Shown here: positions 1 through 43,109 of the stretch, one piece after another
Layout: every line of letters starts with the position of its first letter
Position numbering within the stretch: position 1 is the first letter of the stretch
Assembly: GCA_949299615.1 (NCBI GenBank)
Contig: CASGBM010000003.1
Span: forward strand, 1-43,109
Source: an uncultured Eubacteriales bacterium
GTDB taxonomy: Bacteria > Bacillota > Clostridia > UBA1381 > UBA9506
DNA: 43,109 nucleotides
Reading direction: 5' to 3'
The notes under the pieces: model-generated
Seen by the model: only the letters and a program-made list of their open reading frames with translations
The model's database searches: none
Told to the model about the DNA's origin: nothing
Translations under genes and position numbers: made by a program

Positions 1-97
1 TGGTACACGCCCACGAAAACCGCATATTTAAGTACAGAGGGGTTTCCCCTCTGACGACTCCCCATAATTGCGAAAAGATAGGTTTATCTACAGTCTG

Positions 98-125
98 AAG
101 GATGCCTTTTCGGGCATTCTTTTTT
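98..125 (+). terminator. Intrinsic terminator of an upstream + strand gene
   Basis: Nine-pair stem (98-106 with 113-121, one G-U pair) around a six-base loop, running into a T-rich tail up to 125. It directly follows the 13-base tag at 86-98. It would end transcription entering the window from the left, so the operon that starts at 383 is probably insulated from it. Confidence 0.75.
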
Positions 126-273
126 ATTGCGCAGGAAAAAATACAAATTTAAATGGATCTTACACTATGCCTTTGGGAACATCATAAAAAATAACAGCTC
201 TGCAAACATTTGCAAATATCATTGAAAAAAGGAATAAAAAGAAGAAAGTGGAAGAGAAATCTTAGGGTTTTAC

Positions 274-302
274 TTGAATTTAGTTATGCGAGATGGTATA
301 AT
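274..302 (+). promoter_or_regulatory. Sigma-A type promoter of the polysaccharide operon
   Basis: TTGAAT (274-279) and TATAAT (297-302) are separated by exactly 17 bases, with a TG one base upstream of the -10 (extended -10). This predicts transcription from about 309 and a leader of about 74 bases before the TTG start at 383. Confidence 0.8.
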
Positions 303-382
303 ACAAATAAATATGTATTTTAAAATAGTAGGGTCTATTTTATGCATCAAAGACAGAGAGATTGTTTTGAGGAGGATTTTCT

Positions 383-1054
383 TTGAGTACAAAATTAACG
401 GTGTTAAATGTATTGGAATTAATGTTAAAACGCTGGTGGATTATTGCGCTGGCTTTTATATTGGGCGGAGTTAGTTTTTTTGCAGTGAATAAATATTTCA
501 TTGACCCTGTTTATACTTCCTATGGTTCGCTTTACGTCAATAATGTCCGTGAAAAACAGACAGACAATGTAAGCCTAAGTGATATGACAACGTCGCAGAT
601 GTTGGTGTGGACATATATGGAGCTTTTAAAAAGCAATACGTTTATGAATCAGGTAGCTCAGGACAGCGGTTTAAACTATAGTGCAGATGAGATCGTTTCC
701 ATGCTTACAATGTCCCCCAAAAATGATACGGAAATCATGCAGGTTATGATTGTAAGTAAAAATCCGGAGCATTCTCAGATTCTTGTGAATACAATTTTAG
801 CAGATGCCCCTGCAGAAATTAATCGGGTTATCAAAGGCGGTTCCACAGAAGTTGTGGATTATGCACAGCTGCCCAAAGCACCTTCCGGTCCCCGCGTTCT
901 GTTTAACTCTGCTGTTGGGGCGCTGCTTGGTGCTGTAATTACTGCTGGTTTGGTTCTTTTGCGTGAGCTTTTGGACAACCGGATTAAAGATGAGGATGAG
1001 TTGGTTCAAAAATACAATTACCCCGTATTGGGGACAATTCCAAACATTGATTGA
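383..1054 (+). CDS. Chain-length determinant / kinase-activator membrane protein (Wzz/YveK family)
   Basis: A 223-residue co-polymerase that should set polysaccharide chain length and activate the tyrosine kinase encoded next. In Firmicutes the Wzz-type membrane part and the kinase are separate proteins, as here. Two membrane segments are visible, at about residues 18-35 and 174-193, flanking an extracytoplasmic domain. The proline-rich stretch just before the second segment (PKAPSGPR) is typical of the family. The C-terminal cytoplasmic tail (YNYPVLGTIPNID) matches the kinase-contacting tail. The start is TTG at 383, seven bases after GGAGG (371-375). This is the first gene of the operon. 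Confidence 0.9.
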   Translation: MSTKLTVLNVLELMLKRWWIIALAFILGGVSFFAVNKYFIDPVYTSYGSLYVNNVREKQTDNVSLSDMTTSQMLVWTYMELLKSNTFMNQVAQDSGLNYSADEIVSMLTMSPKNDTEIMQVMIVSKNPEHSQILVNTILADAPAEINRVIKGGSTEVVDYAQLPKAPSGPRVLFNSAVGALLGAVITAGLVLLRELLDNRIKDEDELVQKYNYPVLGTIPNID

Positions 1055-1084
1055 TTTTATCTATAATAGATTGGAGAGGCCAAA

Positions 1085-1843
1085 GTGTTTTATATGCAAA
1101 AGAAAAAAAATAAATCCCAAAATGTTCAAATTTCGGATAAGGTTATTTTGCAGGAAAATTCGTCCTTTGCTGCAGCGGAAGCCTATAAAATTGCTCGGAC
1201 AAACATTATGTTTGCATTGGCAGGAGAAAATGGCTGCCGGAAAATTGCCTTGACCAGCTCGCTTCCTGCGGAAGGAAAAACTACCAGCTGTATTAACCTT
1301 GCGATTACATTTGCACAGATGGATGCAAAAGTGCTGGTGCTTGACGCAGATTTGCGCCGGCCGAGACTTCATCAGTATATGGGCGAAAAGAACGGAGAAG
1401 GTCTGGCAGACCTGCTGGCAGGGTTTGTTGAAATCAATGACGTCATACGTTACAATGACAGAATGCGTTTTGACTATATTCCTGCTGGACACATACCGCC
1501 AAATCCGGCGGAACTGCTTGCTTCTCCCAAAATGTGTGAAGTTTTAGATGAGCTGGGAAAAGTTTATGATTATATATTTTTAGATACACCGCCGGTTAAC
1601 GTCGTTACAGATGCACTGGTCATTGCCAAATTTGTGTCAGGTATTTTAGTTGTGGCAAAGCAAAAACAAACGCCGCACGACCTTTTAAAGAAAACCATAT
1701 CTTCTCTTCAGTTTGCAGAAGCTAAAATTTTGGGTTTTTTGATGAATGAAGAGATGGCAAAAAAACAAATTTACCGGCATCGGTACAAATACAGATCCAA
1801 ATACGGATATGGATATGGTTATGGGCACGAGGAAGATGTGTAG
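1085..1843 (+). CDS. Bacterial tyrosine kinase of capsule assembly (CpsD/YwqD/CapB family)
   Basis: A 252-residue BY-kinase. Walker A lies at residues 57-67 (PAEGKTT), Walker A' at 83-89 (VLVLDAD) and Walker B at 164-170 (IFLDTPP). The C-terminal tail (about 230-252) has seven tyrosines, partly as an alternating Tyr-Gly run, which is the expected autophosphorylation cluster. Cycling between phosphorylated and unphosphorylated forms controls polymer export with the upstream membrane protein and the downstream PHP phosphatase. The start is probably GTG at 1085, with GGAGAGG just upstream. ATG at 1094 is the alternative. The Tyr-Gly run is encoded by an imperfect six-base tandem repeat. Confidence 0.93.
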   Translation: MFYMQKKKNKSQNVQISDKVILQENSSFAAAEAYKIARTNIMFALAGENGCRKIALTSSLPAEGKTTSCINLAITFAQMDAKVLVLDADLRRPRLHQYMGEKNGEGLADLLAGFVEINDVIRYNDRMRFDYIPAGHIPPNPAELLASPKMCEVLDELGKVYDYIFLDTPPVNVVTDALVIAKFVSGILVVAKQKQTPHDLLKKTISSLQFAEAKILGFLMNEEMAKKQIYRHRYKYRSKYGYGYGYGHEEDV

Positions 1844-1865
1844 TACTAAAATAATGGGGGGTTTT

Positions 1866-2591
1866 ATGAAGTTAATCGACCTGCATTCCCATATTCTTCC
1901 TAATATGGACGACGGCGCCCGAGATGTTGAGACATCGGCTGCCATGCTTCAGGCTGCCTTGGACCAAGGTGTTGTCCATATAGCGGCAACTTCTCATTAT
2001 TATAGTGACAGGCAAAGCATTTCAGATTTTTTATCAGCACGGCAAACAGCATATATAAAACTGTTAAATAAAATTCATGAAAAAGAAATTATGTACCCCC
2101 AAATAGGTCTTGGCGCAGAAGTTTATCTTACGCGTGGCTTATCAGCCAGAGAATATCTGGAATCACTATGTTATGAAGGAACTAATATAATTTTAATCGA
2201 ACTCCCCTATGAACCGTGGGGAAGTTGGGTCTACCGTGAATTGGAGAGCATCATTGTTGACCGTGCACTTACCGTGCTGTTAGCGCATCCGGAACGATAT
2301 GTTTCCAGTCCATGGAACGTAAAATCACTGAGGGAATATATGCAGCTTCCTTTGCTGCTTCAGATCAATGCGGATAGTTTTTTAAGCCGTTCCGGCAGAA
2401 TGATATTATCTAAACTGGGAAAATTTCAAAAGCCATGGCTGCTGGGTTCAGACTGTCACAATTTAAAGCAAAGGAAAAACAATTTATCTGAGGCGGCGGA
2501 GGCAATTGAAAAATATTTCGGGAAAGGGTTAACAGAAAAAATAGAACGAAATACAAAACGTTTTTTTGCGGCGTGGGGGGAAAACGATTGA
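1866..2591 (+). CDS. PHP-family tyrosine-protein phosphatase (CpsB/YwqE/CapC type)
   Basis: A 241-residue metal-dependent phosphatase expected to dephosphorylate the tyrosine kinase encoded just upstream. It opens with the PHP signature DLHSHILPNMDDGA (His7, His9, Asp15-Asp16). Further metal-site elements follow: a SHY motif, GAEVYL, LAHPERY and the final GSDCH. The chosen start is ATG 1866, four bases after a six-G tract (1856-1861) that must serve as the ribosome site. ATG 1854 in the same frame would add four residues but has no ribosome site. The stop overlaps the start of the next gene (TTGA). Confidence 0.92.
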   Translation: MKLIDLHSHILPNMDDGARDVETSAAMLQAALDQGVVHIAATSHYYSDRQSISDFLSARQTAYIKLLNKIHEKEIMYPQIGLGAEVYLTRGLSAREYLESLCYEGTNIILIELPYEPWGSWVYRELESIIVDRALTVLLAHPERYVSSPWNVKSLREYMQLPLLLQINADSFLSRSGRMILSKLGKFQKPWLLGSDCHNLKQRKNNLSEAAEAIEKYFGKGLTEKIERNTKRFFAAWGEND

Positions 2592-3091
2592 AACGCAGGT
2601 GTTGTGCAATCATGTGGTTGTTTTCTGTCGGAATCGCAATTGTAATTTTTGTATTTTCATCGCAGCCTGCTTCCGAATCGGGCAAAGTCAGCGGCGGAGT
2701 TACAATCCGGATTTTAAATCTGCTGCCGCAGCTTAAAACCATGCCGGAACATCACAAAATTGAAATTGCGGAAAAGTTGGAACCTTTTATCCGTAAATGC
2801 GCGCATTTTTCGTTATACGCTTCATTGGGATTCTGTTTGGCTGCTGCACTTTTTTTAAGTGGAGCAAGGCTTGGGAAAAGTGTAGGGTATTCTTATGGAA
2901 TGGGAACGCTTTATGCGGCGAGCGATGAATTGCATCAGTTTTTTGTTCCGGGGCGCAGCGCACAGGTATCGGATGTTTTTTTAGACAGCGTAGGCGTAAT
3001 CGCGGGTTGTTTAGTTTTATGGGTTCTGATAAAAATATTGGGAAAGCGGGGAAACATCTATGTACAAAAAATACATAAAACGCATGATTGA
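2588..3091 (+). CDS. VanZ-like membrane protein
   Basis: A 167-residue membrane protein of the VanZ family (PF04892). VanZ confers low-level teicoplanin resistance in VanA elements, but the biochemical role of the wider family is unsettled. Visible family marks are FSSQPASES after the first membrane segment, RKCAHF with YASLGF in the middle, and DELHQFFVPGR followed by DVFLDSVG. About four hydrophobic segments are present. The start is taken as TTG 2588, overlapping the TGA of the phosphatase gene, with the G6 tract at 2575-2580 as ribosome site. GTG 2573 is the alternative. The last 32 bases overlap the next gene, so the two are probably translationally coupled. Confidence 0.85.
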   Translation: MKRRCCAIMWLFSVGIAIVIFVFSSQPASESGKVSGGVTIRILNLLPQLKTMPEHHKIEIAEKLEPFIRKCAHFSLYASLGFCLAAALFLSGARLGKSVGYSYGMGTLYAASDELHQFFVPGRSAQVSDVFLDSVGVIAGCLVLWVLIKILGKRGNIYVQKIHKTHD

Positions 3092-3674
3092 TTTTGCCCT
3101 GTCTATTTTCGGAATGACCCTCCTTTCCCCTTTGTATCTTGCGATTATAATTTGGATAAAATTGGAATCTAAGGGCCCGGTTTTTTTTCTTCAAAAACGA
3201 ATTGGAAGAAAGAAACGGGTGTTTTTTATATACAAATTTCGAACGATGCGTATGGATACGCCAAAGGATGTGCCTACACACCTTTTGGAAAATCCGCAGC
3301 AGTATATTACCAGAGCTGGTCGATTTTTAAGAAAAACCAGCTTAGATGAACTCCCTCAGATCGTAAACATATTAAAAGGGGATATGGCAATTATCGGTCC
3401 GCGGCCAGCGCTATGGAATCAATATGATCTGCTGAAATTGAGGGATAATTATGGCGCAAATGATGTACGTCCTGGTTTAACGGGCTTGGCGCAGATTTGT
3501 GGACGTGATGAACTTCCGCTTGGTGAAAAAGCAAAACTGGATGGAGAATATTGTGCAAACATCTGTTTTATCAATGACTTTAAAATATTTTTTAAGACAA
3601 TCGGCAAAGTATTGCACCGGGAAGGAATAGCTGAAGGCATGCAGCAGACAGAACGGAGGACGATTTCCGGATGA
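3060..3674 (+). CDS. Initiating phosphoglycosyl transferase (bacterial sugar transferase, PF02397)
   Basis: A 204-residue monotopic phosphoglycosyl transferase of the short PglC/WecP-like form. It should move a sugar-1-phosphate from a UDP-sugar to undecaprenyl phosphate and so start each repeat unit on the membrane. A single hydrophobic re-entrant segment lies at about 12-33. Motifs are QKRIGRKKRVFFIYKFRTMR, the catalytic Asp-Glu pair in TSLDELPQ, GDMAIIGPRPAL and RPGLTGLAQI. The N-terminal multi-span domain of WbaP/WcaJ is absent. The sugar cannot be read from the sequence. FucNAc-phosphate and related amino sugars are possible, given the FnlABC genes further down. Confidence 0.92.
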   Translation: MYKKYIKRMIDFALSIFGMTLLSPLYLAIIIWIKLESKGPVFFLQKRIGRKKRVFFIYKFRTMRMDTPKDVPTHLLENPQQYITRAGRFLRKTSLDELPQIVNILKGDMAIIGPRPALWNQYDLLKLRDNYGANDVRPGLTGLAQICGRDELPLGEKAKLDGEYCANICFINDFKIFFKTIGKVLHREGIAEGMQQTERRTISG

Positions 3675-4552
3675 ATCAGACAAAAATATTGATAACAGGT
3701 GCGAACAGTTATGTGGGCACATCGTTTGAGCGTTGGCTAAAACCGTTTGGCGAGCGGTATATTGTGGACACGGTTGATACCAAAAATGAAAAGTGGAAAG
3801 AAATCTCTTTTGCCGGATACGATGTTGTGATTCATGTTGCCGGGATTGCACATGTGGACGCTAAAAAAGAGATGGAAGGGCTATATTACGCAGTTAACCG
3901 GGACCTGGCAATTAAAGTTGGTGAGAAAGCAAAGCGGGAGGGAGTATCGCAGTTTATCTTTATGAGCAGCATGATTGTTTATGGAGACAGTTCCGCGATT
4001 GGCGAAAACTTTGTGATAACAAAGGATACGCTGCCGTCTCCGGCAAATTTTTATGGCGACAGCAAGCTCCAGGCGGAAAAAGGTTTATTGGCTTTGGCTG
4101 ATCCGTTGTTTTGCGTTACGATTTTAAGGCCGCCAATGATTTATGGAAAAGGTTCGAAAGGGAATTTTCCGCTCCTCGTATCTCTTGCGAAAAAGACGCC
4201 CGTTTTCCCCAATATCCAAAATCAAAGAAGTATGCTTTATATTAATAATTTGTGCGAGTTTATTCGGCTTGTGATTGATTGGAAAAAAGAAGGAATTTTG
4301 TTTCCGCAAAATGCCGAATATGTTTCAACGGCAGAGCTTGTAAAAAAAGTAAGTTCTATGAATCAACACAAAATCTGGTTTACAAAATTGTTTAATCCGG
4401 TTTTGCGAATCGCTTCAAAAAGAATGGTTATGTTAAAGAAAGTTTTTGGAAATTTTGTATATGAAAAGGAAATGTCGGTGTATCCGGATATGCCCTATCA
4501 AATTTGCGATTGGCAGCAATCGCTTCAGGAGTCGGAGGGAAACAGCAATTGA
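3671..4552 (+). CDS. NAD-dependent nucleotide-sugar epimerase/dehydratase (extended SDR)
   Basis: A 293-residue Rossmann enzyme with a nucleotide-binding loop near the N-terminus (ITGANSYVG, residues 8-16), a conserved VAGIAHVD segment, SSMIVYG and the catalytic Tyr-x3-Lys in FYGDSK. It is a little shorter than GalE. The family reduces or epimerises the 4-keto group of UDP- or dTDP-sugars. Next to an initiating transferase, it may be a 4-reductase that makes the first sugar's donor (WbpV-like), but this is inference. The ATG overlaps the TGA of the transferase gene (ATGA), with GGAGGAC about ten bases upstream. Confidence 0.82.
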   Translation: MNQTKILITGANSYVGTSFERWLKPFGERYIVDTVDTKNEKWKEISFAGYDVVIHVAGIAHVDAKKEMEGLYYAVNRDLAIKVGEKAKREGVSQFIFMSSMIVYGDSSAIGENFVITKDTLPSPANFYGDSKLQAEKGLLALADPLFCVTILRPPMIYGKGSKGNFPLLVSLAKKTPVFPNIQNQRSMLYINNLCEFIRLVIDWKKEGILFPQNAEYVSTAELVKKVSSMNQHKIWFTKLFNPVLRIASKRMVMLKKVFGNFVYEKEMSVYPDMPYQICDWQQSLQESEGNSN

Positions 4553-5697
4553 AAAAGGTGTTGCTTTTGGCGTCAGTCGCCTCCATGATTGAACAATTTA
4601 ACAGAAATAATATACAAATATTGCAAGACATGGGTTGTGAGGTTCATGTTGCGACAAATTTTGAATTTGGAAGTACTTTTTCAGCAGACCGAGCGAAAGA
4701 GTTTAAAAAAGAATTGGAAAAAGCCGGTATTTCGTGCTATCAGATTGATTTTTCGCGGAATGTCATGCAATTGGGACAGGTATATCGCGCTTACCGTCAG
4801 GTAAAACAGCTGTTTTGCGAGCGAAAATATGATGCCATCCATTGTCATTCTCCGATCGGGGGAGTGTGTGCAAGATTAGCCGGCAGAAAATATCGAAAAA
4901 ATGGAACGAAAATCATTTATACGGCGCATGGGTTTCATTTTTACAAGGGCGCTCCGTTTGCCAATTGGCTGCTGTATTACCCAATCGAACGGTTTTTGGC
5001 GCATTTTACGGACGTGCTGATTACGATTAACCACGAGGATTTTGAGCGTGCAAAAAAGTTTAAAGCCGGAGCGGTTTATAAGGTTCCTGGTGTTGGGATT
5101 AATTATAAAAAATTTATACAATTAAAAACAACTGCTGCAGCTTTTAAGCAAAAAATAAAAATACCTTTAAATTCATTTGTGGTTATTTCGGTTGGAGAAT
5201 TGTGTAAACGTAAAAATCACATGATTATTGCTGAGGCTTTGCACCTTCTTGGAGATAATGAAATTTATTATATTATCTGCGGAGAAGGAGAACAAAAGGA
5301 GGCATTACAATATATTGCTGAAAAATATAAAATGAAAGACCGAATAAAGTTGGTTGGTTATCAGAATAATCTTGTAGATTGGATGAATATATCTGATGTT
5401 TTTGCTTTTCCTTCTATTCGTGAAGGGTTGGGTCTTGCTGCAATTGAAGGAATGGCTGCGGGTTTGCCGTTAGTAACTTCTAATTCTAATGGAATTAAGG
5501 ATTACATGGAAAATGGTAAAACCGGTTTTTGTTATAAATACAACGATGCAAAAGGGTTTGCCGAAGCAATCTCTTTACTGAAAAAAGACCCACAATTACG
5601 GGAGAAAATGGGAAAAAGGAATCAAGAAGTTGCCAAACAATATGATATTTCCAATGTGCAGAAGATTATGGAAAAAATTTACGGGAGCGTGCTTTGA
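4549..5697 (+). CDS. Glycosyltransferase, GT-4 type (GT-B fold, EpsD-like)
   Basis: A 382-residue retaining glycosyltransferase. The N-terminal acceptor domain carries IHCHSPIGG and YTAHGFHFYKGAP, as in EpsD-like capsule enzymes. The C-terminal donor domain has VGELCKRKNH and the Glu-x7-Glu motif in REGLGLAAIEG (about residue 291). No membrane segment is seen, so it should act at the inner face of the membrane. The start is TTG 4549, which overlaps the previous TGA and has GGAGGG nine bases upstream. A longer form from TTG 4504 would have no ribosome site. Donor and acceptor are unknown. Confidence 0.9.
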   Translation: MKKVLLLASVASMIEQFNRNNIQILQDMGCEVHVATNFEFGSTFSADRAKEFKKELEKAGISCYQIDFSRNVMQLGQVYRAYRQVKQLFCERKYDAIHCHSPIGGVCARLAGRKYRKNGTKIIYTAHGFHFYKGAPFANWLLYYPIERFLAHFTDVLITINHEDFERAKKFKAGAVYKVPGVGINYKKFIQLKTTAAAFKQKIKIPLNSFVVISVGELCKRKNHMIIAEALHLLGDNEIYYIICGEGEQKEALQYIAEKYKMKDRIKLVGYQNNLVDWMNISDVFAFPSIREGLGLAAIEGMAAGLPLVTSNSNGIKDYMENGKTGFCYKYNDAKGFAEAISLLKKDPQLREKMGKRNQEVAKQYDISNVQKIMEKIYGSVL

Positions 5698-6644
5698 TGA
5701 TGGAAAATCCGCTTGTCAGTATTATTATCCCTGTGTATAACGGAGCCAATTTCCTTGCGGAGGCCATTGACAGCGCACTGGCGCAGACTTATCCGAATAT
5801 AGAAGTTTTAGTGATTAATGACGGTTCTAATGATAATGGAGCAACGGAACAAACAGCATTATCCTATGAGGAGCAGATCCGATATTTTTCAAAACCAAAC
5901 GGCGGGGTTTCTTCTGCTCTGAATATGGGAATACGTCAAATGCGAGGGGAATATTTTTCGTGGCTTAGTCATGATGATTTGTATACGCCAAATAAAATTG
6001 AAACGCAGATAAAAATTTTGAAAACCAGACAGGCAGATCAGCGCGAGGTTGTGCTGATGTGCGCTTTGGAATTAATTGATGAAACGGGCGAGAAGATTCC
6101 GCGTCCGACAAGGATATTAGCCGGCGAATTTACGGGCTTGGAAATATTCAAGGAATGCCAAAAGGGTCTTAGCACGGTGCTCAACGGTTGTGGTATGCTT
6201 GTTCCGAAATCCATTTTAAACCGGGTTGGCTTTTTTGATGAGACTTTGCGCTATATTCAGGATTATGAATATTGGTATCGAATTATGATCGCGGGTTATT
6301 CTTTTGTATGTACGCAAGAGGCAAATGTTTTATCGCGGATTCATGCCGGGCAGGTAACGTCGAGGTTTCCTGAGTTATACTACGTTGAAAGTGAAATTGT
6401 GGCAAAAAGCTTGTTTCAGTTGTTTTTCAGCCATGCCCAATATCGATTTTTTTTAGAATGTTATTTATGTGGGTGTTGCCGGGATTTGAATCCTGTGGCT
6501 AAAAACGCGGCAAAGCAGTTAAAAAGTAAAAAAGAATTAACCATTCAGTTGCGGGTTAAAATGCTTTGGTATTATTTTATCGGCTACACGGGGAAATTAC
6601 TGAAAAAAATATACCATTTTATATTTTTTAAAAATAAAAGATAA
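5697..6644 (+). CDS. Glycosyltransferase, GT-2 type
   Basis: A 315-residue inverting GT-A enzyme. The first strand is VSIIIPVYNGANF, then VLVINDGS for nucleotide binding and SHDD in place of the usual DxD metal motif (about residue 97). The C-terminal third is basic, which fits peripheral membrane binding. Three starts are possible in one frame: TTG 5694 (overlapping the previous TGA), ATG 5697 and ATG 5700. GGGAG at 5683-5687 suits 5697 best. It adds one sugar of the repeat unit. The specificity is not readable. Confidence 0.88.
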   Translation: MMENPLVSIIIPVYNGANFLAEAIDSALAQTYPNIEVLVINDGSNDNGATEQTALSYEEQIRYFSKPNGGVSSALNMGIRQMRGEYFSWLSHDDLYTPNKIETQIKILKTRQADQREVVLMCALELIDETGEKIPRPTRILAGEFTGLEIFKECQKGLSTVLNGCGMLVPKSILNRVGFFDETLRYIQDYEYWYRIMIAGYSFVCTQEANVLSRIHAGQVTSRFPELYYVESEIVAKSLFQLFFSHAQYRFFLECYLCGCCRDLNPVAKNAAKQLKSKKELTIQLRVKMLWYYFIGYTGKLLKKIYHFIFFKNKR

Positions 6645-6655
6645 TAGGAGAAAAA

Positions 6656-7864
6656 ATGAAAGTATTGCATATCAACTGTGTTTACGGCACAGCAAGCACA
6701 GGACGGATTGTAAAAGGCATCGCAGAATGTGCGCGAAAACAGGGGATAAAAGCTTATGCGGCATATTCTCAAGGGACGGCAGACGACCCGAATACGTTTT
6801 GCTTTGGAACAAAAACAGAACAAAAAGTACATGCCATGCTGTCGCGCCTGACAGGACTACAGGGGTATTATTCCTATTTTGGAACTCGTTCTCTATTAAG
6901 AAAAATGGATGAAATTAAGCTTGATGTGGTACATTTACATAATTTGCACTCTAATAATATTAATTTAAAAATGCTGCTTCGATATTTGGCAGAGCATGAT
7001 ATTGTAACTGTTGTTACTCTGCATGACTGTTGGTTTTTTACGGGGAAATGCTGTTATTTCACCATGGCAGGATGCGATCGTTGGAAAGCCGAGTGTGGAA
7101 ACTGTCCCAATTTAAGAACAGACAACAAGAGTTATTTTCTTGACAGATCGTCTAAAATGCTTTATGATAAAATGAGATGGTTTAAAAATATACCGCGCTT
7201 GACTGTCGTTGGCGTATCCGACTGGATTACGGATTTAGCAAAACAATCCGCCGTGTTTTCCGGCACGAAGAAAATACTGACGATTCACAATGGAATTGAT
7301 TTGACAGCATTTCGCCCGCGCCAAACGGACATAAAACGCTGCCTGGGGCTAGACGGCAAGTTTGTTGTGCTGGGGCTCGCAATGGGCATGAGCAGAAGAA
7401 AAGGCTATGATGATTTTGTACAATTAGCGGAAATTTTACCGAAAGATATTTGTATCGTATTGGCAGGACTAACACCGGAACAGGTGAATAAATTGCCAAA
7501 AGGGGTCATTGGGATCGAGCAAACAGCAAATATAGACAAGCTTGCGGAAATTTATTCTGCGGCGGATGTGTTTGTAAACCCTACGTATGAGGATAATTTC
7601 CCTACAGTGAATATAGAGGCTTTGGCATGCGGAACGCCGGTTATTACCTACCGGACGGGAGGATGCCCGGAAATTGTAAATGAATCCTGCGGGATTGTTG
7701 TAGAATGTGGAGATGTGGACGGGCTTAAGTCCGCGATTTTGCGGCTGAAAAAGACCAATTTGCAAAAAGAGGACTGTAGAAAACGGGCAGAAGCTTTTTG
7801 CCAGGATAAAAAATTTCAAGAATATGTGAATCTTTATAAAGAAATGGTGGAGAAAACTAGATGA
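6656..7864 (+). CDS. Glycosyltransferase, GT-4 type (WcaC-like HDCWFFTG subgroup)
   Basis: A 402-residue GT-B enzyme. The N-terminus (MKVLHINCVYGTASTGRI) and the cysteine-containing HDCWFFTGKC, followed by WKAECGNCPN, mark the subgroup common in polysaccharide loci. The donor-binding part has MGMSRRKGYDDF and YEDNFPTVNIEALACGTPVI. ATG 6656 has AGGAG upstream. The gene ends in an ATGA overlap with the polymerase gene, so the two are likely coupled. It adds one sugar of the repeat unit in the cytoplasm. Confidence 0.9.
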   Translation: MKVLHINCVYGTASTGRIVKGIAECARKQGIKAYAAYSQGTADDPNTFCFGTKTEQKVHAMLSRLTGLQGYYSYFGTRSLLRKMDEIKLDVVHLHNLHSNNINLKMLLRYLAEHDIVTVVTLHDCWFFTGKCCYFTMAGCDRWKAECGNCPNLRTDNKSYFLDRSSKMLYDKMRWFKNIPRLTVVGVSDWITDLAKQSAVFSGTKKILTIHNGIDLTAFRPRQTDIKRCLGLDGKFVVLGLAMGMSRRKGYDDFVQLAEILPKDICIVLAGLTPEQVNKLPKGVIGIEQTANIDKLAEIYSAADVFVNPTYEDNFPTVNIEALACGTPVITYRTGGCPEIVNESCGIVVECGDVDGLKSAILRLKKTNLQKEDCRKRAEAFCQDKKFQEYVNLYKEMVEKTR

Positions 7865-8922
7865 CTTTATATATCGGATGTCTGCTGCTGCCAATTGCTT
7901 TGTATCCGTTCTTCTACCGGTTTAGGACGGAGGACCTGGAAAGAAAAAAACAGCCGCAATTATATTTTATTGTGATTGCAGCCATATTTGTACTTCTGGT
8001 AGGGCTGAGAAGCAGACAAGTTGGGCTGGATACAAAAAACTACTACTTAATATACCGCTATTATATTGAAAGCCCGTTTTTGAAAGTAAGGTTCGGACTG
8101 TTTAACGAAACCGGCTATGCTTTGTTAAACTGGTTTTGTGCAAATTATTTCGGGGGTTTTCAGATAGTTCTGTTTGTTGCCGCGATTCTTTCCATTGTAC
8201 CTGCAGCAATCTTAATTTATAAACACTCGGATATGCCGATGCTGAGCTGGTTTTTCTATGTAGCGTTTGGTTTTTATACATTTACGTTCTCAACTATACG
8301 ACAGGGTATTGCAATGGGAATTACAATGTTGGCGTTTCTATGTATTCCGAAGAAAAAAGTAATTTGGTTTTATGTGTTGGTTTTGGTTGCAATGAGTTTT
8401 CATAATACAGCGGCGATTGTTCTGCCAATGTATTGGCTGTCAAAACTAAAAATAGATTTTAAAACGATGGCAGCATTTATTTGCGGGGGCATCTTGCTTT
8501 ATATATTCCGAAACCCGATTCGAGAGTTTTTAAGCAATTATACTAACAATTACTACTTTGCTATGGACACAGGTGGAAATAATCAGTTTTTATTTATTAT
8601 CCTTATGCTAATTACGGCATTTGCTATGAGGGAAAATTTAATTAATTCGAACTCTGTTAATAAACTGGTTTTTTTCACGGTTGCTGCAACGGGCGCCATG
8701 TTTATGATGCTAAAGGTAAATCCAACCTTGTTTCGGCTGTATTATTACTACTATATTTATGTGATCCTTTTAATACCGAACCAAATCAGGGCAATCAAAG
8801 CACAGTCTGTCCGGTATGGTTTTACAGCGGCGTATCTCTTTGTAGGAGTGTACTTTTTTTACACACAGGTTCTTACAGCGGACTTATCGATAATCCCATA
8901 CAGTTTTTTCTGGCAGTGGTAA
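7861..8922 (+). CDS. EpsG/Wzy-like O-unit polymerase
   Basis: A 353-residue, very hydrophobic protein with roughly nine to eleven membrane segments. The early motif LLVGLRSRQVGLDTKNYY (R...G.DT..Y) is the mark of the EpsG family (PF14897). It should join lipid-linked repeat units on the outer face of the membrane. Its position between glycosyltransferases and the Wzx flippase supports that role. Its start ATG 7861 overlaps the stop of the preceding gene (ATGA). It is the only polymerase candidate in the locus. Confidence 0.85.
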   Translation: MTLYIGCLLLPIALYPFFYRFRTEDLERKKQPQLYFIVIAAIFVLLVGLRSRQVGLDTKNYYLIYRYYIESPFLKVRFGLFNETGYALLNWFCANYFGGFQIVLFVAAILSIVPAAILIYKHSDMPMLSWFFYVAFGFYTFTFSTIRQGIAMGITMLAFLCIPKKKVIWFYVLVLVAMSFHNTAAIVLPMYWLSKLKIDFKTMAAFICGGILLYIFRNPIREFLSNYTNNYYFAMDTGGNNQFLFIILMLITAFAMRENLINSNSVNKLVFFTVAATGAMFMMLKVNPTLFRLYYYYYIYVILLIPNQIRAIKAQSVRYGFTAAYLFVGVYFFYTQVLTADLSIIPYSFFWQW

Positions 8923-8950
8923 ATACAGTGCCTTAAAGGGGGCGATAGAA

Positions 8951-9922
8951 ATAGCGGGGGATGAATTAATCAGCATTATAGTGCCGGTTTATAACGTCGA
9001 GCAATATTTGTCTCGTTGTTTGGATTCGATACTTACTCAGACTTACAGAAATTTGGAAATTGTACTTGTAGATGATGGTTCGTTGGATAGAAGCGGCGAG
9101 ATTTGCGATGAATATTTAAAAAAAGATAGCCGTATTCATGTTATTCATAAAAAAAACGGCGGTTTATCTGATGCAAGAAATGTTGGAATTGAGCATGCGC
9201 ATGGGAAATATATTGGATTTATTGACAGCGACGACTGGATTGCAAAAGATATGTTTGAAGTTTTATACCGTAATCTTGACCGCTATAGAGCTGATATTTC
9301 CATTTGTCAGTTTAAATTTACTGCCAGTGAGAAAATATCGGTCGATAAAAGCAAAGAGTTTATAAATGTATACAGTAGACATCAAGCGATAGATGCGATG
9401 TTTATGGATAGAATATTTGCAAGCCATGCCTGCAATAAATTATATAAAATGCATCTGTTTAAAAAGATCCGATTTCCATTGGGAAAAGTATTTGAAGACC
9501 AGTTTACGTTATATAAAATAATTTGGGCTTGTGATAAGGTTGTGTATACAAACAGACAATGCTATTTTTATTACATCCGGGAAAACAGTATTGCACGCGC
9601 AAGCTTTTATACAAAGCAATTGGATATTTTAGATGCGCTGGATTTATGTATTGAATTTTTTAAAAAAAATTATATAAATGTGGTAAAGTATATCCAATAC
9701 TGCTGGGTAGATAATTACCTTATTCTGTTAATGAGCGCAATTCAAAACGAAAGTGACCTTTCAGTATTTGAAGCAAGGAAACATACCTTGAAACAGTATA
9801 AAAAAGGGTATTCATTGTATAAAAAGGCTAGGCTTGTTATGAAAGTGGCAGCGCAGCTTGCCGCTGTCAATATTGGCTGGTTTCGGGCGATGTTTAAAGT
9901 TTTTTTGCGAATCAAAAAATAA
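8951..9922 (+). CDS. Glycosyltransferase, GT-2 type, apparently starting at AUA
   Basis: A GT-A enzyme of about 323 residues. Motifs are the first strand LISIIVPVYN, LVDDGS (39-44), NGGLSDARNVGI and the metal motif DSDD (92-95). The first ATG/GTG/TTG in frame is GTG 8981, which would delete most of strand one and has no ribosome site nearby. The frame is open back to a TAA at 8891 without any canonical start. ATA 8951 lies eight bases after AAAGGGGG (8935-8942) and keeps the whole strand, so it is my chosen start. The alternative is a one-base deletion after ATG 8961, where one extra base would give an ordinary M-E-L-I-S-I-I start. The body of the gene is intact. Confidence 0.85.
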   Translation: MAGDELISIIVPVYNVEQYLSRCLDSILTQTYRNLEIVLVDDGSLDRSGEICDEYLKKDSRIHVIHKKNGGLSDARNVGIEHAHGKYIGFIDSDDWIAKDMFEVLYRNLDRYRADISICQFKFTASEKISVDKSKEFINVYSRHQAIDAMFMDRIFASHACNKLYKMHLFKKIRFPLGKVFEDQFTLYKIIWACDKVVYTNRQCYFYYIRENSIARASFYTKQLDILDALDLCIEFFKKNYINVVKYIQYCWVDNYLILLMSAIQNESDLSVFEARKHTLKQYKKGYSLYKKARLVMKVAAQLAAVNIGWFRAMFKVFLRIKK

Positions 9923-9980
9923 TTTGCTAAATCTCTTGTAATATATAAAGCTGTAAATGAAAGGCGATTGAGGATTTAAA

Positions 9981-11504
9981 ATGAACAAAAACAGGCAGCT
10001 AGCAATTAATATGGCGGCAAGCTTTATTGCATATTTTGTATCTATGGGAATCAACTTCTTTTTATCGCCATATATTGTCAACCATATCGGTGTGGATGCG
10101 TACGGTTTTGTTGGGCTTGCAAATAACTTTATCAGTTATGCTAGCTTGATTACAATTGCGCTTAACTCGCTTGCCGGGCGCTTTGTGACGGTTAAAATAT
10201 ATGAAAAGGATATGGAAGGCGCAAACCGTTATTTTTCTTCCGTGTTTTTTGCAAATGCTGTTATAACAGCGTTTATGGGAATTTTAGCAGCGGTTATTTT
10301 GATTTATTTGGAATATTTAATTCAGATTCCATCTTCTATATTCTGGGATGTAAAAATATTATTTGCCGTATTATTTGCCAATTGTCTGATCGGAACTTTT
10401 ACATCGGTGTTTACCATCGCGACTTTTGCAACGAACAAACTCTATCTGAATTCAATGAGACAAATTGAATCGAATATAATACGTGCGGCACTAACTGTTT
10501 TGCTGTTTGTGATTTTCTCACCGAAAATTTGCTATATCGGAATTACAGCTCTTGTAATGGGTGTTTATGTGATTATTTTTAATATATATTATACGAAAAA
10601 GCTGTTGCCGGGGATCCGGGTCAGTAGGAAATATTTTGATTTTAACGCAGTGTGGGAGTTAATTCGTTCCGGCGTATGGAATTTGATTACGCGCTTGGGG
10701 CAGCTTCTGATGGATGGCTTGGATTTATTGATTTCGAACTTGTTTATCAGCGCTACGGCAATGGGTGTGCTGTCAATAGCAAAAATGATACCAATGGCGA
10801 TAGCGGGCATTGTGGGAATGTTAGCAAATATATTTTCGCCGAACTTTACAATTTTGTATGCAGAAAAGAAGAAGGATGAATTGCTGGCTGCGGTAAAACA
10901 GTCTATGAAAATTATGGGAATTATTACTAATATACCAATTATTATTTTGATAGTTTGCGGACAAGAGTTTTTTAGCCTTTGGCAGCCAACGCAGGATGCT
11001 GAGCAGTTGCAAATTTTGTCCATTTTGACATGTTCTGGTCTGATTTTATCAGGTGGGATTAATTGTATTTTTAACATTTTCACGGTAGTAAATAAGCTAA
11101 AAATGAATTCTATTACGGTTTGCGTCTGCGGATTGTTAAACGCCGTCTTAGTTTACATATTACTTCGGTCGACGAATCTAGGGCTGTATGCGGTAGCTGG
11201 CGTGAGTTCTATTCTGGCAATTATTAAAAATTTAATTTTTATTATCCCGTATGGTGCATTCTGCCTTAAGGAGAAATGGTATGCATTTTATCCTGCAACA
11301 ATTAGACCTGTTATTTTTGTTTTGTGCAGCAGCTTTCTCGGTTGTTTAATTGGACGTATTACTCCATTTGCCGGTTGGTTAAATTTGTTTTTCATGGGTA
11401 TAGTTACCGTAATTGTTTCTGTTGCAATAGGCTGGTTCGTCATTTTGAATAAAGGTGATAGAAAATATATATACTCTTGTATAAAGAAAGGAAGAACAGC
11501 TTGA
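9981..11504 (+). CDS. Wzx-type oligosaccharide flippase (MOP superfamily)
   Basis: A 507-residue membrane protein with about 12-14 predicted spans. The N-terminus (NMAASFIAYFVSMGINFFLSPYIVNHIG) and the following YGFVGLANNFISY match the polysaccharide transporter branch. It should turn undecaprenyl-linked repeat units to the outer face for the polymerase. ATG 9981 has GAGGA upstream. Its TGA overlaps the TTG start of the next gene. A second MOP-family protein (MATE type) ends the locus, but this one has the sequence expected for the repeat-unit flippase. Confidence 0.9.
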   Translation: MNKNRQLAINMAASFIAYFVSMGINFFLSPYIVNHIGVDAYGFVGLANNFISYASLITIALNSLAGRFVTVKIYEKDMEGANRYFSSVFFANAVITAFMGILAAVILIYLEYLIQIPSSIFWDVKILFAVLFANCLIGTFTSVFTIATFATNKLYLNSMRQIESNIIRAALTVLLFVIFSPKICYIGITALVMGVYVIIFNIYYTKKLLPGIRVSRKYFDFNAVWELIRSGVWNLITRLGQLLMDGLDLLISNLFISATAMGVLSIAKMIPMAIAGIVGMLANIFSPNFTILYAEKKKDELLAAVKQSMKIMGIITNIPIIILIVCGQEFFSLWQPTQDAEQLQILSILTCSGLILSGGINCIFNIFTVVNKLKMNSITVCVCGLLNAVLVYILLRSTNLGLYAVAGVSSILAIIKNLIFIIPYGAFCLKEKWYAFYPATIRPVIFVLCSSFLGCLIGRITPFAGWLNLFFMGIVTVIVSVAIGWFVILNKGDRKYIYSCIKKGRTA

Positions 11505-12274
11505 TTATTCATTTTTTAAAAAGATGCTGCAATAAGGCAAAATTTGAGATGCATAAGCTTCAAAATAAAGCGAAGATAATTAAAAGTTTTTCGTATTTAA
11601 AATCACTCCGTATGATGTATAATGGAAAACGATGTTTTATTATAGGTAATGGTCCCAGTTTAAAAGTTGAAGATTTAGAAAAATTAAAAAATGAAGTTTG
11701 CTTATCTTCTCATCGAATATATTATATATTCTCAAAGACGGACTGGAGACCTACATATTACTGTGCACAGGATGAAGCATTAATTAATGCTTCGGCTGAC
11801 GACATTAATCATTTTGTTGTGGATTCAAAAAAAATAATCGGAGTAGTTACCGGTCATAAGTATAAAAAAATAAATGATGCCTTTTATGTACCATTGATCT
11901 TTGAAGAGTTTTATCCCAATCTGCCAAAGTTTTCGGAAAATGTGCTAAATGGGGTATATGAAGGTTTTACGGTATCTTATATGTGTATTCAGCTTGCAGT
12001 TTATATGGGCTTTAAAGAAATTTATTTGCTTGGAGTAGATCATAATTATTCTGTGACATATACAGATGATGGAAAAATTGAAAAACATACGGGGCTTCAG
12101 GATTATTTTTCTAAAGAATATATGTTAGATGTTGTACCTCAGATACATAAATCGACACTGGCTTATCAGGCGGCAAGAAAATATGCGGATGAACACGGCA
12201 TAAAAATATATAATGCTACACGCGGTGGGAAACTGGAAGCATTTGATCGAGTTGATTTTGATACTTTATTCTAG
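11501..12274 (+). CDS. GT42/DUF115-like glycosyltransferase
   Basis: A 257-residue protein with the nucleotide loop RCFIIGNGPSLK (GNGPS at 49-53) shared by the GT42 sialyltransferases (Campylobacter CstII type) and the DUF115/MptE-like family. Further similarity to CstII is visible by eye: YMCIQLAVYMGFKEIYLLGVD against VYMCAVAIALGYKEIYLSGID, and a C-terminal block where His216 falls near CstII's catalytic His188, followed by IKIYN. I infer a transferase using a CMP-activated sugar, which fits the cytidylyltransferase two genes downstream. The start is TTG 11501, overlapping the flippase TGA, seven bases after AAAGGAAG. Function is inferred, not proven. Confidence 0.7.
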   Translation: MIIHFLKRCCNKAKFEMHKLQNKAKIIKSFSYLKSLRMMYNGKRCFIIGNGPSLKVEDLEKLKNEVCLSSHRIYYIFSKTDWRPTYYCAQDEALINASADDINHFVVDSKKIIGVVTGHKYKKINDAFYVPLIFEEFYPNLPKFSENVLNGVYEGFTVSYMCIQLAVYMGFKEIYLLGVDHNYSVTYTDDGKIEKHTGLQDYFSKEYMLDVVPQIHKSTLAYQAARKYADEHGIKIYNATRGGKLEAFDRVDFDTLF

Positions 12275-12284
12275 GAGGAAACCA

Positions 12285-13232
12285 ATGAAAACATATCTTG
12301 TCACAGGAGCAGCGGGGTTTATTGGAGCGGCAACTGCAAGACAGCTAATCGCTGCAGGAAATCGTGTTGTGACGGTGGATAATTTGTCAACGGGAAAAGG
12401 AAGCAATATACCGGAAAAATGTATTTTCATCAAAGGAAATGATTATGATACTGCGGTGCTGGAAGAACTAAAAAATTATCAGTTTGAAGCAATTATACAT
12501 ATTGCAGGGCAAAGCAGCGGAGAAGTCAGCTTTGAAAACCCGGTATATGATTTGCAGACGAACACGCAGTCTACGCTTATGCTGCTGAATCTTGCAAGAG
12601 CGATGAATTGTAAAAAATTTATTTATGCCAGTTCTATGTCTGTTTATGGAGATGCGGACATAGAGTTTGTAAAGGAAGAAACCCTGCCTTGTCCGAAGTC
12701 GTTTTACGCAGTAGGAAAAATGGCGAGCGAACACTATATGCGCATTTATTCCTCGTTTGGTATTTGCTGCACAGCATTAAGATTTTTTAATGTGTATGGA
12801 GTTGGGCAGAATATGTCTAATTTAAAGCAGGGAATGGCTAGTATTTATCTTGCAATGGCTTTAAAAGATAAGCGCATTTTAGTGAAAGGTTCAAAAGAGC
12901 GATTTCGAGATTTTGTATATATTGATGATGTTGTAGAGGCTGTTTTAAAAGCTGAAAAACGCAAGATGGGAAGTATTTTTGAGATTTATAATGTTTCTAC
13001 CGGTGTAAAAAATACTGTAGAAGATGTAATTACAGAAATCAGAAAAAATTTACCATTTGCTGTCGAAGTGGAATATACGGAAGGAACACCGGGAGACCAA
13101 CGGGGAGTATATGGGGATAATTCTAAGATAAAAAAAGATCTTTTATGGTATCCTGATTATGATTTTAAAACCGGAATATCAAAAATGGTAGAATGGGCTT
13201 TAAATGATAGAAAAAGCGAGGGAAGATCATGA
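12285..13232 (+). CDS. NAD-dependent nucleotide-sugar 4-epimerase (GalE/WbpP-like SDR)
   Basis: A 315-residue extended SDR with VTGAAGFIG at 6-14, DNLSTG after the second strand, SSMSVYGD, the catalytic Tyr-x3-Lys in FYAVGK, and FFNVYGVGQ with RDFVYIDD further on. These fit UDP-hexose or UDP-HexNAc 4-epimerases. GalE itself is slightly longer. ATG 12285 follows a clean AGGAGGAAACC site. Its TGA overlaps the ATG of the cytidylyltransferase gene (ATGA), so this pair is coupled and may make and activate the same sugar. Confidence 0.85.
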   Translation: MKTYLVTGAAGFIGAATARQLIAAGNRVVTVDNLSTGKGSNIPEKCIFIKGNDYDTAVLEELKNYQFEAIIHIAGQSSGEVSFENPVYDLQTNTQSTLMLLNLARAMNCKKFIYASSMSVYGDADIEFVKEETLPCPKSFYAVGKMASEHYMRIYSSFGICCTALRFFNVYGVGQNMSNLKQGMASIYLAMALKDKRILVKGSKERFRDFVYIDDVVEAVLKAEKRKMGSIFEIYNVSTGVKNTVEDVITEIRKNLPFAVEVEYTEGTPGDQRGVYGDNSKIKKDLLWYPDYDFKTGISKMVEWALNDRKSEGRS

Positions 13233-13942
13233 AAATAACAGCACTGCTGACCGGCAGAGGAAATAATACATTAAAAGACAAGAATGTATTGGATATATTG
13301 GGAAATCCGGTACTTTATTATCCGGCAAATGCGGCGGTGAAAGCTGAAATTATTGATGATTACTATTGCAGCAGCGACGATGAGAAAATTTTAAACGCTG
13401 CAAAAACGCTGGGCTATAAGCCTATCGTAAGACCGGCAGAGCTTGCGTTGCCTACGGCGCAGCATATTGACTGTATTGTGCACGCGCTTGGCGTGATGAA
13501 AAGTGAAAACAATTTGCCGGATATTATTATTGTTCTTTTGGCAAACAATGTAACGATTAAGTCAGAGTGGATAACAGAATGTATTCAAGTGATGCAAAAA
13601 GACGATTCCATTACAGCGGTTGTACCGGTTTATGAGGATAATGATCACCATCCGCTGAGAGCAAAAACAGTAGAGTCAGACGGAACAATTTCCATGTATG
13701 AAAAGAATGTAAGCGGGAAAATTTCAACAAATCGTCAGGATTTGCCGGCGTGTTATTTTTTGGCGCATAACTTTTGGGTACTTAGAACCGAGTTTTTGTT
13801 ATCGGGCAAAGAGGGTCAGCAGCCTTGGGGATTTATGGGCAATAAAATAATTCCATATTTTATTGAAGAATCCATCGATATTCATAAGGAAATAGATTTA
13901 TACATTGCGAAAGAATGGATTAAGGAAAACTATACAGATTAG
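13229..13942 (+). CDS. CMP-sugar synthetase-like cytidylyltransferase (NeuA family)
   Basis: A 237-residue protein of the acylneuraminate cytidylyltransferase family (PF02348). The N-terminal CTP-binding loop reads ALLTGRGNNTLKDKNVLDILGNP, which departs from the usual IPARGGSKGIPRKN but keeps Arg, Gly and the Lys-Asn end. YCSSDDEKIL and a run resembling RPAELA...T.QH follow, as in NeuA/PseF/LegF. It should activate an acidic or keto sugar as CMP-sugar. No NeuB-type synthase is in the window, so the substrate is unknown. The start overlaps the previous stop (ATGA), with GAGGGAAG upstream. Confidence 0.72.
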   Translation: MKITALLTGRGNNTLKDKNVLDILGNPVLYYPANAAVKAEIIDDYYCSSDDEKILNAAKTLGYKPIVRPAELALPTAQHIDCIVHALGVMKSENNLPDIIIVLLANNVTIKSEWITECIQVMQKDDSITAVVPVYEDNDHHPLRAKTVESDGTISMYEKNVSGKISTNRQDLPACYFLAHNFWVLRTEFLLSGKEGQQPWGFMGNKIIPYFIEESIDIHKEIDLYIAKEWIKENYTD

Positions 13943-13956
13943 GGCAGGGAAGTAAA

Positions 13957-14997
13957 ATGTTTCAAAATAAAACTTTGCTGATTACCGGCGGGACGGGATC
14001 TTTTGGCAATGCCGTTTTAAAACGTTTTTTGGATACGGATATTGGTGAAATCCGTATATTTTCCAGAGATGAGAAAAAACAGGACGATATGCGCCATGTT
14101 TATCAGGCGCGTCATCCTGAGCTTAGCCATAAAATTAAGTTTTATATCGGCGACGTACGCGAAATTGAAAGTGTGAAAAATGCAATGTACGGCGTGGATT
14201 ATATTTTTCACGCGGCGGCGCTTAAGCAGGTGCCGTCGTGTGAATTTTTTCCGATTGAAGCAGTAAAAACCAATATTTTGGGTACGGATAATGTGCTTAC
14301 TGCGGCCATTGAGGAAGGGGTCAAAAAAGTAATCTGCCTTTCCACGGACAAAGCGGCGTATCCGGTGAATGCAATGGGAACATCCAAAGCGATGATGGAG
14401 AAGGCTGTCGTTGCGAAAGCGAGAACAGTTGCCCCGGAGAAAACGACCGTTTGCTGTACGCGCTATGGTAACGTGATGTGTTCGCGCGGCAGCGTGATTC
14501 CGCTGTTTATCGAGCAAATTAAGTCAGGAAAAGAGCTTACTGTAACAGAGCCAAAAATGACGCGCTTCATTATGAGCTTGGAAGAGGCAGTAGAACTGGT
14601 ACTGTTTGCATTTCAAAATGCCCAGTCCGGCGATATTATTGTGCAAAAAGCGCCTGCCTGCACGATAGAGGTGCTGGCACAGGCGGTAAAAGAGATATTT
14701 GGCGCAGAGAATCCGGTGAAAAGAATTGGAATCCGCCATGGTGAAAAAATGTATGAAACGCTTTTGACGAAAGAAGAGTGTGCTCATGCGGTGGATTTGG
14801 GAAATTTTTTCCGGGTTCCTGCAGATAAGCGCGATTTAAACTATGATAAATATTTTGTAGACGGCAACACAGAGATTTCAACAATATCTGAATTTAATTC
14901 AGATAATACGCAGTTGTTAAACGTTGATCAAGTGAAAGAAAAGCTTTTAGCGCTGGAGGATATCCAAGCGGAGTTGGAAGGATGGAAAAAGCAATGA
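13957..14997 (+). CDS. fnlA: UDP-GlcNAc 4,6-dehydratase/5-epimerase (FnlA/CapE/WbjB)
   Basis: A 346-residue SDR that converts UDP-GlcNAc to the 4-keto-6-deoxy L-talo intermediate, first step to UDP-N-acetyl-L-fucosamine. Residues 10-17 (TGGTGSFG) form the NADP loop. RIFSRDEKKQDDMRH and HAAALKQVPSCEFFP are family signatures. The catalytic segment reads MGTSK (Met140...Lys144): as in the CapE/FnlA group, Met stands where most SDRs have Tyr. RHGEKMYETLLT follows near the C-terminus. The next two genes encode the remaining enzymes of the same route. The ribosome site is GGGAAG, and the end overlaps the next gene. Confidence 0.93.
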   Translation: MFQNKTLLITGGTGSFGNAVLKRFLDTDIGEIRIFSRDEKKQDDMRHVYQARHPELSHKIKFYIGDVREIESVKNAMYGVDYIFHAAALKQVPSCEFFPIEAVKTNILGTDNVLTAAIEEGVKKVICLSTDKAAYPVNAMGTSKAMMEKAVVAKARTVAPEKTTVCCTRYGNVMCSRGSVIPLFIEQIKSGKELTVTEPKMTRFIMSLEEAVELVLFAFQNAQSGDIIVQKAPACTIEVLAQAVKEIFGAENPVKRIGIRHGEKMYETLLTKEECAHAVDLGNFFRVPADKRDLNYDKYFVDGNTEISTISEFNSDNTQLLNVDQVKEKLLALEDIQAELEGWKKQ

Positions 14998-16109
14998 AAA
15001 AGGTTTTGGTGACCGGCGCAAAGGGATTTGTGGGGAAAAACCTGATTGCAGAAATCCGGGCGCAGAATTTGGCAGAGGTGTATGAATATGACCTGGATAC
15101 ACCGAAAGAACAGCTGAAACGTTTTTGCAGAGACTGTGATTTTGTGTTCCATCTGGCAGGCGTGAACCGTCCGCAAAAGGAAGCGGAGTTTATGGAGGGA
15201 AACGCCGGATTCACGGAGGAACTGCTAAGCGTTTTGCAGTCGCAGAGCAGCCGTGCGCCAATTTTAGCGTCGTCTTCCATTCAGGCGTTATTTGATCATC
15301 CATACGGGAAAAGCAAACGCGCAGAAGAAGCATTGCTGGCACAGTATAGCAAGGAAACAGGGGTGAAAACCTATGTTTTTCGTCTTTCCAATCTATTTGG
15401 CAAATGGTGCCGTCCGAATTATAACAGTGTGGTGGCTACTTTTTGCCACAAGATTGCAAGAGATGAGGAAATTGCCATTCATGATCCGGAAACGGTTGTT
15501 CCTTTGGTTTATATTGACGATGTGGTACATGCCTTTCTTAATGCCATGGAAGGGGGAACCGTTCCGGAGGCGGATGGATTTTATACGGTTACACCGATAT
15601 ATCCGATTCGGCTTGCCGAGCTCGCGGAGCGGATCTATTCTTTTCGGGCGTCGAGGGTTTCTCTTGCCGTTCCCAATATGGGAGATGAACTGACAAAAAA
15701 GCTGTATGCCACTTATTTGAGTTATTTGCCGGAAGACCGCTTTTCCTATCCGCTTACCATGCACCAGGATGTGCGAGGTTCGTTTACGGAGTTCCTGCGG
15801 CTTGAGGGGCATGGACAGGTGTCGGTAAATGTAGCGAAACCAGGCGTGGTAAAAGGAAACCATTGGCACCATACGAAAAATGAAAAATTCCTCGTCGTCA
15901 GCGGCAGGGCAGTGATTCGTTTTCGCAAGCCGTTTGAAGAGGAAGTGTTTGAATACCATGTCAGTGGTGAACGGCTTGAGGTTGTGGATATTCCTACGGG
16001 ATATACGCATCACATTGAAAATATCGGCGATACGGATCTGGTTGCGCTCATGTGGGCGAATGAGCCGTTTGATCCAAATGAGCCGGATACATTTTCTTTG
16101 GAAGTCTGA
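14994..16109 (+). CDS. fnlB: Bifunctional C3-epimerase/C4-reductase of UDP-FucNAc synthesis (FnlB/CapF/WbjC)
   Basis: A 371-residue two-domain enzyme. The N-terminal SDR domain has VTGAKGFVG (6-14), LAGVNRPQ and Tyr104-x3-Lys108 in HPYGKSK. The C-terminal cupin domain (about 255-371) has HQDVRGSFTEFLR and a histidine cluster NHWHHTKNEKF (about 288-298). In CapF the cupin epimerises C3 of the FnlA product and the SDR then reduces C4, giving UDP-6-deoxy-L-talosamine derivative. The size matches CapF. ATG 14994 overlaps the previous TGA (ATGA). ATG 14982 is possible but sits directly on the GGAAGG site. Confidence 0.92.
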   Translation: MKKVLVTGAKGFVGKNLIAEIRAQNLAEVYEYDLDTPKEQLKRFCRDCDFVFHLAGVNRPQKEAEFMEGNAGFTEELLSVLQSQSSRAPILASSSIQALFDHPYGKSKRAEEALLAQYSKETGVKTYVFRLSNLFGKWCRPNYNSVVATFCHKIARDEEIAIHDPETVVPLVYIDDVVHAFLNAMEGGTVPEADGFYTVTPIYPIRLAELAERIYSFRASRVSLAVPNMGDELTKKLYATYLSYLPEDRFSYPLTMHQDVRGSFTEFLRLEGHGQVSVNVAKPGVVKGNHWHHTKNEKFLVVSGRAVIRFRKPFEEEVFEYHVSGERLEVVDIPTGYTHHIENIGDTDLVALMWANEPFDPNEPDTFSLEV

Positions 16110-16129
16110 TTTTAATTTTAGAGATGAAA

Positions 16130-16149
16130 AGAGCGGTGCGCTTTTTTTT
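16130..16149 (+). terminator. Weak terminator-like element between fnlB and fnlC
   Basis: A short GC stem (16132-16135 with 16139-16142, three-base loop) flanked by A-rich sequence on the left and a run of eight T on the right (16142-16149). It could reduce transcription into fnlC and the genes after it. The stem is only four strong pairs, so it may not work. Confidence 0.3.
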
Positions 16150-16195
16150 AAAGGGGCAGTACTACGATTTTGCAGAACGAAAGGGGTTTTTTGAT

Positions 16196-17320
16196 ATGCA
16201 GCGCTTAAAACTGGCAACGATTGTAGGGACCCGGCCGGAAATTATCCGATTGTCTGAGGTGATGAAAGCCTGTGACCGGTATTTTGAGCAGGTTGTGATA
16301 CATACGGGGCAAAATTGGGATTATACTTTAAATCAGGTGTTTTTTGAAGAGCTGGGTTTAAAGGAGCCGAATTATTATTTAGACAGCGTTGGCAAGGATT
16401 TAGGTGAAACGATGGGCAATATTATCGCCAAGTCCTATCAGGTGCTGTCTGAAATCAATCCGGATGCGCTGCTGGTTTTGGGAGACACCAACAGCTGTTT
16501 GGCGGCAATTTCGGCCAAACGCCTGAAGATTCCGATTTTTCATATGGAAGCAGGAAACCGCTGTTTTGACCAGAATGTGCCGGAAGAGATTAACCGCAAA
16601 ATTGTAGACCATATCTCCGACATCAATATGCCATATACGGAACATTCCAGACGTTATTTACTTTCGGAAGGATTTCGCAAGGAACATATTTTCGTAACGG
16701 GTTCGCCTATGCGCGAGGTTTTAGCCGCGCATAAGGAAGAAATAGATGCAAGCGATGTATTATCCCGCCTGGCGCTTGAGCCGGGAAAGTATATTTTGGT
16801 ATCCGCGCACAGGGAAGAAAACATTGACAATGAAGCGCATTTTCTTTCGTTAATGACGGCGATTAACCGAATGGCAGAGCGGTATCAGCTGCCAGTGATC
16901 TATTCTACCCATCCGCGGAGCAGAAAATGGATTGAAAAGAGGAATTTTCAGTTTCATCCGTTGGTACAAAGCTTGCAGCCATTTGGATTTTTTGATTACA
17001 ACTGTTTGCAGCAAAACAGTTTTTGTGTTCTTTCCGACAGCGGAACATTATCAGAAGAAAGTGCCATGCTCGGCTTTACCGGCGTACTTTTGCGAAACTC
17101 CACAGAACGGCCGGAGGTGTTGGATAAAGGTACCGTTGTGATTGGCGGTATTTGCGGCGAAGAACTGGAGCAAGCGGTAGAGCTTGCAAAAGCAATGCAG
17201 GAAAACAGGGAGCCGACTATATTGGCATGTGATTATCAGGACACGAACGTTTCGGTCAAAGTTGTGAAAATTATCCAAAGCTATACCAAAATCATTAATG
17301 AACTGATTTGGCGCAAATAG
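16196..17320 (+). CDS. fnlC: UDP-N-acetyl-L-fucosamine 2-epimerase (FnlC/CapG/WbjD, WecB superfamily)
   Basis: A 374-residue non-hydrolysing 2-epimerase that completes UDP-L-FucNAc. The GT-B-like signatures are all present: VGTRPEIIRLSEVM, HTGQNWDY, VLGDTNSCLAA, MEAGNRCFDQNVPEEINRKI, SAHREENID and SDSGTLSEESAMLG. The NRCFDQNVPEE form is typical of the CapG/FnlC branch, whereas WecB reads RTGN. ATG 16196 follows AAAGGGG (16180-16186). An in-frame ATG at 16124 would add 24 residues of poor quality crossing the T-run and is rejected. It is separated from fnlB by 86 bases. Confidence 0.92.
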   Translation: MQRLKLATIVGTRPEIIRLSEVMKACDRYFEQVVIHTGQNWDYTLNQVFFEELGLKEPNYYLDSVGKDLGETMGNIIAKSYQVLSEINPDALLVLGDTNSCLAAISAKRLKIPIFHMEAGNRCFDQNVPEEINRKIVDHISDINMPYTEHSRRYLLSEGFRKEHIFVTGSPMREVLAAHKEEIDASDVLSRLALEPGKYILVSAHREENIDNEAHFLSLMTAINRMAERYQLPVIYSTHPRSRKWIEKRNFQFHPLVQSLQPFGFFDYNCLQQNSFCVLSDSGTLSEESAMLGFTGVLLRNSTERPEVLDKGTVVIGGICGEELEQAVELAKAMQENREPTILACDYQDTNVSVKVVKIIQSYTKIINELIWRK

Positions 17321-17328
17321 TTTGAAAC

Positions 17329-17337
17329 GGGGGGGGG
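17329..17337 (+). repeat. Homopolymer of nine G in a ribosome binding site
   Basis: Nine consecutive G directly upstream of AAGAGAAA and the ATG at 17346. It is the longest G tract I noticed, in an otherwise AT-rich genome, and forms the Shine-Dalgarno sequence of the nucleotidyltransferase-like gene. Confidence 0.9.
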
Positions 17338-17345
17338 AAGAGAAA

Positions 17346-18611
17346 ATGACGCAGGCATTTTCGGATATGGTGTATCTGTTTTCCTGTGCAATTCACGCAA
17401 GAGAGCCGAAAAAAGAAAAAGTAGAGAATATGGATCTGCTTATGGTCCGCCGGGAAGCAATTTTACAGGGTGTGTGGCCGTTTGTGTTTACTGCAATTAA
17501 GCAGGCAGCGCAAGAGGGCGCTTTTGCCGCATATTCCGATGAGATTCAAACATGGAATATGGAACTTTTATTTATGCTAATGAGTAAGACGCAAAAGGAT
17601 TCGTATCTTGTTGCAAGCATCAAGCACATGGAACGGGCGAAAATTCCCTGCTGTATTTTAAAAGGCGCTTCTTTGGCGGCGCTTTATCCCAATCCCGACT
17701 GCCGGATTTCCGGCGATATGGATGTGCTGATCCCACCGGAACGGGAAGGAGAAGCCTGCCGGATTTTAAAAAAAGATGGGTTTGACCTTTTAACAAGAGG
17801 AGCTACCTCCCATCATGTAGTTGCAAAGCATCCGTCGGCAGGCACTTTAGAGCTGCATGTCAAACTTTATGATGATATTTATGCCGATCAGTGGTTTGGA
17901 GAAGAATGTGCCGTTACGGAACCGTATCGCACTTTTGAAACGGAGCAGGGAAAATTTTCTGCCCTGGGTGCATCAGACGGAGCAGTTTTTGTGTTATTTC
18001 ATTTTATTAAACATTTTTTGTATACCGGAGCAGGAATCCGGCTTTTATCCGATGTGTTGCTGTATTTCTGCGCTTTTCGGGATCAAATGGACTGGAAAAG
18101 GCTGGAACGGGTGCTGACGTCCATGAAATGTGACCGCTTATTTGCGCATATGATCGGGGTGGGAGTGCATTATCTCGGTTTTGATGCCGAGTGCTTTCCG
18201 CCGGCGGATTATGACCTTGCTGTTTTAGAACGGCTGATGGACGATTTGTGTGAGCGGGGCGGTTTTATGCGGGAGACAGATCATAGCGGGGATATTTTTC
18301 TGCCGTACTTTAAACAGCTTATGCAGGAGCAGGGAAAAGACAGCGAAAAATATTTTGCAGATCGCCGCAAAGCAAGCTGGAAAAGCTTGTTGTTTCCGCG
18401 CAGAAAAACGATGGAAAATAATTATCCTTACGTGATGAAATCCCCGCTTTTGATCCCTGTTGCCTGGGTTCATCGTGCGTGCCGGTTTATCTGGCGCAAA
18501 TATATTGTGCGAAAACCCTCGGAGGAATGGGAGCTTTATCATGAACGGCCTGTTGAGCAAGGAGCACACCAAAAGCGTCTGCGTCTTGCAAAGGACTTGG
18601 ATATGATATAA
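17346..18611 (+). CDS. Nucleotidyltransferase-fold protein (PF14907 family), function unknown
   Basis: A 421-residue protein with the signature CCILKGASLAALYPNPDCR-SGDMDVLI (Lys, then Gly-Asp-x-Asp metal pair, at about 105-132), which marks the uncharacterised nucleotidyltransferase family NTP_transf_5. A His-rich HHVVAKHPS and LELHVKL strand follow with the likely third carboxylate neighbourhood. Members occur in polysaccharide and peptide-modification loci, but no reaction is established. The ATG at 17346 is eight bases after a run of nine G (17329-17337) that acts as ribosome site. This invites slipped-strand variation. An upstream TTG 17322 would read through that run and has no ribosome site. 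Confidence 0.8.
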   Translation: MTQAFSDMVYLFSCAIHAREPKKEKVENMDLLMVRREAILQGVWPFVFTAIKQAAQEGAFAAYSDEIQTWNMELLFMLMSKTQKDSYLVASIKHMERAKIPCCILKGASLAALYPNPDCRISGDMDVLIPPEREGEACRILKKDGFDLLTRGATSHHVVAKHPSAGTLELHVKLYDDIYADQWFGEECAVTEPYRTFETEQGKFSALGASDGAVFVLFHFIKHFLYTGAGIRLLSDVLLYFCAFRDQMDWKRLERVLTSMKCDRLFAHMIGVGVHYLGFDAECFPPADYDLAVLERLMDDLCERGGFMRETDHSGDIFLPYFKQLMQEQGKDSEKYFADRRKASWKSLLFPRRKTMENNYPYVMKSPLLIPVAWVHRACRFIWRKYIVRKPSEEWELYHERPVEQGAHQKRLRLAKDLDMI

Positions 18612-18663
18612 AAGCACAGGTGGGAAGAATATTTTGCATCTCTGTTTTGATGGAAGCCAAAGG

Positions 18664-20022
18664 ATGGAACAAACAATGAGTATTTTTGTCAAAGAAAGCT
18701 ATTTTTATAAACGTTTTTTTGCACTCACGGCAGCAATTGCATTGCAAAACCTGATTGTATTTTCGGTTAACCTAGCGGATAATGTGATGCTAGGCGCTTA
18801 TCAGGAATCGGCGCTGTCCGGAGTGGCGCTGGTAAATCAAATTCAATTTCTGCTTCAAATGCTGATTATGGGGATCGGCGAGGGAATGATTATCCTGTCA
18901 TCCCGTTACTGGGGCAGCCGCAATTTGAAGCCGATTGCATCCGTCACAGGCTTGGGGCTGCGGTTGGGTCTTGCAGTTGCGGGTTTCATGTGGCTGGTTG
19001 TTTTTTTATTTCCTCATGCGGTGCTTTCGTTATTTACCAAAGAAGAAGCTGTGATTTATGAAGGCGTAAACTATTTGCAGATTATTTGTTTTTCCTATTT
19101 CTTTTTTGCAGTAACAAACATCATGATTGCAACGCTAAGAAGTGTGGAAACTGTTCGGATTGCATTTGTGGTGTCATTTTCAACGCTGATTATTAATGTA
19201 TGCCTGAATTACATATTTATTTTCGGACATTTCGGTGCACCGGAGCTGGGTGCGCGTGGTGCGGCGATTGCTACATTGACGGCGCGGATAATAGAAACCG
19301 TTATCATTTTTGTTTATGTAAAAGCGATTGACCGCAAGCTGCGGCTGAAGCTGAAGGATTTGCTTCCGTTTGATAAGGAGCTGTTTTTGCGGTATCTGCG
19401 CGTTGGGGCGCCTGTTATTTTGTCCAATGCGGTGTGGGGGATTGCGATGGCGGTGCAAACGGCAATCTTAGGGCACATGGGAAAAGAAGCTATTGCGGCA
19501 AACAGCATAGCCACTACGGTTTTTCAAATCTTAACGGTTGTTACTTACGGTTCTGCCTCGGCAACGGCGGTTTTAATCGGCAAAACAATTGGCGAAGGGC
19601 GCAGCAGTGTGATACGAGAATATGCAAAAACACTGCAAATGCTTTATCTTATCATTGGAATTGTGACAGGGTTAGGGTTATATTTTTGTAAAAATTTTAT
19701 CATCGGTTTTTATGCAGTGTCGGAGGAGACAAAGGCTTTGGCGCTTCAATTTATGACGGTACTTTCTATCACGGTGGTAGGAACGGCATATCAAATGCCC
19801 AGCTTGACTGGAATTGTCCGCAGCGGCGGCGATACCTCATTCGTTTTGTATAATGATTTAATTTTTATGTGGTTAATTGTGCTGCCATCTTCGGCGCTTG
19901 CCGCCTTTGTGTTTCATTTTTCTCCGCTGATTGTGTTTATTTGTTTAAAATCTGATCAAATTTTAAAGTGTGCCGTTGCGGTGGTAAAAGTAAACCGGTA
20001 CCGCTGGATTCGGCTGCCGTAG
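18664..20022 (+). CDS. MATE-family efflux/export protein
   Basis: A 452-residue protein with about 12 membrane segments in two halves. Marks are NLADNVMLGAYQESALSGVALVNQIQF in the first half and AVWGIAMAVQTAILGHMGKEAIAANSIA in the second, both typical of MATE transporters (MOP superfamily). In this position it may export or flip a product of the locus, or it may be an unrelated drug or metabolite antiporter. Starts at 18634 (TTG), 18664 and 18676 (ATG) are all possible. GGAAG at 18652-18656 favours 18664. It is the last gene of the polysaccharide locus. A 50-base palindrome begins on its stop codon. Confidence 0.85.
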   Translation: MEQTMSIFVKESYFYKRFFALTAAIALQNLIVFSVNLADNVMLGAYQESALSGVALVNQIQFLLQMLIMGIGEGMIILSSRYWGSRNLKPIASVTGLGLRLGLAVAGFMWLVVFLFPHAVLSLFTKEEAVIYEGVNYLQIICFSYFFFAVTNIMIATLRSVETVRIAFVVSFSTLIINVCLNYIFIFGHFGAPELGARGAAIATLTARIIETVIIFVYVKAIDRKLRLKLKDLLPFDKELFLRYLRVGAPVILSNAVWGIAMAVQTAILGHMGKEAIAANSIATTVFQILTVVTYGSASATAVLIGKTIGEGRSSVIREYAKTLQMLYLIIGIVTGLGLYFCKNFIIGFYAVSEETKALALQFMTVLSITVVGTAYQMPSLTGIVRSGGDTSFVLYNDLIFMWLIVLPSSALAAFVFHFSPLIVFICLKSDQILKCAVAVVKVNRYRWIRLP

Positions 20023-20070
20023 AAGCGCATGCAGGGGCGCGGACATGTCCGTGCCCCTGCATGCGCTTCT
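20021..20070. repeat. 50-base near-perfect palindrome between convergent genes
   Basis: Arms 20021-20045 and 20046-20070 are complementary at 24 of 25 positions, and the exception (20039 with 20052) is a G-U pair in RNA. The centre is ACATGT. It lies between the end of the MATE gene (+) and the end of the ZIP gene (-). There is no T-tract beside it, so it may block transcription only by its structure, or belong to a REP-like dispersed palindrome family. Confidence 0.9.
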
Positions 20071-20116
20071 GTATTCTGCTATTTTCAAGCAGCGGCGCTG
20101 CCGTCTCCTTTCCTTG

Positions 20117-20920
20117 TCAGCCGAGCATGACGTCTAAAAGCATCATAACGGCAAAGCCGGAAATGATTCCCATAGTGGAAAAATACGGATTGACGTCGCG
20201 GTTGCTCTGACATTCCGGAATTAATTCATGCACAGCAACCAATATCATCGCTCCTGCGGCAAAAGCAAGCGCAAATGGGAGCAGGGATTCGATGTATATT
20301 ACCAGCGCTGCGCCCAAGACAGCGGCAATCGGCTCGACGATGCCGGAAGCCTGACCGTAGAAAAAACTTTTTCGTCTGGAGTAGCCTTCACGGCGAAGCG
20401 GAATGGAAACCGCCGCCCCCTCCGGAAAGTTCTGCAGACCAATTCCGACAGCAACAGAGATTGCAGCCATTAACGATTCTGGCTGAAATTCGTTGCCCAG
20501 TGCGCCAAACGCGACACCTACGGCTAATCCTTCCGGAATATTGTGGAGCGTTATGGAAAAGACCAGCATAATTACTCTTTTTAGTGTGTCGCTAGGCGTA
20601 TTTGATTGGTCGTTTGCTCTTCCTTGAAAATATGTAACAATTTTATCTGAACCGTAAAGAAATACTGCGCCGCATAAAAAGCCAAAAGTGGCGACCAGCC
20701 ACGCCGGTATACTCAGGGTAGTTTCTGCCCGTTCGATAGCTGGCTGCAAAAGTGACCAAAAGCTGGCGGCGATCATAACGCCGGCGGCAAATCCCAGCAT
20801 GGAATTTAATATTTTATGATTGGTTTTGTTAAAAAAAATAACAGTGCCGGCGCCCAAAGCGGTGATAAACCATGTTCCCAGTGTTGCAACCAGCGCCATA
20901 ATAATTGGGTTTGTAATCAT
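20117..20920 (-). CDS. ZIP-family metal transporter (GufA/ZupT-like)
   Basis: A 267-residue membrane protein with eight predicted spans. The two metal-site helices are clear: HNIPEGLAVGVAFG in span four and LQNFPEGAAVSIPLRREG in span five. It should bring divalent metals such as zinc, iron or manganese into the cytoplasm. The GufA-type sequence fits a prokaryotic broad-range transporter. ATG at 20920 follows GAAGGAGGG. It has its own promoter (20939-20966) and stands downstream of the terminator of the dehydratase operon, so it is probably expressed alone. Confidence 0.9.
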   Translation of the reverse strand: MITNPIIMALVATLGTWFITALGAGTVIFFNKTNHKILNSMLGFAAGVMIAASFWSLLQPAIERAETTLSIPAWLVATFGFLCGAVFLYGSDKIVTYFQGRANDQSNTPSDTLKRVIMLVFSITLHNIPEGLAVGVAFGALGNEFQPESLMAAISVAVGIGLQNFPEGAAVSIPLRREGYSRRKSFFYGQASGIVEPIAAVLGAALVIYIESLLPFALAFAAGAMILVAVHELIPECQSNRDVNPYFSTMGIISGFAVMMLLDVMLG

Positions 20921-20938
20921 ATTTTTCCCTCCTTCAAC

Positions 20939-20966
20939 ATTATCATAATATTGAAAAAGAGGGCAA
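20939..20966 (-). promoter_or_regulatory. Promoter of the ZIP transporter gene
   Basis: On the minus strand, TTGCCC (20961-20966) and GATAAT (20939-20944) are 16 bases apart, directly upstream of the ribosome site. No operator palindrome for a metal regulator was recognised. Confidence 0.55.
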
Positions 20967-21027
20967 AAGGTATCTTGTCCTTTCGCGGGATTTCAACATT
21001 TATACTAGCTTTAAAAAATTGCAAGCA

Positions 21028-21073
21028 AAAAAGAATCTCCTTTTCGGCAAATGTAAAAAAGGAGATTCTTTTT
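21028..21073 (-). terminator. Terminator of the dehydratase operon (symmetrical, may work both ways)
   Basis: A 17-pair stem (21028-21044 with 21057-21073) made of AAAAAGAATCTCCTTTT and its complement, with a 12-base loop and T-rich flanks on either strand. It lies 17 bases after the stop of the adenosyltransferase gene. Confidence 0.9.
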
Positions 21074-21089
21074 ATCTTGTGTATATGCG

Positions 21090-21692
21090 TTATTTTTCGT
21101 TTCCTTTTTCAGAAGACAGGCAATTCATTACATTGCGCACAACGTCGCGGCACAGCTGTTCATCCGAGCTGCTATAGTTTTTTTCAGAATGATTTGCCGC
21201 ATTGTCCGTGAAACGTGCGGTAATATATAAATAATCCGACAAGCGGTTCATATATTCGAGTGCTTTTGAATCCGCGCCATATTTTAGGGCTACACTGCGA
21301 AAACGGCGCTCTGCTCTTCGTGCAACGGCGCGTGCCACATCCAGCCGGGCGGACAGTTCACAGCCTCCGTACAAAACGAATCCTTTTGTACGCGAAAAAG
21401 AATTTTCCATTTGGTCAATCTGCTGTTCCAGTTCCGCTACCCGTTTGGAGCAAAGCGCAAATTTTGGATTTCTGGGATCGGCGATTCCTGCCATGATATG
21501 CATTAAAACCTGCTGGATCATTGACAGCCGGTCACAAAGCGATGCGTCTGCCAAAACTTTTGCCAGCCCGATAAAACTGCTGAGTTCGTCAATCGTTCCC
21601 AAAAGCTCAATGCGGTCATCCGATTTGGAAACGCTGACGCCATTCATAAGTGACGTTTGTCCGTGATCCCCTTGTTTGGTATATATTTTCAT
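21090..21692 (-). CDS. pduO: PduO-type ATP:cob(I)alamin adenosyltransferase
   Basis: A 200-residue enzyme that transfers the adenosyl group of ATP to cob(I)alamin, giving the coenzyme B12 required by the dehydratase encoded upstream in the operon. The N-terminal ATP loop reads KIYTKQGDHGQTSLMNG, followed by DDRIELLGTIDELSSFIGLA. The helix ELSARLDVARAVARRAERR is the hallmark of the trimeric PduO/EutT-like fold. It lacks the extra C-terminal haem domain of Salmonella PduO. ATG 21692 has GGAGCGAG upstream. It is the last gene of the operon, about 80 bases after the small reactivase gene. Confidence 0.93.
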   Translation of the reverse strand: MKIYTKQGDHGQTSLMNGVSVSKSDDRIELLGTIDELSSFIGLAKVLADASLCDRLSMIQQVLMHIMAGIADPRNPKFALCSKRVAELEQQIDQMENSFSRTKGFVLYGGCELSARLDVARAVARRAERRFRSVALKYGADSKALEYMNRLSDYLYITARFTDNAANHSEKNYSSSDEQLCRDVVRNVMNCLSSEKGNEK

Positions 21693-21772
21693 AGCGGCTC
21701 GCTCCTTTTTGTTCTTTTTCACCCTATAAAATCTGGTCGTTTCTAATATGCGTAAAATTTAACTCTAAAGTA

Positions 21773-22102
21773 TCAGCGCAGCGCCTGCTTTTTTACCGCC
21801 CTCGCACCGTTTGCTCCCAACCTGCGGCTATCTTGTGCGCTCGGGCAGCAATAATATTCTACGTTATGCCCAAGCTTCAGCCCTTTTATTTGCAGCGCAA
21901 TTTCCTGCTCGCAAATACCAATTCCGCATCCGAGCATAGAATCATTGGCAGCGTTCCAGGCCAAGGCATCAAGCGTTGTATCTGTTTGCTCGGCAATTTC
22001 GTAAAAAACGCCTTCTTCTTCCATGCCGGCGCAAATTTCTTTTAAAACGCCGGGATCAGGACGAAACGTATAAATGAATATGGCTGGTTTTTTTATAATC
22101 AT
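21773..22102 (-). CDS. pduH: Diol/glycerol dehydratase reactivase, small subunit (PduH/DdrB/DhaG type)
   Basis: A 109-residue protein of the dehydratase reactivase small-subunit family (PF02288). Visible marks are FIYTF near the start, EEEGVFYEI, the glycine-rich GCGIGICEQEIALQ and a conserved NVEYY segment with the closing SRRLGANGARAVK. With the large subunit it exchanges damaged cobalamin bound to the inactivated dehydratase, using ATP. Its ATG overlaps the stop of the large-subunit gene (ATGA). Confidence 0.92.
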   Translation of the reverse strand: MIIKKPAIFIYTFRPDPGVLKEICAGMEEEGVFYEIAEQTDTTLDALAWNAANDSMLGCGIGICEQEIALQIKGLKLGHNVEYYCCPSAQDSRRLGANGARAVKKQALR

Positions 22103-23916
22103 CGTCTTTCTCCTAAATAGGACAGCACCAAACCGGTGGCAACTGCGTTTCTCGGACCCTCACTGCCGCGGATATTGCCACGCCCGCAGACAATCCGGTA
22201 ATTGGTAAATTCCTCCATCAGCATTTCCGGAATTTCAAAATCTTCTGCTGATCCGCCGACCAATACAACATTGGAAAGATTCTTCAAATCGTGACCGGGG
22301 GCAACTGTTTTTAAAGCGCGGACAGCATTTGTTACAAATACCTTCCGTTTGGCTTCCCGACGGACCTGCGCGATTTTTTCCATCGGAATGTCCTGTTCAA
22401 TCCGGATCAACCCGTTCTCTGCCAAAAGGACAACCCTTCCATAAAAACGGGGATCTATCGATTCATCGACAAAACTCATCTGACCGTTTTCCATCCGCAA
22501 ATGGAACAGGCTTTCCACTTTTGCGAGAGGATATTTTTTTATTTGTTCCGCCATGTGACGGTCACCCAGCCCCAGCTCTGTTTCAATCAGCATGGAAACC
22601 AGTTCGCCTGCTCCCGCCTGATGAGTAATGGACACATGACCGCCATCGGTTATGACTGCTGCATCCGTTGAGCCGCCGCCCATGTCTAAAATAACCAAAG
22701 GCAATTTTGTTCCCGGAGTGGTAAAAGCGCCCAGGCTTGCCATTACAGCTTCAACTCCGGCAACGGTAACTTCCGTGTTTAATTCCTCCTGCAAAATACG
22801 GGCAATTTCCTGCATGGGAAGTTTTTGTGTCTTTACCATAGCGGCAATGCCGACCGCTTTTTCCAGACAGGTTTCACCAGCTAACGCGCCGGAAATTAAA
22901 ACCGGAGCCAGCGTATCCACCGCTAAAATATCAGTAATCCGAATATCGGCATTCTGGCTTTGGTCAAGCTCGCTCATTCCCTTTTTAATACGCGACAGCA
23001 TATTTCCCACATTGGTGTTTGGCTGTCCGCTAATATCATATATTTCGCCGGCGTTTGTCACCGCCTGCATAATTTTATCCGCCCCTTCATCCAGATTGAT
23101 GGTGGAGCTTTGGTCAGCCTGTAAATAAATTTCTCCGGCTGGCAAAACATTTTCATGAATATTTCCGCCCGGGGTTTTTAGCACAACAGCGCTTCGTTTT
23201 CCAATCAAGCTTTTTGCGATTGGAGTAACGGCGCGCGTTTCTTCTGGGCTGAGCCCTAAAAGGGTGGCAATCCCATAAGGATTTGACAGCATCCGTACTG
23301 ATTGACCGGGCAGAGCCACCTCAATCGCCGCCAAAACCTCATCCGGAATTTTTTCGATGCGAGACACTTCGTCGATAATCGGAATTTTTTGCCGCAAACG
23401 GTTTTCCACAAGCACAGCCTCATCTGCCTGTAAAATGATTCCGGTAATTTTGAGGCGGTCTGCGGCGTCATTAATGAGAGCCGCGGTTTCTTCGTATGAA
23501 TACTCTTTTGGCACCGCAATGATATATGGCGTTCCGGCAGCGGCGTTCGATAAGTTTTGAATATGCAGAATCTCGCCGACAGCCTGACCGGCGCCGGCTG
23601 GTGTGGACGGGTTGTGCCCGATCATGGAAGAATCGGTAATAATGGTTTCTGTCAGCGTTTCCATCGCCGTATCGCCGATTACCGGAGCGGCTTCGTTAAT
23701 ACGGATAAGGGCTAGATCGTTCATAGAAATTCCTGCCTTGCCAACGGCTTGTTTTAAGGCAGACTGGATCCCATGTACATTGGCCGCCGTTCCTTTTGTG
23801 CCTGTGGTGGGACAAGAGGCGCTGGCAAGAAAGCGCAAGCTGCCTCCGGCAGGGATTTCTGCAAGGCAGACCTCTGTCGTGGAATTCCCAATATCAACTC
23901 CGGCAATATAACTCAA
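22099..23916 (-). CDS. pduG: Diol/glycerol dehydratase reactivase, large subunit (PduG/DdrA/DhaF type)
   Basis: A 605-residue ATPase of the actin/Hsp70-like fold, close to the usual length of about 610. AGVDIGNSTTEV (5-16) is the first phosphate loop and ILDMGGGSTDAA (about 406-417) the second. It forms the ADP-bound complex that opens the inactivated dehydratase and releases modified cobalamin. It starts with TTG at 23916, overlapping the TGA of the small dehydratase subunit (TTGA). Its own stop overlaps the start of the small reactivase subunit, so stoichiometric translation is likely. Confidence 0.95.
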   Translation of the reverse strand: MSYIAGVDIGNSTTEVCLAEIPAGGSLRFLASASCPTTGTKGTAANVHGIQSALKQAVGKAGISMNDLALIRINEAAPVIGDTAMETLTETIITDSSMIGHNPSTPAGAGQAVGEILHIQNLSNAAAGTPYIIAVPKEYSYEETAALINDAADRLKITGIILQADEAVLVENRLRQKIPIIDEVSRIEKIPDEVLAAIEVALPGQSVRMLSNPYGIATLLGLSPEETRAVTPIAKSLIGKRSAVVLKTPGGNIHENVLPAGEIYLQADQSSTINLDEGADKIMQAVTNAGEIYDISGQPNTNVGNMLSRIKKGMSELDQSQNADIRITDILAVDTLAPVLISGALAGETCLEKAVGIAAMVKTQKLPMQEIARILQEELNTEVTVAGVEAVMASLGAFTTPGTKLPLVILDMGGGSTDAAVITDGGHVSITHQAGAGELVSMLIETELGLGDRHMAEQIKKYPLAKVESLFHLRMENGQMSFVDESIDPRFYGRVVLLAENGLIRIEQDIPMEKIAQVRREAKRKVFVTNAVRALKTVAPGHDLKNLSNVVLVGGSAEDFEIPEMLMEEFTNYRIVCGRGNIRGSEGPRNAVATGLVLSYLGERR

Positions 23917-24305
23917 AGTAAAATCCCTCTCTTTTCATACACTTCTGCGGCTTCCATCACCAGTTTTGCACAATTATGCGCATGGTACTTTTCTAAAAGC
24001 TCTTTTGCCATTAAAACCAGTTCCAGCTTTGTGGAGCGGTTAGGACGCAGCTTGTCATACATCTTTAAAATAACGTCATCCGGGACATCTACCAGCTCCG
24101 CTGCGCGCTCAAAATTCTTTTCCATCGGGGCGTTGCCGTTTTCCATGGCAACCTGCCCCTGTGCTTTTAGCATTTCTTTTGATATTTTAATATCATCAGA
24201 GGACACATGGTTTTTCATAATTTCATCCAGCGTGATCTCTGTCAGCTTTTTTCCTGTTTTTGAGGTAATATGCTCTTTTTCGTATTCGCCAAATGGGTAT
24301 TTCAT
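23913..24305 (-). CDS. pduE: B12-dependent diol/glycerol dehydratase, small subunit (PduE type)
   Basis: A 130-residue gamma subunit. MEKNFERAAELVDVPDD and KLRPNRSTKLELVLMA are the conserved core. Compared with Salmonella PduE (about 173 residues) it lacks the N-terminal extension of about 40 residues and begins almost directly at the YPFGEYEKEH segment. Its ATG follows immediately on the stop of the medium-subunit gene. It belongs to the (alpha-beta-gamma)2 holoenzyme that dehydrates 1,2-propanediol or glycerol to an aldehyde. Confidence 0.93.
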   Translation of the reverse strand: MKYPFGEYEKEHITSKTGKKLTEITLDEIMKNHVSSDDIKISKEMLKAQGQVAMENGNAPMEKNFERAAELVDVPDDVILKMYDKLRPNRSTKLELVLMAKELLEKYHAHNCAKLVMEAAEVYEKRGILL

Positions 24306-24971
24306 TTATTCTTCCTCCCATTCTATGATTCCAAGTTCCGGGTCAAGCTGTTCGGTCTCTGCAATGTGCATCAAGGCCGCCTTTACCTGAAATTTCGGCC
24401 TGCACATGGGGTCGTTTTCACAGGGAATCGGAACAACCTGTTCGCCTTTGACGTATTTGGCAGCATTTTGACCAATTTTGCGGTAGGTTTCCAGCGTCAT
24501 TAAAGGTGCCTGGGGAAACAGTTCCAAATTGGAAAGGGGGTAGAGGTCTTTTTGGTGAATAACCGTTGTCCCCTTTGACTGGATACCAATCCCAAATCCG
24601 GACCCGGACAGTTTTGCAGCCTCAAGGGCCATAAAGCAAACATCGGAAGTGTCAAGCACTTTAACCACCCGGGCAACCATGCCTTCTTCTTCGATTCCTG
24701 CTTTTATATTTTTCAAAACGTCATCTAACGGAATGCCGCAGATGGTTTTTTTAATTTCTCTTTGAAATGCCGCCCCAACACCGATGACTACTTCTTTGGG
24801 ATCGGTTCCCTGTTTGGCTTTGGGGTATCCGGCATAAGAGGTTTTTTCGTCATTAATTCGGCTGTGACCCGCCATAGACGGGACGGGTTTTGAGGAGGGT
24901 TCGGCATCCTGTCCCATTTGTGCTAAAATAGCATGGGTTATTTGAGTGACCAGTTCTTCGTTAATTTGCAT
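24306..24971 (-). CDS. pduD: B12-dependent diol/glycerol dehydratase, medium subunit (PduD type)
   Basis: A 221-residue beta subunit, close to the 224 of PduD. The core has VVIGVGAAFQREI, GSGFGIGIQSKGTTVIHQKDL and LFPQAPLMTLETYR. Residues 1-20 (MQINEELVTQITHAILAQ, then M-G) form an amphipathic helix followed by a loose linker. In PduD the equivalent MEINEKLLRQIIEDVLSEM is the signal that takes the enzyme into the propanediol microcompartment. ATG 24971 has GGAGG upstream. No shell gene is in this window. Confidence 0.94.
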   Translation of the reverse strand: MQINEELVTQITHAILAQMGQDAEPSSKPVPSMAGHSRINDEKTSYAGYPKAKQGTDPKEVVIGVGAAFQREIKKTICGIPLDDVLKNIKAGIEEEGMVARVVKVLDTSDVCFMALEAAKLSGSGFGIGIQSKGTTVIHQKDLYPLSNLELFPQAPLMTLETYRKIGQNAAKYVKGEQVVPIPCENDPMCRPKFQVKAALMHIAETEQLDPELGIIEWEEE

Positions 24972-24984
24972 TGCCCTTTCCTCC

Positions 24985-26649
24985 TTACAGTTCTTTGGGG
25001 TTAATGATATGGGGTATCTGTTTGATTTCTTCCCAGCGCTTGCCTTCCACGCGATAACCCGTGCCGGGGCCCATATAGTCGTTGGGGGTGTTGACGCCGG
25101 AAAGCACATGGAAATCCTTGTCCAAAATGGCAGATGTCTGCATATAATCGCCGGCAACGCGTTGTTTGAGCATGTTTAAAACGCTTTCTGCTACATCGCG
25201 GAAACCGGACTCCGCCAATGCTTTTACCACATCTACGCCGGTAATTCCGCGCTTTAAGACGTCTTCAGCAGCTAAAAGATCTGCGGTAACGTCTCTGGGC
25301 AGCGTGTCTTTGCTTCCGTGTGCATAGGTCACGGCTTCAACCTGTTCATCCGTTACGGGAGAAAGGCCCAATTGCCGGAATACTGCCTGTACAGCTTTTG
25401 CCGCTTTATTTCTCACGCGGATCACTTCCTCTTCCGTTACAGGGCGAAGTCCGCCGTCTACTTGCATATCTCTTTGTAAAACGTTATAATCGTCAAAATC
25501 TTCTGCATCAAAGTTAGAGCCGGCAAACATGTTGTCATAGTTTGGTTCTGCGGCATAACCGGAAAAGATAAAATCGGTTCCCGGCAAAAATTGCAGCATG
25601 GTTCTTGCGGTTCTTCGCATATCAGAATTAGAAAAGCTCTGGTCGTTAGATGACGCGCACTCAAGGCCCAAAAGGGCTGCAACCAGATTTTCGCTCATAA
25701 CCTCGCGGATTCCTCCGGGAACAGAGCCGGGAACGCCGATGCAGCTAACAGAACCATTCTGAATCCCCTGGCTTCCTGCACCTTTGGTCGCATACAGACA
25801 GCGGCACTCTAAATAAAGCATGGAGCATTTTTCGCTGTTTCCCATCAGCACTTCCGAACCGGACCCAGAAGTAAAGCGTACTTTAAGGCCTCTGGAAGCA
25901 TAGGCAGAATTTAAAAACGCCTTTGAATACGGTGTATCGTCACCGTCAATAAACACTTTCTCCGTACCGTAAACGGATAAAGTTTCAGCGTAGGTGGTAA
26001 GGCCGCGGATTCCAAGCTCAAGTTCTGTAGCTTCCTCGGCGGAACATTGCGTTAAAACGCCCGGTCGCCCAACCTGCGAGCCAATTAACAGTGCCATTGC
26101 GCTCAGCGGTGCATAGCGAGCCACGCCCATGGTGGTCTCTTCTTCGGCAAAACCGCGCAGCGCGCCTTCTGCCGCATCAGCTGCGATTTGAACAGGGTCA
26201 TCTTTGAGGTTTGTGATGTGCGCCTGATTGCCCGGTGCTTTTCTTGCACGGATTTTTTGCATTCCCATCATCAGTTCTACCACATTTAGATGGTTCATTA
26301 CTTCTGTCATTTTTGCAGGAGTAATCCCCGAAACAATGTCTAAAATTTCTCTGCGGGAAACATGGATGTCTACAATCATCCGGGCAATTTCAAGCGAAGG
26401 CATTGCCATGGATTCGGCAGCCTTGTCAATGTTAATCGCATAATCTGCAATAAACTGGTCAATAAAATCAAACTCTTCCCGTTTTTTTCCATCCAGTTCC
26501 ACAATTTGTCCTTCACGCACGGTGACGGAAGGAGTGGGGTCATACGGGCTGCTCATGGCAGCAAAACCCATTTCCGGCCATTCATTAATAAAACCGTCTA
26601 AATTCACCGGACGCTTATCCAGCGTTTCAATACGTTTCGATCTTTTCAT
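24985..26649 (-). CDS. pduC: B12-dependent diol/glycerol dehydratase, large subunit (PduC type)
   Basis: A 554-residue alpha subunit, the full length of PduC/DhaB/GldA, carrying the TIM barrel where adenosylcobalamin and substrate meet. The N-terminus KRSKRIETLDKRPVNLDGF is the family start. Conserved segments include FTSGSGSEVLMG, GVPGSVPGGI and LECASSNDQSFSNSDMRRTA. Propanediol and glycerol enzymes cannot be told apart by eye. ATG 26649 follows AGGGAG. It heads a six-gene operon with its own strong promoter. No aldehyde or alcohol dehydrogenase follows, so the fate of the aldehyde must be decided elsewhere. Confidence 0.96.
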   Translation of the reverse strand: MKRSKRIETLDKRPVNLDGFINEWPEMGFAAMSSPYDPTPSVTVREGQIVELDGKKREEFDFIDQFIADYAINIDKAAESMAMPSLEIARMIVDIHVSRREILDIVSGITPAKMTEVMNHLNVVELMMGMQKIRARKAPGNQAHITNLKDDPVQIAADAAEGALRGFAEEETTMGVARYAPLSAMALLIGSQVGRPGVLTQCSAEEATELELGIRGLTTYAETLSVYGTEKVFIDGDDTPYSKAFLNSAYASRGLKVRFTSGSGSEVLMGNSEKCSMLYLECRCLYATKGAGSQGIQNGSVSCIGVPGSVPGGIREVMSENLVAALLGLECASSNDQSFSNSDMRRTARTMLQFLPGTDFIFSGYAAEPNYDNMFAGSNFDAEDFDDYNVLQRDMQVDGGLRPVTEEEVIRVRNKAAKAVQAVFRQLGLSPVTDEQVEAVTYAHGSKDTLPRDVTADLLAAEDVLKRGITGVDVVKALAESGFRDVAESVLNMLKQRVAGDYMQTSAILDKDFHVLSGVNTPNDYMGPGTGYRVEGKRWEEIKQIPHIINPKEL

Positions 26650-26728
26650 GACTTCTGCTCCCTGTCTCTATCATTAGAAAATATTGTTTTTTGTTTCCGT
26701 AAAATCAAAAGATTCTTACATATCTTAT

Positions 26729-26757
26729 ATTATACAACAAAGAAAAGAAAAAGGCAA
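26729..26757 (-). promoter_or_regulatory. Promoter of the diol/glycerol dehydratase operon
   Basis: On the minus strand, TTGCCT (26752-26757) and a perfect TATAAT (26729-26734) are 17 bases apart. No operator or regulator gene was found next to it. Confidence 0.8.
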
Positions 26758-26919
26758 CTAAATATTCAAAAAAAACACGGATTTTACAAAATTAACAAAC
26801 AAAAAACAACATAAACAAAACGAAATAAAATAACAAGTGCCGTTTTACTCCATTTCTTGCTCCCAAAAGGCAAAGAGAGGAATCAGGCATTTTCTAAACA
26901 AATCCTGATATAATAATCG

Positions 26920-26973
26920 TAAAAAAGCAAAAGAATCCAAACTTTTTACGATCTGTTAAAAGTTTGGATTCTT
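26920..26973 (-). terminator. Terminator of the sodium symporter gene
   Basis: Long stem (26931-26946 with about 26957-26973) containing AGAATCCAAACTTTT and its complement. On the minus strand it is followed by TTTTGC and a run of six T. It lies about 25 bases after the symporter stop codon. Confidence 0.85.
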
Positions 26974-26997
26974 GTAAGCCAATCTAATATGTAAATA

Positions 26998-28551
26998 TTA
27001 TATTCCGGCTTTTACTTCATCAAATTCTTTTTGAATTTCTTCAGAAGGCGGGGCAGTGAGTAAGGAAACAACCACAATACAAATGCAGGAGAATAAGAAT
27101 GCCGGTAAAAGTTCATAAATATCCCACGCACCGCCAAGAGGCCGAATTAAAAGGTTCCAGATAAAGACCATGCAGCCGCCGCTTACCATTCCGGCAATCG
27201 CGCCGGCGCGGTTAATGCGTTTCCAAAACAGGCTGAGAAGCATTAACGGCCCAAATGTCGCGCCAAAACCAGCCCAGGCAAAACTTACGATAGTGAAGAT
27301 AACGCTGTTTTCATCCAGAGCGATTACAATGGCAATCATGGCAATGACAAACAAAGTAATGCGGGAAATGAGTAAAACTTGTTTGTCGGTTGCTTTGCGG
27401 TGCAGCAGTCCTTGATAAATATTTTTGGAAAAAGCGGAGGCAGCAATCAGCAGGTACGAATCCGATGAACTGATGGTGGCTGCCAAAATACCTGCCATAA
27501 CCAAGCCCGCGAGCAAAGGCGGCAACAAATTGGTAGAAAGAAGAATAAACACGTTTTCCGCTTCGGATGCAGTTGTGAGCGCTGTTGGATGAAGCGTGCG
27601 CCCCACTAACCCGATGAAAACAGCAACGGCAAGAGAGATTACAACCCAAACAGTTGCAATGCGGCGGGAATGCGTTAATTCATGTTCTGTGCGGATTGCC
27701 ATGAACCGGAGCAGAACCTGTGGCATACCAAAATATCCAAGCCCCCAAGCCAAAGTGGAAATAATGTTTAAAAATCCATAACTTCCGGCAGCGCCAAACT
27801 GCGGGACTCCGTTTGTACTTTGTTGAACGCCGTCCACTACGGTTGGGGTGGCAATTCCGAAAAAGTCAAGAAATCCCGGAATAGATTTGGCATTGTCAAT
27901 AACAGCACCAAATCCTCCGGCAGCTACCGTGCCGGTAATGACAATGACGACAAGAGCAAAAATCATAACGATTGCCTGCATAAAGTCGGACGCGCTTTCC
28001 GCCAGAAAACCGCCGATTAAGGTGTAAATCAGCACAAAAACAGCACCGACAATCATCATAGAAATATAGTTAAAACCAAACAGTGTGGAAAACAATTTGC
28101 CGCAGGTTACCAAGCAGCTGGCAGCATAAACAGTAAAGAAAATTAGGATAAATAAAGCGGCAATGGTCATAACCACTTTATTCTTTTCGTGAAAGCGGTT
28201 TGAAAAGAATTCCGGCAGGGTAATAGCATTGTTTGCTTTTTCGCTGTAGCGGCGAAGTCTCTTTGAAGTAATCAGCCAATTGATGTATGTACCAATGGCA
28301 AGACCAATTGCCGTCCATGCGGCATCTGCGATCCCGCACCAATAGGCAACACCGGGCAGTCCCATTAAAAGCCAACCGGACATGTCAGATGCTTCTGCGC
28401 TCATAGCAGTCACCCAAGGTCCCAAAGTCCGTCCGCCCAAAAAATAGTTCTCAGAATTTTTGTTTGCTTTTTTTGCAAAAGCAATACCAATTGCGATTAC
28501 GGCTGCCATGTAAATGATCATCGTAATCATGATTTGAATCGTGTCGCTCAT
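26998..28551 (-). CDS. Sodium:solute symporter, PutP type (probably Na+/proline)
   Basis: A 517-residue membrane protein with about 13 spans of the SSS family. NYFLGGRTLGPWVTAMSAEASDMSGWLLMGLPG near the N-terminus is the PutP signature, with LPEFFSNRF next and AGILAATISSSDSYLLIAASAFSKN in the sodium-site helix. Proline is the most likely substrate. Pantothenate or other solutes are possible. ATG 28551 sits five bases after GGAGGGG. A TTG at 28563 would place the start on the ribosome site and is rejected. A TATAAT at 28576-28581 is a likely -10, without a good -35. Confidence 0.9.
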   Translation of the reverse strand: MSDTIQIMITMIIYMAAVIAIGIAFAKKANKNSENYFLGGRTLGPWVTAMSAEASDMSGWLLMGLPGVAYWCGIADAAWTAIGLAIGTYINWLITSKRLRRYSEKANNAITLPEFFSNRFHEKNKVVMTIAALFILIFFTVYAASCLVTCGKLFSTLFGFNYISMMIVGAVFVLIYTLIGGFLAESASDFMQAIVMIFALVVIVITGTVAAGGFGAVIDNAKSIPGFLDFFGIATPTVVDGVQQSTNGVPQFGAAGSYGFLNIISTLAWGLGYFGMPQVLLRFMAIRTEHELTHSRRIATVWVVISLAVAVFIGLVGRTLHPTALTTASEAENVFILLSTNLLPPLLAGLVMAGILAATISSSDSYLLIAASAFSKNIYQGLLHRKATDKQVLLISRITLFVIAMIAIVIALDENSVIFTIVSFAWAGFGATFGPLMLLSLFWKRINRAGAIAGMVSGGCMVFIWNLLIRPLGGAWDIYELLPAFLFSCICIVVVSLLTAPPSEEIQKEFDEVKAGI

Positions 28552-28678
28552 AAGCCCCTCCAACCCTTCATTAATATTATAATAAAAATATGAAAATCCT
28601 ATGGATTTTAGCGTAATTCCGTATATTTGTCCGCAAGATGCCGATGGGCGGCGGTTAAGATTTGGTTAAGATTTAATG

Positions 28679-28716
28679 AAAAAAATCGCCGCGAATAAGA
28701 TTGAATCCGCGGCGAT
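28679..28716 (-). terminator. Terminator after the tRNA gene
   Basis: Nine-pair GC-rich stem (28685-28693 with 28708-28716) followed on the minus strand by seven T. It starts two bases after the CCA end of the tRNA gene. Confidence 0.9.
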
Positions 28717-28717
28717 A

Positions 28718-28794
28718 TGGTGGGCCATCAGGGACTCGAACCCCGGACCGACCGGTTATGAGCCGGTTGCTCTGACCAACTGAGCTAATGGCCC
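28718..28794 (-). tRNA. tRNA with CAU anticodon (elongator Met, or Ile2)
   Basis: A 77-base tRNA with encoded CCA. The acceptor stem is GGGCCAT with ATGGCCC, the D arm TTAGCTCAGTTGGTCAGAGC, the anticodon stem ACCGG with CCGGT around loop CTCATAA, and the T arm CGGGG-TTCGAGT-CCCTG (one G-U pair). It is not the initiator, since the first pair is a normal G-C and the anticodon stem lacks the three G-C pairs in initiator order. CAU is used both by elongator tRNA-Met and by the lysidine-modified tRNA-Ile2. I cannot decide between them by eye. Confidence 0.93.
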
Positions 28795-28806
28795 TCTGAC
28801 TTTCGT

Positions 28807-28835
28807 ATTATATCAGATTTTTATTCCTGTGTCAA
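28807..28835 (-). promoter_or_regulatory. Consensus promoter of the tRNA gene
   Basis: On the minus strand a perfect TTGACA (28830-28835) and a perfect TATAAT (28807-28812) are separated by 17 bases, ending 13 bases before the tRNA. Confidence 0.92.
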
Positions 28836-28927
28836 GAAATTCAAATGAATTTTAATTTGGTTTTGCATATTTGTTTTTCCAGGCGACAGAGGAAAACCAT
28901 TTTGAGAGAATCACAGCAGAACCGGAC

Positions 28928-28975
28928 AAAAATATGGGCGGGCATCCGTTTGTAACTCAAAAACAGACACCCGCC
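28928..28975 (-). terminator. Terminator of the transketolase operon
   Basis: Fifteen-pair stem with G-U pairs (28937-28951 with 28961-28975), containing GGCGGG and CCCGCC, followed on the minus strand by ATATTTTT. It lies 33 bases after the stop of the C-terminal transketolase subunit. Confidence 0.85.
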
Positions 28976-29007
28976 TAGTATAGCGAAGCTTAAAAGCACA
29001 TCGAATA

Positions 29008-29946
29008 TTATTTTTTCATTTTGATAACGTCAGACGCCTGTTTTGCGATATTTTCGGCAGTCAGGCCATAAAGCTCGAGCAATTCTGCCGGCTTGCCGGA
29101 TTGCCCAAACACATCCTGTGTGCCAACCCGCCGCATGGGAACAGGACATTCTTCGCATAAGACTTCAGCGACTGCGCTGCCGAGGCCGCCAATGATATTG
29201 TGCTCCTCCGCAGTTACCACAGCGCCGGTTTCTTCTGCGGCTTTTTTTATAATTGCGCGGTCAATGGGCTTGATGGTATGAATGTTAATCACTCGGGCGC
29301 TGATTCCCTGAGCGGCTAGCATTTTTTCCGCTTCCAGCGCTTGTGGAACCATCAGCCCGGTTGCTATAATGGTCACGTCCGCTCCATCTTTTAACAATAC
29401 GCCTTTTCCCAGTTCAAAATGGTAAGAGGCTCTGTCAAACAAATCAGGAACTGCCAAGCGGCCGAAACGGAGGTATACAGGCCCGTCCAGATTTAACGCG
29501 GCTTCTATCGCGAGAATCGATTCGGTGGCATCAGCCGGATTGATTACCGTCATATTGGGAATGCTGCGCATTAAGGCAAGATCTTCCAGGCATTGATGGG
29601 TTGCACCGTCTTCACCAACGGAAATCCCGGCGTGCGTCGCTCCTATTTTTACGTTTAATTTCGGGTAGCAAATGGAATTACGAATTTGCTCAAACGCTCT
29701 GCCTGCGGCAAACATGGCAAAGGAACTTGCAAATACGGTTTTGCCGCAGGTGGCGATGCCCGCAGCGGTAGACATCATGTTTGCTTCTGCAATTCCGGTG
29801 TTGAAGAAACGATCCGGAAATTTTTTCTTAAATGTATCAGTTTTTGTGGATTTGGACAAATCCGCATCAAGTACAACAAAATCATATGTATTACCAAATT
29901 CTGCTAATGCAAGACCATACGCCTCGCGCGTTGCCATTTTACCCAT
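29008..29946 (-). CDS. Transketolase, C-terminal subunit
   Basis: A 312-residue half transketolase holding the pyrimidine-binding and C-terminal domains. Marks are FNTGIAEANMMSTAAGIA with the catalytic glutamate, ASSFAMFAAGRAFEQIRN, THAGISVGEDGATHQCLEDLALMR, and the domain-three HNIIGGLGSAVAEVL. Together with the partner encoded upstream it moves two-carbon units in the pentose phosphate pathway. The start ATG 29946 overlaps the partner's stop by eight bases and uses GGAGGTG inside the partner's last codons. Split transketolases are common in Firmicutes and archaea. Confidence 0.93.
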   Translation of the reverse strand: MGKMATREAYGLALAEFGNTYDFVVLDADLSKSTKTDTFKKKFPDRFFNTGIAEANMMSTAAGIATCGKTVFASSFAMFAAGRAFEQIRNSICYPKLNVKIGATHAGISVGEDGATHQCLEDLALMRSIPNMTVINPADATESILAIEAALNLDGPVYLRFGRLAVPDLFDRASYHFELGKGVLLKDGADVTIIATGLMVPQALEAEKMLAAQGISARVINIHTIKPIDRAIIKKAAEETGAVVTAEEHNIIGGLGSAVAEVLCEECPVPMRRVGTQDVFGQSGKPAELLELYGLTAENIAKQASDVIKMKK

Positions 29947-30793
29947 TTAACTGCACCTCCAGTTCCTCAATTTGTGCGTCAAGTTCTGATATTGCCTGCC
30001 GGTATTGCTCTTCGTTCGGCGCACTGCCATGCCAGGAGGCGTTGTTTTCCATAAATGAAACCCCTTTGCCTTTTACGCTTTTTAAAATTATGACAGTTGG
30101 CTTTCCTTTTACTGCTTTTGCTTCCTGAATGGCATCATACAGTTGAATCATATCGTGGGCATCCACACAGATTACATTCCAGTTAAAAGCCTCGAACTTT
30201 TTGTCAATCGGAAGGGGAGACATAACCTTGGATATATCTCCGTCAATCTGCAAACCGTTGTAGTCAACAAAAGCAGTCAAGTTGTCAAGTTTATAATGCG
30301 GCGCATACATGGCGGCTTCCCAAACTTGTCCTTCTTCCAGTTCGCCGTCCCCTAAAATGGTATAAACACGGTAATCTTTGCCGTCAATTTTTCCGGCAAG
30401 CGCCATGCCGTTTGCTGCGCAGATTCCTTGGCCCAAAGAGCCGGTGGACATATCCACACCGGGCACACCCTTCATATCCGGGTGCCCCTGAAGATAGCTG
30501 CCGGTTTTGCGGAAGGTGGCGCAGTCTTCTGTCGGGAAAAAGCCGCGTTCCGCTAAAACACCATAAAGAGCGGGAGCACAGTGCCCTTTGGAAAGGACAA
30601 ATCGGTCCCGATTCGGATCGTTGGGTTTTTTAGGATCAATCCGCATCTCCTCAAAATAAAGCACAGATAATACATCCGCGATGGAAAGAGAACCGCCCGG
30701 ATGTCCGGATGCCGCACTGTATACCGCTGTCAAAGCGTTTTTGCGAATGCGGTTCGCAATGATTTTTAGTTCAATTGCTCGTTTGTTGTTCAC
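29939..30793 (-). CDS. Transketolase, N-terminal subunit
   Basis: A 284-residue half transketolase carrying the thiamine diphosphate domain. ASGHPGGSLSIADVLSVLYF and the cofactor motif GDGELEEGQVWEAAM...VDYNGLQIDG are clear. The start is taken as GTG 30793, seven bases after AGGAG. The ATG at 30820 lies upstream of that ribosome site and has none of its own. It is 30 bases downstream of the YitT-family gene on the same strand, so the three probably share one transcript. Confidence 0.92.
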   Translation of the reverse strand: MNNKRAIELKIIANRIRKNALTAVYSAASGHPGGSLSIADVLSVLYFEEMRIDPKKPNDPNRDRFVLSKGHCAPALYGVLAERGFFPTEDCATFRKTGSYLQGHPDMKGVPGVDMSTGSLGQGICAANGMALAGKIDGKDYRVYTILGDGELEEGQVWEAAMYAPHYKLDNLTAFVDYNGLQIDGDISKVMSPLPIDKKFEAFNWNVICVDAHDMIQLYDAIQEAKAVKGKPTVIILKSVKGKGVSFMENNASWHGSAPNEEQYRQAISELDAQIEELEVQLNG

Positions 30794-30823
30794 AAAATTA
30801 CTCCTCTCTGAAAAAATCATGTA

Positions 30824-31702
30824 TCATTCATGGATGGGATAAATTTTAAATCCCTCGCCGGCGACTTGCCGAACCTGCGTAAAAATCAGGAAAGCGTTTG
30901 GGTCGCTTGCGTCCACAATTTGCTCCAGTTTTTGAATTTCAAAATTTTTAACGACGCACAAAAGCATCATTTTATCATGATCCGCATACATTCCGCGCGC
31001 TTTAATTCCGGTAACGCCGCGGTTCATTTTCTTTAAAATGGCATCGGCGATTTGCTGATAATGCGGGGAAATGATATATACCATTTTTGCAAGGTTTGCG
31101 CCTTGAATCATAAAATCTACCAAATAGCTGTTTAAAAACAAAGCGATGAGACCATACAGGCAAAGCTCATAATTTTGAAAGACAATGCCGTTTGCCGCAA
31201 TAATAACAAAATCGACAATGAAAATCCATTTGCCAACGTTAATGGCAGGAATGACCTTGTGACCCAGCCTGGCAATCACATCCGTTCCGCCGGTGGTGGC
31301 GCCGGTGAGAAAAACCGTCCCCATTCCAAGGCCTAAAAGCGAACCGCCTGCCAAAGCACCTAAAATGGGCTGTGCAGTCAAGACCGGTATGGCAGAAGTC
31401 AGATCGGTAAAAACGGAATAAACCACTGCGCCGTACAGCGAGCGAATCCCAAAGCCGCCGCCAAGCAGTTTTAATCCGATAAAAAACAGCGGAACATTGA
31501 TCAGCAGCATCATAAGCCCAATCGGAAAGCCTGCCACTTTATTTATTATAATGGCAACACCGGACGCGCCGCCTGCCACGATTTGCAGCGGGGCAAGAAA
31601 CAGATTGATTCCCAAAGCGGCAATCAAAGCGCCTGCTGTTATTATACCATAAATTTTTACTTTTTCCCATAATTTTTTTGGCCGTTTGCTTATTAATTTC
31701 AT
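30824..31702 (-). CDS. YitT-family membrane protein (DUF161 + DUF2179)
   Basis: A 292-residue protein. Residues about 15-200 hold five or six membrane segments of the YitT region, with GGASGVAIIINK and FLTGATTGGTDVIARLG as repeat signatures. The soluble C-terminal DUF2179 domain (about 215-292) has YIISPHYQQIADAILKKMNRGVTGIKARGMY. The family has no established biochemical function. Transport or ligand-sensing roles are suspected. ATG 31702 has GAGGG seven bases upstream. It is first in the transcript that continues into the transketolase genes. Confidence 0.88.
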   Translation of the reverse strand: MKLISKRPKKLWEKVKIYGIITAGALIAALGINLFLAPLQIVAGGASGVAIIINKVAGFPIGLMMLLINVPLFFIGLKLLGGGFGIRSLYGAVVYSVFTDLTSAIPVLTAQPILGALAGGSLLGLGMGTVFLTGATTGGTDVIARLGHKVIPAINVGKWIFIVDFVIIAANGIVFQNYELCLYGLIALFLNSYLVDFMIQGANLAKMVYIISPHYQQIADAILKKMNRGVTGIKARGMYADHDKMMLLCVVKNFEIQKLEQIVDASDPNAFLIFTQVRQVAGEGFKIYPIHE

Positions 31703-31810
31703 TCTGTTCCCTCTTTTCAAACGATTCATACCAATAGTTTGGAAAGATTAGCAGAAAATATAACAAAATTTTCAGCAAAGGCGGTAAAACCCACGGGCGG
31801 ATATAAAAAC

Positions 31811-32227
31811 TTAAAAGGGAAGGATATAAAAGGCTGCCTTATCCATCAGCTGTACCAGCCTGTCAGTACAGCCGCAAAGGTATAAATATCCAAACAAGGC
31901 TTCTAAAGCGGTGGCGTAACGGTAATCTGTCACGTTGGCATTTTTGGGAACAGTACCAGACTTTGCATTGCGGCCGCGTCTAAAGACAGCAAGCTCTTCA
32001 TCCGTCAGCTCCTCTGCGATTTTCCTTGCCGCCGTTGCCTGTGCCTCTGCTTTTACATAAGCAATGGCTTTTTGGTGCAACGTATGTGCTCCGGCATTCG
32101 CGCGTGCAAGAATTTGGCTCCTTATATAGACTTCATAGACTGCGTCCCCAACAAACGCCAGGGCAAGGGGAGAGTATTCTTTCGGAGAAACAGCCAGCCC
32201 CCCAGGTATGATCTGCCGAATGTCCAA
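31811..32227 (-). CDS. mrnC: Mini-ribonuclease III (MrnC)
   Basis: A 138-residue RNase III catalytic domain without the double-stranded RNA binding domain, the form that matures 23S rRNA in Bacillus subtilis. SPLALAFVGDAVYEVYIR holds catalytic Asp28. YRYATALEALFGYLYL holds Glu109. RRGRNAKSGTVPKNANVTDYR is the Mini-III specific link. The start is TTG 32227, ten bases after AAAGGCGG. It follows cysS and an unknown gene, close to the B. subtilis order cysE-cysS-mrnC. A strong hairpin lies in its leader. Confidence 0.93.
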   Translation of the reverse strand: MDIRQIIPGGLAVSPKEYSPLALAFVGDAVYEVYIRSQILARANAGAHTLHQKAIAYVKAEAQATAARKIAEELTDEELAVFRRGRNAKSGTVPKNANVTDYRYATALEALFGYLYLCGCTDRLVQLMDKAAFYILPF

Positions 32228-32251
32228 ATATGTACAACCGCCTTTCTTTTA

Positions 32252-32292
32252 CCGGCAGACAGAGTAAATTGGCAAAAATTACTGTCTGCCGG
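32252..32292 (-). ncRNA. Stable hairpin in the leader of the Mini-III gene
   Basis: Eleven perfect pairs, CCGGCAGACAG (32252-32262) with CTGTCTGCCGG (32282-32292), extended after a small bulge by a few A-T pairs. On the minus strand no T-run follows, so it is not an ordinary terminator. It ends about 25 bases before the TTG start. Confidence 0.7.
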
Positions 32293-32361
32293 ATGGTTAA
32301 AACTTTTTATTTATTTGCGCTTCATCATGCTAAAAATTGCGCACCAAGACCTGCTTTTTTA

Positions 32362-32703
32362 TTAAATCCAAAATAATTCATTTTCTTCCTCTTCTGGATC
32401 GGGATCTGTCAGAAAGAAATCAATATACCTTTTATCACTTTCTTTGTTTCGGTCAATTTGTTCCGGGTTTATGACAAACGTCAGCCTTCCGTAAAAATCC
32501 GGGATGGTGTCGCTGTTTTTTGCATGGATGTCCATACGTTCTTCTTCCACACGGTAAAGCCCATAACGGCGCACATCATGAATGACATCCCTCACATCTT
32601 CGGGGCATTCAATTGCTACGCCGACAGTAGATTCCTTGCGAAGGGCATCTGCAATTTTTTCAGCGTCTTCCGGATGAAAGCGAAAACCTTGAATTTCATT
32701 CAT
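32362..32703 (-). CDS. Small acidic protein of unknown function
   Basis: I do not recognise a family for this 113-residue protein. It is strongly charged, with DVRDVIHDVRRYGLYRVEEERMDI in the middle and a very acidic end (DPDPEEEENELFWI). No membrane segment, signal peptide or cysteine pattern suggests a special location. GGAGA lies nine bases before ATG 32703. ATG 32709 in the same frame is only three bases from it. It sits between cysS and mrnC on the same strand, 48 bases after cysS, so it is probably cotranscribed with these RNA-related genes. Confidence 0.75.
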   Translation of the reverse strand: MNEIQGFRFHPEDAEKIADALRKESTVGVAIECPEDVRDVIHDVRRYGLYRVEEERMDIHAKNSDTIPDFYGRLTFVINPEQIDRNKESDKRYIDFFLTDPDPEEEENELFWI

Positions 32704-32750
32704 TTTCATAATCTCCTTTCCGCCTGTCTTGCGGAAAAGGCTCCCGAAAA

Positions 32751-34157
32751 CTAGGCGTTGGTAATAATGTGAACTTTAACGCCCTGGCGGGTATCTTCCA
32801 ATTCAATTCCCATTTCCTTTAATTGGTCGCGGATGCTGTCAGCCAGAGCCCAGTCTTTTTCGGCACGCGCTTTTTTCCGCTTTTCAATCAGCGCTTTTGC
32901 CTCATTACTGATAGTATCTTCCTGAGACTTTGTAAATATTCCTAAAACTTGGCCTAATTCGCGGAATAAATGAATGCAATCGTTCAATAATTGCAGCGGC
33001 TGCTCAGCATGCATGTTAGTATTTAGATAACGCGCCATATCAAAGAGTACGGAAATGGCATCTGCTGTATTTAAGTCGTCATCCATAGCGGCGCAGAACT
33101 TTGCTTTAAATTCCTGCACAGAGGACAGCAGCTGTTGTTCTGTTTCGTTTAAGTCGCGTTTTTTTGCTTTGCTTGCTAAAAACTCTAAATTATAAAGACA
33201 ATTGTACAGGCGCTCTAGGCCGGCCTTTGACTGAGCAAGAAGTTCATCAGAAAAATTAATGGCGCTTCTGTAATGTGCAGAAAGCATAAAAAAGCGGATA
33301 ACTTCATAATCATATTTTTTTGCCACGTCCCGCACGGTAAAAAAGTTCCCTTTGGATTTTGACATTTTTTCATTGTTGACATTAATGTAGCCATTATGCA
33401 TCCAGTAATGGGCAAAGGGTTTGCCGTTCGCCGCTTCGCTTTGTGCAATTTCGTTTTCGTGATGAGGAAAGATTAAATCCTGCCCGCCGGAATGAATATC
33501 AATGGTTTCTCCCAGATATTTATTCACCATGGCAGAACATTCAATGTGCCAGCCGGGACGACCCTCGCCCCAGGCGCTCGGCCAAAACGGTTCGCCCTCT
33601 TTTTTCTTTTTCCAAAGCGCAAAATCGGCCGGATGCCGCTTTCCTTCGTCTACATCAATTCTAGCGCCGGCTTCCAGATCTTCTAAAGGCTGCTTGGACA
33701 ATTTGCCGTATCCGTCAAATTTACGCGTGTCAAAATATACCCCGTCTGCAGTTTCATAAGCATATCCTTTGTCAACCAGTTTTCCGATAACATCTAAAAT
33801 TGCGTCAATATTTTCCGTTGCCTTTGGATGGATGGTTGCCTTTTCAATATTTAAGCCCTGTGCATCCGTAAAATATTCAGCGATATATTGTTCGGCAAGC
33901 TCTTTTACGGTAATACCCAGCTCGTTTGCCTTGTTAATCATCTTATCATCAATATCCGTAAAATTCTGAACAAACGTAACGTCGTAGCCGCTGTATTCCA
34001 AATAACGGCGCAAGGTGTCAAAAATAATGAACGGCCGTGCGTTCCCGATATGAAAATAATTATAGACGGTCGGACCGCACGAATACATTTTTACCTTGCC
34101 CGGATCAATGGATTTAAATTCTTCTTTTTGCCGTGTCAGAGTGTTATATATTTTCAT
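32751..34157 (-). CDS. cysS: Cysteinyl-tRNA synthetase
   Basis: A 468-residue class I synthetase of full length. Zinc ligands are visible as Cys27 in YSCGPTV, and as HIECSAM and HHENE further on. The ATP-site motifs are HIGN (36-39) and KMSKS (about 263-267). It charges tRNA-Cys. ATG 34157 lies 14 bases inside the end of cysE, so the two are coupled: synthesis of the cysteine precursor and use of cysteine share one transcript. Confidence 0.97.
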
Positions 34158-34803
34158 GTTCGTCTTGCTCCTTCTGTTTTTGAATCATTTTTTCCAAACG
34201 ATCCAGTTTGGCATCGAGTGCGCACAACTGCTGCGCAACCGGATCGGGAACGTGAATCTGGTCAAGCGCCTGCGGACCCACACGCTGGTCATTAATTTTC
34301 ACAACACGCGCCGGTACGCCGACACAAGTGGAATTGTCAGGAACTTCGCTTAAGACCACGGCGTTTGATGCAATTTTAGAATTGTCTCCCACGCGAAACG
34401 GTCCCAGCACCTTTGCTCCGCAGCCGATCATGACATTGTTGCCAATGGTAGGATGCCGTTTTCCGGTTTCTTTTCCGGTTCCGCCCAGCGTGACTCCCTG
34501 ATAAATGGTCACATTGTCGCCAATTTCTGTTGTTTCGCCAATGACCACGCCCATGCCGTGGTCAATAAACAAACCTCTGCCTATTTTGGCGCCGGGATGG
34601 ATTTCAATTCCCGTCCAAAAGCGGCAGCATTGGGAAACATAGCGCGCAAGGGAAAACCGTTTGTGTTTATACAGCCAGTGCGAAAGCTTGTACCAACAGA
34701 CTGCATGGAAACCGGAATACATAAAAATAATTTCAAACGCGTTTCTTGCAGCAGGGTCGCGGTCTTTAATCGCTCGGACCTCTTCTTTGATAAAACGGAA
34801 CAA
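34144..34803 (-). CDS. cysE: Serine O-acetyltransferase
   Basis: A 219-residue left-handed beta-helix enzyme making O-acetylserine from serine and acetyl-CoA, the first step of cysteine synthesis. The N-terminus [20 protein letters not shown] is typical of the Firmicutes form. Hexapeptide repeats run from [11 protein letters not shown] through [33 protein letters not shown] contains the catalytic His. The start is TTG 34803, right after AGGAGTGGGAGC. An acidic-basic coiled tail ([18 protein letters not shown]) ends the protein. Its promoter is at 34837-34865. Confidence 0.95.
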
Positions 34804-34836
34804 GCTCCCACTCCTTTCAAATTTTATACCAGTAAT

Positions 34837-34865
34837 ATTATAGTATGAAAACACAAAAAATGCAA
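34837..34865 (-). promoter_or_regulatory. Promoter of the cysE-cysS operon
   Basis: On the minus strand, TTGCAT (34860-34865) and TATAAT (34837-34842) are 17 bases apart. The leader is under 30 bases, so no T-box fits. Confidence 0.82.
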
Positions 34866-34964
34866 CTGGCACATTTACAGAAATTTCATTTTCAAACGAC
34901 AGTCATACAGGCGCAATCAACAGAAAACGAAAAGCAGGGGAAGTAACAGCCTGCCCTTGCCCGT

Positions 34965-34991
34965 AAAAAACCTCCGGGAATGTCCCGGAGG
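34965..34991 (-). terminator. Terminator of the cytidylate-kinase-like gene
   Basis: Nine-pair stem CCTCCGGGA (34971-34979) with TCCCGGAGG (34983-34991), three-base loop, followed on the minus strand by six T. It lies 28 bases after the stop codon. Confidence 0.92.
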
Positions 34992-35018
34992 TAAAATGTT
35001 CAATACACTATGGCAATT

Positions 35019-35636
35019 TTAGAGATGCTCAATAACGGCTTTTAAAGCGCTGATTGATCCCTCGATTCCCAACAGGGAACTGTCGAGGGAGAGATGATAA
35101 TTTTTCGCTTCGCCCCATTTTTGACCGGAATAATAATTATAAAAATTTGCCCGTTTTTTATCCGTTTTATGAATGACATCTTCGGCTTTTTCCTGCGCTA
35201 CGTCATATTTACTGACGGCGCGTTTGATTCGCTCCGGCATGGGGGCATGAATAAACAGGTTGACGCAGTCGGTGCGGTTACGCAAAATATAGTCTGCACA
35301 ACGGCCGACAATGACGCAAGAACCTTCCTGTGCCAATTCTTTAATGACATCGGATTGTACTTGAAATAATGTTTCATTAATTGAGAGGGGAGGCACACCG
35401 GTCATTCCGGCAGTAGGTGCATATGCGCCCAAAACCAAAGAATACAAAAGGCTGTTGGCTGCCTGCTCATCAACATTTTCAAACATGGTTTCGCTCAGAC
35501 CGCTCTTCTTGGCAGAAGCAACGATCAGCTCTTTATCATAAAATGGAATGTCAAATTGTTCGGCAAGACCCCGGCCAATCTCCCGACCGCCGCTGCCAAA
35601 TTGCCGTCCGATGGTTATGACCATATGTTTTTTCAT
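35019..35636 (-). CDS. Cytidylate-kinase-like protein (PF13189)
   Basis: A 205-residue P-loop protein. The phosphate loop ITIGRQFGSGGREIG near the N-terminus differs from classical Cmk but is the standard form of the cytidylate kinase-like family. FYDKELIVASAKKSGLS and VIVGRCADYIL follow, as in that family. The substrate is not established for this branch. A nucleoside monophosphate is likely. ATG 35636 lies eight bases after AAAGGCGG. It stands alone, with a promoter at 35686-35714 and its own terminator. Confidence 0.85.
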   Translation of the reverse strand: MKKHMVITIGRQFGSGGREIGRGLAEQFDIPFYDKELIVASAKKSGLSETMFENVDEQAANSLLYSLVLGAYAPTAGMTGVPPLSINETLFQVQSDVIKELAQEGSCVIVGRCADYILRNRTDCVNLFIHAPMPERIKRAVSKYDVAQEKAEDVIHKTDKKRANFYNYYSGQKWGEAKNYHLSLDSSLLGIEGSISALKAVIEHL

Positions 35637-35685
35637 GATTTGCACCGCCTTTCCATATGCTGTTTGAATTCGTTCCGTTACCTAT

Positions 35686-35714
35686 ATTATACACGTTTGT
35701 TGTAATTTTGTACA
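35686..35714 (-). promoter_or_regulatory. Probable promoter of the cytidylate-kinase-like gene
   Basis: On the minus strand, TGTACA (35709-35714, four of six consensus bases) and a perfect TATAAT (35686-35691) are 17 bases apart. Confidence 0.55.
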
Positions 35715-35761
35715 GTATTTTTTGTAAATATATGAAAAGTAAAAAATATTTGGAAAAACTA

Positions 35762-35790
35762 TTGACTTTTGTAAAAGAACAAGATACAAT
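35762..35790 (+). promoter_or_regulatory. Promoter of the LacI-type regulator and catabolic cluster
   Basis: TTGACT (35762-35767) and TACAAT (35785-35790) are 17 bases apart. A palindrome lies just downstream, so the promoter is probably repressed by the regulator it expresses. Confidence 0.78.
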
Positions 35791-35795
35791 GTAAT

Positions 35796-35816
35796 CGTTT
35801 TCAGAAAACGTTTACA
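35796..35816 (+). promoter_or_regulatory. Candidate LacI-family operator
   Basis: CGTTTTC-A-GAAAACG (35796-35810) is a perfect palindrome around one central base. It overlaps a second inverted pattern, GAAAACGTTTAC (35804-35815), with the central CG usual in LacI-family sites. It lies at about +1 to +18 of the transcript, a position that would block transcription of the regulator gene and what follows. Confidence 0.65.
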
Positions 35817-35837
35817 TAAACGGGGAGGCGTTAGAAA

Positions 35838-36815
35838 ATAGGCATTAAAGATGTGGCAAAATATGCAAATGTTTCCGTGGCAACGGTATCGCGAGTCTTA
35901 AACGGGACCGGTGCGGTAGCAGATCAGACGAAGAAAGCGGTTTTGGCTGCAGCACAAAAGCTGGGATATTCTCCAAACCTTTTGGGTAAAAACCTCCGCC
36001 AGAAACAGACAAGGGTGATTTTGGTCATGCTGTCCTCCCTTGCCAACACGTTTTGTTCCAAAGTTGTGCATGGAATTGAAAAAGAAGCGGTAAAAAACGG
36101 CTATAACATTATGATTTGTGCAACGGAAGATTCCCGGAAAAGCGAGGAGACCTATTTAAATTTTGTGAGGAACAAAATGGCGGATGGCATAATTATTTTA
36201 AACAGTACGCTGACGGAAGAGGAAATGAAAGAAATTTCTTCTGCGTTTCCGGTGGTTCAGTGCAGTGAATATGTGGATACACAAACAACGCCGTATGTGT
36301 CGATTGACAATCGTGCGGCGGCGTATGATGCGGTTTCCTGTCTGATCCATAGCGGACGGAAAAAAATTGTCTATATCGGGGTTGCAAATGACCTGATCAG
36401 CTCGCGGCTCCGGCTAGAAGGATACCGAAAGGCGTTAGAAGACAACGGGATTGCATTCGATGAAAGCATGCTGCTTTTTGGCAATTATGGTTATCGGAGT
36501 GCAATGCGGGCAGTCAATAATTTTTTGAAAAAAAATATATTTTTTGATGCTGTTTTCGCTATTTCAGACCGCATGGCAGCTGGGGCAATTTCTGCTGTCC
36601 GGCAAAGCGGACGCCGGATCCCGGATGATGTGAGCGTCATTGGATTTGACAATACGGACATTACCTATATGTTTGAACCTGCCATATCTACTGTAGCACA
36701 GCCACAGAATGAAATGGGAGAGGCGGCGTTTCGCATGCTGCTGAGCAGGATGCAGGAGGAAATGCCCAAGAATATAATTTTAGACCATAAGCTGATTTTA
36801 AGAAATTCAAATTAG
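35838..36815 (+). CDS. LacI-family transcriptional regulator, apparently starting at AUA
   Basis: A repressor of about 325 residues. The N-terminal helix-turn-helix reads GIKDVAKYANVSVATVSRVLNG, and the periplasmic-binding-like sugar domain ends with DVSVIGFDNTD and FEPAISTVAQP. An in-frame TAG at 35832-35834 closes the frame just upstream, and the first canonical start (GTG 35853) would remove the start of helix one and is 24 bases from GGAGG. ATA 35838 is nine bases after GGGGAGG and gives the family-typical N-terminus. ATT 35844 is a poorer choice. It probably senses the substrate of the six genes downstream. Confidence 0.9.
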   Translation: MGIKDVAKYANVSVATVSRVLNGTGAVADQTKKAVLAAAQKLGYSPNLLGKNLRQKQTRVILVMLSSLANTFCSKVVHGIEKEAVKNGYNIMICATEDSRKSEETYLNFVRNKMADGIIILNSTLTEEEMKEISSAFPVVQCSEYVDTQTTPYVSIDNRAAAYDAVSCLIHSGRKKIVYIGVANDLISSRLRLEGYRKALEDNGIAFDESMLLFGNYGYRSAMRAVNNFLKKNIFFDAVFAISDRMAAGAISAVRQSGRRIPDDVSVIGFDNTDITYMFEPAISTVAQPQNEMGEAAFRMLLSRMQEEMPKNIILDHKLILRNSN

Positions 36816-36849
36816 GAGAAATTATTAATAATAAAAAGGAGAGGTAATC

Positions 36850-37989
36850 ATGGCAGCAGATGAAGTTTTGAGCCAGTTTAAGCAGTCGGAGGAAAAAAAG
36901 GAAATCAAATTTGATAAAAAGTTTAAAGTTGGGATTATTGGAACAGGCTGGATTGCAGAAGCCCACGTGGAAAGCTATAAAAATATGCCGGACGTGGAGA
37001 TTGTTGCAGGCGCGGACTTAATTGACGGCAAAGCAGAAAAATTTTTCAAACGTTTTGGCGTAGAAAACGTCCGCTGCTATCCAGATCACAAATCTATGCT
37101 GGAAAACGAGGAGCTGGATGCGGTCAGCGTATGCACCTACAATGCGACGCATGCGGAATGTACCATTGACGCGCTCAATAAAGGTGTGAATGTTTTGCTG
37201 GAAAAACCCATGTGTGTGACGATCGAGGAAGCGGCGGACATTATGCGAGCGGAAAAAAAGAGCGGAAAAGTGCTTACGGTCGGTTTTCAGCCGCGCGGCG
37301 ATGAAAATATGATCAAAATTAAGGAAATTGTGGAATCCGGTGTTTTAGGAAAAATTTATTATATCCAGACAGGCGGAGGACGCCGCCGCGGGATTCCGGG
37401 AAGTACTTTTATAGAAAAGAAAACGGCTGGTGTTGGCGCATTGGGCGACATTGGCTGTTATTCCCTTGACATGGTGTTAAATGCGATTGGCTATCCAAAA
37501 CCGCTGACGGTAACCGGTTATACGTCTAATTTCTTTGGAACAAGCACAGAATACTATCCGCCGGAAGACGCTAACCGGTTTGACGTAGATGATTTTGCGG
37601 CGGCGTTTATCCGTTTGGAAGGCGGAATCATCCTTGACTTTAGAATCGCATGGGCCATGCATTTAGATACCCCGGGAGATACTATTATCATGGGTACGAA
37701 AGGCAGCCTGAGAATCCCGTCGACGGAGTGTTGGAACGGGACAGTCGGCGGTCCGATGAAAATATACCATGATGTGGCAGGCAGTATGGTAGAGACAGTA
37801 ATTCCGGTGATTCCATCAAACGGCAGCCTGTTTGATAAAAAGATCCGATCTTTTCTGGATGCAATAAAAAACCATACGCCGGCACCGGTACCTACCAGCC
37901 AGATTTTGTATAACCAGGCAATTATTGATGGCATTATGAAGTCGGCGCAAGCTGGAAAAGAAATTGAGATTCAAATCCCTGAAATATAA
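36850..37989 (+). CDS. Gfo/Idh/MocA-family oxidoreductase (first of three)
   Basis: A 379-residue NAD(P)-dependent sugar oxidoreductase. The Rossmann loop VGIIGTGWIAEAH is preceded by an unusual charged extension of about 26 residues. LLEKPMC carries the conserved EKP lysine, and GALGDIGCYSLDMVL the catalytic GDIG-x-H/Y segment, here with Tyr where His is usual. The family oxidises or reduces a hydroxyl of sugars, inositols and glycosides. ATG 36850 follows AAAGGAGAGG. It lies 34 bases after the regulator gene, probably in one transcript. Confidence 0.9.
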   Translation: MAADEVLSQFKQSEEKKEIKFDKKFKVGIIGTGWIAEAHVESYKNMPDVEIVAGADLIDGKAEKFFKRFGVENVRCYPDHKSMLENEELDAVSVCTYNATHAECTIDALNKGVNVLLEKPMCVTIEEAADIMRAEKKSGKVLTVGFQPRGDENMIKIKEIVESGVLGKIYYIQTGGGRRRGIPGSTFIEKKTAGVGALGDIGCYSLDMVLNAIGYPKPLTVTGYTSNFFGTSTEYYPPEDANRFDVDDFAAAFIRLEGGIILDFRIAWAMHLDTPGDTIIMGTKGSLRIPSTECWNGTVGGPMKIYHDVAGSMVETVIPVIPSNGSLFDKKIRSFLDAIKNHTPAPVPTSQILYNQAIIDGIMKSAQAGKEIEIQIPEI

Positions 37990-38028
37990 GAGTCAAAATA
38001 AAAGTTATAATGATTGGAGCGATATATA

Positions 38029-38862
38029 ATGAAAAAATTTAAAGTGGGTTTGCAACTATATTCCATTCGCGACGATATGGAAAAAGATATGGCGGCAGCT
38101 TTGAAAAAAGTGAAAGAAATAGGCTATGACTATGTGGAGTTTGCGGGATATTTTGGACACAGCGCTGATGAAGTGCGTGCTCTTTTGGATCAAAATGGTT
38201 TGGAATGCATTTCTGTGCATCAGGTGTACGATGTATTTTTAGAAGATGAGAAAACCAATATTGACTTTTTAAAAACGATTGGAGCTAAGTTTTGCGCAGT
38301 TCCGTGGATGGGAGTGGAAAAACACGCCGGGCACGGACAGTTTGACAAAACGGTGGAAGAGTTTTTAACTGTTGGCAAGGCGCTTTTGGCAAATGGAATT
38401 CAAATGCTGTATCACAACCATGATTTTGAATTTGAAAAATATGAAGGAAAATTTTTGCTTGACTGGCTGTATGACAGTGTTCCGGCAGACCTGTTAAAAA
38501 CAGAGCTGGATACCTGCTGGGTTCGTTATGCAGGACAGGATCCGGCAGAGTATTTGAGAAAGTACACGGGAAGAAGCCCTATTGTCCACCTGAAGGATTT
38601 TGTCTGCAAACGGCTCAATGCCGGTGCGGCATATGCATTAATTGATGATGAAGGAAAAGAGCAAAAACAGGAAACAAAAGAGGACAATGGATTTGAATTT
38701 CGTCCGGTTGGTTCTGGGATGCAGGATTTTCCGGCAATTTTAAAAGCGGCGGAGGACGCGGGGGCAGATTATGTTATTGTGGAACAAGATCAGGCTCCAA
38801 CCGCAACACCGATGGAATCAGCGGCTATGAGCAGAGAGTACTTAAAATCTTTGGGCCTGTAA
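38029..38862 (+). CDS. Sugar phosphate isomerase/epimerase-like TIM barrel (first of two)
   Basis: A 277-residue barrel of the xylose-isomerase-like family (PF01261). The likely metal ligands are Glu134 in YHNHDFEFE, Asp161 in TELDTCW, His187 in VHLKDF and Glu252 in VIVEQDQ. YSIRDDMEKDMAAALKKVKEIGYDYVEFAG is the typical N-terminus. Members include IolE dehydratase, ketose 3-epimerases and the lyase-type proteins that act on 3-keto-glycosides. Between two Gfo/Idh/MocA genes, the last is an attractive guess. ATG 38029 follows GGAG at nine bases. Confidence 0.88.
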   Translation: MKKFKVGLQLYSIRDDMEKDMAAALKKVKEIGYDYVEFAGYFGHSADEVRALLDQNGLECISVHQVYDVFLEDEKTNIDFLKTIGAKFCAVPWMGVEKHAGHGQFDKTVEEFLTVGKALLANGIQMLYHNHDFEFEKYEGKFLLDWLYDSVPADLLKTELDTCWVRYAGQDPAEYLRKYTGRSPIVHLKDFVCKRLNAGAAYALIDDEGKEQKQETKEDNGFEFRPVGSGMQDFPAILKAAEDAGADYVIVEQDQAPTATPMESAAMSREYLKSLGL

Positions 38863-38913
38863 TTGTTTATACAAAATGGGAAAAATCATTTTATAGAATA
38901 AGGAGTTGTCAAT

Positions 38914-39984
38914 ATGTTAAAATTGGGAATTATCGGTTGCGGCGGAATTGCAAACGGAAAGCATTTGCCTGCCTTAAAAAAGATTCAAGAGGTAGAAATG
39001 GTTGCGTTTTGTGACATTATTGCAGAGCGTGCGGAAAAAGCGGCGCGGGAATACGGCACGAAAGATGCGCGCGTTTATACGGATTATCAGGAGATGCTGG
39101 CAAAAGAAAAATTAAATGTGGTACATGTTTTAACGCCGAATATCTCCCACGCTCCGATTTCCATTGCGGCAATGGAAGCCGGCTGCGATGTTATGTGTGA
39201 AAAACCGATGGCAAAAACTTATGAGATGGCGAAACAGATGTTAGAGGCAAGAGATCGGACTGGCAGAAAATTGACCATTGGTTATCAGAACCGGTTCCGT
39301 CAGGACAGCCTTTTCTTAAAGCGCGCCTGTGAAAATGGCGATCTGGGTGAAATTTATTATGCAAAGGCACATGCGCTCCGTAGAAGAGCAGTTCCAACGT
39401 GGGGTGTCTTTTTAGACGAAGAAGCCCAAGGCGGCGGCCCGTTAATCGATATCGGAACCCATGCGCTGGATCTTACGTTATGGTGCATGGACAATTATAA
39501 GGTAAAAAGCGTAAAAGGCGTTGTTTATAAGAAATTGGGAGACCAGACAGAAACCGGCAATGCTTGGGGCGATTGGGATCCAGAAAAATTTACGGTAGAG
39601 GACTCGGCTTTTGGATTCATCATAATGGAAAACGGCGCGACCATTGTTTTGGAAAGCAGCTGGGCAATTAATATGCTGGATACCATTGAGGCGGCAACTA
39701 CACTAGCGGGAACCAAGGCCGGTGCGGATATGAGGGACGGACTGCGGATGAACAGCGTGCAGTATGGCAAACAAGTGGTGACCAAACCAGACCTGTCCGC
39801 CGGCGGCGTGGCATTTTACGACGGAGCTTCAGCGGCTCCGGAAGACCTGGAAGCAAGACAATGGATTGACGCGGTGTTAAACGATAAAGAGCCGCTCGTA
39901 AAACCGGAACAGGCGCTTGTAGTAACGCAGATTTTGGAAGCAATTTACGAAAGCGCCCGCACAGGCAAAACCATAGAATTTTAA
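38914..39984 (+). CDS. Gfo/Idh/MocA-family oxidoreductase (second of three)
   Basis: A 356-residue NAD(P)-dependent oxidoreductase. LGIIGCGGIANGKHLPALKK is the cofactor loop, CEKPMAKT the EKP motif and GPLIDIGTHALDLTLW the DIG-x-H active-site segment with the expected histidine. The C-terminal substrate sheet is present and complete. It differs clearly from the first and third copies, so the three probably act on different positions or intermediates rather than being recent duplicates. ATG 38914 follows AAGGAG. About 51 AT-rich bases separate it from the gene before. Confidence 0.92.
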   Translation: MLKLGIIGCGGIANGKHLPALKKIQEVEMVAFCDIIAERAEKAAREYGTKDARVYTDYQEMLAKEKLNVVHVLTPNISHAPISIAAMEAGCDVMCEKPMAKTYEMAKQMLEARDRTGRKLTIGYQNRFRQDSLFLKRACENGDLGEIYYAKAHALRRRAVPTWGVFLDEEAQGGGPLIDIGTHALDLTLWCMDNYKVKSVKGVVYKKLGDQTETGNAWGDWDPEKFTVEDSAFGFIIMENGATIVLESSWAINMLDTIEAATTLAGTKAGADMRDGLRMNSVQYGKQVVTKPDLSAGGVAFYDGASAAPEDLEARQWIDAVLNDKEPLVKPEQALVVTQILEAIYESARTGKTIEF

Positions 39985-40014
39985 CGGATGATCCGACAGA
40001 GAGGAGATATTATT

Positions 40015-40980
40015 ATGAAACTGGCTGTTGTAAATTCTGTATTTACCAATCGCAGTTTGGAAGAATCCCTGAATTATTTGAGTAATTTGGGTGTTGACAG
40101 TTTAGAAGTTGGCGCAGGAGGTTATCCCGGCGACCAGCACTTAAAACCTGCGGAGTTGATTGCTCATCCGGAAAAAGCGGATGAAATGAAAAAACTGTTC
40201 GAAAAATATCATATGGATATTGCTTGTATCAGCTGCCATGGAAACCCGCTTCATCCGCAAAAAGAGATTGCACAAAGCTTTCATAACCAATTTAAAAATG
40301 CAATTTTAGCGGCAGAAATGCTGGATGTACATACCATTGTTGGATTTTCCGGCTGCCCGGGAGATTGCGAAAATTCGAAATACCCAAACTGGGTTACCTG
40401 TGCATGGCCGGAAGATTATTTGGAAATATCCAAATGGCAGTGGGAAGAGAAAGTCATTCCATATTGGAAAGAAATGGCAGACTTTGCAAAAGCGCACGGT
40501 GTGAACAAAATTGCATTTGAAATGCATCCGGGTTTTGTGGTGTATAATCCGGAAACCTGCCTGCGCCTTCGTGAGGCAGTGGGAGAGGTGATCGGCGCAA
40601 ATGTTGACCCAAGCCATCTGTATTGGCAGGGAATGGAACCGACTGCGGTGATTAAAGCGTTAAAGGGTGCAATATATCACTTCCATGCAAAAGATACAAA
40701 AATTGACCGAAGAAATACGGAGGTAAACGGCGTTTTAGATTACAAGCATTATGGAAATGTACTGGAGCGTTCGTGGGTGTTCCGTACGGTTGGATACGGT
40801 CATGGCAAAGAGGATTGGAACGACATCATCAGCACGTTAAAAGCTGTAGGCTATGACGGAGTCATCTCGATTGAACACGAGGATAGCTTAATGTCTCAAA
40901 ATGAAGGGCTGGAAAAAGCGATTGCACTTTTAAAAGAAGTGTTAATTTACCAAAACGCAGGAGAAATGTGGTGGGCATAG
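40015..40980 (+). CDS. Sugar phosphate isomerase/epimerase-like TIM barrel (second of two)
   Basis: A 321-residue xylose-isomerase-like barrel, larger than the first. The likely metal ligands are Glu169 in FEMHPG, Asp198 in NVDPSHL, His224 in HFHAKD and Glu287 in SIEHED. The insert with CISCHGNPLHP and FSGCPGDCE around residues 71-120 is seen in a subgroup found with oxidoreductase clusters. ATG 40015 follows GAGGAGA. The gene ends with TAG, immediately followed by the ATG of the third oxidoreductase, so the two are translated together. Confidence 0.9.
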   Translation: MKLAVVNSVFTNRSLEESLNYLSNLGVDSLEVGAGGYPGDQHLKPAELIAHPEKADEMKKLFEKYHMDIACISCHGNPLHPQKEIAQSFHNQFKNAILAAEMLDVHTIVGFSGCPGDCENSKYPNWVTCAWPEDYLEISKWQWEEKVIPYWKEMADFAKAHGVNKIAFEMHPGFVVYNPETCLRLREAVGEVIGANVDPSHLYWQGMEPTAVIKALKGAIYHFHAKDTKIDRRNTEVNGVLDYKHYGNVLERSWVFRTVGYGHGKEDWNDIISTLKAVGYDGVISIEHEDSLMSQNEGLEKAIALLKEVLIYQNAGEMWWA

Positions 40981-42042
40981 ATGAAAGTGTATAACTTGGG
41001 AATTATTGGTTTTGGCGGCATGGCAGGACACCATGTTAAGCAGCTGGATGAAGTGGAGCAAGTGAAGGTAAAAGGTGTGTTCGACATCAATCCGGAGCGT
41101 GTCCGGGCTGCGAAAGATTTGGGATTTGTCGGTTACTCTTCAAAAGAGGAGCTGTTTTCCGATCCTGAAATAGATATGGTTTTAGTCGCTACGACCAACG
41201 AAGCGCATAAAGAGCTTTGCATTGAGGCAATGGCTGCCGGCAAGCATGTCCTTTGCGAAAAGCCGGTTACCATGTCATCTGCGGAGTTGGAAGAAGTAAT
41301 TGCCGCTTCAAAAAAATATAACCGTGTATTTACGATTGATCAGAATCGGCGTGTGAATAAAGATTTTGTATTAATGAAGCGAAATGTAGAAGCAGGGCTT
41401 TTAGGTAAGGTTTATGTGATTGAGTCCCGAGTAGAAGGTTCGCGCGGAATGCCGAGCGGCTGGCGTACCATAAAGCGGCTGGGCGGAGGAATGATGCTTG
41501 ACTGGGGTGTGCATCTGATTGATCAGATTATGTACATGGTTCCGGAAAAAGTGACGAATGTCTTTTGTAAAATGTACAGCATAGAATATCCGGAAGTGGA
41601 TGACAACTTTCGGCTGACGATGACCTTTGAAAGCGGACTAACTGCCCACATTGAGGTTTCTACGAATAATTATATTACCCATCCGCGCTGGTATGTTTTG
41701 GGAACGCAGGGTACGCTTCAAATTGATGATTGGGATTGCAGCGGCAGGATTGTCCGCTGCATTGATAAGGAAAATCATTGGGAAGAAGAGATCGTTTATA
41801 CCAAAGCAGGGCCAACAAAAACCATGGCGCCGCGCAACCCAAATTCAACCGAAACTATATCTTTATCTGAGCCAATGGATGTTGTGGATAATTTAAATCC
41901 GGTTTATTGGCAGTTTGTGGATGCCATCGAGGGCAAAGCGGAACTTAAAATTAAGCCGGAAGAAGCCATGCGTGTGATGAAAGTTATGGAAGCTGCATTT
42001 GTATCACATGAGACACAAACGGCAGTAAAAACAAATATATAA
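40981..42042 (+). CDS. Gfo/Idh/MocA-family oxidoreductase (third of three)
   Basis: A 353-residue NAD(P)-dependent oxidoreductase. LGIIGFGGMAGHHVKQL is the cofactor loop, CEKPVTMS the EKP motif and GGGMMLDWGVHLIDQIMYM the active-site segment in the D-W-G-x-H form. This DWG-x-H version is common among enzymes acting at C3 of glycosides, but I would not claim the substrate. The ATG abuts the previous stop with no gap, and its ribosome site (GGAGAAATG) lies inside the end of that gene. Confidence 0.92.
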   Translation: MKVYNLGIIGFGGMAGHHVKQLDEVEQVKVKGVFDINPERVRAAKDLGFVGYSSKEELFSDPEIDMVLVATTNEAHKELCIEAMAAGKHVLCEKPVTMSSAELEEVIAASKKYNRVFTIDQNRRVNKDFVLMKRNVEAGLLGKVYVIESRVEGSRGMPSGWRTIKRLGGGMMLDWGVHLIDQIMYMVPEKVTNVFCKMYSIEYPEVDDNFRLTMTFESGLTAHIEVSTNNYITHPRWYVLGTQGTLQIDDWDCSGRIVRCIDKENHWEEEIVYTKAGPTKTMAPRNPNSTETISLSEPMDVVDNLNPVYWQFVDAIEGKAELKIKPEEAMRVMKVMEAAFVSHETQTAVKTNI

Positions 42043-42053
42043 GGGTGAAAAAA

Positions 42054-42100
42054 CGATATTTTGCGGCAAATACTGTAATAGGCAGTGCTTGCCGCAATCG
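42054..42100 (+). ncRNA. Structured hairpin between the third oxidoreductase and the ThuA-like gene
   Basis: TTGCGGCAA (42061-42069) pairs perfectly with TTGCCGCAA (42089-42097). Inside, ACTG pairs with CAGT. Outside, CGAT pairs with ATCG past a bulge. No T-run follows. It could protect the upstream message, weaken readthrough or be part of a leader. Confidence 0.55.
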
Positions 42101-42118
42101 TATAAAGCGGGGAATAAC

Positions 42119-42169
42119 ATGAAAATTGCATTTGATACAAGTCAAATGGAGCAGGGAGATGAGGTTTAA
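42119..42169 (+). CDS. Possible 16-residue peptide ORF
   Basis: ATG 42119 follows GCGGGGAATAAC, a fair ribosome site, and reads MKIAFDTSQMEQGDEV before TAA. It may be the remnant of a lost gene, a leader peptide or chance. No family can be recognised from 16 residues. Confidence 0.25.
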   Translation: MKIAFDTSQMEQGDEV

Positions 42170-42268
42170 CCCCAGGCGGCCTATCTTAATCTTGGTTCGT
42201 AAAGCGGGATTATACAACATTTTGAAAAGATAAAGCTAGTGTGATAGAAAGAAAGGAGTACAGCATCA

Positions 42269-42982
42269 ATGATTCGAGTAACCATTTTTAACGAACATAT
42301 CCATGAAAAAACAGAAGAAGCCGTACAAAAAGTTTATCCCCATGGAATTCATGGTGCGATAAAAGAATTTTTAGAAGGTGAGAATGTAGTCGTCCGTACC
42401 TGTACGTTAGATGATCCGGAATGCGGACTTACAAATGAAATCCTTCGGGATACAGATGTTTTAATTTGGTGGGCGCATGTGGGGCATGAAAAAGTGCCTG
42501 ATGAAGTTGCACAGCGTGTGCAGGAGGCGGTATTAAAAGGCATGGGCGCCATTTTCCTGCATTCTGCGCATAAATCAAAGCCATTCATGCGTCTTTTGGG
42601 AACGACCGGAAATTTAAGCTGGCACGAATCCGGTACGAAAGAAAGAATTTGGGTGGTTTCTCCGTCCAGCCAAATTGCGAAAGGTCTGGGAGAATATTTT
42701 GAAATTCCGAACGAAGAGACTTATGCGGAACCATTTGATATTCCGCAGCCGGACCGTCTGATTTTTATTGGCTGGTATACATCGGGAGAAGTGTTCCGCA
42801 GCGGTTGCTGTTATAACCGTGGAAATGGTAAAATATTTTATTTCCAACCGGGTCATGAAACATTTCCGATTTTTTATCAAAAAGAAGTCCAGACCGTAAT
42901 TCGCAATGCAGTGGAATGGGCAGCTCCGGTAAAAAGGATAGAACAGCTGGATTGTCCCCATACGAAGCCAATTGAGAAATAA
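42269..42982 (+). CDS. ThuA-like protein (trehalose utilisation family, PF06283)
   Basis: A 237-residue protein with the glutamine-amidotransferase-like fold of ThuA. TDVLIWWAHVGHEKV, AIFLHSAHKSKPF, a mid segment with WHESGTKERIWVV, and the closing GNGKIFYFQPGHETFPIFY are typical. In Sinorhizobium, ThuA works with ThuB, a Gfo/Idh/MocA enzyme, on 3-keto forms of trehalose, maltitol and sucrose, though its own reaction is not fully settled. Here it closes a cluster of three such oxidoreductases. ATG 42269 follows GAAAGGAG. It is 226 bases from the preceding gene. Confidence 0.9.
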   Translation: MIRVTIFNEHIHEKTEEAVQKVYPHGIHGAIKEFLEGENVVVRTCTLDDPECGLTNEILRDTDVLIWWAHVGHEKVPDEVAQRVQEAVLKGMGAIFLHSAHKSKPFMRLLGTTGNLSWHESGTKERIWVVSPSSQIAKGLGEYFEIPNEETYAEPFDIPQPDRLIFIGWYTSGEVFRSGCCYNRGNGKIFYFQPGHETFPIFYQKEVQTVIRNAVEWAAPVKRIEQLDCPHTKPIEK

Positions 42983-42984
42983 GC

Positions 42985-43012
42985 AAAAAGGTCATCCCAA
43001 ATCGGGATGACC
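42985..43012 (-). terminator. Intrinsic terminator for a - strand gene beyond the right edge
   Basis: Nine-pair stem GGTCATCCC (42990-42998) with GGGATGACC (43004-43012). On the minus strand it ends in five T (42985-42989). It begins directly after the inverted copy of the 13-base tag (43013-43025). It does not look functional for the + strand gene, since no T-run follows on that strand. Confidence 0.8.
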
Positions 43013-43106
43013 TCAGACTGTAGATAATGTCTACTGAACAAATGGTTTTGCGAAACCATTTGTGTGAAATTTACAATTTCACACCTAAAAACAGCATTAA
43101 AATGCT
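43013..43106. repeat. Tag plus tandem small palindromes at the right edge
   Basis: The stretch holds the 13-base tag TCAGACTGTAGAT (43013-43025, the complement of 86-98), a small hairpin GTAGA/TCTAC (43020-43034), an 11-pair palindrome (43038-43048 with 43053-43063), a nine-pair palindrome (43062-43070 with 43076-43084) and a six-pair palindrome (43093-43098 with 43101-43106). No open reading frame is supported here. Confidence 0.7.
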
Positions 43107-43109
43107 ATT

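Follow-up and report, generated by a model that had tools for sequence, protein, structure and literature searches.

The question raised by this locus is where translation of a LacI-family regulator gene begins. The gene lies in the window, by which we mean the whole stretch of 43,109 nucleotides analysed here, contig C3 in the draft genome of a gut-type member of the Clostridia, assembled in 208 contigs. Its open frame (35835-36815, + strand, 326 codons) is shut upstream by an in-frame TAG at 35832-35834, after which the codons read AAA (35835), ATA (35838-35840), GGC, ATT, AAA, GAT and GTG (35853). As read from the sequence, no ATG, GTG or TTG occurs in frame from TAG 35832 to GTG 35853 in the conserved I-K-D-V-A, and no ATG occurs in any frame from the predicted promoter to ATA 35838. 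Reading in frame, the earliest canonical codon is GTG 35853, which encodes the valine of I-K-D-V-A and lies within helix 1 of the DNA-binding domain. AUA is a very rare start codon. A sequence-only reading of this DNA had proposed it as the start of the regulator, and the coordinates it gave for the start region proved correct in every case. The features of the region are as follows.

35762 to 35790, + strand: sigma-70-like promoter, TTGACT - 17 nt - TACAAT, from a consensus scan with 10 of 12 matches
35789 to 35817, + strand: candidate LacI-type operator from a repeat search, inverted repeat ATGTAATCGTTTTC-A-GAAAACGTTTACAT with 14-nt arms that are 93% complementary
35822 to 35828, + strand: Shine-Dalgarno (SD) sequence GGGGAGG, 9 nt before ATA, anti-SD duplex -10.8 kcal/mol
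35832 to 35834, + strand: in-frame TAG read from the sequence, closing the frame upstream
35838 to 35840, + strand: ATA, putative start codon, with no canonical start available and with relatives that have ATA, ATC or ATT in the same role
35838 to 36815, + strand: LacI-family transcriptional regulator, 325 amino acids counted from ATA (Pfam PF00356, PF00532, PF13377)
36850 to 37989, + strand: Gfo/Idh/MocA-type oxidoreductase (Pfam PF01408), the next gene, 34 nt downstream of the regulator
38029 to 38862, + strand: xylose-isomerase-like TIM-barrel (AP_endonuc_2) sugar isomerase/epimerase (Pfam PF01261), likely in the same operon
38914 to 39984, + strand: second Gfo/Idh/MocA-type oxidoreductase (Pfam PF01408), likely in the same operon

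The regulator carries an N-terminal LacI helix-turn-helix (PF00356, E 8.7e-19, residues 4-48) and a C-terminal periplasmic-binding-protein-like sensor domain (PF00532, Peripla_BP_1, 1.2e-31; PF13377, 3.2e-31), and its nearest solved relatives are CcpA and PurR. It scored below the curated NCBIfam cut-offs for the CcpA, CytR, RbsR and PurR equivalogs (best CytR with 254.8 of 436 bits, CcpA with 233 of 442), and judged by its sequence it is a LacI-family group separate from these equivalogs.

Start codons among orthologues and relatives

We applied one start-calling rule to 138 loci (137 distinct), comprising orthologues and near relatives of the regulator. Thirteen of the 137 relatives had an AUH codon (AUA, AUC or AUU) with a strong SD and lacked an SD-served canonical start, a proportion that is not an unbiased frequency, as the relatives were drawn by profile searches seeded with a set already holding AUH members. 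The codon at the SD-spaced position was ATA in seven (the window, L038, L039, L044, L107, L120 and L176), ATC in five (L040, L125, L127, L164 and L194) and ATT in one (L041). The window gene belongs to this class, having no usable canonical start and an AUH codon at SD spacing. A phylum-wide search with a profile of the clade gave 10 further relatives, all starting with ATG; these stand outside the 137, and the overall AUH frequency is slightly lower with them.

Six of the 13 (the window, L038, L039, L044, L164 and L176) contain no canonical codon in frame anywhere within the stretch searched. The other seven (L040, L041, L107, L120, L125, L127 and L194) have an in-frame GTG, TTG or ATG abutting or overlapping the SD, and their AUH calls are less clear, resting on our judgement that such SD-overlapping codons would be unusable. 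We rejected these codons as starts on their duplex energies of -0.5 to -2.8, whereas those of the AUH codons reach -10.5 to -16.2. Three of the seven (L125, L127 and L194) come from different species of a single genus and share the ATC codon. In a relative of this trio, L191 of genome G594, the codon aligned with Met is ACG (GAGGTGAGGTAT-ACG-GCC-ACA-ATT) and a GTG lies inside the SD; the ACG is a possible start, and the locus was excluded from the 13 as ambiguous.

In eight of the 13 the AUH codon coincides exactly with the position, three codons ahead of the conserved Ile, at which the relatives start most often (68 of 124 canonical genes). The closest orthologue (L036, the same as L002), from a goat caecum MAG and with 67% identity, has GTG at this position, where the window has AAA. 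As the distance from SD to Ile is unchanged in it, the window holds no hidden upstream ATG or indel; the sequence-only reading had named an orthologue whose ATG lies upstream and is connected through an indel as the finding that would count against it, and alignment with L036 instead gave an identical SD-to-I-K-D-V spacing. That reading had also asked whether ATA is conserved or replaced by ATG in orthologues. Alignment showed that AUH does recur (13/137), yet ATG and GTG are found too within the window's own clade.

The rejected start at GTG 35853, or at another internal canonical codon, would leave the first helix truncated. GTG is a common start codon, and seven of the 13 AUH relatives have it at this valine; however, the other six have a codon other than GTG there, and in them the next canonical codon lies 6-18 codons into the domain. 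No suitably spaced SD precedes GTG 35853 (best duplex -2.4), and all canonical relatives include the I-K-D-V residues. We consider such an internal start highly improbable. A sequencing or assembly error hiding a true ATG has in its favour that the genome is a 208-contig draft and that the ATA of the window is known from one assembly, but AUH codons were found at the SD-spaced position in 13 records of different sources, including the three congeneric species with identical ATC. As AUH thus recurs in independent assemblies, and errors would not gather on the start codons of one gene family while sparing 42 paralogues, an error is very unlikely. Initiation at AUA 35838 is strongly supported by the orthologues, in which ATA, ATC or ATT occurs at the SD spacing and often aligns with Met, and on this comparison the LacI-family gene very probably starts there.

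Control genes and genome survey

As a control we inspected the LacI paralogues in the same genomes, none of which (0/42) lacked a canonical start; two of the 42 were flagged by the script, and inspection found ATG in both. Set against this, the 13 AUH cases among 137 relatives exceed what chance would give. As a positive control, all 14 infC genes found in these Clostridia genomes (L195-L208) had an Ile codon (AUU, AUC or AUA) in the place of the start codon, preceded by a strong SD; in some genomes the codons were identified by eye on the translations. The infC of the window's genome (G000:C35; L204, L361) reads GGAGGTGCTTTTCCG-ATT-AGT, and that of genome G290 has ATA at the start position. 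With an Ile codon in 14 of 14 genes, AUH initiation is, to judge from these sequences, normal in these bacteria.

We further surveyed starts in 1.15 Mb, about half of the window's genome, with 714 genes (about 700-800 ORFs). An AUH codon at an SD-core site upstream of any canonical start was found in just three ORFs, namely the regulator, infC and a dubious HD-domain gene, compared to 421 canonical starts that have an SD core in these 714 genes, and the relative genome G001 looks the same. The HD-domain gene (L366 14583, G000:C40) has AAGGAGG-C-ATA upstream of a plausible ATG at 14619, which has no clear SD. An energy-based version of the survey also raised ATA 8951 in a GT2 glycosyltransferase gene of the window (8894-9919, + strand). 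This gene has no ATG, GTG or TTG before its first strand (ISIIVPVYN), and ATA 8951, preceded by AAAGGGGG at a distance of about 8 nt (duplex about -13), is a second candidate AUA start in the window. The gene belongs to a long one-direction cluster of capsule type (371-20019, + strand), with features of capsule or exopolysaccharide synthesis (CpsB/CapC, VanZ, glycosyltransferases, EpsG, flippase-like, MptE-like and PseF-like).

These counts bear on the idea that initiation is globally relaxed and that ATA is a common start in this organism. The GT2 gene could be taken to favour it, as could the better use of AUA, AUU and AUC by clostridia than by E. coli: in Clostridium reporters AUA, AUU, AUC and CUG gave 5-20% of AUG behind one leader, compared to 0.04-3% for such codons in E. 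coli (PMC9680021). However, with three AUH ORFs against 421 SD-core canonical starts, AUH starts are rare and gene-specific in the window's genome, and since the half-genome survey gave so few candidates we rejected global AUA use as quite improbable. The sequence-only reading had offered two inferences, a scarce autoregulated repressor and an altered fidelity of initiation. The first fits best with the self-operator, the position as first gene of the operon and the strong SD, the scarcity itself being presumed; the second fares poorly with the few AUH candidates in half of the genome.

Evolution of the start codon

A maximum-likelihood tree of 136 proteins, made with a quick search and SH-aLRT support only, placed the window in a clade of 13 members (support 89), whose start codons are AUH in eight, GTG in two and ATG in three. 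The distribution of AUH starts needs 8 changes on the tree, at least 6 of them on well supported branches, and involves several lineages. The trait is not fixed, as the nearest relative L036 has GTG and three other clade members have ATG. Both members of the pair L038/L039 share ATA, and so do both of L044/L107, although their third codon positions are just 37% and 40% identical and ATG is one mutation away. For L125/L194, in which synonymous change is unsaturated, dN was 0.017 and dS 0.32. From this low ratio and the ATA kept across 37-40% third-position identity it follows that the AUH-start genes are under purifying selection and that the rare codon is long-lasting. A decaying pseudogene that has lost its start codon, loss of ATG being a usual first lesion, is extremely unlikely on this evidence, as AUH pairs are under purifying selection and AUH persists over long divergence; moreover, the frame in the window is fully open, with all domain motifs, the strong SD and the operator kept.

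The mean SD duplex energy was -9.5 kcal/mol for ATG, -11.1 for GTG, -11.3 for TTG and -12.9 for AUH starts, values that are partly circular because the start was chosen by the best SD. With relatedness removed, stronger SDs still went with non-ATG starts (median p 0.016). The recurrence of AUA, AUC or AUU starts among relatives of the repressor in other Clostridia suggests that evolution keeps a self-regulated repressor weakly translated.

Operator, operon and proposed mechanism

The palindrome at 35789-35817 is TGTAAnCGnTTACA-like, with a central CG near the promoter, and on its sequence resembles operators of the LacI/GalR family; it overlaps the expected transcription start. Allowing one mismatch at most, we found a TGTAAnCGnTTACA-like site upstream in 12 of the 13 AUH members compared to 57 of 123 others (p 0.002 on raw counts). 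After correction for relatedness this association between AUH start and self-operator was gone, and a causal link of the AUH start to autoregulation is therefore unproven. A co-directional next gene did not distinguish the AUH members (12/13) from the canonical ones (70/84; p 0.68).

A scan for terminator-like sites between the regulator and the gene at 36850-37989 found none. In most relatives examined the next gene is of the same Gfo/Idh/MocA family, and a LacI-family regulator with one or more Gfo/Idh/MocA oxidoreductases and an AP_endonuc_2 isomerase/epimerase forms a recurring operon (window 35838-39984, L036-L044, L107, L112, L116, L120, L125 and L164).

We propose that the ordinary initiator tRNA begins synthesis of the repressor at AUA 35838, steered by the strong SD, and that initiation there would run at a fraction of the rate that AUG would give. 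The gene would be first in an operon whose promoter bears the repressor's own probable operator. The weak start would then keep repressor levels down in relation to the sugar-catabolic enzymes encoded on the same mRNA, and a low repressor level would prevent its over-accumulation once the operon is induced. Here we infer initiation at AUA, the initiation rate, autoregulation, co-transcription and the selective reason. As a whole, the explanation that weak AUH initiation, aided by a strong SD, limits the amount of an autoregulated repressor compared to the enzymes of its own operon appears likely from the sequence data; taken separately, and granted the AUA start, the inference on dosage is somewhat better supported than its opposite.

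Alternatively, the AUA start may be real but near AUG in strength, so that the codon drifts neutrally among those that clostridia tolerate and attenuation is not selected. Behind another leader, six alternative codons indeed reached 40-100% of AUG in Clostridium (PMC9680021), and the operator association disappears with relatedness corrected. With AUH nearly equal to AUG in some clostridial leaders, "scarce" may be an overstatement. However, the paralogues in the same genomes show no such drift to AUH (0/42), AUH starts are rare genome-wide as judged by the half-genome survey, and the stronger SDs of non-ATG starts outlast the correction for relatedness. We therefore regard neutral drift as unlikely and prefer selected attenuation of the repressor. 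A bolder possibility, which we consider doubtful, is that the AUH-started LacI repressors and the AUH-started infC form one translational regulon, in which IF3 activity, varying with growth state, sets the supply of repressor. If so, the readiness of these sugar operons would depend on growth state as well as on inducer, and repeated switching among AUA, AUC, AUU, GUG, UUG and AUG would tune the set-point.

Gene finders accept ATG, GTG and TTG as starts. Repressors with AUH starts are therefore likely to be annotated with wrong N-termini, either cut into the DNA-binding helix or extended back through the SD. A rethinking of gene annotation in Clostridium has already been urged (PMC9680021). 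A family with repeated rare starts beside unaffected paralogues also provides a natural comparative series, which may be used to ask whether start-codon strength is selected for repressor dosage, and which bears on whether clostridia as a group use AUA, AUC and AUU as regulatory starts.

Comparison with known systems

Weak starts are known from several regulators. In S. aureus, AUA starts infC and the repressor gene ccpN, both with extended SDs, and the output of ccpN is about 10-30% of that with AUG (PMC13009471). Like our regulator, ccpN of S. aureus and B. subtilis, a carbon-metabolism repressor, has a strong SD before its AUA start (PMC13009471). However, the repressor family of ccpN is unrelated as far as known, its AUA is conserved whereas ATA, ATC, ATT, GTG, TTG and ATG interchange among the orthologues described here, and the LacI-family gene heads its own operon, controlled by a candidate operator. 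Similarly, infC, which encodes IF3 and is found in the same genomes, has an AUH start (AUU, AUA or AUC) behind a strong SD, but infC is thought to be autoregulated via the start-codon discrimination of IF3 itself, whereas feedback by the LacI-family regulator would go through the operator.

E. coli lacI is likewise a LacI-family sugar repressor, and its weak GTG start increases the basal expression of lac and favours growth in the gut; a non-ATG start was seen in 13 of 32 carbohydrate regulators surveyed in E. coli (PMC11445065). Unlike our gene, lacI does not have an AUH codon and is transcribed separately from the operon that it controls. Streptomyces sigR, which has a GTC start under IF3 control (PMC5472188), is another regulator whose level a very rare start codon keeps low by way of IF3; it differs in being a sigma factor with another codon, and its dependence on IF3 comes from a direct test, whereas for the LacI-family gene such dependence would be conjecture.

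A limited literature search found no report of AUA-started LacI-family genes, which does not prove their absence. AUA-started repressors are already known from ccpN, and the LacI-family case adds to them. On the sequences compared, what appears to set this case apart is that AUH starts turn up repeatedly and replace one another within a single LacI-family group, while the paralogues in the same genomes are unaffected. The novelty seems to lie in the type of gene and in this repeated appearance.

Follow-up and report, generated by a model that had tools for sequence, protein, structure and literature searches.

What compound is broken down by three Gfo/Idh/MocA oxidoreductases, two TIM-barrel proteins and a ThuA-family protein that are encoded together behind a LacI-type regulator, with no sugar kinase, transporter or glycosidase among them? 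The question is raised by the last genes of the window analysed here, a stretch of 43,109 nucleotides that is the whole of contig C3 in a 2.39-Mb genome of 208 contigs (97.7% complete, 0.6% contamination). The cluster probably encodes a cytoplasmic, non-hydrolytic pathway of glucoside cleavage; we infer its reactions, substrate and division of labour from sequence comparisons and predicted folds.

Gene content and surroundings

Between the start of the LacI gene and the end of the contig, seven ORFs were found, all on the + strand, in the order LacI, Gfo, TIM, Gfo, TIM, Gfo, ThuA. Each product scored over the cut-off of its Pfam family (LacI, GFO_IDH_MocA three times, AP_endonuc_2 twice, ThuA), which confirmed the seven-gene set described in a sequence-only reading of this DNA. 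That reading had counted the LacI gene within the interval 36850 to 42982; the gene is real and lies just outside it, at 35838 (or 35853) to 36815. The features are as follows.

35790 to 35816, no strand: putative LacI-type operator, a 27-bp near-perfect palindrome TGTAATCGTTTTCAGAAAACGTTTACA (sequence, promoter scan; function predicted)
35838 to 36815 (canonical GTG start 35853), + strand: O1, LacI-family regulator (ORF, Pfam, sequence)
36850 to 37989, + strand: O2, Gfo/Idh/MocA oxidoreductase with a DIGCY (Tyr) active-site motif (Pfam; best PDB match DgpA)
38029 to 38862, + strand: O3, TIM-barrel protein of the 3-keto-glucoside 1,2-lyase/O-glycoside β-eliminase type (sequence, residues, predicted fold)
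38914 to 39984, + strand: O4, DgpA-type NAD-dependent glycoside 3-oxidase (sequence match to DgpA and DgpA1)
39988 to 40980, + strand: O5, TIM-barrel protein of the 2-hydroxy-3-keto-glucal hydratase type (sequence, profile and fold match to AtHYD)
40981 to 42042, + strand: O6, Gfo/Idh/MocA oxidoreductase with a DWGVH motif (structure matches; conserved adjacency to O5)
42269 to 42982, + strand: O7, ThuA-family protein, accessory (Pfam PF06283, 1t0b)

The spacing between O4, O5 and O6 is 0 to 3 bp. O6 and O7 are separated by 226 bp, in which the promoter scan gave no match for a promoter of O7's own. A relic of an ancestral lyase was considered for this gap; the only similarity found there, 30 bp long and shared with the start region of the L052 lyase gene, is too weak for such a claim.

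The contig stops at 43109, 127 bp past the end of O7, so that the right flank lies out of view and the absence of a kinase, transporter or glycosidase noted at first sight holds for the cluster itself and its left side. In that visible part no importer or glycoside specificity gene was seen, and no transporter adjoins the cluster; a sodium:solute symporter is encoded 8 kb to the left (26998 to 28563), with unrelated genes in between.

Probable glycoside oxidation and type of bond cleaved

O4 is 59% identical to DgpA (7xr9) over 353 residues (E 4.6e-135) and scores closer still to DgpA1 of W974-1 (9m3d; 4e-142); no description of DgpA1 or DgpA2 (W974-1, P581a) was found in the literature searched. 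Its EKP and DIGTH motifs are invariant in 83 of 83 aligned sequences. By homology, O4 is a putative glycoside 3-dehydrogenase. Named genomes were scanned with O4, which gave 80 loci at 64 to 79% identity, mostly in Bacillota; two more from a family search brought the total to 82.

O3 had as its best structure match by sequence the O-glycoside β-eliminase AtOGE (8bvk; 1.3e-24) (PMC10628242). The metal ligands of AtOGE (His132, Asp163, His189 and Glu233) and its catalytic His134 (PMC10628242) align with H129, D161, H187, E252 and H131 of O3; these five are kept in 39 of 39 aligned sequences, and E159 in 35 of 39. Since enzymes acting on C-glycosides carry Glu at the position of AtOGE His132 (PMC10628242), where O3 has His, O3 conforms to the O-glycoside type at this ligand.

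These residues bear on a C-glycoside deglycosylation of the DgpABC/DfgABE kind, in which O4 would oxidise a flavonoid C-glucoside and one of the TIM barrels would cleave the C–C bond. A C-glycoside was among the substrates first proposed, but such a route is unlikely. It would suit the closeness of O4 to DgpA, which acts on C-glucosides, and the Glu that O5 has at its first ligand position, as in C-glycoside eliminases; D3dgpA, however, accepts both O- and C-glucosides for oxidation (PMC11239390). The known cleavage uses the DgpB β subunit (CGDB, PF19906), and a profile search showed this to be missing from the genome. The same model, as a positive control, gave matches in 4 of the 82 genomes with close DgpA homologues, at 3 to 5 copies each; some of these genomes are incomplete, so it is the proportion that counts and single absences mean little. 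Close DgpA homologues thus mostly live without a C–C cleaving partner. Of the links to DgpA/DgpC-type systems drawn at the outset, that of O4 to DgpA was borne out, whereas DgpC (7exz, 7exb) was not among the sequence matches or the best 50 fold matches of O3 and O5.

Two TIM barrels and their probable steps

The xylose-isomerase-like family includes dehydratases as well as epimerases among its members. The model of O3 (mean pLDDT 92.9) had as its best fold matches the 3-keto-β-glucopyranoside-1,2-lyases AL1 and BT1, with AtOGE close behind, and O3 is probably a 3-keto-glycoside β-eliminase and not an epimerase. O5 was matched to the 2-hydroxy-3-keto-glucal hydratase AtHYD (8ro4) by sequence (3.9e-9), by profile (1.6e-11) and by fold (2.8e-19; model pLDDT 92.0), at about 21% identity, and also by sequence to the uncharacterised Streptomyces protein 2zds. 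Its E178, H180, D207 and H233 are invariant in 41 of 41 aligned sequences, and E296 in every sequence that covers the position. O5 is probably a 2-hydroxy-3-keto-glucal hydratase, again not an epimerase, on the strength of these matches; for both barrels, identity to characterised enzymes is only about 21 to 28%, which, like the mixed membership of the family, was weighed against the glucoside-cleavage pathway. The "two TIM-barrel epimerases" of the sequence-only reading had been a guess at the family level, and were replaced by a lyase and a hydratase on sequence, fold and residues.

A route through sugar stereochemistry would use the same kinds of genes (Gfo and TIM): a 3-keto-glycoside would be made, epimerised at C4 (or C2) by a TIM barrel and re-reduced, as in the Ycj route of E. 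coli. The 3-keto-D-glucoside 4-epimerase YcjR (6wn6) does occur in the fold list of O3, at rank 47 (2.4e-10), but the lyases and AtOGE stand far higher (4e-19 to 4e-17), as does AtHYD for O5. Epimerisation would also leave unexplained why two different barrels match two successive steps of one pathway, and is quite improbable.

The remaining oxidoreductases and ThuA

DgpA was also the best PDB match of O2 (1.9e-46). In place of DIGTH or DWGVH, O2 carries the motif DIGCY, invariant in the seven sequences aligned. Family, match and motif, with its place next to O3 in most of the genomes sampled (below), make it a probable glycoside 3-dehydrogenase dedicated to O3. O6 matched the uncharacterised oxidoreductase 3e18 (2e-89) and DgpA2 (9m37; 2.3e-52), the latter solved with isoorientin, and its adjacency to O5 is conserved whichever oxidase is present. 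It is a probable 3-keto-glucose reductase, a direction of reaction read from sequence and gene context. As DgpA2 is its nearest named relative, O6 may instead be a third oxidase, and this was weighed against the glucoside-cleavage pathway.

O7 scored 109 bits with PF06283 (cut-off 33) and matched the ThuA-like protein 1t0b (3.6e-83). A ThuAB-like route for 3-keto-disaccharides (trehalose, sucrose), carried mainly by ThuA together with a dehydrogenase like ThuB, agrees with this ThuA family member, which is kept in the closest relatives of the cluster (L007 to L009). The ThuAB pathway also includes the transporter thuEFGK; in the visible part here no transporter gene stands next to the cluster. 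ThuA was found near DgpA in only 11 of the 82 loci, however, and the lyase and hydratase would be superfluous if ThuA acted alone; as a separate explanation it is very unlikely, and it could be nested inside the glucoside-cleavage pathway.

At their cut-offs, NCBIfam models gave no match to these proteins. The levoglucosan dehydrogenase model NF052479 (cut-off 650 bits) scored 84, 91 and 81 bits for O2, O4 and O6. Catabolism of inositol or another cyclitol by IolG/IolE-like enzymes, also raised at first, is most improbable: the IolG and IolE models were the best of the few hits for some proteins, but at 143 bits against a cut-off of 355 and 58 against 290 they fell far short, and no other iol gene is present in the cluster.

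Proposed pathway and known systems

The matches of O3, O4 and O5 to an eliminase, DgpA and a hydratase make the set fit a four-step pathway of oxidation, β-elimination, hydration and reduction, which supports the chemistry through keto intermediates (oxidation, elimination and re-reduction) proposed earlier. In the cytoplasm, C3 of a glucoside would be oxidised with NAD+ by O4, by O2 or by both; O3 would then release the aglycone by Mn2+-assisted β-elimination, leaving 2-hydroxy-3-keto-glucal, to which O5 would add water to give 3-keto-glucose. Reduction of the latter to glucose by O6 would regenerate NAD+. An O-β-glucoside would be the likeliest substrate. O2 and O4 may offer two ways into the pathway, as oxidases that accept different ranges of glycosides and feed a common lyase, hydratase and reductase set; ThuA would be accessory, and the LacI protein would control expression. 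No dedicated sugar kinase would be needed, since the product would be free glucose, to be phosphorylated by a kinase encoded elsewhere in the genome. Four ROK-family proteins were found genome-wide, one of which could be glucokinase.

The sequence of oxidation, elimination, hydration and reduction was shown for phlorizin in Agrobacterium (PMC10628242), and the four roles were demonstrated biochemically within one gene set for levoglucosan (PMC7676230). As the chemistry has already been described for levoglucosan and flavonoid glucosides, any novelty could lie only in how the genes are combined. New in this respect is that an oxidase of the DgpA type is joined with a lyase of the O type, with a second oxidase and with ThuA.

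The four-step pathway of A. tumefaciens (AtOGE, AtHYD and a Gfo reductase; PMC10628242; 8ro4) resembles the cluster in its lyase and hydratase, whose conserved residues are shared by the homologues here, and in the Gfo oxidoreductase for the last step. Its first oxidation is made by the flavoenzyme GlycDH, whereas NAD-dependent enzymes of the DgpA and O2 types are encoded here, with a ThuA gene in addition. With the levoglucosan pathway of Bacillus smithii (lgdA-lgdB1-lgdB2-lgdC; PMC7676230) the cluster has in common a Gfo dehydrogenase, a TIM lyase, a TIM hydratase, a Gfo reductase and a LacI regulator; lgd differs in having an ABC transporter and in that its dehydrogenase is a levoglucosan dehydrogenase, for which the three dehydrogenases here score far under the cut-off. 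The puerarin system DgpA-DgpB-DgpC of strain PUE (PMC8563793) is alike in the identity of O4 to its DgpA, but in place of DgpB and DgpC there is a lyase of the O-glycoside type.

Lyase fold and chemistry are also alike in the 3-keto-glycoside pathway of Bacteroidota, with the lyases AL1 and BT1 (8tcd, 8tct). That pathway belongs to another phylum and another gene set, and O2, O4 and O6 scored far under the BT_2158 and BT_2159 family cut-offs. It is the pathway reportedly described by Nasseri et al. in Nature in 2024, as cited in PMC13273386.

Module structure across Bacillota

Comparison of gene neighbourhoods showed the same families recurring together in many loci of Bacillota, so their grouping here is not due to chance. 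Near the O4 relatives of the 82 loci, homologues of O5 were found in 41, of O3 in 36 and of O6 in 33, and all three in 25 (many of the contigs are short). An equal number, 25 of 82, had no TIM-barrel gene within 6.5 kb, which was counted against the glucoside-cleavage pathway.

In L007 (Ructibacterium gallinarum), L008 and L009, which are the closest relatives, O4, O5, O6, O3 and ThuA form a compact operon that contains no transporter gene. Their O4 to O6 proteins are 65 to 79% and their ThuA 58 to 67% identical to those of the window, and their lyase is only 30 to 36% identical to O3. O2 is widespread: of 391 genomes sampled in the class, 58 have it, many at 66 to 78% identity. In most of 20 sampled O2 loci a relative of O3 directly adjoins it; in L158 and L168, O2, O3, O5 and O6 occur together, with no DgpA within the stretch that was read. 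In a tree made by a quick method, in which deep branches are poorly resolved, O3 groups with the O2-linked lyases (SH-aLRT 99), apart from those of operon relatives such as L007. The O2–O3 association elsewhere, the placement of O3 and the O4 to O6 and ThuA operon of the closest relatives together make the cluster look like a merger of an oxidase–lyase module (O2–O3) with a DgpA–hydratase–reductase–ThuA module (O4–O5–O6–O7). The constant pair is O5 and O6, around which oxidase and lyase vary, as expected if hydratase and reductase both act once the aglycone is gone.

From this a two-entry hub may be proposed, in which the Tyr-type O2 and the DgpA-type O4 would feed one lyase, hydratase and reductase set formed by fusion of the two modules. 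On this view, oxidases of the DgpA type would serve mainly in pathways of O-glucoside elimination throughout Bacillota, and DgpA would be no marker of C-glycoside cleavage. The proposal is tentative, a little short of an even call.

C-glycoside cleavage is often read from the presence of DgpA homologues (e.g., PMC11170127), and DgpA counts are part of the basis on which Bacillota of the gut and the environment are credited with metabolism of C-glycosides (puerarin, mangiferin); 78 of the 82 genomes with close DgpA homologues were without DgpB. If the glucoside-cleavage pathway is as proposed, glycosidase-independent cleavage of O-glucosides would be common in anaerobic Clostridia, and genome annotation would change. 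The cluster is also compact, and every one of its steps lends itself to an assay.

Regulator, putative operator and a second cluster

The canonical GTG start of O1 at 35853 removes five residues of the helix-turn-helix; the expected start, at 35838, is ATA. The promoter scan placed a promoter-like site at 35762 to 35790, just upstream of the palindrome TGTAATCGTTTTCAGAAAACGTTTACA, which lies between that site and the LacI gene. The palindrome scored higher than shuffles and, in a pattern search with the site itself as query, was unique within the window. Palindromes with TGTAATCG half-sites were also found upstream of several related LacI genes. The 27-bp palindrome is plausible as the operator of the LacI protein.

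On another contig of the same genome (C7), ThuA–Gfo and an AraC regulator are followed by TIM–Gfo–TIM–Gfo–uxuA–uxaC–SDR; the second TIM barrel of this set is 31% identical to O3. With uxaC and uxuA as neighbours, this second cluster is probably a glucuronide version that would hand its product to hexuronate catabolism.

Parallel cluster in the same genome

A second cluster lies on another contig (C7) of this genome:

contig C7 19825-30288 (corresponding to L124:6826-17289), second cluster

This cluster is probably a 3-keto-glucuronide counterpart of the chemistry proposed for the window cluster. Its genes are ordered ThuA-Gfo, AraC, TIM-Gfo-TIM-Gfo-uxuA-uxaC-SDR (Gfo, Gfo/Idh/MocA oxidoreductase; TIM, TIM-barrel protein).

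Homologous loci and the O6-ThuA gap

Homologues of DgpB (PF19906), the partner subunit in C-glycoside cleavage, were found in only 4 of the 82 genomes with close homologues of the DgpA-type oxidoreductase O4 (those of L064, L071, L076 and L048), at three to five copies in each. At 17 loci, the gene directly 3' of the DgpA homologue encodes another TIM-barrel protein, about 262 aa long, as in L026, L027 and L045 (Lachnospiraceae).

The oxidoreductase gene O6 is separated from thuA by:

42043-42268, gap of 226 bp

The matching position is occupied by a lyase gene in L007 (Ructibacterium gallinarum) and L008. Within the gap, a 30-bp stretch is similar to the L052 lyase gene at its ribosome site and start, and is possibly a deletion scar.

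Left-hand neighbours and the lacI start

The following genes lie to the left of the cluster:

22099-26649, minus strand, B12-type diol/glycerol dehydratase large and medium subunits and reactivase
26998-28563, minus strand, sodium:solute symporter (SSF), at 8 kb from the cluster

The symporter is a candidate transporter; split transketolase, cysS and cysE genes lie between it and the cluster.

In the region 35820-35870, lacI lacks a canonical start codon at the position expected for the family; the frame has ATA at 35838, preceded by a GGGGAGG ribosome site, and initiation at the GTG codon at 35853 would cost the DNA-binding helix its first residues.
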